This document shows, one piece after another, positions 1-64,000 of a stretch of DNA of 64,000 bases. Position numbers and translations under genes: made by a program. The stretch lies in assembly GCF_039555335.1 (NCBI RefSeq), contig NC_092629.1, positions 29,102,775-29,166,774 on the forward strand, read 5' to 3'. Position 1 is the first letter of the stretch. Each line of letters begins with the position of its first letter. The DNA is from Amphiura filiformis (lineage: Eukaryota; Echinodermata; Ophiuroidea; Amphilepidida; Amphiuridae). Below the pieces are notes generated by a model. It was given only the letters and a program-made list of their open reading frames with translations, searched no databases and had not been told where the DNA came from.

Positions 1-95
1 TTTTGTGGAAAAGAAATAAAAATCTATTCATTGCTTTTGTTCGTTGTGACAATAATCTCGGAACCGCCATATAGGATTTGTATGAGTGTAGCCCT

Positions 96-807
96 CCCAG
101 CAAACACAAAACGTTTTCGACATCATTCGCAAAAGGTATTAAAATGTTGTCAGAAAACGTTTAAATGTCGGGTTATATAAAGGGTATATTAAGAGTATAA
201 AACGTTTTCATAACCTTAAAAACATTTTTGATAATCTACTGCTCAGCAAATAAAAATGATTTAAAAAAGACGTTTAAATGTCGGGTTATATAAAGGGTAT
301 AAAAACGTTTTAATAACATTCCAAAAACATTCTTGAAAACTTGATACAAAACATTCTAGACAGAATGTTATTTTGGGTTGAAAAAATATTTTGCGAATAA
401 TGTTTGCCCAAAATATTTTCAATAACGTTTTAAAAACGTTTTCATGACCTTTATATAACCCGACATTTAAATGTTATTAAAAGGTTTTGAAAAAAAAAGT
501 TATTTAAGTATTGACACAATATTTGGCAAAAATGTTTGTAAAAATAGTTTACAATACCATTTTTTGAAAACATTTGAAAATATTGTTGTAGTGTGTTTTG
601 ATACAAAACATTCTAAATGTTATTTTGGGGTTGAAAAAATATTTTGCGAAAAATGTTTGCCCAAAATATTTTCAATAACGTTTTAAAACGTTATCATGAC
701 CTTTATATAACCCGACATTTTAATGTTATTAAAACGTTTTTACCTAAACCAAAAGCCAAAATATGACCTATTTAAAACGTTTTTAAAACGTTTTTGTGTT
801 TACTGGG
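96..807. mobile_element. Non-autonomous TIR element, CCCAGCAAAC family, copy 1
   Basis: The element starts CCCAGCAAACACAAAACG and ends with the inverted form TTTGTGTTTACTGGG. It is flanked on both sides by the dinucleotide CT (94-95 and 808-809). Inside are repeated pieces of TTTAAATGTCGGGTTATATA in both orientations (near 162 and 272 forward, near 450 and 700 reversed) and an inner copy of the terminal sequence near 240. There is no coding capacity: the short open frame at 471-686 is low-complexity. Two related copies lie at 50003-50669 and 51693-52243. Confidence 0.8.
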
Positions 808-1200
808 CTGCCACGTTATGTGAGTGTGGGAATGGTGGATGGAGGAGGCGAGGGGTTCGTGTGTTGTACTGGGCTGTCACGTTATGTGAGTGTGGGAATG
901 GTGGATGGAGGAGGCGAGGGGTTCGTGGGTTGTACTGGGCTGCCACGTTATGTGAGTGTGGGAATGGTGGATGGAGGAGGCGAGGGGTTCGTGTGTTGTA
1001 CTGGGCTGCCACGTTATGTGAGTGTGGGAATGGTGGGTGGAGGAGGCGAGGGGTTCGTGGGTTGTACTGGGCTGCCACGTTATGTGAGTGTGGGAATGGT
1101 GGATGGAGGAGGCGAGGGGTTCGTGGGTTGTACTGGGCTGCCACGTTATGTGAGTGTGGGAATGGTGGATGGAGGAGGCGAGGGGTTCGTGGGTTGTACT
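801..1200. repeat. 66-bp minisatellite, six units
   Basis: Six near-identical 66-bp units beginning TACTGGGCTGCCACG start at 801 and recur every 66 bases to about 1196. Because 66 is divisible by three, two plus frames and one minus frame stay open across the whole array, for example a 22-residue repeat containing RYVSVGMVDGGGEGF. The first unit begins inside the right end of the preceding TIR element. With no splice or start context this is best read as a non-coding minisatellite. Confidence 0.9.
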
Positions 1201-1435
1201 CGTTATTGTATAAAATGAAGATCACCAAAATTATCATTTTATTAATGCCATTTGAATGCACCAAGGGTAATGTAATCTGTTTTTATAGATTTATAGTTTT
1301 ATAGCTTTTATAAATTTGTTCATTGCTCAGATTGATGACAAAATAATGATGTATGAAACATAAATTGAATTACTTAATTTCTTTAAGTATGAATTTTCTT
1401 TTACTTATTTATGTTAGAATCGGGCTTCTCCTTAA

Positions 1436-2086
1436 GGGGGCACACAGGATCACTCAAAGTGGGAAATTTTAGACATTGTTTTGTATTGTATCTTTAAAAG
1501 TAATGATGATAAGTGAATAAAAGATGAGTAGTTTTGAGAAAAGCGTCAAAATTGATTTTCCATGCCAATTTTTTTGGGTTCGTCATAACAACTTACCCTA
1601 AATATCAAAATTGATGAAAATTGCATGTTTGTGTTCTAAAGACACAAATCTAGAAAATTTCTTAAATTTTTGAATTTTTCCTTTGTTTTAAAAATATGGG
1701 TCAAGAAAGATCAAAATTTGACTTTTTTCAATTGTGACCAAAATCTGGGATATGTTAAGGTATATTTTCAAAACGAAGAAAAAATTCAAAAATTTGAGGA
1801 AACTCTTTCTAGATTTGTGTCTTTAGAACAATATGCAATTTTCGTCAATTTTATTATTTAGAGCAAGTTATTAAGGCGGACCGAAAAAAATTGGCATGGA
1901 AAATCAATTTGGGCGCTTTTCTCAAAAACTACTCATATTTGCAGAAGTCTGCTGTGCTAGTTGGATTCCTTGTGTCATTTCCTTTCTGAAAATGTATACT
2001 TTTATGCACTTATCATCATTACTTTTAAAGATACAATACAAAACAACGTCTAAAATTTCCCACTTTGAGTGATCCTGTGTGCCACC
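1436..2086. mobile_element. TTAA-flanked foldback element (long TIR MITE)
   Basis: Starts GGGGGCACACAGGATCACTC and ends with the inverse GTGATCCTGTGTGCCACC. It lies between TTAA at 1432-1435 and TTAA at 2087-2090. The arms match over most of their length, including ATCATCATTACTTTTAAAG near 2007 and the CTAGATTTGTGTCTTTAGAA block near 1810, so the whole element can fold into one long hairpin. TTAA target duplication is typical of piggyBac and Kolobok superfamilies. The small open frame inside (1670-1861) is a shadow of the arms. Confidence 0.8.
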
Positions 2087-2091
2087 TTAAT

Positions 2092-2740
2092 AAGGCCAAA
2101 AAAATTGTTATATTGGCGTAACCCGACCGACCCTATTATTAGGCCCGACCCTAAACTAAAATAATAAAAAGACGATTTACCGACCCTAAAACAAGCAAAA
2201 ACTTTTTTTTTTCGTCAAAAATACGACGGTGCTCCTCGAAAAAAACCCGGAATTTTACTCAACCCGGAAGTACCAAACCAGTGTTCGTCATGGCAGTCTC
2301 CGACTACTTGTTTGGTAAATCTGGTTCAAAAACAATATTCCAATCGATTACAAGGGTAGAATTACACGTTTTGGTCGGGGACTTTGCACAGAAACTGTGT
2401 GGTGAATTCCAGCACGTAGCTATATATCATGCAAAGAGTCCAGGCAGCGAGGGACGATTTGACTCGCGGATATCAAGACATACAATTGATCGAGCCAATG
2501 CAAACCTTACAGGACCTTTCATACCGACATCTGGTTACAGTGGTATGCAGTTTTGAAGAAGTACAAGAGAGGAATATGGTGAAGTTGCTAAGGATACGTT
2601 TGTCGTGCTAACAAGGAATGTTTTAACTCGTTCAACATTGTTCAAAACAGTTCCTAAAAAAAAAAAAAAAAAAGAAATCCTGACCTACCTACCCTATTTT
2701 CGATCAGCCCGTTACTCCAATAACAATTTTTTGGGCCTAA
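2092..2740. mobile_element. TIR element inserted against the TTAA of its neighbour
   Basis: The left end AAGGCCAAAAAAATTGTTAT is mirrored at the right by ATAACAATTTTTTGGGCCT, with inverted similarity of about 33 bp continuing through GGCGTAAC. It begins one or two bases after the target TTAA of the previous element. The interior has two overlapping open stretches (2281-2556 and 2429-2611) that resemble no protein I recognise. The exact ends and duplication are unresolved. Confidence 0.55.
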
Positions 2741-2835
2741 TGGTCGTGTTTATTGATGATATTTTATTAATATGTTTGATATGTTAACATTACCGTAGCA
2801 TTCCGTCTACAAGCAAATGAAGGTTTTTTGACGAA

Positions 2836-2959
2836 AGGCAGACACCCTCCACAAAACAGTACACTAGATTGGTCTTACATGTTTATCCAGCAGCCTGTAT
2901 TAGGAATAGAGTTGCTCAAACTCCAGATAATGGTTTTATGAAGGGTGTCTGCCTTCGTA
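2836..2959. repeat. Short foldback repeat
   Basis: CGAAAGGCAGACACCCT near 2836 is answered by AGGGTGTCTGCCTTCG near 2940, giving a hairpin of roughly 17-bp arms around an 85-bp loop. It is probably a small MITE relic. Nothing else is recognisable between 2741 and 3479. Confidence 0.5.
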
Positions 2960-3478
2960 TTTCTTGAATAAAAAATAAAAAACACAAAACACTCATATAA
3001 AACGCTCATTTAGATGCATATTATGCTTGTAGTTGGAATTCAACGGTATTTCAACAGATAATTTCGAGCTGATCTTTCGCAGATAGCACAAACGTCGTGA
3101 TCGCTATGCTGTGAGTAGATTTTCCTTGTCATTATGATTGAATAATCTTTTCTATATATGTGATGCGATCATGCAAAATCAGCCGGAATTCAGAAATATT
3201 AAATTTTCAATTTCTTATAGGATAGTAAAAAGCATTTTCAAAGCTTCATTTCGCAGAAAGACCCATTTAAGTTGAACAAGCAGTTCAAAAGCTATGAGCA
3301 ATTAAAGAGTTTCCAAACCAATAGGAATCAATTGGAAATATTGCCTTTGTTTGGCTATATCTCAAAATTAATATTTCTGACTGATTTTGCTTGATCGCAT
3401 CACATAATTATATCCTTCCCACTTCCATATTTCTTATTTCTTTACATACCGATATACCGACATACCGACCTACTTGGT

Positions 3479-3628
<150 letters not shown>

Positions 3629-3733
3629 CAGTGAGGTTGAGATTAGAATGCAAGATGCGAGATACGAAGACAAGACGCTCGAAATGACGCTAATAAAAGT
3701 TAATACTGTGGTTATATTTTACCTGTTTCACAG

Positions 3734-10583
<6,850 letters not shown>

Positions 10584-10595
10584 GTAAGTAACGTG

Positions 10596-10710
10596 GATGT
10601 TGATGATGATGATGATGATGATGACGATGATGATGACGATGATGTTGATGGTGATGTTGATGATGATGTTGTTGATGTTGATGATGATGATGTTGATGAC
10701 AATGATGTTG
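10596..10710. repeat. (GAT)n/(GTT) microsatellite
   Basis: GATGAT triplets interspersed with GTT and GAC directly follow the last recognised DEG/ENaC exon. Poly-Asp and poly-His open frames on the two strands derive from it. Confidence 0.9.
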
Positions 10711-10714
10711 AGAC

Positions 10715-11092
10715 CAGTGGCATAGCCAGGTTTTCGGAACCGGGGGGGGGGGGCACAACTTGTAAATATACCGGCGGAAATATTTTTTGCCGACGGAAGC
10801 TGTGATTTGTTGAATCAAATTCAGTTCGGTCCTCGAAAATCATTTATATATCAATATCCTTGAATGTCCTAACAAAAACGTTAAAAAACGCGCAAAAAGA
10901 TGAGTCATATCCAAGATTTGAGTATATGAGCGACATGTTCTTTGCTCTTCATTAACATGTACACACAAAATTGTCTATTGTTGACCCCCATTTTCATTTG
11001 GCCAAGACCCGTTGACCACCGACGGCCGACGATGCACAGACAGCGATAAGGAGCGGGGGGGGGGGTCACCGCCCTCACTGGCTATAGACACT
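10715..11092. mobile_element. Degenerate hAT-like MITE (CAGTGGC family), copy 1
   Basis: The left end CAGTGGCATAGCCAGG and the right end CTGGCTATAGACACT are imperfect inverted copies. Runs of G near both ends match the better-preserved family members at 23148-23392 and 42805-43233. The duplication is not visible, so this is an old copy. Confidence 0.6.
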
Positions 11093-11737
11093 ACTTGTTT
11101 AAGTTTGCCAACTTTCCACTATTTTTCACGACTGCCGTGATCAAGGTGTCTTTTTTAATATATCCATTACAGATCGGGGGAACAAAAGATGAAAGATTAA
11201 GTTTAGGCCAAAAACATTTACACTTGAGTTATAGATTTATTAGTAGCTGCACAACCAACACACAGTATCCACGTGATAATCATTTTCATCACCTTTTTAA
11301 ATTTGTATTTTATTGCAGATTTCAAAAATAATCAAAATTAATTGATATCAGAAGGATATTCCTCGTAAACAGAATGCACTTTGGTGTGTCCTACAAAAAA
11401 AATGTGCAAATCCTCGGTGTATCGGCGGTATTAAGCCCCACCACAGGCTTCGTCAATTCAGAAGACAAGTCAGAAGGTGTGTACTTCTCATCAAAACTGT
11501 AAAATAATGGTAGAAAAATGTGCATATTTTTGATTATTCAGCTTGGTATTTTCAGTGATTTTAAGCATCCTTATCAGATGCCATGCAAGAAAATAGTCCC
11601 GCTCTTTTTAGCTCTAATTAGTGGTATTTAACCTTCAGTGTTAGATTATAAAATTATTCTTGTGTGTTATAATGTATTGTAAAGTGATAACCTTTGTTAG
11701 AATCATCACTTGAAGAACAGTTTAAAGACAATTTTAA
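11093..11737. other. Unassigned stretch downstream of the channel
   Basis: An open frame from the acceptor-like ATTACAG at about 11172 reads IGGTKDERLS and 40 more residues. IGG recalls the TM2 entry of DEG/ENaC, but no hydrophobic helix follows, so it is not accepted as the missing exon. Nothing else is recognised. Confidence 0.4.
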
Positions 11738-12081
11738 GGGGGTACTACACCTCTGCCCAATTTTGTGCGTATTTTTGCATTTTTCTCAAAAATTATAGAG
11801 CATAGGTGACAAGTAAGATATGTATATTATAGGGGCAAGGACTACAACTACTGCACTGGATTTTTTATTTTAGCACAGACAACAGTTGTGGAGTTACAGT
11901 CAAAAATGAGGGAAAACCAATTGATCAATAAATCAATAACTACTTGCCTTGAGTTGCTGAATTTTCAGTGCAGTAGTTGTAGTCTATGCCCCTATGATAT
12001 ACATATCTTACTTGTCACCAATGCGCTATAACTTTTGAGAAAAATGCAAAAATAGGCACAAAATTGGGGTGTAGTACCCCC
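11738..12081. mobile_element. TTAA-flanked foldback MITE
   Basis: GGGGGTACTACACCTCTGCC and its inverse ending GGGTGTAGTACCCCC bound the element, with TTAA on each side (11734-11737 and 12082-12085). The arms continue inward through ATTTTTGCATTTTTCTCAAA and AGTAGTTGTAGTC, so almost the whole element is one hairpin. A truncated relative is at 53188-53440 and a lone end at about 6950-7004. Confidence 0.88.
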
Positions 12082-12085
12082 TTAA

Positions 12086-12464
12086 TGAAGTGTAATGCAA
12101 CTTCTGAAAAGAAGAACAATGATTACTACAATCCCGGTCATAATTGTGCGAACACTTGAACATGGGTACTTCAAATATGCCCCCCATTCCCCCGATCAAT
12201 GTTGTTAGTTGTTTTGGTTGGTGGGGCAGGGGAAGGGTTGTAGTAGTAGGAAATGGTTCCGACTTTACACCAAAGAAAGCGAAATTTTAATATGTCAAGT
12301 ATAACAGAAATACGGTTTGAAACAGTCCTACTTTGAGACAAGTGATCGAACTATTTATGTCCGGGATTGTAGAAGCTGATGGGTAGTACTGATAATTTAC
12401 ATAAGCGTACGCAATTTATCTAATCTTCTTATGTGGAGATTGTATTTTAACCTACCATACAAAC
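12086..12464. other. Intergenic or 3' region, nothing firm
   Basis: No exon was recognised on either strand. The block CGTACGCAATTTATCTAATC at about 12407 recurs near 13602 as CGTACGCAATTTATCTGAT, indicating a local duplication of the region that includes the putative exons of the minus-strand gene. Confidence 0.4.
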
Positions 12465-12494
12465 GGTCAGGGTCTGGTGTCGATACTATAATGT
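12465..12494 (-). CDS. Putative 30-nt mini-exon of the YWTD gene (doubtful)
   Basis: Read on the minus strand, an ATTATAG acceptor precedes a segment encoding STPDPDRLY and a GTAGGT donor follows. Length and phase (1 in, 1 out) fit the upstream exon at 13852-13932, whose end reads STPEP at the same place. It may be a duplicated exon copy lying in a duplicated block. The acceptor abuts a transposon end, so it may not be used. Confidence 0.35.
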
Positions 12495-12497
12495 CGA

Positions 12498-13090
12498 TGT
12501 CGGGTTCAATACATATATAGTAACGTATCGTGATTTTTGGTATTTTTTGCAATTTTAGGTTTTAAATATCATTCTCTTCAATTACGTCATAGCTAAAAAT
12601 TAAGTAATTAACTTGCAATTAACTAGTAATTAAATAAATACATTGGCGTATAGTAAAAAAAATGTACACAAAGTAGGAAAAGGCGCATCACATAGTGGCT
12701 GTGATACACTTTTTACGAAAAAGGCTCATCAAATAGTGGCGTATCGTGATCACGTGATCAAGATACGCCACTATGTGATGAGCCTTTTTCGTAAAAGGCG
12801 TATTACAAAGTGGCCTATAGTGGATGCGCCACTATGTGATGCACTTTTTCCTATGTTTACGGCGTTTTTCCGTTTTACATACTGACGTATAACTTTGGAA
12901 TCACTTTTTACCCATTTAAAGCTAAAAATAGTACAATACGGTGCTTTGAACACTTGAGAAGTTTTCATACAATGAACTCGAAATTATTGCAACAACACAA
13001 CAACACAAGATTGATACAAACCGCAATTTTTTCTCCGAAATGCAGTTCACACTTTTCTTTACGATACGCCTCTGTGTGATGAACCCGACG
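12498..13090. mobile_element. CGTCGG-type foldback element with internal palindrome
   Basis: The left end TGTCGGGTTCAATAC and the right end GATGAACCCGACG resemble inverted copies of the CGTCGG family. The interior has repeated CGCCACTATGTGATG units and a strong palindrome at about 12714-12796, centred on GATCACGTGATC. No matching target duplication was seen (TCGA against AAGA), so the ends are tentative. Confidence 0.5.
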
Positions 13091-13851
13091 AAGAGGCCAC
13101 TTATGGTATGTGACATATGTCCTCAGAAGGAGTGCCATCCTGATTGCTCATTTCAGAAAATCCCAAAAAGTCGTTTCGTACATCGTTACTGGGCAGTTAA
13201 CGATGGTCGCTAACGATCGGAGTGACATGTTGGTTAAGGGTTTAGAGATTTCCGAAATGATCAATAGACTACTAGAATCAGACAAAAGTTATAATTAATT
13301 TGGGCATTGGGTTCGAGATAAACATTTAGATGGTATAACTACACAATACTAGGAAAATAGATCAATAGTATTAGTGAGAATATCAAGAAAAAAGTAATTA
13401 GCAAACAAACAAATAGTCAGAGGAGTATGGTGTCCAGGAATGTTAATATTGTTATTTGTTGATTACGCATACGCATTTTGTAAACACTCCGCGTTTTTGG
13501 TTCATCACAATCTTTAATCGTTGTTGCATGCGAGCGCAATCACAGCCGCACCACGCGCACATCGTAATAAACAGATCGCTATAAGGTCTGCGTATCCATC
13601 TACGTACGCAATTTATCTGATATTCTAATGTAGAGATTTGTTTTAAACCCCTGTCGATCTAACATTCCCTCTAATTGGTCAATTACATGATATCTTCACT
13701 TTAATCACCAATCAGAATGGAGCTTTGCAAATATTTCACCCCAATTTTTTTGCGTGGCGAAATTATTCTAACAATGTTGCCGATTGGTCCAATTGATAAT
13801 GGAAATTTCTTTTTAGTCAATCGGCAGGTAGTTCTCATGCGGTTAACTTAC
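13091..13851. other. Intron or intergenic, nothing firm
   Basis: Low-information sequence with a duplicated short block near 13600 (see 12407). I found no exon, RNA gene or clear transposon. Confidence 0.4.
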
Positions 13852-13932
13852 CAGGTTCTGGTGTCGATACCATGTAGCTGTCATACATAATTGAGTCCTC
13901 AGTGGTAACCTCAATTACAGAGGACGAGTCCA
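13852..13932 (-). CDS. YWTD gene exon 5: acidic Ser/Thr-rich segment
   Basis: The minus-strand acceptor TTCCGTTCAG precedes 13932 and the donor GTAAGT follows 13852. It encodes VDSSSVIEVTTEDSIMY then DSYMVSTPEP in the only frame compatible with phase 1 entry, and leaves in phase 1. There is no domain match. Placement depends on splice signals and phase agreement with exon 4. Confidence 0.6.
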
Positions 13933-16900
13933 CTGAACGGAAACCAAACAGATATGCAAATCATTATTACAATAATTACGAATAAAATAATGTTAAGAGG
14001 AATGTGGTTTCGACCCCCCCAAAAAATCAATTATAAACGTCATATACCGTTATGTTTGATATTTATGTATAGCTATGGGTCTCCCGTATCCAGTGATACC
14101 AAAATAAGTACAAACATTACTTACATAATGTCGCTATGACGTCATAGTGTTATTATTGTTAAATTTTTCAAATGCGTATATTTACCCCATAACGTATTTG
14201 AGATTAAACATTGACTTTGTTGTATATTTTACACCCTGCTACGATTGGTACACTCAGTCAGCAGTACTAGTGTTTATGCATGCAGCGCGTGCATAGCTGA
14301 ACCCCGTTCCCACACACACACACACACAGCGGCCATGCGAAAGATGGATTTTTAATGTCACAAAAAACAAAAGATCCGCCAAATTTGCAACGGATCCGCC
14401 TCACAAGCTTCAACGCATTCAACGCTACTAATAATACACGATGTTAATTTGAGATAGACAGTGACATTCATACCTAAAAAAATTAAATATTTGCAATTAA
14501 AAACTCGTGTTTTTGAACGATTCTGAATTTTATCAATGAAAATGTAGCGATGACGTCATTGGGTTAACGATTTCCCAACTGCTGATTGGCTGATTGCGTC
14601 ACTGTCTGTGATCTGTGCATGCACGGTACGGTCCATACGGAATGATTTTTCGTATGGGTAAAATACACTGTGCGTCTGCATACAACATCAATTTACAGTC
14701 TGGGTCTTTACTAATGATCATATCATTAATGTAACATAAAAATAAGAGTGGCCCCAGTATGCTACCCTGGGGCACACCACATGATATATTAAGAGATTGA
14801 GAATCAGCATTGTTAATTTGCACTATTTGCTGCCTATTTGAAAGATACGAATGAAACCAGTCAACAGATTCAACTCCCATTGCATTTAATTTCTCACATA
14901 AGATTTGATGGTTGACCGTGTCAAAAGCTTTTTGGAGATCAATCATGATCATGCCTGTATATAAACCACGGGAAGATTGAGTTTTGATATGGTCCATCAA
15001 ATGAATGAGACAAGAATCTGTTGAAAACTTGCTTCGGAAACCTGATTGGTGTTCATACAAAATGTTGTTTGATGTCAAAAATCTTCCAATTGAACATAAA
15101 CTGATTTTTCAAGATTTTTGATATTGCACTCAAAACACTTACTGGTCTGTAATTACTTACATCAGTATTTTTGTTCTTTTTGTAAAGAGGAGTAACCTAG
15201 CCAATTTTAGCTCCGTAGGGACAGTATTGGTCATGATCGATAAATTAACAATATGGGTTATAGGAACTTTCAAAACTGAGGCACCATCCCTTAAAAACTT
15301 GATGGAATGTTATCAAGCCCAGTGCTCTTATTTGGGTTGAGATTGAGCAGCTCCTTTTCAATGAACTCTTCACCAACACACCTCAAGGAGAATGAGCCGA
15401 CAGATTTGTCACGATAAAAATTCTGAAAAACTGCCGAGGTGGTAGTGTACAGATTCTTTGGAGAAGGCAGTTTATCAACTAAGGTGGAAGCAACACTGGT
15501 GAAGAATTCATTAAAAGAATTGGCTATTTTGATCATAGCAAGTGACACCATCAATATCTAAAACAACTTTGCTGCCCTATTTTCTTTTGGAGCTATAACC
15601 AAGTTCTTTTAGTTGCTGCCAAAGTTTTTTTAGGATTGTTTTTGTTCTGATCGATTTGACTTAAATAATTGAGATTTAGCTCTACGAACATTTCTTTGAA
15701 CATTTTTCGATTTATCCTTGTTGAATTGATACAAAATATTATCTCTTTCTTTTATGTCATTTAAGATGTCACTTGAAATCCAAGGTTCTGTTGTTTGTTT
15801 CAACCTGATTTCTTTAATAGGTGCCATTGCATCAAACACTCCGGTGACCAAATTCCTAAATTTTGCAAATCGCAAACAGCAGACCAATCAATCTCAGATA
15901 AACGGTCAAGAAGAGCCTCAGGGCTGTAGTTTTTAAGAGACCTAATTTTAACAGGTCTACGATTTTATCTATATACGATTAAGCTTAGGTCTTTTGGGCG
16001 TAAACGCTTGCCTTTTTATGACGGATCTTGGGGTACAACACCCCCTTCAACCCCCTTCGTATATAGTTCTAGGGTTAATAAAGGAATCCACTCTGAATTA
16101 CTCAACGTGCTATGGGCGATTATATTTGAAATTCACACTCCCCCATTGTTAATTTACCTGAAGTATTCCACAGAGGGAGTATAGGTTTCAAGCAGAACAG
16201 GCAATTCTTCGGCTGTATTCCATAGTGGCGTATAGTGATTTTTGGTCATTTTTTTGAAAATTGGCACATATGTTTTTAATGATGTTCTCTTTCATTTTTC
16301 TAAGTCTCATCAGTCATAATTAGCTAATTAATTAGTAATTAATTAATTAAATGTGGCGTATAGTTACAAAGTGACATTTTTTGTATTCCATAGTGGCGTA
16401 TCGACCATACGCCACTTTTGATACACATTTTATAATTATGAAATATCGGCAAAAATGAAAAACATCGTATGTCATAGTGGCGTACACGTATCGGACCTAT
16501 ATGCCACTATGGAATACGAACGACGAAAAGTAACGCCATAGGGATTACACGGCGACCGAGGTGGCGTACGGTTAACGTTAAGTTAGGGTATTGCGTTTTG
16601 TTTGTTTTCCATAGTGACGTATAGTTTTATTTTCAGTTTGCCAGCAATAGAGGTTATCCACTTCACTCATGTGTGACTTCTAACAAAAGGTGCTGATTCC
16701 CGTAGTATTCCTTATTCAAAACAATTCAATGCATGACCTCGGAGTTACCTGCATGACACTTGGCGGGCTATTTTGAAACAGTCATGGTTGCACATGCAGG
16801 TACTTCTTTTGAAAGTCCTAAACAAGGTATAGCAGTCGTTGATAGGATATGCAGCTTATAGAACACGGATAACCTCTATAGTATGTATTTATTTCTTTTG

Positions 16901-19900
16901 AAAAATATATAACAATAAAATCTATTTAGTTTACTACAGAAATTTCACATCATTTACAAAATATAATGAATGTCTGATTTACACAACTCGATTTTAAATT
17001 GGCATTTCTTCAAACCCGATTTTCTCGAAAAGTTGTTTATTCGCGGCGCCCCACTATACGCCACTATGGAATACGGACGACGAATTGGGTAGTAGGTACT
17101 TTCATTTGAAATAATCACGCTACCTGTGGCAGTTATAGATACGCAATACAGCCGATTATGGATCTCAAAATAATTAACCCATTAAATTCCATTCAGGTGA
17201 CCAATAGTAAAATAGTAACTCCATGTATTATATACCACTCATTAAACCATGAAAAGTTTCAAGTTACATATCGTCGGACGCATCACATACTGGTCTACCT
17301 TGAAAAACACGTATTTCGAGAAAATCGCAATTGAAAATCTTCGTATTAAGTTAACCTTTCTATAATTTAATTAGACTATGGATTGTAATGAAAGTAGTTT
17401 TAAATTAAAGCATATACTTAACAGATTTATTTAAGTGGAATCTTGAATTATATTTACGTATGCAATATTGCTTAAAACTACACTAAAGTTGTAGTTCAGT
17501 ATGTGAAATAGTTAATTTCCCGATATCGTGCGTTTCATACTGGTCTATCTTGGGGGCTATCTCGATTTCGCGAACAATGGCGTGACTTTAGACGCATCAC
17601 ATACTGGTCTATGTAGTAGATAAAGGGTGAGAAACAGACCATTACCATAGATAATCGGTGTCTTGTTGAGGTATGGTGAGCATGTTAGTCGCTCGGAAGG
17701 CGAGACCCCGAAGGGGTCGAGCCTTCCGAGCGACTAACATGCGAACCATACCTCAACAAGACATCGATTATCTATGGTAATGGTCTGTTTTGAACCGTTT
17801 ATCTTACATATACGGTGAGCCAAAATAAACGAATTTGCTGTTATGGTTTATTCATTTTCCAAAAGACAAACTGGAAAAGCTGATATGATTATCTTGTGTA
17901 AATTTAGGGTTTTCCAAAAATAAAAACACACCGAGACAGTATAATATTCTTCCCGTGTGTCCTGCGTTTGAGTCTACGAGTCTTATCTAGTGTCAATTGA
18001 AAGTGATTTAATCAAATCAATACAGCATTGATTTTAACCGGAGACTCTATTCAATTCACTTGTGGTCATGTCCCACTCGATTATACATATTCGTAATATT
18101 AATAATGAATATGTAAATAGTTCAAAGGTCAAAGTGGGTGTGTTTTACCTACACATGGCGGTAACTCATTTAACACCATAGAATTTATATTTATCTTTAA
18201 TATACTTATAGAACAAATGTCCTGAACCAAATCAACGCATATTCCTGGGTACCTTCCTCGACCTTTTTTGGTTGGGGTTAGGCCGCAGATTGTTGTAGTT
18301 TTTCTACATCTAGTCTTGTGGCCTGTAATGTACTACATTTTAGGTGCAAAATATCCTTGGTTGAACTTAATTTGTAAGACCTCATGGCTCTTGTTTTGTT
18401 ACCTACTTTGTCGGAATCTGCGTTAGTTGGGAGAGGGGGGACAAAGGTAGATTGACATCATCGTCCTAATTATACAGGCTTTAAGACATAATTCAAACTA
18501 ATTTGCATTATTCAATAAAGGTGTTCTTGCTGTCATTCAATAATAATTTATGCTGATCGTGTAAAATATATTAAACTTTGATACATTTTAATGTCCAAAA
18601 AGTCAAATAATGTGGCCAGTGTTTCTAAATATGAACATGTACTTCTCTTGTTCAAAATTTATTGACCTGACCAAGATTATCTTGACCTGTCCAGATTATC
18701 TTGACCTGTCCAGATTATCTTGACCTGTCCACATTACTTGATATAATCGACAGTTGACCAGACTTTGAACAAAAGAAATACAATAGATAATGGAACAAAA
18801 GAAGAGGGCTAGACGTATATCTCGAGATAGACCAGTATGTGATGCACTTTCAGTACGACATCGGGAAATTAACGATTTCACATACAGAACTACAACTTAA
18901 GTGTAGTTTTAAGCAATATTACATACGTAAATATAATTAAAGATTCCACTTAAATAAATCTGTTAAGTATATGCTTTAATTTAAAACCACTTTTATGAAA
19001 ATCCATAGTCTAATTAAATTATAGAAATGTAAAGAAATGTGAAGATTTTCAATTGCGATTTTCTAGAAATGCGTGTTTTTTCGAGATAGTTCAGTATGTG
19101 AAATTCGTATTTTGAAAAAATCATAGATAGTTTAAATTTAACATTTTATAACTAATTATCTAGGAAAAATTGAGGTCTGTAATTTGTTGTATTGGAAGAG
19201 CTCCGTAAAAAAGAACTATATACCAATTTTCTCAAAAAAGTCAAAAATTCAAGATAGACCAGTATGTGATGCACCCGACGATATCGTTTCATGCTTTTGT
19301 GTAGGTAAAGGTAAGTTAATAAATGGTCTTCTACTTAATGATAACATTACCATTGCATTTTTAGTGCTACTTACCAAGCGATCCTACGAAACTGAGCAAA
19401 TAAATGAGCAAAACCATTTCATGATGCAGAAACAAATCACAAATTATGATCATATGTATAATCAGGTATCTTAGTATCAGCAGGCCAGAAACGTGTATGA
19501 AGTACAATAGAAACCGGGAAGGTAAATAACAAGTGAAATTCTATTCGAACTCGAAATATATCAAGTTGACTTGTGTGGCGAACAACGTGCGCAAATAAAA
19601 TGAAATTTGACTTCCCATCATGCTTTGCGCAATACAATAAAACATATTGATAACATTTCAAACTCTTATGATCCAATATACTACGAACGGACAAAGAATA
19701 TCCAACAACCATGTTTATAAGCAAAGTCATTTCACAGGAAAAGTACTGCGTACGTAGACAAGTTTGAATGCGTGACTCTCATACGGTGTACCATGAGGTA
19801 CATGCAAACTTAAAATAATTTGTTACAAACTCAAATAATTTTCTACAAACTCAAATAATTTTTTACAAACTCAAATAATTTTCTACATACTCAAATAATT

Positions 19901-22023
19901 TTTTACAAACTCAAATAATTTTTGCAAACTTAAATTAATTTCTGCAAACTCAAATAATTTTTGTCACGTCCCGTCTGTCACGTCCTGTGTCACAATTTTG
20001 AATAGCACACATTTGTGTATTATAATACATATGCACTGGGGATATTCATTAATAGTGTAATATCAGCTTTGACACCTCTACTGCAATCCAGGATACAAAT
20101 AAAACCCAGAAGAAATATTATGAATGTATGCTTTCATTTTCCACTATGGGTGTTAAAATTGTCCGTCTGTCACGGAATAATGTTGACTTGTTGCTATGGT
20201 AGGTAATCATGTTACATCACTACTTCTAAGAGGAGACATGGTAAGGTATGGTGGTGACTTACCTACGTTATCAATGGTAACACAAAATGGGTTGATTAGT
20301 CCGGATATGACGGTAGTTACGTCAGTCCCATCTAACGCCGCCCTTTGAATCTCATCATCAACAAAATTGGCCCAGTAGACAAAACTAGATAAGAAATTTT
20401 CAAAGCAATAATCCTAGTCATGGTTTGGTGAGGGGTTTACAAATAATATGCCAAATTTTGAAGGCCTTTTAAATGTTTTGTTTAGATTTGCCAGCATGTT
20501 CAAAGTTTCGTATGAATTGTCACGACTTAAAAACTAGATACACAGCTGTGGTTGAGCAAACACGAATATGTATGCTGCTAGTGAGTCATCCCCTCCCCAT
20601 TCTCTTACCCAAACTGTCACCAAATCAAAGTTGGTGAGCACTATAGACGAATACAATTTCGCGCATTTCTGCTCCTCAATGGCAGCCATTAGCCGCAACG
20701 GGTACCCAACTATCCCACCTAAAATGTGGGATGATGCGGCCTTGAAGGGTATTATAAACTGCACTCTATCACCCGTGTAACACGTAGACAAAAGAATGAT
20801 GACAGTTTACAACACAAAAGAATCTAACATCTAATTTTAAGCGGATTTAATCCACCCAATTGGGTACTTACAACACCTGTTTGGTGCATGCGGGTACCCA
20901 AATATGGCCGACCAAATCCTGACCATGACTTGGCTCGTTGGATTCGTCTATAGGGAAGCCCTAGTCGTAAATTTTTATTTGATATCGGTCTCATCCTCCA
21001 AGTTTTTTTTTATAAATGTCTGTTTGATGTCTCTCATCTTCATAGCACGGACAAAAACACGCGTCCAATTGCTCGTCAAATCCAAAACTTACTGATCACC
21101 TTGCGGTAAACCTTGTAAGCATTCACTTACTTGATACTAATGGTGGTTAAAAAGATAAACGCACTTTTGACAGCAATTTTCACCTACTAAACTTATTTAT
21201 ATTTTTTATTTGCATATTTAGACACAAACACACATAGTTTTTCTAATCATAGTAAGATTGGCTAATTAGAATACACTACAATAATATGTCTCTGGTTTTT
21301 AACGTGATTTTTATCAATCCAAGTAACTAACAACTCAAAATTTAGTATTACTCCTTAAATTCTCTTTTTCACAATGCACTAATTAGGTCCCTGTATAATA
21401 AAAAATCCTTTTAAATCAATCAATATGAGCAAGTTTGAAGTTGAGTTGAGTTGCTGCTAGGTTACGCGAAGTATCATATAATGACATGTTGGTCTCATCT
21501 CATATAATATGACTTTAAAGAGTAACTTTCATGCACACGGAATTACCCCAGTATATGAATTACATGTCACCATTATTGCTTTGTTATATCATGGAGGAAA
21601 ATGTCAATTCATATCAACATCCTGGAAGTAAAGGGACAAACTATTTTTTTACATAGATCGTTTTTGCAAGATGTACAATTTGAGACTGTTTTTGGTTTGA
21701 ATTATAAGGCATTTTGTGATTTTGACACCTGTGTATTGTAAAAATTTGACGGTTACACATCAACAACCATTATATACCTCACAGGTGTGTCAAACTATAC
21801 TTTTTTAAATACTTTTGGCCGGGGTAATGCATCAGAATGACATGAGCAACACTTCGACCTAAATGAATTGTGAAAACATAACTTATGGTGCAATTTCAAA
21901 ACCTTTTCAGCTGATAGTCCTGGCCTAATGACATGGACCAAGGGACGGATGGACGGACGTCAGAGGTAGTGTTAAAAGGGTGCAGGTTAGTTTAGGCCCA
22001 ACATTTTAATATCATTAAGAAAA

Positions 22024-22098
<75 letters not shown>

Positions 22099-22596
22099 AA
22101 CTAAATAAATAGATAAATAAACAAATAAATAATTAATTAATTAGTTAATTACTTAAATAATAATTAAGCAAATAAATACAAATGAATAAATTCATCAATC
22201 AATCTGTCAATAATTTGTCATAAATATTAAATAAGATTAAGAAGATACAAATATCGATTGAAAACAAATGTATAGTTATCAAAAAAAATAAGCAAATAAA
22301 TAAATAAAAACTTGGAGGACAAATAAACTGATAGAATAAATGAAAAATTTATTTCTCTCTGGTGGATTAATGGATTAATTAATTGAGCATCAATATCAAC
22401 ATGTTCAATTCAAACCTTCCAAGTCGGTCGACTGCAATTCCATACATCCCCGCGTAGAACGTGCTGATGATGAGTGTTTTATTCGAGCCATCGAGGTTGG
22501 CACGATATAGTTTGCCTTCTTTCATACTCCAGAACACTTGTCCATCGTTAAAGCTTATCCCATGTGGATCTAAGGTGATACAAACAAATAAACAAT

Positions 22597-22647
<51 letters not shown>

Positions 22648-25600
22648 TTTTTTTATTTATTTATTTATTTATGTATATTTATTTATTCATTTAGTTATTT
22701 ATTTAGTTATTTATTTATTGATTGAATGTATTCATTTATTTCATGTTTCTTATCAATAAGGACTGGTGGACTAAAATCAAACATGATGGGTCAAAGTCCA
22801 AAGAACTCAATCATACAATCACTCTTAAAAATGAGTCTTCCTAATGATCTTCATCTTCTTCTTTTGTACGCGCGGGTGAATAACCGTTGCTAAAAAGTAC
22901 TCCCATATATTGACATACGTCATGTGCCCATGAAAAGACGCCGGCAATTTTGGCAAATCCTACACCCAATGACCCCGTTTTTGCAGCAGCATACACTGAA
23001 TGACCCCCTTTTTAGAACAATTAGTCCTCAAAATTGAAATTCAACGCGACACGCGCGCATTTTCAGCAAAATGAACAGTAGAATTGGGTAAAAAGCTATT
23101 TTGATTGTCAATGATGTGAAAGTTTGTGCGCTCACATACAAAATCACCGGTGGCGTAGCTGCCAGGGGGGGGGGGAAATTACCTATTTGGGCCCCCGCCC
23201 AAAAGTAAAAAAAAAAAAGAGGAAAAAGGAGGGAGAGAGAGGAAAAACAGAGAAGAGAGAGAGGGAGAGATATATATTGGAATCGATACGATATGCAGAG
23301 GCAGAATTGTCTATTTGGGCCCCCGCCCCCCTAGTTTGGGCCCCGCCCCATACAGGCTTGCCCCCCTGAAAAAAATCCCAGCTACGCCGCTGAAAATCAC
23401 CCCAATTTTGACGTTGCCAACACCGAATGATCCCCTTTTTTCTGAAAATATCTACACCGATAGACCCCTAGTTTCATACGCTGGTGGGCACAGGTACGTC
23501 ACTTTCATATTCGAGTGCCCCCCCCACCGGGGAGCATTACATTCATTATAGTGCATTCGACTAGAGCAGCTACATTTCGTCGGTCCAACACATAGTGGCG
23601 TACGTGAAGGACAAAATACGTTTCCGAGCAAACCGTTTTTGAAGGATATGCTACTATTAATGGGGTCTATACTTCTCCACTGTTATCTGGCAGTGGCACG
23701 ATTTCATTTGAAATTGAAGTTTAAGGTTCAATTCTGTCTTTAATAGTTAACAAGGAATAACTGTTATAGGATAATAGTTAGCTCTAAAGCTATACGCCAC
23801 TATGTGAAACGGAAAATTTGGAAAATCGCTCTACGCCACTATGTGTTGTGACCGACGATTTGTTCGAAAAAAATGACACACATGTATTCATGTTCTTTTC
23901 TTATATTTTTAACATGTTTAATCGTTGCTTGAGAAGTGTTGAAATTGAATTTAGGTGGGTGAAAGATAAACACTGTTTTCAAACATGAACTTTGGTGAAC
24001 AATTGGAACAAAGAATTCCGTCAGTACTTCGTGCTTTTTGGACAAGCATCGCATTCGAGACATTTCGGGCATGTGTATTTCTTGATTTTTGTTTGTTGTG
24101 ATATTAGCTAAAACTGGGTGTTACATGATTGCAACCAGATTTAATGGGCCATTTTAATAACAAACGAATCAAAAGTCCAGCAATTGATCACCGCAAGAGG
24201 AATACTTCAGTTTTCATCTAGCTATCCATTGTAAATAGTTAAAATATATTGACAAGATTATGTTCATAATTTACCTTTGTCAGCGAGATCAATAACGGTC
24301 TGGATTCCTGACCCATCGACATTAGCACTCACGACTCGATTAGGGTGTAGGTTTCCCTCCAAGATATATAGCACACCGGTCGCAGGATCATGTGTGATAT
24401 CGTAAGGTGCCCTTGCCGATGTCATGATTCTGGTGAAATGTAATTGGTCCAGCATCGGGCCACTGTCAGCTGAATAGACACCGTAAGTGGCATTATTACA
24501 AAAACATCCAATGAAAACTGAAATGATGGGAATAATACTAAATTATTATTATCCACATTATTATGATATAAAACTGATAAAATGGATAAATGTGGTGTAG
24601 TTCACGACATGTAAATCATCATGCGCATAGACGTAGACCCCCCAATATTTTGCTAGGGGATGGTCCATCAATCACCCCCCCCCCCATGTTGTGTGTGTGT
24701 TTGTGACCAAATTACCCTCTTATTATTTTGGCCATTTCAACCTTAACAATAACACTTTTTGCGCGCTTCGAGCGCATTTATTCCACTTTTGTACCATATT
24801 TCACCAGTTTAACGTCAATATACCAAACCTTTCCAGGCGCTTCGTGCGCATTATACCATTTATACCATTCAAAACTGTATTAGTTCCATCTTGAGTTGGA
24901 TGAATAGTAACAAACTTATGCTAAACACTGACGACAAGACCGAGATCTTAACCGTTGGTACATCCTCTCGCATCAAACAAGTTAACATGATGATACTATC
25001 CAGATTTTGAATTCTGACATATCTTTCCAACAATCTGTCAAATACCTCGGTGTTCGGATGGACCAAACGCTGTCCATGTCTGACCATATAAGTGATATAT
25101 GTCGCTGTCTATTTTTATCCTTGAGACAAATTGGCACAATTCGTCCATATTTGTCTGAGAGAGCGACGTCGTGTCTTGTTAACTCTCTTATCACGTCTCG
25201 CCTGGATTTCTGTAATTCCGTTTTGGCTGGTATCACTTCCGATCAAATTCTGCGCCTCCAGAGGATCCAAAACTCTGCCACCGGCTCATTGTTAAAAAAC
25301 GTAAATATGATCATATCACCCCCATACTTTATAAGCTTCAACGGCACACGGAAGGCACACCATGCACACGGAAGAGTACCTCAGGCCACTCAAAGGATTG
25401 GAACGGGTTAAGTTAAAGTCTTAGGCATGGTTTCGCAGTGGAGGCGTCAACAGTCCTGTACAATGATGTTATATAGTCGATAATATATTATCGAGTAGAG
25501 CTCAAGGAGGCAGCCATTAGCAGACCACCCATTGTCAGATGGCTGGATGATTTTCAGCTGCACACACAAATGAATAGGAGAATTTTGAAAAAGAATCATG

Positions 25601-26131
25601 ACTTTTTGATAAACCGCTTACGGCAAAAAATTCTGAGCACTGGGTGATTCTAAATTCCACATACAATGCACAAAACAATATTTGTAAAATCTTTGTCGAG
25701 AGATTAAAAAAGTTATCGAGAGAATTTTCTGTAATATCGTTTTAAATTAGCACAAAATACAATTTTCTAAGCAAAAAAATGGCCACAGTTCCTACCACCC
25801 GCAGAGCTTCAAGCCACATGCCAGACATCCTGGCGCCAACTGCAAATGGCTGCGCCCATGTGATGCAAGTCGATAATATATTATCGACTTTATAAAATCA
25901 TTGTACAGGACTGGTCAATGAAGCCTTTTATATCAAAAGATAACGGGGAATCAAGGGCTCTACCAAACAACTTTAGACAATCCAACTTACTCGCTACCGC
26001 CAAACCCAACAACAATAGGCACTGGAGTCCAAGATTATTATCCACTCACCCTTGTCGGCTCCACACAAAATCCTATCATAGCGCAATACTATGACCAATA
26101 TAATCCAAATCAAGAGCATTCCGGTTTCCAT
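13852..26131 (-). CDS. Secreted or type I protein with short YWTD/LDLR-class-B propeller, five exons
   Basis: Minus-strand gene. Exons in transcript order: 26131-26050, 24517-24275, 22569-22416, 20384-20263 and 13932-13852. The first encodes METGMLLIWIILVIVLRY, a typical signal peptide, and ends in phase 1. The next three supply about 170 residues of LDLR-class-B type: PYDITHDPATGVLYILE, NRVVSANVDGSG; GQVFWSMKEGKLYRANLDGS, GIAVDRLG; and FVYWANFVDDEIQRAALDGT. The F/Y-W and LDG signatures are those of a YWTD beta-propeller blade. All splice phases agree. The propeller lies directly after the signal peptide with no EGF or LDLR-A module, and is shorter than the usual six blades. The fifth exon is a Ser/Thr-rich acidic tail. 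No transmembrane segment or stop was found, so the 3' end is unknown. Confidence 0.8.
13933..14598. other. Intron sequence with short CA repeat
   Basis: AT-rich intron of the YWTD gene, with a short (CA)n run at about 14311-14327. No other feature recognised. Confidence 0.4.
14600..15960 (-). mobile_element. Internal fragment of a non-LTR retrotransposon (CR1/Jockey-like RT)
   Basis: Read on the minus strand, the pieces run from the endonuclease-RT linker (PWISSDILNDIKERDN) through NSFNEFFTSVASTLVDKL and LNPNKSTGLDNIP to the RT core. The core carries HQSGFRSKFSTDSC, MIDLQKAFDTVNHQIL, CGVPQGSILGPLLFLCYIND and LMLYADA. The catalytic YADD is altered to YADA. Frameshifts separate the parts (15630-15887, 15291-15554, 14599-15078). 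Both the endonuclease and the C-terminal part are missing, so it is a dead fragment. Confidence 0.9.
16208..17082. mobile_element. 4-bp-TSD TIR element (CGTCGG family), AATT copy
   Basis: The left end CTTCGGCTGTATTCCATAG and the right end CTATGGAATACGGACGACG are inverted, continuing through TGGCGTATAGTG. AATT flanks both sides (16204-16207 and 17083-17086). The interior repeats the GGCGTATAG and CGCCACT motifs in both orientations near 16380-16520. No coding capacity. Confidence 0.78.
17638..17792. repeat. Near-perfect 70-bp-arm hairpin
   Basis: ACCATTACCATAGATAATCG begins the left arm and CGATTATCTATGGTAATGGT ends the right one. The arms match almost throughout (GTTAGTCGCTCGGAAGG against CCTTCCGAGCGACTAAC) and close on GACCCCGAAGGGGTC. 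It is much less diverged than the element around it. Confidence 0.9.
18667..18735. repeat. 19-bp minisatellite, about 3.5 units
   Basis: TTGACCTGTCCAGATTATC repeats in tandem, with CCAAGATTATC as the first variant and CCACATTAC as the last. It is inside the foldback element. Confidence 0.85.
19806..19966. repeat. About 20-bp minisatellite, eight units
   Basis: Units of the type TACAAACTCAAATAATTTTC repeat with small changes from 19806 to about 19965. It lies in the intron downstream of YWTD exon 4. The sequences on either side (19285-19805 and 19967-20262) hold nothing I recognise. Confidence 0.85.
20263..20384 (-). CDS. YWTD gene exon 4: YWAN blade
   Basis: The minus-strand acceptor CTTATCTAG precedes 20384 and the donor GTAAGT follows 20263. 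It encodes FVYWANFVDDEIQRAALDGT then DVTTVISGLINPFCVTIDNV, a classical class-B repeat with YW and LDG motifs. Phase 2 in, phase 1 out. Confidence 0.88.
20385..22015. other. Intron of the YWTD gene, nothing firm
   Basis: I see no exon on either strand. The overlapping open frames at 20534-20791 and 20568-20780 on opposite strands have no recognisable motif. A block near 21540-21830 has weak inverted similarity (GGGGTAAT-type ends) but no clear duplication. Confidence 0.4.
22018..22145. repeat. (AAAT)n microsatellite
   Basis: A long run of AAAT/ATAA units decaying into AATTAATTAA-like sequence after about 22105. Confidence 0.93.
22416..22569 (-). CDS. YWTD gene exon 3
   Basis: The minus-strand acceptor CACCTTAG precedes 22569 and the donor GTTTGA follows 22416. 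It encodes DPHGISFNDGQVFWSMKEGK, LYRANLDGSNKTLII and GMYGIAVDRLG. This is a complete class-B blade with VFW in place of YWTD. Phase 1 in, phase 2 out. Confidence 0.88.
22594..22745. repeat. (TTTA)n microsatellite
   Basis: A TTTA array of about 25 units with later interruptions, 25 bases upstream (in transcript sense) of YWTD exon 3. Its complement is the same AAAT repeat found at 22018. Confidence 0.93.
23148..23392. mobile_element. hAT-like MITE with 8-bp duplication, copy 2
   Basis: CGGTGGCGTAGCTGCCAGG at the left and CCCAGCTACGCCGCTG at the right are inverted. AAAATCAC flanks both ends exactly (23140-23147 and 23393-23400). Poly-G and GA-rich filler lies inside. An 8-bp duplication with a CAGTGGCG-like terminus is characteristic of hAT. 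Confidence 0.88.
23578..23857. mobile_element. 4-bp-TSD TIR element (CGTCGG family), ATTT copy
   Basis: CGTCGGTCCAACACATAGTGG begins and the inverse CCACTATGTGTTGTGACCGACG ends the element. ATTT stands on both sides (23574-23577 and 23858-23861). The subterminal CACATAGTGGCGTA matches the other family members. Confidence 0.85.
24275..24517 (-). CDS. YWTD gene exon 2: first propeller blades
   Basis: The minus-strand acceptor CATTTCAG precedes 24517 and the donor GTAAAT follows 24275. It encodes FIGCFCNNATYGVYSADSGP, then PYDITHDPATGVLYILEGN and RVVSANVDGSGIQTVIDLAD. The LYILE and VDGSG pattern is class-B/NHL-like. At 243 nt in phase 1-1, its length is a multiple of three. Confidence 0.88.
24888..25420 (+). 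mobile_element. Non-LTR retrotransposon fragment (C-terminal RT)
   Basis: LSWMNSNKLMLNTDDKTEIL, then after a frameshift SVKYLGVRMDQTLSMSDHIS and RLDFCNSVLAGITSDQILRL. These correspond to the thumb region following the YADD palm of CR1/L2-like elements. There are frameshifts and both ends are missing. It sits in the intron between YWTD exons 1 and 2. Confidence 0.85.
25451..25913. mobile_element. TIR element with possible 5-bp GTCAA duplication
   Basis: CAGTCCTGTACAATGATGTT and the inverse AAATCATTGTACAGGACTG bound the element. Each arm contains the self-complementary TCGATAATATATTATCGA. GTCAA precedes (25446-25450) and follows (25914-25918). It abuts the end of the LINE fragment. Confidence 0.72.
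26050..26131 (-). CDS. YWTD gene exon 1: start codon and signal peptide
   Basis: The ATG is at 26131-26129 on the minus strand. It reads METGMLLIWIILVIVLRY then DRILCGADK, with a hydrophobic core of about 12 residues and a small-residue cleavage region (LCGA). The donor GTGAGT follows 26050. Phase 1 out matches exon 2. There is no competing upstream ATG in frame close by. Confidence 0.82.
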
Positions 26132-27736
26132 TGTTTTTTCGCATTTGTTTAATCGGTGAGATTAATTTGATCAGACTTTCGCTTTATGAGCAGATAATGA
26201 CAATTATATCTCTTTGAAGTATGCCAAAAAGAATGCCAGATATCAAACACTAGCTCTGTCGCTGCGATAGCGGGCTGGGTTTGTTTGTTATGTTACCATG
26301 ACAACTCCAGCGTCATATTTAATTTATTTATATTATTGCTATGAAACAGTTTCAAACTAATAAAAGTCTCTCCTTTTAACAAAGGTATTATCTGACTTTC
26401 CGATTGTTTTTATCCAATTATGCATGACAGAATTGCTCTGTCGTTACAGAGTATGGTTTTCCAAATTCCATAACGAAAACGCTTCACCATACATTACGAT
26501 AATTGGTTTTCGGATAACGCGTTTGAGAAATTGACAAATTATGACCGAAGAAAAATAAAGATCAATTTATCTGTCGTTTGCTGTATCAATTATTATGCTG
26601 CACGAAATGATTTGTAAACAATAGAAAGAACAGTTTTAACTGCTACAACAATGTGTTAATAAACATTTTATGAAATGAAAGGAAAACTTGCTGCAAAAAC
26701 TTTGGCTCGATTTATCCTAAGGCCATCGAACCACCGCGGTACAGTTGTGTTCTTGCATGGCTGAATCCCTTGCATACTAGTACCTCCTAGTAGCAAGGTT
26801 GATAGGAATCAGCTTATGCCACCTTAATAAAAGGTATCACAGCTTGTTAGAAATATTGCAAAAAATATTGAAAATGTGGTTGTTTTATTTATTTTTATCA
26901 TTATTACTATTATTTATGTGTCAGTAGATGCTCTTGGACAAGCATTTTGTGCAGAAAGTAAACCAATGTCTGTTGCAAGGTTGGCATACAGAGTGTCCCA
27001 GAAAAAATTACCGGGCGAATGAATTTGGATGTAAGTCGAGATATAGACTTCAAAATCCAAATATCTAATTATTAGCATGTAGCCCTTCTTATTGTGCATC
27101 TCATACGTTAATTTTACTGGAAACGGTTGACTGATCGCGAAGAAATGAGCGATTACATAACGCATGTATCAATTCACTTCATTCCAAGTTTGAAAGAAAG
27201 ATCATTCAACACAATGCGCACTAGTGGTTAACAGTCAATGGGCTTCATCCTGTGAAAATCCTTTTCGTTCTTTTTAAACAGCCTGGTTCTTGCAAAACAT
27301 TTAATTAATTTTTGTTAAAATTTGAAAACCTGCACAATATTGAAAAGGTATTTGTAAATTGTTGACATAAATGTTGCATAAAGAATTATTACATAAAGAT
27401 CTTCCAGCTGGATTAACACATTTCTCACACACATTGATGTTTTTGGAACATTTCCAAGAAATTGTAATGCAAAGTTTAAATCTTTTAAAACTTCAACATT
27501 AATGTTGCATGGCATTCAAAATCACACGTAAAGTTGTAAGCACTTTATCATTGTCATTCTTGGCTCAAATGTTCTTTGTCAAGGTACAATCTATACCATA
27601 TTTGCACTTCCTAAAGAATTAGGTCCCCGCACAGGCAGGTATGTCCGAAGTTTTTTCTCTGGCATATGCATGTTATGTTTCCATTTGTAAATTCATGTTT
27701 AAATGTTCTAGTGTGCGATGCGTTAATTCTTTATCT
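26132..27736. other. Upstream region of the YWTD gene, intergenic
   Basis: It probably contains the promoter of the minus-strand gene, but no TATA box or element can be singled out. GAGTGTCCCAGAAAAAATTACC near 26990 resembles a dispersed repeat end. No protein-coding signal seen. Confidence 0.4.
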
Positions 27737-27955
27737 CTTGGCACAGATCAAAATAGATACACTCGCTGGATAAAGGAGGCTATAGAAATAAGAAAGCGGA
27801 GGGGCATCGCCATGAACAGAGATGAAGGACAGTACCAACTCTCTCACATTTTTGATGAGTTCCTGACTCAGGGATCAAGAAAATCCCTTGAAGGAAAACA
27901 GACTGGCAATTCCAAGATCAACGCTGGAACTACTTCTAGCGTCGGTTGCCAATAG
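27737..27955 (+). mobile_element. Penelope-like element C-terminal remnant
   Basis: The frame reads RYTRWIKEAIEIRKRRG, MNRDEGQYQLSHIFDEFL. The W-I-K-E-A-I-x-I-R block followed by MNRDEG-x-Y-x-LSH is the segment found at the end of the GIY-YIG endonuclease region of Penelope-like retroelements. The RT is absent. The call is from memory of the family and should be tested. Confidence 0.6.
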
Positions 27956-28675
27956 CAGTCACTACCCATCAAGTGTTGACAAAGACAACAGGTGTTGTTG
28001 AAACGTACACAAGTAAGTGAACATTCTGGATCAGATACAAAGAACTTTGTTAACCAACTTCCCACATACAGTGATGCAAAAATCTAATATCTTTGCAGTA
28101 ATGTTTTGAAGGAACAAGCTTTTAAATGAGACTAAATTCAATACCGTGCGGCAAAGTAGCATACCGAGTTCTACGAACTTTTTGACCGCCCCTAGTGAGT
28201 GAATAACATTGAAAATATGGTATATTTGCATTACTTTAAACCAGGTTTAAATCGACAATAATGTTTTAATCAAGATTTTGCAGCAAATGAAAATCGCTAA
28301 ATTTTTTAATTGGATTTTCTCGAAATGCGTATATTGCAAATGCGTCATTATGTGATACGACCGACGAATTCTTATCTGTGTTAAAAAACTTGAAATTAAA
28401 TAGAAATTTTTAGTGTAATTTTTCACTTTAAATGAAGACTACGCGCATGATTTAACTAACGCGCGTGGCTTTTAGACTCATGATTTAATTAAAATTTGGC
28501 TTATGCACTATGTAATTCGTCGTAGAAGTAGTGAAGAAACATGATTAATTACCATAGCAATAGTTTTACACTATTTTTTTAATGTATTGCAGTATGTGGC
28601 AATTACTAATTAGCACGTGTCTAATTCTGACCATGGAAATCTAATGTTACTGATCTAATGCATAAGAGATGGTGA

Positions 28676-28738
28676 CTATGATGATGACGATGATGATGAT
28701 GAATTGATGATGATGATGACGACGACGACGACGACGAC

Positions 28739-28796
<58 letters not shown>

Positions 28797-28800
28797 ATAA
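28676..28800. repeat. (GAT)n/(GAC)n microsatellite
   Basis: GAT triplets with an internal GAC run. A reduced version of the same array lies at 38343-38405, at the matching position of the second duplicon, which helps fix the duplication boundary. Confidence 0.93.
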
Positions 28801-29428
28801 TCATGGTAATGATCATTATCATGATAATGATAACCATTATAAAACCTCTAAGAACATTAATTGCTTGTAAGTGTAATGGAGGGCTTTTTAGGTTATTGAA
28901 TTCTTGCTCATCTTTACTCATTTACGTATATATCACTGCTTAATTTAATAATTGGTTTTGATCAAGCAAAATATGGCAGGTAAATTATTTACTTTGCTCC
29001 CCTAAAAGGGGCAATAGTCCGTTAAAATAATGTCCTCTTTAAACAACATTTTAAGTGAGTTTTTAAAAAGGGTAAATAAATAAACCATTTGGGGATGTCC
29101 TGAAAGTCTTTGCAAATATAACCCTGAATACGTCAATGCAAACATTGTTAAACTGCCAAATAAATTCAAGGCAGTGAAGAAAGTGCGCGGTGTCATTCAG
29201 AAAAATACGGGAACATTAAAAAACAAAAACAAAAAAACAAAAAAAATCACGATCGCCGCTGGTCTCAAGAATGTTCGCAATTCGTACATCGAAGTTCACT
29301 TTTCAAAGTACGAACTGCAGTCAGGATGACAAAAGCGAATGATATGGAACTGGGCTGTGAAAATTTAAAAAAATGCGAAATCGCGACAAGAATAGGGGCC
29401 CTTTTGAGCTAGAATACATCGTCGTTGG

Positions 29429-30410
29429 GCAGGAAAAACCTCATATTATGTAAATTCAAAGGTCAAATGCAGCAAAACCTCATATGTAAAAAGTGGGCCC
29501 AGTACTAAAACCTTATTATGTGTTTTAGTCACCTCAATTTCAATCAGAAATGACAGCGAATGAAGCAAATGAAGGATTTCGCCTCTGCATAACTAAAACT
29601 ACAAAAAAGGCTGCTTTTTGCGTAATAAACTGAACTGTTTTAACCAATTGAATATATGAATACAAAAGCCACCTAAGTCCATACTTTGGCCAAATTGAGT
29701 TAAGCATGGGAAATTGTTGCTATACATAGGCCTGTCATATGCATGAAAGAACAACTCAAATTCATCCTCTGTGTCTATTGGGCATGTGAAAAATAGCATG
29801 TATGAAAGAATCACCCAATTCCATGATTTGAGTCTTGTAACACATTGATTGAAATCCAGTATGTATAAAAGTCCACTTGTAACACATTCATTGCTAGAGA
29901 ATGACTTTTGAACAAAAAATGGGTTTAATAAAGGAAAGTGTGTGGTTTATATTACATGGCAGAATGCTTATCAACATTATACATACCTGTGTGCTTTATT
30001 TTGTACTATCTTACTAGTGGTAATCTCATTCTAACATTGTTGTCTTTGTATATGATTCAAAAAACCACCTAAGTCCAAAATTTAAAATGAACCCCACGAA
30101 GTCCCTGAAATGCTAATCGTCATACCTAATACAGGTTAATCCACTCATTTGCACGTAAAACTTACCATATTGACCAGGTAAATCTAACTGAAGGAATTAA
30201 AATGATACACGGGTTTTTCTCTCAAAATATTTTCGCATGGACTTAGGTGGCTTTTGTATTCATGTATTCAATTGTTCATTGATTGTGTCTATTTTAAATT
30301 TCAACACGAATTTGAATATATGAGGTTTTGTCATTGGCCCTTTTTACTACACTAGGAGGTTTGGATTTAAGAGGTCAAATGCACATATGAGGTTTTTCCC
30401 TGCCCAGCGA
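29429..30410. mobile_element. Nested inverted-repeat element
   Basis: CGTCGTTGGGCAGGAAAAAC and its inverse TTTTTCCCTGCCCAGCGACG bound the region. A second inverted pair lies inside: ATGAATACAAAAGCCACC near 29655 and GGTGGCTTTTGTATTCATG near 30248. It is present in unit A and absent at the matching place of unit B, so the insertion post-dates the duplication or was lost in B. Confidence 0.65.
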
Positions 30411-30610
30411 CGTCATATAAGACTAACACCACATCTATATCGTATGTCATAATACAACATCAATTTAAAGAAAAATGCAAATGTTCGTCATATTTCGGCA
30501 CAAAAAATAAATGACACGGACATAAACATCAACCACCTTACGGGCATGCAGCAGGCATTCTTCCAGCTAAATCGACCAATTTCAAGGGGTGCCCATTGTC
30601 TAGTATTATA

Positions 30611-31066
30611 TAGGGTCCACAACGTATAAGTCGAAATGTTTTTTTTACAAAATGCAAAAATGTAAAACGATATGTATAGCCCTATTTGTTTTACCAATGT
30701 GCACCAATTGATAGCGTCATTGCGTTCAGTCACAGTGGTTAATCGTGTAAGAAAACATGCCGTTTTAAAATTGCACCTGAGTCCATAGCATTCAGGTTTT
30801 CTTTAAGAAACACATGGATTGGCCTGGCGTACTGTATTGTTTGAGAGTAAACTCTATGGACTCAGATGCCACATTTTCACTGTTTAAAACGGTCTCTTTT
30901 TTATATAAATAACCCATTGTGACTGAACGTAGTGACGTGTGACGCTATAATTTGGCCCATATCTGTAAAATAGATAAGGCTACACATATCTTTTTTACAC
31001 ATTTGCATTTCGTCAAAATTTTTTATTTATTTATTAGTATTTAGGGGGAACTTATAAGTTGTGGAC
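30611..31066. mobile_element. TIR element, GGTCCACAACTTATAAG family
   Basis: GGTCCACAACGTATAAG at the left and CTTATAAGTTGTGGACC at the right are inverted. Internally TGACGCTATAA and the GTGACTGAACG motifs are repeated in both orientations. A related copy, split by a LINE, is at 44349-45945 in unit B. Confidence 0.75.
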
Positions 31067-31510
31067 CATGTGTGTGAATAATACATATTTAGTAAATACG
31101 CATTGATGATGGCGTAATTTGATAAGGATTATGGGGTAAATCTCATAATTCCGTGTGTTTATACCCCAGATATCGTCAATTGACGTCACATCGACGAGGA
31201 CATCGACTTATCGGGTCTAACACAAGGAATTATGGGATTGAAGAAAAAGCGTCAATTGCCTCTTGAACCTGAAATAAGTACAAAGATATTAAGCACCGTA
31301 ATTATACCACGGTAATGATACAACACCATTTTCAAGCATAAAGTTAATTCATCCGTAAATCAAGCAAACAATAATGAAGCTATTCACGAGTCAGCAATAT
31401 CTATATTAGCTGTCAGGTTTTAACTGGTTTTTCCAAACCTTTTTGTTTCAATTAGCTAATGGTTATGACTGTCACGTTGCGGGTAAGTAAACAATCGATT
31501 CTTTTATCCA

Positions 31511-31550
31511 GTAGCCAATCATGCGTACAATGCAATAAATACTGTGTGCG
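31511..31550 (+). promoter_or_regulatory. Conserved upstream block of GRL copy A
   Basis: GTAGCCAATCATGCG followed by AATGCAATAAATACT matches the block upstream of copy B (39346-39388) at a similar distance from the start codon. CCAAT-like and AT-rich motifs suggest a core promoter, but no start site can be read. Confidence 0.35.
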
Positions 31551-31706
31551 TATTAAAGTGGTCAGCTTTTTAAGCGGCAAGTAGCACTTTTCCTTGTTAT
31601 TGGATCAAGCACACATTGTCCTTGTGAGATAAAAAAGAAATATAAAAAAAAAACAAGCTCACATTTTCGTCATATTTTCGTTTTGCACCTTTCATCAATT
31701 TGCAAC

Positions 31707-32815
31707 ATGGCAAACCATCGTGTACCAAACGACTTTGTAGTAGTTGAATTGGCACAACTGTCAACTGTCACTAAAAATCACACTCCAAAAGACTTCGTAT
31801 CAATTGATATGACGCATGTGTCACCTGTCGCAAAAGGGAAGGTGGATAAAGATACACAGCTTCGTGATGTTAACTTACGCCATGAATTTCGCCACATGTT
31901 TCGCATGATGGGTCTGTTTGGATTATACTTCACACCACAAAATGGCGAAAACAGGAGAATACCGGAAACTGCAGAGGCTTTCTTTTGCGAGCACATCAAT
32001 TTTATTGTCTGTTTGTTCAATTGTTGATGACCCTGAACGCGGCGAAGTCAACTACAGGCTTATGGTATGTGGAAGACAGGTTACTAGTAATGCAGATGAC
32101 GGCTAGTGCTTGGTACGTCCTTTGTGCTACCAATGCTGCCACATTGTACTATGTCTGCAGTACAGACAAGCTACCCGAGTTCTTCAACGCATGGCAGAAA
32201 TATTATCAGTCAGCATTCAAGAGTCGAACGTTTGGCACTTGTGCTGCAAGTGTAAACCGAAGAAAAACTCTTATCCTTGTTGGGGCTATATGTTTCATTC
32301 TATCAAATTCTTTGTTTACAGCTTTTTCGAGATTTGGGCCAGTAGAATCACTTCAAAACGATACTTATTTTCTGGTGGCCCCAACAATCGAACCAGTTCT
32401 CGTGTGGGAAGTATTCGCCATGTTTTCAATGATATCTGCTTCTGCTGCGTTTGTTCTGCCTTCCGCGTTACTGCTTATTTTTTGCTCGATCATTGCATTT
32501 CAATTTTACATGTTCACGAAGAGATTTCACAACTGTATGACAAAGGAAAGCAGGTTTAAAGGATGTTTAATGTCTCTCCGTCGCCAACATCAATACCTCT
32601 CCAAGGCCGTGTTTCTTCTTGATGAAACCTTCAGCTTTTATCTTGCCGTAAATTTTGGGGCTGTGATATTTGTAGCCTGTTTTCTGATGTACCAACTTGT
32701 TGTAGCTCAAAGTTACAAAAGTACAATGACAACATTGCTGACTCTCTTCTGGTTTGGCACGGCGTCAATGACATTTGCTCTAATCGGAGTGCTTACGGCT
32801 CAAGTTCCCGAAAAG
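31707..32815 (+). CDS. GRL copy A exon 1 (TM1-TM6)
   Basis: ATG at 31707 (MANHRVPNDF); the donor GTAAGA follows 32815 after VPEK. The reading frame shifts at 31939-31942. Downstream of it HQFYCLFVQLLMTLNAAKS, TAFSRFGPVESLQNDTYF and LRRQHQYLSKAVFLLDETF are conserved with copy B. The donor and the next exon keep phase 0. Confidence 0.88.
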
Positions 32816-35800
32816 GTAAGAATAACCGTAAATTAAAAGACTTCAAGTTGTTTCTATGTTTTCTCTGTGTGTATGTGTTTGTAAACACCTAATTCTGAAA
32901 TATTGTAATCGCAACCGTGGACATACACATAACCCTCCTTGGACTGTAAGTGCGATAGGGTAATAATAATGTACACATCTTATTTACAGATGACTAACGT
33001 TTCATGACATTGTGTGCAAACTGTATGTAGGTAGATATGGGTATGTGAGGATGAGTTAGGACGTATTTTAGGTAGTGTTGAATTATTTGAGCTAGTTAGG
33101 TAAAACTGTATCAAATGTTTAATTAGGTTGGTCCAATTTTAGCCTTTTCGTACGTGTACTTTGATCAACTTAAATTAAATTTTGCTCAACAAAATTTACC
33201 GTTACATAGCTACTCAACACTGTTAGATTAAAGCCTCAAATCAATCTAATCAATAATGCGACCAGGACACTCTAAAAAAAGGGATTTAAAAATAAATACT
33301 TTCTAATCTATTAGATTAAATATCTTAACCATAAGTCAGATTATAATCCCCATATTTAATCTTAGAAATTTGGGGAGTACTATCGTATAAGAGACACAAT
33401 AGATACACGACAAAGGTTAAACATAGTGTGCTCCATTTATTACAATGAAAATAATACCAATATTTTGTATAGCACCTTGCTCATAGTAACAATATAAAAC
33501 ATTTCGTATACAGGCACATGATATCGCCAACTATATTCATGACATTGGTGTTTTTGGATTTAAAGAACACGAAGAGGTAACACAGGTAAGAAAGAAAGAA
33601 GAAAGAATCAAGAAACGAGGCACTGGAATTTCTTATTGTGATCGCCCACTATTCCTAAATTATTATGCAACAGAATTAGTTAATATATTTTGTAGGTAAA
33701 CATGTTGTCTAGCAGTACAATATTGCATCTTGAGCTTGAGCATAAATGGACCCATTGTCAAACGATTGGAGCCCTATTCGAGTTGAAAGCCAATACACCC
33801 CAATGGAAGACATGGCATGAATCTTAAATCCAGGGAGTGTGAGTGTACATCCCCCTGTGTTGGAGATTAAGGTCATGTATTTCATAGGTGTGTGGATTCC
33901 AACTGGAATAACCCATTTGTGGGTATCGCATTATTTCACTGCATATATTGGTGTAGATTATTCATCCAGTAGTTCAAAAGATTATTTTGTAAATTAAATC
34001 TAATACTGGAACTTAAATTTGCAACTAACTTTGCTACGTTGCGTCCGAAAACATCGGACTTCGTGAGGCATCTGATTGATGATGTTGTGACGTCAGACGA
34101 AGTGCGATGTTTTCGGACGCAACGTAGAGGAAAAAAAGCTATAAGAATTTTTTTGTTACGGTTACTGCTGTCTTGTGATAGACGACATGTAGGAACCAAT
34201 GAAATTCAGCACTAAGAAGCTAAGCCACAGCCACTGACTAAGGTCCGTTCAAATGCGGTGGTAGTATGAACGGACCTTTAACATGTATTTAACTTTATTG
34301 TGATATCGCAATGCAGTAGTTTGCAGTACGGTGCAGTGCGGCAACGCAGCGCAAATGCGGTGGTAGTATGAACGGACCCAAAGATTGCAAAATAATATTT
34401 CGCATTGTTTTATTAGTCTTGACTACCTATTTATTTTGGACCTCCAAATCGAATCACCATGCATAATAGCGACTGTATTCGTTTGTATTAATCAGAAGAT
34501 TTCGCTTTACGTATCCTTTAAAGTATTCCGATATTTCAATCTGCAATGTAATATAAATTATCATAGATTTTTTAATTACCTTTTCTCTCCTTCCTTATCG
34601 CAGATGAGTATGTTCATGGCGAAATTAAACGGAGCGCCGATTTCCTTGACTCTATGGGGCATCGTCCCTCTTACTAAGGAATTCCTGTTGACGGTACGTT
34701 GAGTCATTGTGGTTACTGATAAGATAAGTAACGTAACAAAAATTGAACAAAGTCATCAGGTTTGGCGATACATATATAAATTTCATCAGTATTGTCTTAT
34801 AAACAAAACAGAATATTGATTAATGACAACTTCTTTTATTTTTCTATGTTCTATCTGTTTGTCACTTCTGTCTTGTCTATCTTAAGGCCCGGTCACACTA
34901 TGACGGACGATAAGCAACGAAAGGTGACGAACGTGAAAATCACAAAATGTTGACGGCAAAGCGACGACAAAAAGAGGAAAAACAAGATTCGGTGACGAGT
35001 GGGAACGACCTTTAGCGACAACACGACGGCAAGGGACGAAAGGATGCGACAGGAAACGGAGACTACCGACCAAATCCGGACGTTGTATGGGCGATGAGTG
35101 ATGAAGTCTCGACGGAGCCCGACAACAAGCAACGAGGTCAGACGGCTGGCAGCGGATTTGCTTGCGGCAAGGAACGGCAGCTGACGGTGGATTGCGGTGA
35201 TGATGACGTGACTCAGCAGCCGACATCAATGCATGTGTGTGTGCGGGTCGTATAGTCCCCTTTGGCGTTCCCACTCTTCACAACGTTCTGATCATCCACT
35301 CAAAAATATCAATATCAATAATAATCAAAAATATTAACATCAATATCAACAATAATCAAAAATAGTAAAATCAATATCAATAATAATCCAAACTATTAAT
35401 ATCTATATCAATAATAATCAGGATTATTCACATCAATATCAATAATAATCAAAAATATTACACATATCAATAATAAACAAAAATAGTAAAATCAATATCA
35501 ATAATAATTCAAACTATTAATATCTGTTTCAATAATAATCAAAAATAGCAACATCAATATCAATAGTAATAAAAAATATTACACATATCAATAATAATAA
35601 TAAAAAAATTATATAAATATCAATAATAATCAAAAATAGTAAAAGCAATATCAATAATAATCTAAACTATTAATATCTATATCAATAATAATCAAAAATA
35701 TTAATATCGATATCAATAATAATCAAAAATATTACTCATATCAATAATATTCAAAAAATATTACACATATCAATAATAATCAAAACTATTCATATCTTTA

Positions 35801-37239
35801 TCAATAATAATCAAAAATATTACCATCTATATCAATAATAATCAAAAATATTATCATGAATATCAATTATTACAATCAAAGATATTAATATCAATATCAA
35901 TTAGGCCTATTATAATCAAAGATATTAATATCAATATCAATAATAATAAAAAATATTACACATAACAAAAATAATCAAAAAAATTAATATAAATATCAAT
36001 AGGAATCAAAATATGAAAATCAAAGATATTAATATCAATATCAATTAGGCCTATTATAATCAAAGATATTAATATCAATATCAATAATAATAAAAAATAT
36101 TACACATAACAAAAATAATCAAAACAATTAATATAAATATCAATAATAATCAGAAATATTAATATTTTTGATTATTATTGATATTATTTTCTTTTTATAT
36201 GAACTTTGAAATTGCATCGTGCCGGGTAGTCTATTGAAATCGAAGTGACGTTTGCCAACGACTACCAACGAAATTGTGACGACCTCAAAACGACTAGACA
36301 CGGCTTCGCACGGTATGGAAACGTCAAAGAAATGAGGGTTGCGGTCTCCAACGAAATTTGAATGGAATCACGACTAATTCTTTTGCCGTCACAAAATTTT
36401 CAACATGTTGAAAATTTGCCGACGAACGCGACGAATAATTGCGGCCGTCTGCGGTCGCTAACGGATTCGTCAGCGACAACTAACGGCCACGGTTGTTTGA
36501 TGTATATAGAAGTGGCTTCATTATTAAGAAAATGCAAACTATAGATGGCGCTATTTATCATAAGTCATATTTCTTAATTTGCAAGGGTTAGGCAATCAAT
36601 ACTGCCATTTAAACAGAATAGGTGAAACAAGCAACAAAGAAATTTTATAAGCATATTTCATCAAAAAATAAAAGGAATTATTTTTATTAAAAGCCTGAAA
36701 GAGTAATTTCCAGTATCTAAATAGCGCCACCTATCTTGTCATAAATAGGTACATTTTATATCCGAAAAAGCTTTAAAAATGCTGTGAAAGTGAATAATTG
36801 TGTAAATAAGGGGAAATTAAAGTTGAAAATGACTCAAATGCATCTGTATACATTAGTATGATACAGCTTTAAGCTGTTTAAGCCTAACAATTGGGTTGTA
36901 TATGATGTTTTGTTTGAAAAACTAATAAATGATCCCATCAAACAGCTGTGCGGCGGCAACACACGATGAGTGGCGGTAAATTCAAAATTGCAATTCGCAG
37001 CTTAACGTCGCTTGCCGTTCACCCCTATTCGTCACAGTGTTACCGGGCCTTTATATAGTTCTGCTCTCGTTTTTGTGTGTGTGTGTGTTTGTTTTTTGTT
37101 GGTTTTTTTCATGTTGGTTCTTTTCATCTTTTCAGTGCGTCAAGTATCATGTAATATAGAAAAACAATCTATTTTGTTTATATTTCAGGTTGTGGGTGTT
37201 TACATCACATATTTTGCTCTAGTAGCACAATCATTCTGA
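31707..37239 (+). CDS. Gustatory-receptor-like (GRL) 7TM protein, copy A, four exons, one frame break
   Basis: Exons 31707-32815, 33514-33585, 34604-34693 and 37189-37239, all joined in phase 0. The protein belongs to the insect chemoreceptor (gustatory receptor-like) superfamily of inverted 7TM ion-channel subunits. Support comes from several hydrophobic helices, the conserved TALIGVLTAQVP-like TM6 region and the TM7 signature: the last exon reads VVGVYITYFALVAQSF, the TYF-x4-Q-x-F motif. Counterparts are known in echinoderms and hemichordates, where ligands are uncertain. Relative to copy B, exon 1 has 1109 instead of 1110 bases: an AAAA run (31939-31942) stands where copy B has AAAAA. After that base the frame is open to the end. 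With the base counted the protein is 440 residues. By eye about five in six residues match copy B. Confidence 0.88.
32816..34603. other. GRL copy A introns 1 and 2: contents
   Basis: Apart from exon 2 these introns hold a partial TATTCCAGTTGAAA-family element near 33800-33925, a 100-bp foldback at about 34028-34130 (CTACGTTGCGTCCGAAAACATC and its inverse), and a short inverted pair AAGGTCCGTTC / GAACGGACCTT at 34240-34279. No other genes seen. Confidence 0.6.
33514..33585 (+). CDS. GRL copy A exon 2
   Basis: 72 nt, phase 0-0, between the acceptor GTATACAG and the donor GTAAGA. Encodes AHDIANYIHDIGVFGFKEHE then EVTQ, an intracellular linker ahead of TM7, identical in length to copy B. Confidence 0.9.
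34604..34693 (+). CDS. GRL copy A exon 3
   Basis: 90 nt, phase 0-0, between the acceptor TATCGCAG and the donor GTACGT. Encodes MSMFMAKLNGAPISLTLWGI then VPLTKEFLLT, the conserved stretch entering TM7. Copy B differs at only a few residues. Confidence 0.9.
34885..37050. mobile_element. 2.2-kb TIR element with internal satellite, TTA duplication
   Basis: AGGCCCGGTCACACTATGAC and the inverse GTCACAGTGTTACCGGGCCT bound the element. TTA lies on both sides (34882-34884 and 37051-37053), which fits PIF/Harbinger. Subterminal CGACGAACG-type short words recur in both arms (ACGACGGCAAG, GACGAACGCGACGAA). The centre is a degenerate tandem array (35290-36180). It occupies GRL copy A intron 3 and is missing from copy B. 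No transposase is visible. Confidence 0.8.
35290..36180. repeat. Degenerate ATCAATAATAATCAAAAATATTA tandem array
   Basis: Units of about 28-36 bp built from ATATCAATAATAATCA and AAAATATTA repeat some 25-30 times. A larger duplicated block includes ATTAGGCCTATTATAATCAA (about 35902 and 36044). It is extremely AT-rich and lies inside the TIR element. Confidence 0.85.
37189..37239 (+). CDS. GRL copy A exon 4 (TM7 signature and stop)
   Basis: The acceptor ATATTTCAG ends at 37188. Encodes VVGVYITYFALVAQSF and TGA at 37237-37239. A short final exon carrying the TY-x6-F motif is a common gene structure in this receptor superfamily. Confidence 0.9.
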   Translation, partial: VVGVYITYFALVAQSF

Positions 37240-37465
37240 AACACTGAAGCCGTTTATTATTGCTAAGCTCGCTTAGTTTTCTCCGTTGGACAGTTATTTT
37301 ATTTGGGTCAAAGATAATCATCTTTTTCCGCTCTGAAATTGGATGAACAAGTATCCCAACATTTCCGAAACCACCTTTACGAACAGTTAACATGTGGGTG
37401 TTTGGATTTACTAACGCTTATCGGTTACTCGGACTATATTTTGCGCAATATTTTAATACGGTACC

Positions 37466-37475
37466 TTAATAAAAT
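37466..37475 (+). terminator. Candidate polyadenylation signal, GRL copy A
   Basis: AATAAA at 37468-37473, about 230 bases after the stop. It is the first canonical hexamer downstream on this strand that I noticed. Confidence 0.35.
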
Positions 37476-37831
37476 ATTTATCAATCTTTTCATTTTTTAA
37501 AGCCTAAATAATGATACATGTAAGAAAACCTAGTTTTGACTAAGGAAAGTTGTACGGTATAGAATGGCAACGAAATAATCAAACAGGTGCAAAGCGAGGA
37601 CAGAACCGCTACGCTAACCCACACCACCACACCCTTAAAAGGAAAACCTGCTCCGATTTTAACGAGACTGTAAATAATTCAGGCTTTGCTTTAATATGAC
37701 ATGCATTTATCCTAATTCCGACGTGTCCATGGATCATACATACATTTTTGCTGCAACTTCTCATTTTGTTATTTATACGAAAATAGTATTGTGCTTTGCC
37801 ATAAACCATAAAGATAAACTAAAAACACCTA

Positions 37832-38338
37832 CAGTAAGCCAAAAAATTAAGGTACCAGTTATGTTTACCCCCTGTATATCCTAAACAAAGACAGACATGA
37901 CATAATTGGACCCAGCAGCCAATAGCTGCATCTTTTAGCTCGAATTTAAGACCTCATTCGTTGAAATTGTTCAAGAAATAAAGACACGACGATCCAAAAC
38001 CCCCAAAGAGGTGTCAATTTAAAAGTTTCAGTTTCCGCCATTGCATGCGCTATTGATTCGCGAACAAGGGAACTAACGCCGCGCTTCCATTGATTAGCAC
38101 GTTAAAACTAGCGTCATGCTTTCATTGATTAGAACACAAAAGTGCAACTTTTGATTTCGTCTCTTCAGTAGGTTTTAGGTCACCGTTTCTTTAATTCTCA
38201 ACCAAGTTCAACAAATAAGGTCTTGAATCAGAGTTAAGGGTTCAGGTATTAGCTGCTTGTTTTAATTTTGACATATTTGTCTTTAATTAGGATATACAGG
38301 GGTGAACACAACTGGTACCTTAATTTTTTGGCTTACTG
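37832..38338. mobile_element. TA-flanked TIR element (Tc1/mariner-type), CAGTAAGCC family
   Basis: CAGTAAGCCAAAAAATTAAGG and its inverse ending CCTTAATTTTTTGGCTTACTG bound the element. TA is on both sides, and inverted similarity extends about 54 bp through GGTACCAGTT. A relative lies at about 60404-60730 in the nicotinic receptor intron. It ends immediately left of duplication unit B. Confidence 0.82.
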
Positions 38339-39345
38339 TATATCATCATAGGATGAATACGATAATAATTATGATAATGGTGATGATGACGACGACGATA
38401 ATGATTTTGTTTACTTTCACAGGCCGTTGAATTCATTACTTAAGCGTGTTTATGCTCAGAAATTTATTTACTTTGCTCTAACCTGCAAGCTCATTAATCT
38501 ATTAAAATAATGACAACTTCATATTAATTACTGCTTCTTCTTTTAAGAATATAGTTCAAATAGATTTTGGACAAACGAACGGACCCGTGAAGCCAAAAGG
38601 GTTTTAAAGGTTGAACCATACACAAGATACGCTAAACCGTCCGAGTATATTATTCGGGTAATTTTATTGCACCCCTGTATCTGGCACTTTTCTTTAGGGT
38701 AAAAAGTTTTAGATGCAGTGGATTTGACGTAAATAAATTCTAAGATCTGTCAATGTATCCTGTAAATAGTTTCCAAATAAACGTTACCTATAATGGGTCC
38801 CCGAATTAAAGGTAAATAAATTGACCATTTCGGTATTTCCCGAAATCCTTTGCGAGTTTAACCCAGAATACATCATCATTGATGAACACAACGTTACAGT
38901 CCAGTAAACATGTGCGCATCAACGTAGATACAGGTAATCGAATCTCGATCTACTCCCCTAAATCTGTATCACGTGCTGAATACGGAATGAATCGCAAATA
39001 TTTAGGGCCCTAGATCGAGATGAAGGTTATTGCGACGTACTTTGCAAAGAATTCTGGGAATTGCCGTTTATAACAATTGCTTAATGAGACTAATATAAGA
39101 ACATCGATATTGAACAACGCTAATAAAAATAAAGCACATGGTGATTATATGAAATAGTCCAAGCATAAAGGTAGTTCATCCGTGAATCAACATTATTGAC
39201 GAAACAGACAAAAAGCTAAATCGTCATGAGTCAGCAAAACCTATATTATTGCTCAGTTGTTTTTTTCAAAACCGTTTGAATCAAATGGTTAATGACTGTC
39301 ACGTTCCTATTATATGGACAATTTAACATCCAGTTATTTTAACCA

Positions 39346-39388
39346 GTAGCCATTCATGTGTCAAATGCAATCAATATTATATAGGTAT
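39346..39388 (+). promoter_or_regulatory. Conserved upstream block of GRL copy B
   Basis: GTAGCCATTCATGTG then AATGCAATCAATATTATATAGG. It matches the copy A block at 31511 and ends in a TATATA-like stretch about 130 bases before the start codon. A core promoter role is inferred, not shown. Confidence 0.35.
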
Positions 39389-39521
39389 AGCCAGAATACC
39401 TAATATCGTCCATATAGCGCTATCCCGCAATATTGAATCAAATAGAGGTAATCTTGTCTGTATTCAGTGTCAGTGGAAAATCAGGAACATTATTTGTTAC
39501 CTTACACCTTTCATTTCTTGC

Positions 39522-40631
39522 ATGACAGACATTCGTGTGCCAAACGACTTTGTAGCAGTTGCCATGGCACAACTGTCAACTGTGCCACAAAATCACACTC
39601 CAAAAGACTTCGTAGCAATTGACATGACGCATGTGTCAACTGTCACAAACGGAAACCTGAATAAGGAAACACAGGATCGTGATGTAAACTTACGCCATGA
39701 ATTTCGCCACATATTTCGCCTGATGGGTCTATTTGGACTATACTTTACTCCACAAAAATGGCGAAAACAAAATGATACTGGAAGCTGCAGAGGCTTTCTT
39801 CTGAGATCACATCAATTTTATTGTTTGTTCGTTCAATTGCTGATGGTCCTGAACGGAGCGAAGTCTATTACAGGTTTGTGGTATGTGGAAAGCAGGTTAC
39901 TAGCAATGCAGATAACTGCGGGCGCTTGGTACGTTCTTTGTGCTGCCAATGCTGCCATATTATACTATATCTGCAGCACAGACAAACTGCCAGAGTTTTT
40001 CAACGTATGGCAAACTTATTGCCAGCCATCATCCAGGAGTCGAATGTTTGGTACTTGTGCTGCTAGTGTAAACCGAAGAAAAACTCTTCTCTTTGTTTGG
40101 GCTATAGGTTTTATTCTATCAAACTCTTTGTTTACAATTTTTTCGAGATTTGGACCAATAGAATCACTGCAAAATGATACCCATTTTCTGGTGGCTGCAA
40201 CACCTGAACCAGTTCTGGTGTGGGAGGTAACCGCCATGTTTTCAATGATATCTGCTTCTGCTGCGTTTGTTCTGCCTACAGCGTTACTGCTTACTTTTTG
40301 TTCTATCATTACGTTTCAATTTTGCGTGTTCACGAAGAGATTTCGAGACTGTATGACAAAGGAAACCAGATTTAAGGGGTGTTTAATGTCTCTCCGTCGC
40401 CAACATCAATACCTTTCAAAAGCTGTGTTTCTTCTTGATGACACGTTCAGCTTTTATCTTGCTGTAAATTTTGGGGCTTTGTTAGTTGTAGCCTGTTTCC
40501 TGATGTACCAACTTGTTGTGGCTCAAAACTACAGAAATACAATGACGACACTGCTGACTGTCTTCTGGCTTGGCATGACGTCGATGAAATTTGCTCTAAT
40601 CGGAGTGCTTACGGCTCAAGTTCCCGAAAAG
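39522..40631 (+). CDS. GRL copy B exon 1 (TM1-TM6)
   Basis: ATG at 39522 follows a stretch with no other in-frame ATG. The open frame runs 1110 nt to the donor GTATAG after VPEK; without splicing it would stop one codon later. Contains HEFRHIFRLMGLFGLYFTPQ, a GR-like TM1 opening. Confidence 0.93.
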
Positions 40632-43600
40632 GTATAGATAATCTTTATTTAAGGGCTTTATGTAGTTGTTCTTTTTTGTTTGTGTGTATGTTTGTAAACA
40701 CCTGCAAACTGTGAAAACATACGGAACTGGTAGGTGCAAGAGGTTGCAAATAGTATGTAATTATATTCTGCCTTGAGAGGTTATGCTTAAAACTATAAGC
40801 CCGAGGTCACGTTTGTTCGATAGCATATAAAACTACGTCATTTTTAACAAAAGGTGAACACTGATGGCGCTATTTATTTTATATCGTGTTTTCATTTTTA
40901 CAAGGGGTAGACACTGGTATAATGGCATTAAACATGAGAAATTGTCAAAAATAATTTTATCATGAAATGTTAGGAAAAGAAACAAAAATGTATGTTAAAG
41001 GAATTGGAAGTGTATGTACATATTAAGTGTGATAACTGTTGGTATTGTCCAGGTCTAGAGTTGAAAATTGTATAATGTTTTGTCAGAAAATTTAATAAAT
41101 GATCATATTAAACAACCGTGTGAGATCAATAGTACTATTTTCCTAAGGAGCGCAGCCCGAAGGAAAATATTACTGCTGATATCACCATAGTGATATAACA
41201 GTTGATAAAACCATAGTTGTAACCAGAACCTCGATTAAAAGCAGCATATATACTCGTACTTCATTATTATCTTTTCATTGATTTGCAAGGGGAAAACTCA
41301 CAATGTACAAATGTACAGGGATGTGTGGAATGTTTTTACTTATAATGGTATCAGTGGGTAGAAGATACACAGAGCTATAATGTAGTATATTGGTATACAA
41401 ATTAGGGGTGTGCAACAACCCCCACCCTTCGTAGTCTGTTTACACAACAAGGCTCTAGAGTTTGAGGGTTAATTAAAGGCCAAATAGCAACACTTGCCCA
41501 GGGTCGCAGTGATTGTGATCGGAGGGTGTTGATGCAGATGATGCTGATCTTTTTATCATCAAAATGACAGCCATTTTCCTAGACATGCTAGAAGAAAATA
41601 TTTGTATAGCACTTTGTGTTACTCAAAATAACTATCTACTGTTTTTTCATATACAGGCACACGATATCACCAACTATATTCATGACATTGGTGTTTTTGG
41701 ATTTAAAGGACACGAAGAGGTAACGCAGGTAAGAAACAAGAATCACACAAAGAAACGAACAATTTCTTACGTTATCGCGCACTATCCTAAATATCATTAT
41801 GCAATCATTTAATACCAACTGAAAGTACAAAACAGCAGCTAATATTAATTAAAGGACGTTAATTCGAGCCCTTTTGTGATTGGGTTATTCCAGCTACAAT
41901 TCACACACCCCAAATAAACCATTCTCACTATTTTTTACACGAACTTTAGAGTAATTTTAGTTATTGATCGAAAGGAATTTGGGATCAGTTTAACATGCCA
42001 AATAAAAATTAACCATGCTATAACATTTCTTAACTACCACTTATTAAATCAACTTTAAATCAACAAAAAGCCCTGTGAAAGAAATGAAAACAACATGTCA
42101 TACATCAGGCTGTGGCACTATCAATTAGTAAGTTTTTAGCGGGTTCACCGTCGAGCAGGCTCAGAACTGTCAAGCTTTCATCAGGAGTAGCTCTGACTTC
42201 TTCAAGACAAAGTACCAAATAATGAGACATGTAGGCCGCCCCTTGATTACTGATGGCTCAGCATGAAAAGAGCCATTCACTGAAGAGAGTCCCTTGTCAA
42301 CAGAGAACAAACAGACCTCGCCTAAAACGTTTGGTGGCTCTGAAAAGAGCCTTTCGCTGAAGACTGCCCCTTGTCTACAGAGAACGATCAGACCTCGCTT
42401 ATCTACTGATGCAACTGCAGAGAGTTGCCAGTACCTCTTTGTGTGATTATTAAATACATGAATAGGCTGCCCTGAGGGCGGTGATCATAGACTGACGTCA
42501 GATGATCATTTTGCAACGAGTGGGTACGTTTTAATATTAATAATTTATTATCATTGTGGCCTACGCGTACGCCACGAGCAAGATCGTAGTGATCGCGTAT
42601 CGAACTAAGATCTCATCACGTACACGATCGTGGTGATCGAACTAAGGACGAAACGGTTAACCCTAACACTAGTTGATTGCCCGGGTTGATTGTCTAGTTC
42701 TTATACACTGATAGTAGCGTTACTGTATATAGTACATTTAAGAGACTTAAAATGTTTAATAGACCGATCTTCTGGTGACTTGGACTGCAGTGGCACAGGT
42801 CCTGCAGTGGCGTAACTAGCGGGGACAGAGGGGGGCAACGTGCCCCGGACGCTACCATTAAGGGGCGCCAAATTGCCCAATTCAGCATCGATTCTGCGCC
42901 CCTCCAAGCGACGAAAGTCAAAATTTTCGCGCGCTTCGCGCCCATTTCAACACAAAATCAATTGAAAGAACATTTTAAGACCGATATTCAACTTCTAGTA
43001 ACCAAAATTAATTAGTGATAGGCCTTATTTGTCCAAAATTTCGCGCGCTCCGCGTGCAATTGTTTCAAAGATGGAAGGGGGGGGGGGGCATTACGTGTCC
43101 TTGGCCCTGGACGCCGCAACCCTAGCTACACCACTGCTCGCTTCTAAGATATTCTTCGGTGGGGAGGGGGGGGGTGTAGGGACGCCAATTTTGTTTCTTG
43201 CCCCGGGCGCTACCAACCCTAGTTACGCCACTGAGGTCCTGGTCTCGTAGTCTGTAGGTCGGTGATTCGAGTCTTCAAATCCAGTTAGGCTACATAATGA
43301 AACTCAACTGGAGCATTTTATAAATTGGAAATATGTTCCTATTATATTATTGTCTCGCAGCTGTTCTGTAAAGTATAACGACAAATTGTGGTCTAGAACA
43401 ATAAATGGTGATTGGTGGTACAATATAGCGTTTTCTTTCGAAGGAGATTGGGGGCAGCTTAACATATCCTATAAAGCGTTACGACATTTAAATTTGCCAA
43501 TGTAATATAAATTATTGTAGGTTTTTTTTATAGTATTTTATTTTCTTCCTTACCGCAGATGAATATGTTCATGGCTAAATTAAATGGTTCGTCAATTTCA

Positions 43601-46111
43601 TTGACTCTATGGGGCATCGTCCCTCTTACTAAGGAATTCGTGTTGACAGTAAGTTGGGAAATTACGGGTAGGCCCTATTATAAATTAAGAAACAACGTAA
43701 AACTTCTCTTTCCACGCTTTTTCTCTCTTTCTCCCGTATTTATATATCTATATTAATTTGTTTATTTTTTTTAAAAACTTTTCTATGTCATGCCCTCTGC
43801 TGTTTGTCTCTTGTCTGTGTTATTCTGTCATTCGTCTTTCTTTCCCCTTTTTAGTGAGAAATTATGGTAACTTGCCATTTGGTTTAATATATTTCGTCAA
43901 CAGCCAACTATTCTAAACCAACGAGATCTATATCATAACGTTCAATAATCATTTTGTCCAATAACCAATTGGTCCGATTTAGATCGATCAAAAACCATTT
44001 AGTGTAATGACAATAAGCTAAAACCATTTAGTCCAATAACCATTTGGTAAAATACCTATCTGGTCTATAACCATTGAGTCCGATAGCCATTTGGGCTCAT
44101 GTCCATCTGGTTACAAACCATTTAGTCTAACATGCATTTAGTCAACTAACCAATTTAGTTCCCCAAATACATTTTAGGAATAATGCACACAATTTGCGGT
44201 GTTGGTATTTCCTCTTTCCTAACATTAATTTTTCCAGGTGATTTTCAACCAGAAATCCTTGATTTTTACCGTCCACAGTTCCGAAAGACCCCCTCTTTTT
44301 CATGCGATTTAAAACAGACCAAACAATATTAGACTTAATGAACATTATACTATACGGTCCACAACTTATAAGTTCCCCCTAATACATTTTAGAATAAGTC
44401 TAAAAATATTTTACGTAATGTAAAAATGTAAAAATGTATAGCCCTATCTTTCTATACGGTCCACAACTTATAAGTTCCCCCTAATACATTTTAGAATAAG
44501 TCTAAAAATATTTTACGTAATGTAAAAATGTAAAAACGTATAGCCCTATCTTTCTGCAATTAAGGCATGGTTAAATGTAAACAAATTGTTTCTTAATACT
44601 GATAAGACAAATGTTATGCTCATTGGTAGTGAGCCTAAGTTGCGTAATGATAAATGCTCTGCTTTTTCAGTTTCCATTGATGATTGTCAACTTGTAAGAG
44701 TTCATAGTGCCAAATGTCTAGGTGTAAAGATAGATTCTAAATTGCTTTGGCACGATCATGTTAATTCAGTCATACAGAAATTATTTTGTAAAATAGGACT
44801 CTTGAGACGTCTAAAAACATTTCTTGACGTTCGCACTCTTAATGTTTTATATAAGGCTCTTATCCAACCGCAGGTCGACTATTGCAGTGTAGTTTGGTTT
44901 GGTCGCTTCAATGAAGATGTACGTAAATTATGTGTTTTACAAAAGCGATGTGCTAGAATAATATTGCGTGCCAACTACCTTACGTCTTCTGATATAATGT
45001 TTCCTATATTAGGATGGGAATCACTTCCAAATCGTGCAATGTATTTCAAATCCCTGTTAATGTTTAAATGTCTTAACGATATATCACCACAGTACCTTAT
45101 CAACAGGTTTTCTTATGTACATGAAAAGCATAATGTGAACACCAGACAAGCTGCGTCCAATTTATTGGCTCTACCGCCTTGCACAAATGGTTATGACACT
45201 GGGTACTTTAAATCATCTTTTTCATACAGTGGGGTTGAGGTTTGGAATAAACTGAGTAATGATGTAAGAAGTTCAATAAATGTGCAGACTTTCACGCAAA
45301 GATTCAAGTCTTAAATAAAAATTGAGCATGTACTTGTTAATGATGTATTTCAATTTTACTTTGAAAATTGTATATATTTCTGTATTTTAATTTTGTATCT
45401 AATATTTGTATATTTTATATAAATTGCATGTTGAAAATTGTTGCCTTTTAATGTTATGTAAATGTATTGCAGGGCCCCATGTAAGACCAGCTATCGGCTG
45501 AATCAGGCTACCCTGGATAAATATGAATAAAATAAATAAATAAATAAATTTGTTTTACACATGTGGACCAATTTATAGCGTCACACGTTATTGCGTTCAG
45601 TCACAATGGTTAATTGTGTAAGACAATAGGCCGTTTTAAAAGTTGCATCTGAGTCCTTAGCAGTCAGGTATTCTTTAACAAACACATGAATAGACCTGCT
45701 CTACTGTATTGTTTGAGAGCTGACTCCTATGGACTCAGGTGCAGCTTTTAACACTGTTTAAAACGGTCTCTTGTTTACATAATGAACCATTGTGACTGAA
45801 CGTAATGACGTGTGACGCTATAATTTGTTCCATAATTATGTGTAAAACAAATACGGCTACCCATACCTTTTTACACGTTTGCATTTTCTCAAATATTTTT
45901 CGATTTATTTTAAAAATTATTTAGGGGAACTTATAAGTTGTGGACCCTATATATGATTATTAGGCTATATAGACAGAGTGTCATAATTCGCAGTTCCAAG
46001 TACCATGTAGTGTGGATATGACGTTGCATAAGTTAACAATCTATTTGGGTTTTATTTCAGGTTGTCGGAGTTTACATCACATACTTTGCTCTGGTAGCGC
46101 AATCATTCTGA
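39522..46111 (+). CDS. Gustatory-receptor-like (GRL) 7TM protein, copy B, four exons, intact
   Basis: Exons 39522-40631, 41657-41728, 43559-43648 and 46061-46111, all phase 0, giving 440 residues with no internal stop. Hydrophobic segments can be placed at about residues 104-128 (FYCLFVQLLMVLNGAKSITG), 135-160, 190-210 (TLLFVWAIGFILSNSLFTIF), 235-270, 320-345 (FYLAVNFGALLVVACFLMYQ), 350-367, and the C-terminal VVGVYITYFALVAQSF with the superfamily TM7 signature. The N-terminus (residues 5-44) contains two tandem 20-residue repeats built on P-x-DFVA. Insect relatives form tetrameric ligand-gated cation channels with an intracellular N-terminus; function in this organism is unknown. The tandem neighbour, copy A, points to a small lineage expansion. 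Confidence 0.92.
40632..41656. other. GRL copy B intron 1
   Basis: GATGGCGCTATTTAT near 40862 is shared with the element at about 36545 in copy A intron 3, pointing to a dispersed repeat. Otherwise nothing recognised. Confidence 0.4.
41657..41728 (+). CDS. GRL copy B exon 2
   Basis: 72 nt, phase 0-0, acceptor ATATACAG and donor GTAAGA. Encodes AHDITNYIHDIGVFGFKGHE then EVTQ, nearly the same as copy A. Confidence 0.92.
41729..42796. other. GRL copy B intron 2, left part
   Basis: Contains a partial TATTCCAGCT relative near 41886, and a block at 42230-42440 with repeated GAAAAGAGCC and CAGAGAAC words in imperfect tandem. No gene seen. Confidence 0.4.
42805..43233. mobile_element. hAT-like MITE with 8-bp duplication, copy 3
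   Basis: CAGTGGCGTAACTAGCGGGG and the inverse CCCTAGTTACGCCACTG bound the element. AGGTCCTG lies exactly on both sides (42797-42804 and 43234-43241). G-rich tracts and GCGCGCTTCGCGCCC words fill the interior. It is in GRL copy B intron 2. Confidence 0.92.
43559..43648 (+). CDS. GRL copy B exon 3
   Basis: 90 nt, phase 0-0, acceptor TACCGCAG and donor GTAAGT. Encodes MNMFMAKLNGSSISLTLWGI then VPLTKEFVLT. Confidence 0.92.
43920..44165. repeat. Degenerate ACCATTTAGTC short-period repeat
   Basis: About a dozen copies of (A)ACCATTTRGTCC-like words spaced 17-25 bp apart, consistent with an old minisatellite. In GRL copy B intron 3. Confidence 0.65.
44349..44556. mobile_element. Left arm of GGTCCACAAC element, duplicated in tandem
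   Basis: Two near-identical copies of about 104 bp: each starts TATACGGTCCACAACTTATAAG and ends ATAGCCCTATCTTTC (about 44350-44453 and 44454-44556). They differ by one or two bases. The matching right arm lies beyond the LINE at about 45553-45945. Confidence 0.85.
44557..45549 (+). mobile_element. 5'-truncated CR1-like LINE with intact C-terminus and 3' tail
   Basis: The frame 44586-45314 encodes FLNTDKTNVMLIGSEPKL, VHSAKCLGVKIDSKLLWHDH, LYKALIQPQVDYCSVVWFGR and VQTFTQRFKS then stop. This is the C-terminal RT thumb and tail of a CR1/Jockey-like element. A short 3' UTR ends in GGATAAATATGAATAAAATAAATAAATAAAT, a (AAAT)n-type tail. It is uninterrupted over 240 codons, so recent. It is inserted in the GGTCCACAAC element inside GRL copy B intron 3. 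Confidence 0.88.
45553..45945. mobile_element. Right part of GGTCCACAAC element, split by the LINE
   Basis: Matches the right three quarters of the intact copy at 30611-31066, from TTTGTTTTACACATG to CTTATAAGTTGTGGACC. Together with 44349-44556 it reconstitutes one element interrupted by the LINE. Confidence 0.82.
46061..46111 (+). CDS. GRL copy B exon 4 (TM7 signature and stop)
   Basis: The acceptor TTTATTTCAG ends at 46060. Encodes VVGVYITYFALVAQSF, protein-identical to copy A exon 4, with TGA at 46109-46111. Confidence 0.93.
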   Translation, partial: VVGVYITYFALVAQSF

Positions 46112-46236
46112 GACACGGAAGCCGGGATTGCTCACATAAATTTCTCAACTGGGCAGTAATTTCATTTAAAAGTCATTGAAAATCATCAGGTAGCGCTTAA
46201 CATGTCAACATTGTCCAAATCATATACAGTATGTAC

Positions 46237-46242
46237 AATAAA
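46237..46242 (+). terminator. Candidate polyadenylation signal, GRL copy B
   Basis: AATAAA about 125 bases after the stop codon, the first canonical hexamer downstream. Confidence 0.45.
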
Positions 46243-46259
46243 GGGTAGATTCCAAGTTT

Positions 46260-46462
46260 GGTGTGCACAAGAGTCCGTTTTCTGTAATTTTAGATATCAG
46301 TGATGACGACAACAACAATAATAACAACAACAACAACAAGAAACCCGAACGAAAGTGTCGATTCTAAATTGCATTTTCATATTTGGTGTGGCAGGCCCAT
46401 TGATTTACACACACTATGAGTGGTACATAGTAAATCATACTCAATCAGACAATCAATCAGGA

Positions 46463-46513
<51 letters not shown>

Positions 46514-46715
46514 TCATCAATCAATTCATCAATCAATAAATCAATCAAAAGTTTTGGCCTGGTATGGTAAACATGGACGGAATTTGAAAATTGCATTTTG
46601 TAAATCTGTACCTCCATTGCTTATTATATCATAAGTTAATGGTTTTTGTAACAGTTACTATCACTGATATCTCAAATTACAGAAAACACCCTTCCACATA
46701 TTGTGGTTACCTTGA
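46260..46715. repeat. Inverted-repeat element with (AATC)n core
   Basis: GTCCGTTTTCTGTAATTTTAG near 46275 and its near inverse CTCAAATTACAGAAAACACC near 46672 form imperfect arms. ATATCAGTGAT is mirrored by ATCACTGATAT. Between them is an (AATC)n microsatellite at 46462-46550. Confidence 0.6.
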
Positions 46716-46805
46716 TTTTCAGAATATATCCTTACATTGGTTGTAGGATTATGCTACAAACTGGTACCTTTTTTATTGCACTGACAGTATTGTATTGTTT
46801 ATATA

Positions 46806-47412
46806 CTGCGCCAAAAATATCCTTACACTTGGAAAAATAATCACAATTTCAAAACTGAACAATATTGGGGTAAATTTGTTTTTTAATAGATGCACTATCT
46901 AAGCTTGTACATTGTACATAAGCTTGTACAAAACATTGAATCCAATGTGACCTCTAGAAGTAAAGTTACAAGTAATTGAATAGAAGAAGGTTCAGTTTTA
47001 AAAGTGACAAACTGGCCTATACAAGGCGCAAAAAGATTCCAATAAGATCAACAAAGAGACAACACAAAGCAGTATTTATTTAGTTTTTACTTCTCTGTAC
47101 TTTTTTCCTATCATTTTATTAGTCAGTTCTTTTGTTTCAATTGTTTTATTCCTTTTCTTTTAAATGTAAGGCACGCATAAATTAGCCTTTCACCATTCTC
47201 AAAACAGAGTTTTGAATAGGCCAGTTTGTCACTTTTTAAAATTGAACCTTCGTCTAATCAAATACTTGTAGCTTTGCTTCTTGAAGTCACATTGGATTCA
47301 ATAGTGTGTCACAATGTGCCGCATCAAATTAAACAAATAAATTTACCCAATATGGTTTAGTTTCAGAATTAGGATTTTTCTTCCAAGTGTAAGGATACTT
47401 TTTTTGGTGCAG
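46806..47412. mobile_element. TA-flanked TIR element, CTGCGCCAAAAA family
   Basis: CTGCGCCAAAAATATCCTTAC and its inverse ending GTAAGGATACTTTTTTTGGTGCAG bound the element, with TA on both sides. The arms continue with CACTTGGAA and TTTACCC-AATAT words. A Tc1/mariner-type duplication. No transposase. Confidence 0.8.
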
Positions 47413-48839
47413 TATATAGGTTGTATATAATGTTGGGTGTTAGGTGTTGGGTGATTTCCATAATGTCAATTGGCATTTTTGCTATGTCGAATATCTACCA
47501 TATATCTTTCTACGGACAAACACACTTTAAAACACAAGCCGAAATGGTTCTGAAAAATGATAAAATAGGTCGTTGCTTGAAACATCAACAATAGCCATCG
47601 AGTCACGAAAACACCAATATTTCGATATTGATGTATCATAATACATTTAAATAACCCCTGTATGTAGAGGATGAAATAAACATGGGTCAGAATTCTGTCC
47701 ATGAACTCGTACAAGAAATTGATAGTTTTTGTTTTAATATGTAAGATACTGAATGAAATAAAGACAATCTATATCAAAAATGGATATGCACATTGTTTTA
47801 TTGACTTGTTTATACGTGTACGCAAACTCGCAACACAATTGTCGCTTTCACTTAGTAATTTATGTCCTGTTTCCCAAACATCGTCATGCTTACTAAATTG
47901 AATACAAAATTGAAATACTTGCAGAGAGTACATAAGTAAAATATGAGTAAGGCTAAAATAATAGTCTTTAGACTATCAGGTTTCAGATGCACTATGACAT
48001 TTAGGCCTGTAATGTTCATTTTTTTGAAATAAACAATTTTTTCAGGTGGCTATGTGCATCAATTTTGAGGACATATTTGATAATAGCCTACGTTTGTCGG
48101 CAAACACCTACTCAATAAATCACCACACCCCCACACATACACCCACATAGAATGGGTGTCACATATCAGACTGTATCCAAATGATTGTTTTTGACACATG
48201 AATCATGTCCCAGATAGTATCAAATATATACAATTTCATTTACAGATACTGTCCATCTATTTAAGGGTTCGGATAGCGACATTTGCCCATTTTGTGGGAC
48301 CTGAGAGCACATCAGACACACCACATTGCATTCTGAACACGAGGAATGTCATTCTGATATCAAATAATTTAGATTTTTGAAATTTTGAATACAATATTTT
48401 ATGGCAAATTATTCAAAATTGATATGTTTGATATTTAACAGTCATCGAAGTAAAAGTCTAATGATATGTACTTAAAGCGTATGTAGCTGGGAGGAAAGGC
48501 CGACCATCATTTAAATATTTTGACCTTTCGTATTAAAGATATATGTTTAATTTCCAATTCACCAATAATTTTTAGGTCTTTTGAAAAAAAAAGAGTGTCA
48601 ATCTTTAATACGAAAGGTTGAAATTGTCAAAAGGTTGTGGGCTTTTTAGCAACAAAATGCATTGGCTAGAAAGCAATTGCTCTGCCATGGAGAATACATT
48701 CAGCTTTACTGTCACGAGTCACTTTTTGCGTTTAGTACGTAAGACTGTCTCTCCCTCATTGTATTAACCAGTGTACCAAATTGCACACAAGAGACAATAC
48801 TAGATGAACGACCGTGGAACTGGTACATACATGAAGAGT
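47413..48839. other. Intergenic, one small foldback
   Basis: GACCTTTCGTATTAAAGAT near 48520 is mirrored by ATCTTTAATACGAAAGGTT near 48600, a hairpin with about 20-bp arms. The rest (47413-48500) shows no gene or repeat I recognise. Confidence 0.5.
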
Positions 48840-48965
48840 ACGTGTGACCAAGTGGATAAAGCGCCCAACTCATAATCCATAGGTTGCGAGTTCGAACCCC
48901 ACTTGTGCCAACGTGTTGTGTCCTTGAGCAAGGCACTTTATTCTCATTGCCTACATATTGTGGGG
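48840..48965 (+). mobile_element. tRNA-derived SINE
   Basis: A tRNA-like head has an A-box (TGACCAAGTGGA), a CAT anticodon-like loop (AACTCATAATCC) and a B-box (GGTTGCGAGTTCGAACCCC). It is followed by the SINE body GTGTCCTTGAGCAAGGCAC and TTTATTCTCATTGCC. The acceptor stem does not pair well, so it is not a functional tRNA gene. The tail sequence is one I associate with deuterostome invertebrate SINEs. Confidence 0.8.
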
Positions 48966-49222
48966 TGGGGTTGGATGTTTGTATAGTTGTTTGTTTCAAT
49001 GTTGCAATATTGGCACTGATTAAGCTGCTGCCTGCAAATTGCATTGTTTCTGTTTAGGTGTGATTAATGTTAATTCTAGCAATTTGACCTGCGGGTCACC
49101 ATAAACATGATAAATCCTTGTTTTTTAAGATGTCACATGATGGAGATGTAGCCAATTGGTTCTCTTGATTGGCATACAATTCACATCACGTGTTCATGTA
49201 TGGCGTTCACATTTGTTCATCT

Positions 49223-49738
49223 ACTCCCCATTCCAGAAAAATTAGAGTAAAATAACTCCAAATTCCAATTGAAACGGCTCAATCCTAATTATCCTAATTA
49301 TTCATGTAGTAGTTAACAAAATAAAATACTACTTCCCTATTTGGCTAAATTTATAAATTATGTACCCAAACTTTAATTTTTATTGTGGTTTTAACACGCT
49401 GTGACAATCAAGTCTAATTTCAAAAAATTTTGGAAAAGACATGTTTTGTTCTAATCATCAATCATTTAATTAAAGTAAAACAAAAAAGTGAACATCAGAG
49501 CAAAATTTGGCATTTTCAAGTCTTTTTTGTGATTTTTGTGACTTGATTGTCAAAAACATGCCCAAAATGCACGTTTTTGTTCGTTTTATTCCAACAATTA
49601 GTAAAATAGTGAATTTTTCCTTTATCTCCAGCTAGTACTAAATTAATGATTAGGATTGAGCCATGCTTCATTTGCCAGAACTTGATAATATTTCTTAATA
49701 AATGAAAAAATAGTGTTGAATTTTCTGGATGGGGAGTT
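49223..49738. mobile_element. TIR element, ACTCCCCATTCCAGAAAA family
   Basis: ACTCCCCATTCCAGAAAAATT and the inverse AATTTTCTGGATGGGGAGT bound the region. A second inverted pair, GGCTCAATCCTAATTA near 49284 and TAATGATTAGGATTGAGCC near 49643, lies inside. No duplication resolved. Confidence 0.65.
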
Positions 49739-50002
49739 AGTGGTGTGTATTGATTCGGGTATATAATGAGAATCGGGTCATGCCACAGTTGTCGTTCATT
49801 TTAATAATAACTTATTTCGGCAATGTTTTAGTGATGTATTCATGACATTTACATCAAATACCCAAAATCCCAAATAGGTTGATCGCAAATTGACATTACA
49901 TTCACTACTGAGTATAAAATCGGATTGACGCGTTTTCACTTTCGCAGAAATTTGTAACCTTGAAACAGAAAGCGTAGAAGCCATTACGTCGTAATGTACC
50001 TA

Positions 50003-50669
50003 CCCAGCAAACACAAAAACGTTTTTAAAACGTTTTAAATAAGTTAATATTTTGGGTTTTGGTTTAGGTAAAAACGTTTTAATAACATTAAAATGTCGGG
50101 TTATATAAAGGTCATGAAATCGTTTTGAAACGTTTTGTATAAAAACACACTACAACAATATTTTTAAAATGTTTTCGAAATGTCATTGTAAACTATTTTT
50201 GCAAACATTTTCGGCCAAATATTTTGTCAACACTTAAATAACATTATGTTAAAATATTTGCACCCAGCAAAAACAGAAATGTTCTTAAAATGTTTTTTTC
50301 AAAACCTTTTAACAACATTTAAATGTCAGGTTATATAAAGGTCGTGAAAACATTTTAAAAACATTATTGTAAATATTTTGGCAAAATATTTTTTCAACCC
50401 TAAAATAACATTCTGTTTAGAATGATTTTTACCAAGTTTTTGGAATGTTATTAAAACGTTTTTATACCCTTTATATAACCCAACATTTAAATGTTTTCTG
50501 TAAAACATTTGTGTTTGCTGTGCAGTAAATTACCAAAAATGTTATTTAATGTTATGAAAACGTTTTATACCATTAATGTACCCTTTATATAACCCGACAT
50601 TTAAACGTTTTCTGACAACCTTTTATAACCTTTTGCGAATGATGTCGAAAACGTTTTGTGTTTGCTGGG
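50003..50669. mobile_element. CCCAGCAAAC family element, copy 2 (TA-flanked)
   Basis: CCCAGCAAACACAAAAACG and its inverse CGTTTTGTGTTTGCTGGG bound the element, flanked by TA on both sides. Internal copies of the terminus (CCCAGCAAAAACAGAAAT near 50263 and TTTGTGTTTGCTGTGC near 50506) show a nested, symmetric structure. GTCGGGTTATATAAAGG and its inverse recur as in copy 1. Confidence 0.85.
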
Positions 50670-50798
50670 TACGCACTGTCTTTATGAACATGACGAAACC
50701 GTAGCAAATATATAGTGTGTAGCGTGAAGGTTTAAGAGTAAAGGTACCGATGAATTAACTTGACTTGACATCAAAGCCCTCCCTACTAGAGGCAAGCT

Positions 50799-51160
50799 TC
50801 CCTTTAAATATTTTAACCGATGTCTTCGTTGCATGCATGCCATATCTGTTGAGTACCAATTCGGCGCATTAAACAGGGAACTTGTGCACAACTATTGGCA
50901 TATTCCAGTTGAAAACCAAACATATTTTATGGAATACATGACACACAGGGAGTGTAAACTTCAAATGGAGTCACCTATTCAGGTAACCCCATTTGATATT
51001 CACGCTCCCTGTGTGGAATATTAAGGTTGTGTCTTCCATAGGATGTGTGTGGATTTTAAACTAGAGGAAATCTTCCCTTTAAATATTTTAACCGATGTCT
51101 TCGTTGCCTGCATGCCATATCTGTTGAGACGCAATTTGACGCATTAAAAAGAGAACCCGC
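50799..51160. repeat. Direct repeat pair flanking a palindromic element
   Basis: CTTCCCTTTAAATATTTTAACC through CATATCTGTTGAG occurs at about 50799-50890 and again at 51071-51160. Between them (50908-51055) sits a TATTCCAGTTGAAAA palindrome with CACAGGGAGTGT and its inverse ACGCTCCCTGTGTG. This looks like a duplication associated with the insertion. Confidence 0.65.
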
Positions 51161-51692
51161 ACAACTTAATTGGCATTTTAACATGGTTCCAGTCCTAACA
51201 AACAACATACAAACTCAATAAAGGGAATAAATCATTTATATGTGACCTGTTCCCACGAAAGTTGGTGGCTTTGAGACTTACAAATGGTTGAGTTGCTATT
51301 CATGGCTTGAAGACACCTGTACATGTATTATAGTTAGTGGTATGTATTTCGTGAATTGGGACATAACATGCCGAGTATTCAATTCTGTCACCATTCACAT
51401 GCTACTGCCAATAAATGTCTTCAAACAAAGGACATCAACTCAACCAACGTCTCCAAACTCCCAACTTGCGACATTACGCTCATTTCGTGGTAGAAGTCAC
51501 ACATATCCCTGTTATCCCACATTTAGAATAATGTACAATTACCTTTATGTATTCTTTTGTAAACATGGGATGCTGTGTATTTACTCCAGAGTACTGAATA
51601 ACCGCATAATTTGTTTATTTTCATGCGACACCTATTATTGGATGATGACTATGTTGTAATATTCGTTCGAAAATATATTTTGTTCCTTATAT

Positions 51693-52243
51693 CCCAGCAA
51701 ACACAAAAACGTTTTAAAAACGTTATAAATAAGTTAATGTTATTGTAAACTATTTTCGCAAACTTTTTTTGCCAAATATTTGGTCAACACTTAAATAACA
51801 TTATGTTAAAATATTTGCACTCAGCAAGCACAGAAATGTTCTTAAAATATTTTATTCAAAAGGTTTTAATAACATTTAAATGTCAGGTTATATAAAGGTC
51901 ATGAAAACGTTTTTAAAACGTTATTGCAAATATTTTGGGCAAACATTTTTCGCAAAATATTTTTCAACCCCAAAATAACATTCTGTTTAGAATGTTTTGT
52001 ATCAAGTTTTCAAAAATGTTTTTGGAATTTTATTAAAACGTTTTTATACCCTTTATATAACCCGACATTTAAACGTTTTCTGTAAAACATTTTGTGTTTG
52101 TTGGGCAGTAGATTATCAAAAAATGTTTTGAAATGTTATAAAAACGTTTTATACCCTTAATATACCCTTTATATAACCCGACATTTAAACATTTTCTGAC
52201 AACCTTTTATAACCTTTTGCGAATGATGTCGATGTTTGCTGGG
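51693..52243. mobile_element. CCCAGCAAAC family element, copy 3 (AT-flanked)
   Basis: CCCAGCAAACACAAAAACG starts and GATGTTTGCTGGG ends the element. AT is on both sides (51691-51692 and 52244-52245). The inner pair near 51822 and 52095 matches copy 2. The right terminus lacks the usual AAAACGTTTTGTG, a small deletion. Confidence 0.82.
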
Positions 52244-52463
52244 ATCTTAATGTTAACATTAGATAAGCACACCCGATGAAGAAAATGTCACGTCAAGTAA
52301 ACGGGAATTAATAGTAACAGAGAAAGAAGGCCTGATTTTATGTAAATTACATCAATGACGTCACACAAATAATAAATTTGGTATGGGCTTATTAAATCGA
52401 TCGGAGTTGTACACTGCAAATATATTCGTTAATGTAAAAAACAATGTGCTTTTACTGCTCATG

Positions 52464-52984
52464 TTAATCATGTTCATCATGAGCACCCTCCTCTTGGAGA
52501 CTATTTTGTATTATTATAAATTCCACCATAACATAAGCCAGTACAATACATGTTGCTATTAATAAAATGTAGCCAAAACATTTATCAAATACCAAAGCCA
52601 ATTCTTTCCAGTCTTTCAAAATATTATCACGCGGAGACACAAATTTTTCATCTGAGTTTCTTCTATCCATTATCTGGATCATTTCTTGTTGCATAGCGCC
52701 CTCGCCTTCTATATAAAAATCATTGGACGTTGATGGTGCTGTTTCATATTCACAAATAGTGTCCATTTGGATGGCGTCTTGGTCGGATGGCATATCGTAT
52801 TTATCTGTATCAAGAGGCACAGCTAGGATAGCGGATGGAAGAAAACAAGAAAGATAACGCCTGGCAAATTCTTTTAGTTTGCTGGGCACACGTTTGGTTT
52901 TATTCGTGTGGAATATGGCGAGGACGGTTACGGTGACTGTAATTGATAAACAACTGATGGTAATCATTGCCATGAAGTAGGTTC
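52464..52984 (-). CDS. nAChR final exon: TM3, cytoplasmic loop, TM4, stop
   Basis: The minus-strand acceptor CTTTGACAG precedes 52984. Encodes TYFMAMITISCLSITVTVTV (TM3), a loop of about 100 residues rich in Asp/Glu/Ser, an amphipathic segment (LKDWKELALVFDK), TM4 (CFGYILLIATCIVLAYVMVE) and a His/Asp/Glu-rich tail ending EEGAHDEHD. Joins the previous exon as PIIG-TYFMAM in phase 1. Confidence 0.92.
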
Positions 52985-55900
52985 CTGTCAAAGATAAAAC
53001 AAAGCAAGACAATGCAATTAAATACTATCTGTAACACAATGGATATTTATTTAAAGAAACTAAGCCCAGGTTAATATAAACAGACCCTATTAACCTTGTC
53101 TTGTACCGACCTACTTTGACCATGTTGACTACTTAAACAATGTTTACAAAAAGAGATTGTTACTTTTTGTACAGTGTACACGCTTAAGGGGGTACTACAC
53201 CCCTTGGTAAATTTGTGACTATTTTTGCATTTTTCTCCAAAAAAACACACTGGTAACAAAAGTTATGTATATTATAGGGGCAAGGAATCCAATTACTACA
53301 CTGGACTTTCAGTGACTCAAGACAATCTGTACATTATTTATGATAAGAAAAGAGGTATCGATAGAATGTATCTCATTTCTAAACATATATTGAACCACTT
53401 GTCTTGAATCACTGAAATTTCAGTAAAGTAATTGGATTCCTTGACAAAATGTATTTTGATAGGCAGCTATTTAGCCTATAACAAATAGCTTTTTTTTATA
53501 TAGCGCTTATCATGATGAACAGTGAAAATTAACTTGCTAACTGTATGTAGAACATCCGTAAGTCGGATTAAGTTTATGTTCGAACATTAGCATATCTCTG
53601 ATCTATGCGTTGGGTTCGGGGTTGTGTTGATGTGATGAATTCGAATCGAGTTTGCAAATTAATCGTTTTCTAGCATTATCTTAGACTTGTTGGATTCTCT
53701 CTTCGTAATACCAAATGCACTTTTGTATGAAGTGATTTTTGTTGTTTGTTGTAGTAACTATAGTGTCAGGTAATGTCCTCATGTATTGTAAAGTGTCTCA
53801 CTGCGTACAATGGGAAAACTTGTCATAAAGTTTACATGCAATGAATTGATTGTATCAGTAGTGTCCGTGTGGAACAGTATCGACCACTTGCCTCGAAGAC
53901 CTTTTAATAGATTAATAAAATGAGTTGGCAATTACAGTTTCATTGATAAGCTGAAGAAGATACAATATATAATTAAAGCAATTATTCGTGGCAACTTAAG
54001 TTATATTATATCTGATATCCCCCATCCCCGATATGACCAGTTTACAGCCACGGGTTGTGAGGAACCCGCTACATCAGATGACCTTGATCAGCTCAGCTTT
54101 CCAGGAGGTGACCTTTGCCTGATATAATCGGGTGTCAATTTTGAACGTTGGTAACAGGTGTCATGCCGGAACCATTTGGGTCATGGTATGATTGAATGAG
54201 TTATTACAGCCTTCTGTTTAACTACAACGTTGGTAAAATACAGTGCGAAATTTTGCCCAATTTTGTTGAAATATGCAGCCCAATCAGCCCAAACAAATGT
54301 TGTAGAGTTGTAGAGTCATAAATTCTACATTTTGTAGAATATTATTTGAACAACAAATTAATAAAAGACGTCCCCAGCCAATGAGTCTAGAAGTTTACAG
54401 GAGTGTAGCGTAATGAGTGTGGGTAAACGATTAACACTAACCACCAAAACGCACTTAGCTATCAGCCCCAACTTATCTCGTGCCAATTACAATATCGTTT
54501 ATTCAATTGTTTGTAATATGTTTTAGCTAGGTTCCCTGAAAACCCTCATTCTGTAGCCTCCCTCGTGGGAATTTGATACAGTAAGACGTCAATTCCTTCA
54601 AACGAAATAACTGTATCGATTCAGCCATAGCCCAGAGTGTGTTTGTCCCCTAGCAGAACTTTGAGATCGAGAAACTTGACCGTAACTATCTGACCAGCAT
54701 TACTGATCGATAAGGCAAAATTCCTCGGAGATTTTCCATGTGGGGTATTATAATTATAACAACAAAAAACACAATGCACGCGAACAAGGACCTTTAAATA
54801 GGAACTAAATATATATTTAATAGATGTGTAGAAATGCATTCAAAGACGCTCACAGAAGCGCAGTCATGATTATGTTTTATTCCTTATTCTATTTTAATGT
54901 CTTGTATTTAATTTGAATATAAAGAGTAGCGGCTTGTTGTATTTTTAATTTGAATATATGAGTAGAGATTTGGTTAAGTGTCACAAAACGCAACCCAACA
55001 TGTATCAAGACTGAGGAGAGGTCATAAAGGACACCGTATAGATTCCTGTACTGTCTTCGATGTCAACTCAAATAACATCTCCTTCGGCTAAATTGTACCT
55101 GCCAACCCATTTTCAATCTATTGAGGTCGTTGAGTCAATTGATTTGGCCAAGACAATGTTTTTATATACACATGGATGTGCATGGTGTATGACCACAAAT
55201 GAAAGTTATGGGGACGCCATCAACTTTTAGCAAGTGATTGACATTGGCCTCTGCAGAAACTGCAGCGACTTGCAAAAACTGTACTATACGGTATCATTAT
55301 TTAGACGATTATGTTATTATGTTATAATTACCATATGATGCAGTCATGTCTACATTAAAATTCACCACGACCTTTGCAGGACCTAAACCCCATTAAAAGC
55401 TATTAAACCAAGATAACACTCATTGAAAACAGCTCAACTATGTTAAATCAGATCTTATCTGGTTAAATCCACACTACATATGTTTCTGTTTTACCTGTGC
55501 AATATTGCAATAAGCTGGTATTATAGTTTCAGTTGGGTGAACGATTATAAAGCAAACGCAAGGTAACAATACTGTCTGGGCCTTTGTTTCCGAAATGAGA
55601 CAATAGTCTGCTTATTGTTAACCAGCATTCTTGAAAATGAGAAACATAATGGTTGTAGACTTAACACAGTTTGGAAATAATGTCTTCATAATTTTTGGTG
55701 TTATCTGTCGTTTACATATCCTTCCTAAAACACCAAAGTGCGAATATTTCCAAACACTTAAATTAGCTAAAAATTTAGGACATGTTACAAAACTATATTT
55801 TCTAGAATTTCAGAGAGAACTGTAAATATTGGCTGGTTATTTTTCACAAAGTGACGTTAAATATGCAATGCCCGATTACCTATAACATACACTAAAACAC

Positions 55901-58900
55901 CAAAGTGCGAATATTTCCAAACATCTAAATTAGCTAAAAATTTAGGACATGTTACAAAACTATATTTTCTAGAATTTCATAGAGTACTTTAAATATTGGC
56001 CGGTTATTTTTCACACAGTGACGTCAACTAAGCAATGCCCATATAACTATAACATACACTGTTTGTAGAGGTCACGCATCAGTGGTGAGAGTACTGTGTA
56101 TTATGTATAGGAAAACGGACAGTAACTGCAGTATGAGTACTTCGTGGTGTGGTGTTTAAATCAGCTACTGACTCGAGTTTATTTGATCATTTATTATGAG
56201 TTGACTTGAAAATATTACTGACATGACTTTAACAACTAGTAAATGACTCGACTTGATTGGTGGCTCGACCACCGTTGACTTGACTTGAGACTCTAACCAA
56301 GGCTGGCTCATAACAACACTTCATAATTATACACTCTAAATAGAAAAAAGTAACAATTGCTCAATGATGAGTAAAACGGGAACAGAGCAACAACTCAATA
56401 TTGATAACGTTTAATCGAGATTGAGTTCTATTTACTCAACATTGAGTATTTTTTTTATTTATAATGTAGGAACATAGCAAAACAAATCAAGTCTTCACAT
56501 AAATAATTGGCATGATAATGAGTTAGATCACAGACATACATTGCTCTATACATTTCGTTGCACAGTGGTCAGTACACCTATTCATTTAACTTCCACAAGA
56601 CCAATTATCCATCTCAAACCTCATTCTTGTCCGTGAAACAACGCCAATGGAAAAACATGATTTTAAGTTCTAAAAGGAACCAACATACAGTTTGTCCACT
56701 CTGAAGTACAAAGTGACAACGCGTGCGTATACAGCGCGTAAACAGATATGTGATTCGTCTCTGCTGCAGGTATGCGTGCCTTCAAAGTCGGCGCAATGTG
56801 TGCGTTCACGTCGGTACTTTGTACTTCAGATCAGACTGACTGACTTGTGTAAAAGGGACAAACTCACCAATAATAGGTGTTTCGTCCCCAATAGGGGGCA
56901 TACTTTCTGCCATCAGTTGTTGAAAAGAAGCAAGGCCAGCAAGTTTGTCATTCCCAGCTGTATTTTCTCCCCCGATCTCGGAGGCAACGTAAACACCAGC
57001 ATAGTCATAAAAGAAAGCAATATACACGGGACTATAATGTTGCTGATATAGAAAGATGGCGATCGTTTCATCTCAAAACTGTAAACAAGGTAAGCCCACG
57101 GATGCTCGCAACAAGCAAACTTATACTCTTTCCGTTTTACATGAACCTTCTCAAGTAGCCACACTCCATTACTATGGAATACATTCTGTGTTGCATCAGA
57201 GTCGTTAGTGTAAACTATGTTTAATTCACTACTGTCGTAACTCCATGATGCAAAAGTCATTTCGCAATATTGTATATCAAATGGGAAGTTTTTTACTTGA
57301 ACTTTGCATGAGCTTTTTAAAATGGCGGGTGTGTACCACGTGACCAGTCCGGTATGTGATATCCATAGTAGAATATCTTTAACGTGTTCAAAATGGTCGT
57401 CAATGCTATAGGAAAATGGGGAAAAAGAAAACAAAGATAATGTATTAGAATATGTATCCTTACTATAAAACGAAATATCAGTTCTTTACTGTATCTTTAA
57501 TCTTTGATACACTTCTGGGTCTTTCATTCCCGTTCCTTTCCTTTCTACAAAATAATGTAGAAAAATAAAAAAACATTCAATACCTGTAAAATGTAACAAT
57601 TTAACGCTACTAGATCATACAAAACCACACAGCACGTGATCAGGCACGAAACTGTTGGCCGGGCAACGGTCACACGCGTGCCTGCCTATCCCCGTTCTAC
57701 TGGTTGGCACCCGAGGGGTTGGCGGGTCAATATCCGGGCAGGGAAAACAACTTGTCTCTTCCTTTTCTGTCTTCCTTGCTTCCTTCCTTTTAAATTCCAC
57801 TTAGGCAAAAAAGCAGGTTGGGAGTTGGGGTTAAAGTGCCGTATAAAACCAGTCTAAACATTTAAGAATGCACTTCTCGTTGTGTCCAAATAAATTGTAT
57901 TCTGCGAGTCAATAAACCAGCTGCCTCTTGTTTCGTTTAAAGTGATCTGTTTCCCCCCTCTTTAATAACGATTTGTCTACAATGTTACTCATTTCACTTT
58001 GACAATTCACGTTCGGTAAATCCCATTAAGTATTTGCGATTTAATACTAAACACAGCCAAAAAAGAAAGTCTCCAGTAGAAACCAAATTTGATATCAATC
58101 TTCGAAGGAAAGTGTATAGAAAATTATTATATAAATTATTTTGCCATAAGCTCATCTGAATCTGATTTAATGGGGATGGAACTACTGGAGACTTTTTTTT
58201 TGGCTGTGTTTATATAGGTCACATAAGTCGGAACTGCTCATTCACCTTGCGCAGACACGATGTTCGCTTATGATGTGCGCATCGACGGGTTAAACTCAAA
58301 AACTTATCGTCCATGAGCAAGAAAAGCTCCTATGTGTGGCCGGCCCCTGAACATGTTTAAAGCAAAACCTCCTATGTAACCTATTCTCAGTTTTGTTTTA
58401 AACATATGTTCAAGGGCCATTATGGGATTTACCGGAAATCTGAATATTGTTGTCGGCTTCATTTGAATCACAACCGGCGTGCCAATAAGTGATCAAATAA
58501 ATATTTCTAAGAAATGTAGGTCATATTCTTAATTAACAACTGTGGATCAGAATCTTTTGAGCAATATTTCTATTGTATGCACAAAAATTTATTTGAACAT
58601 ATAAACTGTCACCTGTAGAAGATAATAATTGGCTACTTGATTCTTAGTATTATTTCTGAACACTTAAATCGAGCAGAATAATATTAGTTTGTGTGGTTAT
58701 TCACAAGTGACTGCACATTGCAAATGTCTGTTTATGGAATTGATCAATAAATTATGTGGATCCAATTTGCATTTTGTTATGACAGTCATGTTCTTATCAC
58801 TGGAAACTGATGGAGTACCAAGCATTTTGGTAGAGCCTGGATACTCCATAAACAGCGGAACGGACATTGCACCTTTGTTTCAGATGGACATTTTATTGTG

Positions 58901-61052
58901 AAAGGACCTATATATATTTCATTGTACAAGCAATACATGAAAAAATCCACATAACCCCCGAAGGAAAAGTATCTAAATAATCACCCAAAAGCAGTTTGTG
59001 CGAGTTTTACATCCAAAGTTAGTGCTAATCAGTTTTTATGTGCTTTTTTATTTTACATGTAAAGTTTTAGGGGGTGACGATTAGAAATGGACGGCAATAT
59101 TGAAAACCCTCATTTTGGGCCATTTTAGACACTAAAATGCCCATAAAAAGAATAGAAAATAGAATTGTCATAAAACTCACACACAATGCTACTTGAGTGA
59201 GTACAAATATTTCATTCGGGGGCTATAGCAAAAACATAAAATGTCCTATACCTTAATGGTTACGGAGCAATGGTGATTGTTCCATTATTCGGAATACCCC
59301 GTACAAAGTAAAGGCCTCATTGGACTACCTTGACAGTACAAAATGTATGCATTATTCACACACCGTTTCCAATGGATTCAATCCCATATTAACCTCTCAA
59401 ATAATATAACACTACCGACAAAACATAGGTAATACTATACTGCAATGGGATATTCCACTCGAAATCTATACAAACTTATGGAAATATTACACCAATGTCC
59501 CACACTGTGGGTGTAATTTTCAAATAAAGTTATCCATTCAGATATCCCCCATTTGAAATTTATTCTCCTAGTGTGGGAGATTAAGGTTTTGTCTTCAATA
59601 GAGAATGTATGAATGTCAACTGAAATAACCCAATATACGCATGCTTTCATAAATCGTATCTTCAGAGCAACTGACGTTATACTACTAGGTACAATGTATT
59701 TTAAAATTTTATTTCACAACTGTCATGCCATAACCGTTTCCGAATATATAAAGCACTAACGTTATTCGCTGGTTAATGGTTGTAAATGTCACAGTGTCTG
59801 CCTGTCAATTTTTACTACGTTGCCATAACTTCTATATTCGTCTGACGAATACTCTAACTATCGAATGGGAATGCAATTTATCTCAGCTGCTTTAAAGCCT
59901 TAAAGCGATTTGAGATTAATCAGAAAGATGACAATTTTTGACGTTTGTGATTTATAAACAATAATCTTAAGAGAACTATTTAAGATTTGCACATTTCTAA
60001 ACATTTCTAAACAATTATACAAGATGTACAATGGTAGGTTTGTTATAATGACATCTACATTCTTTGTTGTTAGTTCACAATTACAGAAAAATAAAAAGAG
60101 GTCGCTAGTCCGAAAAGCTCAGATCTAATCCTAACTTAACATTCGGGCTGGCAATCCCTTTTTTCGGACTTTACTAGCGAACCTCAATAGCAAAATAGTC
60201 CCCTTTTCCTTATTATATTATTAACTATTAACTGTTTTCGAGTAAAAAGGTCAAGGGTCACGTTTGAATCTCTACAGGTGTAAAAAATTTAAAACATGCT
60301 CATATTTTAAAAATCAAAATGATCTTAAATTGTTCCTCTTCGCATCACAACTCAAATAAAGATTTCACATAGGAATACTGGGAATTATTTACCATGACCT
60401 TCAAACAGCAAAAGAATAAAGGTACCAGTTACGTTCACCCCTGTATGTCCTAAACAAAGGTTTAACACGTTTTAACATTTGTTAAAACAAATGTTAACAT
60501 TTTTAAAAACAAGCAGCCATTAATCGCACCCTTGAAAAATACCTCATTTGTTGAAATAATTTAATATTTGGAAGGAACGAAATCACAAGTTGCACTTCTA
60601 TGTTAATATCGATTGAAAGCACGGCGCTTGTTTTTAAAATAAAAAAGATTTTAAAATTGGCATCTTTCTGGAGATTTTGGATCACCGTGTAGATATACAT
60701 GACTGGTACCATAATTCTTTTGCTGTGTATATTTTGTGAGGTGAGCTTAAAATGAAACGTCCTAGATGTGTGAAACATTATCTCATTTGCATCACTGCGT
60801 AAATAGGAACAATTGAAGCCATATGCAAATGTTGACATCTGCATAATTATGAGGTTTTGTTTCAGTAGCTCCATTAAGAAAATGACGTACCAAATTATGT
60901 CATTAATAATTATAATTACTGAATATTTACAATAAAACTTACTTATCATATAGTGTAATGTCGGGTACCCAGACATCTGTTTGCGGTACGTAGAGTTGTG
61001 ATACATTACCGTTAAAGGCTGGATTCCAAGTTAAGAACTCGTCAAACCATTG
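52464..61052 (-). CDS. Nicotinic acetylcholine receptor alpha-like subunit, three 3' exons
   Basis: Minus-strand Cys-loop receptor subunit, part of a pentameric ligand-gated cation channel. Exons in order: 61052-60943, 57405-56868 and 52984-52464; splice phases fit exactly. Seen are loop A (TDVWVPDITLYDN), the 13-residue Cys-loop CKVQVKNFPFDIQYC, loop B FASWSYDSS, the vicinal Cys pair of loop C (FACCEHPW) that marks alpha-type subunits, TM1 to TM3 and TM4. TM2 carries GEK at -1' (cation-selective) and the 9' Leu, but 2' is Gln. A single missing base at 56923-56926 shifts the frame at the end of TM2; with it counted all phases agree. The signal peptide and first ligand-binding exons are not recognised and probably lie beyond 64000. 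Confidence 0.92.
53188..53440. mobile_element. Truncated TTAA-family foldback MITE
   Basis: TTAA at 53184-53187, then GGGGGTACTACACCCCTTGG and ATTTTTGCATTTTTCTCC as in the intact copy at 11738. The right arm begins as the inverse (AGTAATTGGATTCCTTG) but stops before the terminus, so the right end is deleted. Confidence 0.8.
55725..56058. repeat. 166-bp direct tandem duplication
   Basis: TAAAACACCAAAGTGCGAATATT through CTATAACATACACT occurs twice back to back (about 55725-55890 and 55891-56058) with some 10 percent difference by eye. The open frame 55631-55825 is inside it and has no recognised homology. Confidence 0.85.
56868..57405 (-). CDS. nAChR exon: Cys-loop, loop B, loop C, TM1, TM2
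   Basis: The minus-strand acceptor TTTTCCTATAG precedes 57405 and the donor GTGAGT follows 56868. In order: DDHFEHVKDILLWISHTGL, TWYTPAILKSS, the Cys-loop, FASWSYDSSELNIVY, FACCEHPWAYLVYSFEMKRS, TM1 (FYISNIIVPCILLSFMTMLV), PPRSGEKIQLGMTNLLALLL, then after the frame break QQLMAESMPPIGDETPIIG. Length 538 nt; 539 would satisfy both splice phases. Confidence 0.9.
57406..60942. other. nAChR intron, contents
   Basis: Contains several small foldbacks: 58056-58212 (AAACACAGCCAAAAAAGAAAG and inverse), 58350-58425 (CCTGAACATGTTTAAA and inverse), 60097-60186 (GAGGTCGCTAGTCCGAAAA and inverse). It also holds a TATTCC-family copy at 59447-59635 and a GGTACCAGTT-family element at about 60404-60730. The GC-richer block 57630-57760 is of unknown origin. 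No exon recognised. Confidence 0.55.
60404..60730. mobile_element. GGTACCAGTT family TIR element, diverged
   Basis: CAGCAAAAGAATAAAGGTACC and the inverse GGTACCATAATTCTTTTGCTG bound the region, related to the element at 37832-38338 through GGTACCAGTT plus CACCCCTGTAT-GTCCTAA. The overlapping minus open frame (60503-61006) includes element sequence and is not a gene. Confidence 0.6.
60943..61052 (-). CDS. nAChR exon: loop A region
   Basis: The minus-strand acceptor TATTTTAG precedes 61052 and the donor GTAAGT follows 60943. Encodes QWFDEFLTWNPAFNGNVSQL then YVPQTDVWVPDITLYD. The spacing W-x-D, WNP, VP-x3-VWxPDI matches Cys-loop receptors. Phase 0 in, phase 2 out. Confidence 0.93.
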
Positions 61053-61069
61053 CTAAAATATATATTTAA

Positions 61070-61837
61070 TAAGGAAAAGAAATCAATGGTATAAGTATTC
61101 ATATTGTGTCAGAACGAAGTTATCAATGTATGTATGGCATATAGGTATATACATAATGTAACATGTTATACGCATGCATATTTGTGACGATAATTTGTCA
61201 CACAGTAACTCAGGATCGTGAAATAATAAAATGGTTAATATCTGGTGACGATTTACTCTAATTTTTCGTGTTAGAATTAGGTACATACGAGCGTATCAGC
61301 GAGTGTCTTGTTTTAGTATGGGAGTGTAGTGTCAGAATTTAAATTATTATTATGCCTGGTTTAGTTGCACCGTAATGTATAATCGTGACAGTTTGCATGA
61401 AATCATAAAAATCAAGAAAGTTGGTTCCAGGCTTCATTTTGCCTCCTATAGCCAATGTGTAGTATCTGCTGTATTGACTTTGCTAGAAGACTGACACAGA
61501 CAAAACTGTCTCCCAAGCAAGGAGGCAGACATATACTGTGTTCTGATTTCTAAGGGCAAAAACACGAAAGGGTCAATTGCTGTAATATTAAAACAAAAAA
61601 TTAGCTGATACACAATCTATTTGAAATTAGCCTGGTTTGGATTTGGTTAGACTCTAAATGTGTGTCGGAGGGAAGCATGAATTATTGGTGTGTCCAAAAA
61701 ATAAACCACATTGAGACAAATGGGGCAAAAATACATGTAAGATGGATGGGTTTTGTTATATATCAAAGGAGATCCAAACACATTTGAAACACAGTTGTTT
61801 TAAGTAGCACTATCTCACCTTTAACAAAAATCTTATT
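61070..61837. other. Upstream nAChR intron or 5' region, nothing recognised
   Basis: I searched the minus strand for the expected ligand-binding exon preceding loop A and did not find it. Confidence 0.4.
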
Positions 61838-62755
61838 CAATATGTGCCACTTTACCTTTAATATCAGACAAGCTAATTATCGTAAGTGAGCGATATTGTG
61901 TTCAGTTGATAATGTGTTCAGAGCACAATTGATTCACACGAGATAATTAAAATTGGACTATTTTATGGAAAACGAGGATATGGATTGTATATATTGGGAA
62001 TATCGTAAACGAAAACAGCCCTCGTGGTGAAACTATTTCGAAGAAAATAATGATCACAAAGGGAAAATATTCACTGCGGTATCTACTTTGTAAAGTGTAT
62101 AAATTAAGTAGCTGAAAGGAATTGGTCCCTTGGTTATATCTAGGGGGAAAACAACAGCTACTTTATCTTTATAAGGTACTAAAGCTACGTTAAAGAAACG
62201 AAACACCATTACATTAAGGGCTCGTGATATAACTACAATTTTATGGGAAATTGACAATTTGACAATAACAGTTTGACATAATAACTAGTAAAGACAAAAA
62301 TGAATATTGCACATTCAAATGACGGCTTCGCTTGCATTTATGACAGACAATCAGCACTTCACAACACATTGGATATGTGTCACTTTACCTTTAATATCAG
62401 ACAAGCTAATAATCGTAATTGACAGACATTTTTATCTTGTGGCTAATGTGTTCGTAGCACAATTGACATAAGCGAGATAAATTGAAATTGGTATATTCCT
62501 TTGAAAACGGGCATATGGATTTCATTTATCTTAAACGAAAACAACCCCCGTGGTGAAACTATTTTGAAGGAAATAATGATCACAAAAGGAACATGTATAT
62601 TCACCGTGGTATCTACTTTATAAAGTGTATACTTCACATAGCTGAAAGGAATTGGCTTTTACGTTATATCTGGAAGGAAAACAAAAACTGCTTTATCTTT
62701 ATTGTCTTTATAAGGTAATGTAGCTGCATTAAAGAAACAACACCATTACTTTGAG
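61838..62755. repeat. Direct duplication of about 370 bp
   Basis: CACTTTACCTTTAATATCAGACAAGCTAAT starts both copies (about 61848 and 62380). Shared blocks continue: GTGGTGAAACTATTT (62028 and 62551), AATAATGATCACAAA and TAGCTGAAAGGAATTGG (62110 and 62640). The copies are about 15 percent different and 530 bp apart. Nothing coding. Confidence 0.8.
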
Positions 62756-64000
62756 TCGATTTTATAGTTTGGTTTCTGTCAAACAAAATCACTCATCAGG
62801 CGAAACTCATTAAAATTCAACGTGTTTAAAATATATTGATATAAAACTCTCCCTCTCTCTCTAATAGTCGTGTAGGTGATATATTAAATTTTTCTAACAC
62901 AAGAATATTTGAGTAAATTCAGTTGTTGTAATTAAGAGGCATACAGGCATGACGACAAAATTAGTTAATGCAATGTTGTCAATTTTATATTTTAAGATTA
63001 ATTCGGTGAATGTTTGAATACAGGTTGTCCTATAAAAAATAGATTTCTAAACTTATCATGTTAATCTTGTATTGGTATTAATGCTTCAAAAATAACGTGC
63101 GAATGAACTGTTCCTTTTGTAATTGTCCTGTTCTTTTTTTCTTTTTCTTTTTGAGTAGTAAATAATCAAAATCACACACTGTAAATGAGCAGGAGAATTG
63201 TTCACAGTAAATAAGAAATAAATTATCAAGTAGTTGCAAAGGTCTCGTCGTGATCATATTATCTGGTTATTATTTACTTTATTCATTGTTAATCATTAGC
63301 ATTGCTTGGCACGCTTGTGTTTCTTTTTACTTTAGCATCGTGGTATTCCATTACAGAATTAGTCCGATTGGCCACGAATCTATTTATGTAACAGTTCTAA
63401 AACTGTTATTATGAGTCTTTGAAAACTTTGTTTCTTTCCTTCTCACGCTCCCATTTGGGAAAATTCCCCAGGTTGAATTTTGTACCCCTTTGTCTGTTGT
63501 AAACAATGTTTTGTTCTATATTACCTATTGCAATAGGGTAAATATGATAATTTATTAAAGCTTGATTGTTTCTCTTTACGGAATATTTTTTTAAATACCT
63601 CATAGGTTTAGCGTTTGTCTCCAATATTTTGTCATCTGAATGTTAAGATTGTTTTGGGACAACATGCATACCAAGAAAATACCACCTTTTTGCCGCTATG
63701 CTGTTTATTAAAGGAGCTACGTTTCCAGCATGGATACCATCGATCTTACAGTGTCACATGAGTTATCAGTATGTTCAATTTAATTTCCTCATGTTCCAGC
63801 TAACATCGCATGGTCTCTGTAATATTTCAAGTTTGATTAAGGGCTTGAACATCATTGTTGAATCTTGCTGTGACTATGTCAGGAATATCATATGCTTTTT
63901 AGAGTACTAAAGGTTTTACAAAAAGATAATAAAATGGGACGATAAAGAGTACGAGAGTAGAAAGCATTGGCCACATTCATTCTTCCAGAGGATGCAGATT
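62756..64000. other. Right edge, nothing recognised
   Basis: AT-rich sequence with a short CT-rich run near 62850. No exon, RNA gene or inverted repeat recognised. The first nAChR exons may lie to the right of the window. Confidence 0.4.

Follow-up and report, generated by a model that had tools for sequence, protein, structure and literature searches.

A tandem pair of candidate gustatory-receptor-like genes in Amphiura filiformis, with one copy frameshifted as sequenced

Gustatory receptors (GRs) and gustatory-receptor-like proteins (GRLs) are described in the available excerpts of PMC7746228 as proteins of 350 to 500 amino acids (aa) with seven transmembrane segments (TMs), an inside N-terminus, longer inside loops, and the motif (T/S)Yhhhhh(Q/K/E)(F/L/M) in TM7, which the same excerpts call diagnostic yet not definitive. 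These excerpts report GRLs from Echinodermata and Hemichordata and not from Chordata, and they describe the information on GRL function outside insects as very sparse. For gating, a close described system is the insect gustatory receptor BmGr9, for which the accessible part of PMC10769236 assigns roles along the TM7 stretch 436-TYLVILIQF-444: the hydroxyl of T436 contributes to a ring, Y437 contacts lipid, I440 is the inner gate, Q443 rotates into the pore upon opening, and F444 is the plug of the closed state. GRL-type proteins are already known in echinoderms and hemichordates, and the pair described here adds another example. The listed literature on GRLs or gustatory receptors of echinoderms, hemichordates, and other deuterostomes yielded no description of a tandem pair of this kind, which is no proof of absence. 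The GRL101 of a starfish paper is, according to the portion of PMC6267866 at hand, a G protein-coupled receptor (GPCR) and not a GRL, and it shares only the name.

We analysed a 64,000-nt stretch of the A. filiformis genome, referred to below as the window. It contains two four-exon genes, both on the plus strand in head-to-tail order with 2282 nt between them, which we call gene A (31707-37239) and gene B (39522-46111). It is highly likely, in our judgment, that they represent a tandem duplication of one GRL gene of the 7TMIC superfamily encoding a predicted tetrameric channel, with gene B as the working copy and gene A either mis-assembled or recently disabled. The features of the locus are as follows.

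31333..31541, plus strand, stretch upstream of gene A with a BLAST match to 39160-39376 (67.5%)
31707..32815, plus strand, gene A exon 1, 1109 nt, with a frame break at an A-run near 31940
33514..33585, plus strand, gene A exon 2, 72 nt
34604..34693, plus strand, gene A exon 3, 90 nt
37189..37239, plus strand, gene A exon 4, 51 nt including the stop, encoding most of the putative TM7b
39160..39376, plus strand, segment 5' of gene B with a BLAST match to 31333-31541 (67.5%)
39522..40631, plus strand, gene B exon 1, 1110 nt, encoding the N-terminal tail through the putative TM6
39540..39649, plus strand, tandem repeat within the part of gene B exon 1 that encodes the N-terminal tail, with an offset of 60 nt (position computed from the offset in exon 1)
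41657..41728, plus strand, gene B exon 2, 72 nt
43559..43648, plus strand, gene B exon 3, 90 nt
46061..46111, plus strand, gene B exon 4, 51 nt including the stop, encoding most of the putative TM7b

The introns measure 698, 1018, and 2495 nt in gene A and 1025, 1830, and 2412 nt in gene B. Gene B is intact and encodes an unbroken protein of 440 aa; its three introns fall after residues 370, 394, and 424 and are clustered at the 3' end, and the third lies where the hydrophobic segment 422-440 begins, seven codons 5' of the TY of the motif. The tandem four-exon pair of the original prediction was borne out by GT/AG ends on all six introns, by intron phase (0 throughout), and by the ending common to both proteins, VVGVYITYFALVAQSF followed by the stop. 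The exon lengths had been described as identical, which holds for exons 2 to 4 but not for exon 1, where gene A is one nucleotide shorter. The span given for the pair, 28676-46245, was too wide: the coding span is 31707-46111, and the predicted start lies about 3 kb upstream of the gene A ATG. The N-terminal tandem repeat of gene B comprises about 20 codons, and 39 of 50 bases are alike in its best ungapped stretch, compared to 28 in the best of 200 codon shuffles. By eye, the gene A translation carries the same repeat.

A search with the Pfam 7tm_7 and 7tm_6 profiles had been set beforehand as the test of gustatory-receptor-like identity. The C-terminal 172 aa of spliced gene A matched 7tm_7 (PF08395) at 29.4 bits (E = 6.4e-7), above the curated cut-off of 26.6 bits, and the corresponding 172 aa of gene B scored 22 bits (E = 1.1e-4), below it. 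In both genes the match covers profile positions 207 to 361 of 370. The 102-aa piece of gene A that lacks exons 2 to 4 reached 16.8 bits, below the cut-off, and the rise to 29.4 bits upon the addition of these exons supports the splicing. A 264-aa piece of gene B gave 13.4 bits with 7tm_7 and 20.2 bits with 7tm_6, both below cut-off. The similarity therefore lies in the C-terminal part of the pair, and of the pieces tried, the 172-aa part of gene A is the one that passes the cut-off. No Pfam family was matched by full-length gene B, by gene B exon 1, by the 81- and 272-aa pieces of gene A exon 1, or by the last 72 aa (exons 2 to 4 plus two residues) of either copy alone. The reversed C-terminal part of gene B, used as a control, gave no chemoreceptor match. 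An unrelated family, the virus turret model STIV_turret_2nd, reached an E value of 0.0065 with the C-terminal part of gene A, below its own cut-off, indicating that small E values should be read with caution here. GPCR families were absent from the Pfam matches up to an E value of 10.

The test thus returned similarity to 7tm_7, together with a weak signal for 7tm_6, and taken with the TM7 motif (three of four key positions) and the three 3' phase-0 introns, it supports the assignment of the pair to the GRL family as judged from sequence. Compared to animal GRLs as described in the available parts of PMC7746228 and PMC9998090, the pair shares the length, the hydrophobic segments, the TM7 motif region, and, as regards number, phase, and clustering, the 3' phase-0 introns. 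It differs in the Ser at the last motif position and perhaps in the N-terminal tandem repeat. A scan of viral contigs based on the C-terminal alignment gave 35 pattern matches, among which no relative was confirmed.

When the upstream half of the window was compared with the downstream half by BLAST, exon 1 was matched at 85.75% over 1186 aligned DNA columns, and further matches were found around each of exons 2, 3, and 4. The extent of these matches excludes chance likeness between the two genes. A tblastn search of the whole window with the gene B protein revealed no third copy, as the five remaining matches had E values of 3.9 or worse. The two proteins are identical at 362 of 439 compared residues (the codon at the frameshift being omitted), so that the 77 differences (17.5%) agree with the earlier estimate of about one residue in six. 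The pair diverged under purifying selection overall, with a dS of 0.313, a dN of 0.091, and an omega of 0.29 (bootstrap, 0.21 to 0.42). The predicted concentration of changes at the N-terminus is weak: a mild enrichment is seen in the first 50 compared positions (16 changes where 8.8 would be expected; P = 0.006 without correction) and none when the cut is set at 30, 78, or 100 positions (P = 0.13, 0.06, and 0.07, respectively). The densest 20-position block is 161-180, with 8 changes. The suggestion that the pair is a good case for sub- or neofunctionalization was not substantiated, given the overall omega and the fact that one copy is frameshifted as sequenced. Such an explanation has direct rivals in the loss of that copy and in an assembly error, and the frameshift is a warning against reading the pair as neofunctionalized before the sequence has been checked.

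The frameshift results from a run of A residues that is one base shorter in gene A, which reads CCACAAAATGG compared to CCACAAAAATGG in gene B. In gene A, the reading frame is lost beyond residue 78, and uncorrected translation yields 106 aa before a stop. Neither exon 1 piece of gene A contains an in-frame stop, nor do exons 2 to 4 before their end. In neutral simulations starting from the gene B coding sequence and run for half of the dS of the pair, a mean of 6.4 stops accumulated, and 1 of 1,000 runs had none. With shorter neutral spans, 9.6% of the runs (0.05 substitutions per site) and 28% of the runs (0.025 substitutions per site) remained free of stops. The absence of stops from gene A, compared to about six in the simulation, indicates that the frameshift is either recent or an assembly error. 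Either constraint on gene A lasted until fairly recent times, or the gene is intact and its assembly is faulty.

We lean slightly toward the latter explanation, in which gene A is intact and its missing base arose in sequencing or assembly. Both copies would then work and may form homomeric or heteromeric channels. The base is missing at a homopolymer, no further lesion was seen in gene A, and the omega of the pair is low, although a pairwise omega does not separate the constraint on gene A from that on gene B. We give somewhat less than an even chance to the alternative that gene A has truly become a pseudogene in recent times, the animal itself carrying the frameshift, the receptor being made from gene B only, and the pair heading to loss. 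The broken frame and the short raw reading frame favor this explanation, and the stop-free fractions of the short simulations fit it. Against it, every splice site of gene A is retained, neither piece has acquired an in-frame stop where simulation at half of the dS would predict several, and the length difference sits in a homopolymer, which is a usual place for an assembly error. Under either explanation, gene B would work, and gene A would have been constrained for most of its history, being either intact with an error in the A-run or recently disabled.

At 440 aa, gene B falls within the length range of GRs and GRLs. Its hydropathy profile has eight peaks, not seven, above the threshold used, and of the peaks at 222-240 and 247-265 we assigned the latter to TM4. 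On this assignment, which is based on hydropathy only, the inside segments are 100, 37, 49, and 58 aa long and the outside segments are 13, 39, 11, and 0 aa long. With the N-terminus inside, 31 of the 244 inside residues are Lys or Arg, compared to 3 of the 63 outside residues. TM7 reads TYFALVAQSF in both copies and fits the motif at three of four key positions, the last being Ser with Phe at +1. A loose form of the TM7 pattern, ending no more than three residues from a stop, has four occurrences across the six reading frames of the window, of which two are the GRL genes, compared to 0.945 per window in 200 base shuffles, indicating that the motif by itself proves little.

Compared to the BmGr9 stretch, gene B keeps T, Y, and Q in register over nine residues aligned by eye, and in the same by-eye register T424 falls at BmGr9 T429. 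At the position of the outer plug F444, gene B has S439, and Phe follows one residue later as the last residue, F440. By analogy with BmGr9, the product would be a seven-helix subunit with a cytoplasmic N-terminus, its tetramer forming a ligand-gated cation channel, and the pore would be lined by TM7b, most of which comes from the last exon. By position, T431 would form the hydroxyl ring, Y432 would contact lipid, L435 would serve as the inner gate, and Q438 would enter the pore on opening. The outer plug would be altered, with S439 in place of the Phe and the protein ending at F440. Exon 4 differs between the copies by 5 synonymous and 0 nonsynonymous changes in 16 codons, and since the motif is held in both copies, the gate variant seems to be a functional one and not the product of decay. 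The naturally altered gate motif of an intact GRL gene offers a usable test of the generality of the insect gating model.

Close to the chance given above to a true pseudogene, but a shade lower, is that of a role other than chemosensation for the GRL, for example in early development. This possibility is suggested by the available excerpts of PMC7746228, which, citing Saina et al. 2015, report that GRLs of Nematostella and the purple sea urchin are expressed early in development and that one Nematostella protein may have a role in patterning. More tentatively, and with perhaps one chance in a handful or slightly better, the pair may form a GRL subtype whose outer gate has been re-set: the plug Phe would have become Ser, the Phe would have moved to the C-terminal residue, and the channel would rely on the inner gate alone for closure or stay partly open in the resting state.

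Structure prediction was carried out with AlphaFold2 on exon 1 only, with alignments of three and two rows, and the models had mean pLDDT values of 38.0 and 37.8, respectively. The first model has two 51-residue helices (229-279 and 284-334) where a long TM4 and TM5 would be expected, which at such low confidence is a hint only. In a Foldseek search of the PDB with this model, the top match was the insect odorant receptor AgamOR28 (E = 0.89; TM score, 0.20), which is not significant, and none of the best 50 of 115 matches (up to an E value of 10) had an E value of 0.001 or better. PDB sequence searches with full-length gene B, the A2 profile, the C-terminal 172 aa of gene A, and the last 72 aa of gene A found no odorant or gustatory receptor, only chance matches with E values of 0.31 or worse. 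The failure of the fold test in these low-confidence models, and the lack of a profile match at full length, would fit a reading in which the pair belonged to a different family of multi-helix membrane proteins and resembled 7tm_7 at the C-terminus by chance. We regard this as improbable, as the 7tm_7 score, the TM7 motif, the three 3' phase-0 introns, the length, and the inside-positive loops agree with one another, and the Pfam matches up to an E value of 10 include no GPCR family. That the two copies are uncollapsed haplotypes rather than paralogues is extremely improbable, for although haplotype duplication is a recognized assembly fault, the dS of 0.313 is far beyond the usual allelic difference and long intron stretches fail to align between the copies.

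Several other elements were observed in and around the GRL tandem duplication. A transposon-like element with inverted repeats occurs upstream of gene A (30684-31083) and again in gene B intron 3 (45548-45962), the two being 82% alike. By eye, most of gene A intron 3 is filled by a possible transposon (34885-37055), whose terminal inverted repeats are imperfect and which contains an internal ATCAATAATA-type repeat. Gene B intron 3 also contains an open frame (44544-45314) without a Pfam match up to an E value of 0.01, which we take to resemble the end of a non-LTR retrotransposon polymerase. A reverse transcriptase fragment lies at 14599-15108 on the minus strand (RVT_1; E = 6e-22). Inside gene B intron 2, a histone 3' UTR stem-loop (RF00032) was detected on the minus strand at 42311-42356 (34.6 bits; cut-off, 34). 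By eye, no histone reading frame was seen beside it, and a second, less perfect stem-loop-like repeat lies further along the minus strand.

A repeat array at 787-1221 consists, by eye, of units of about 66 nt and has two open frames per strand. Upstream of the pair, a DEG/ENaC channel-like frame at 3561-4571 matched ASC at 82 bits (E = 6.1e-23), with ASIC5 as the best match in the PDB, and a second such frame at 8024-8362 scored 22.9 bits, just under the cut-off of 23.6. Downstream of the pair, on the minus strand, a frame at 52464-53024 matched the membrane region of the nicotinic receptor channel weakly (19.9 bits; cut-off, 28.1), and a nicotinic acetylcholine receptor-like frame at 56913-57485 matched Neur_chan_LBD (E = 7.7e-27), had alpha-3 as its best match in the PDB, and contained adjacent cysteines (CCEHPW).
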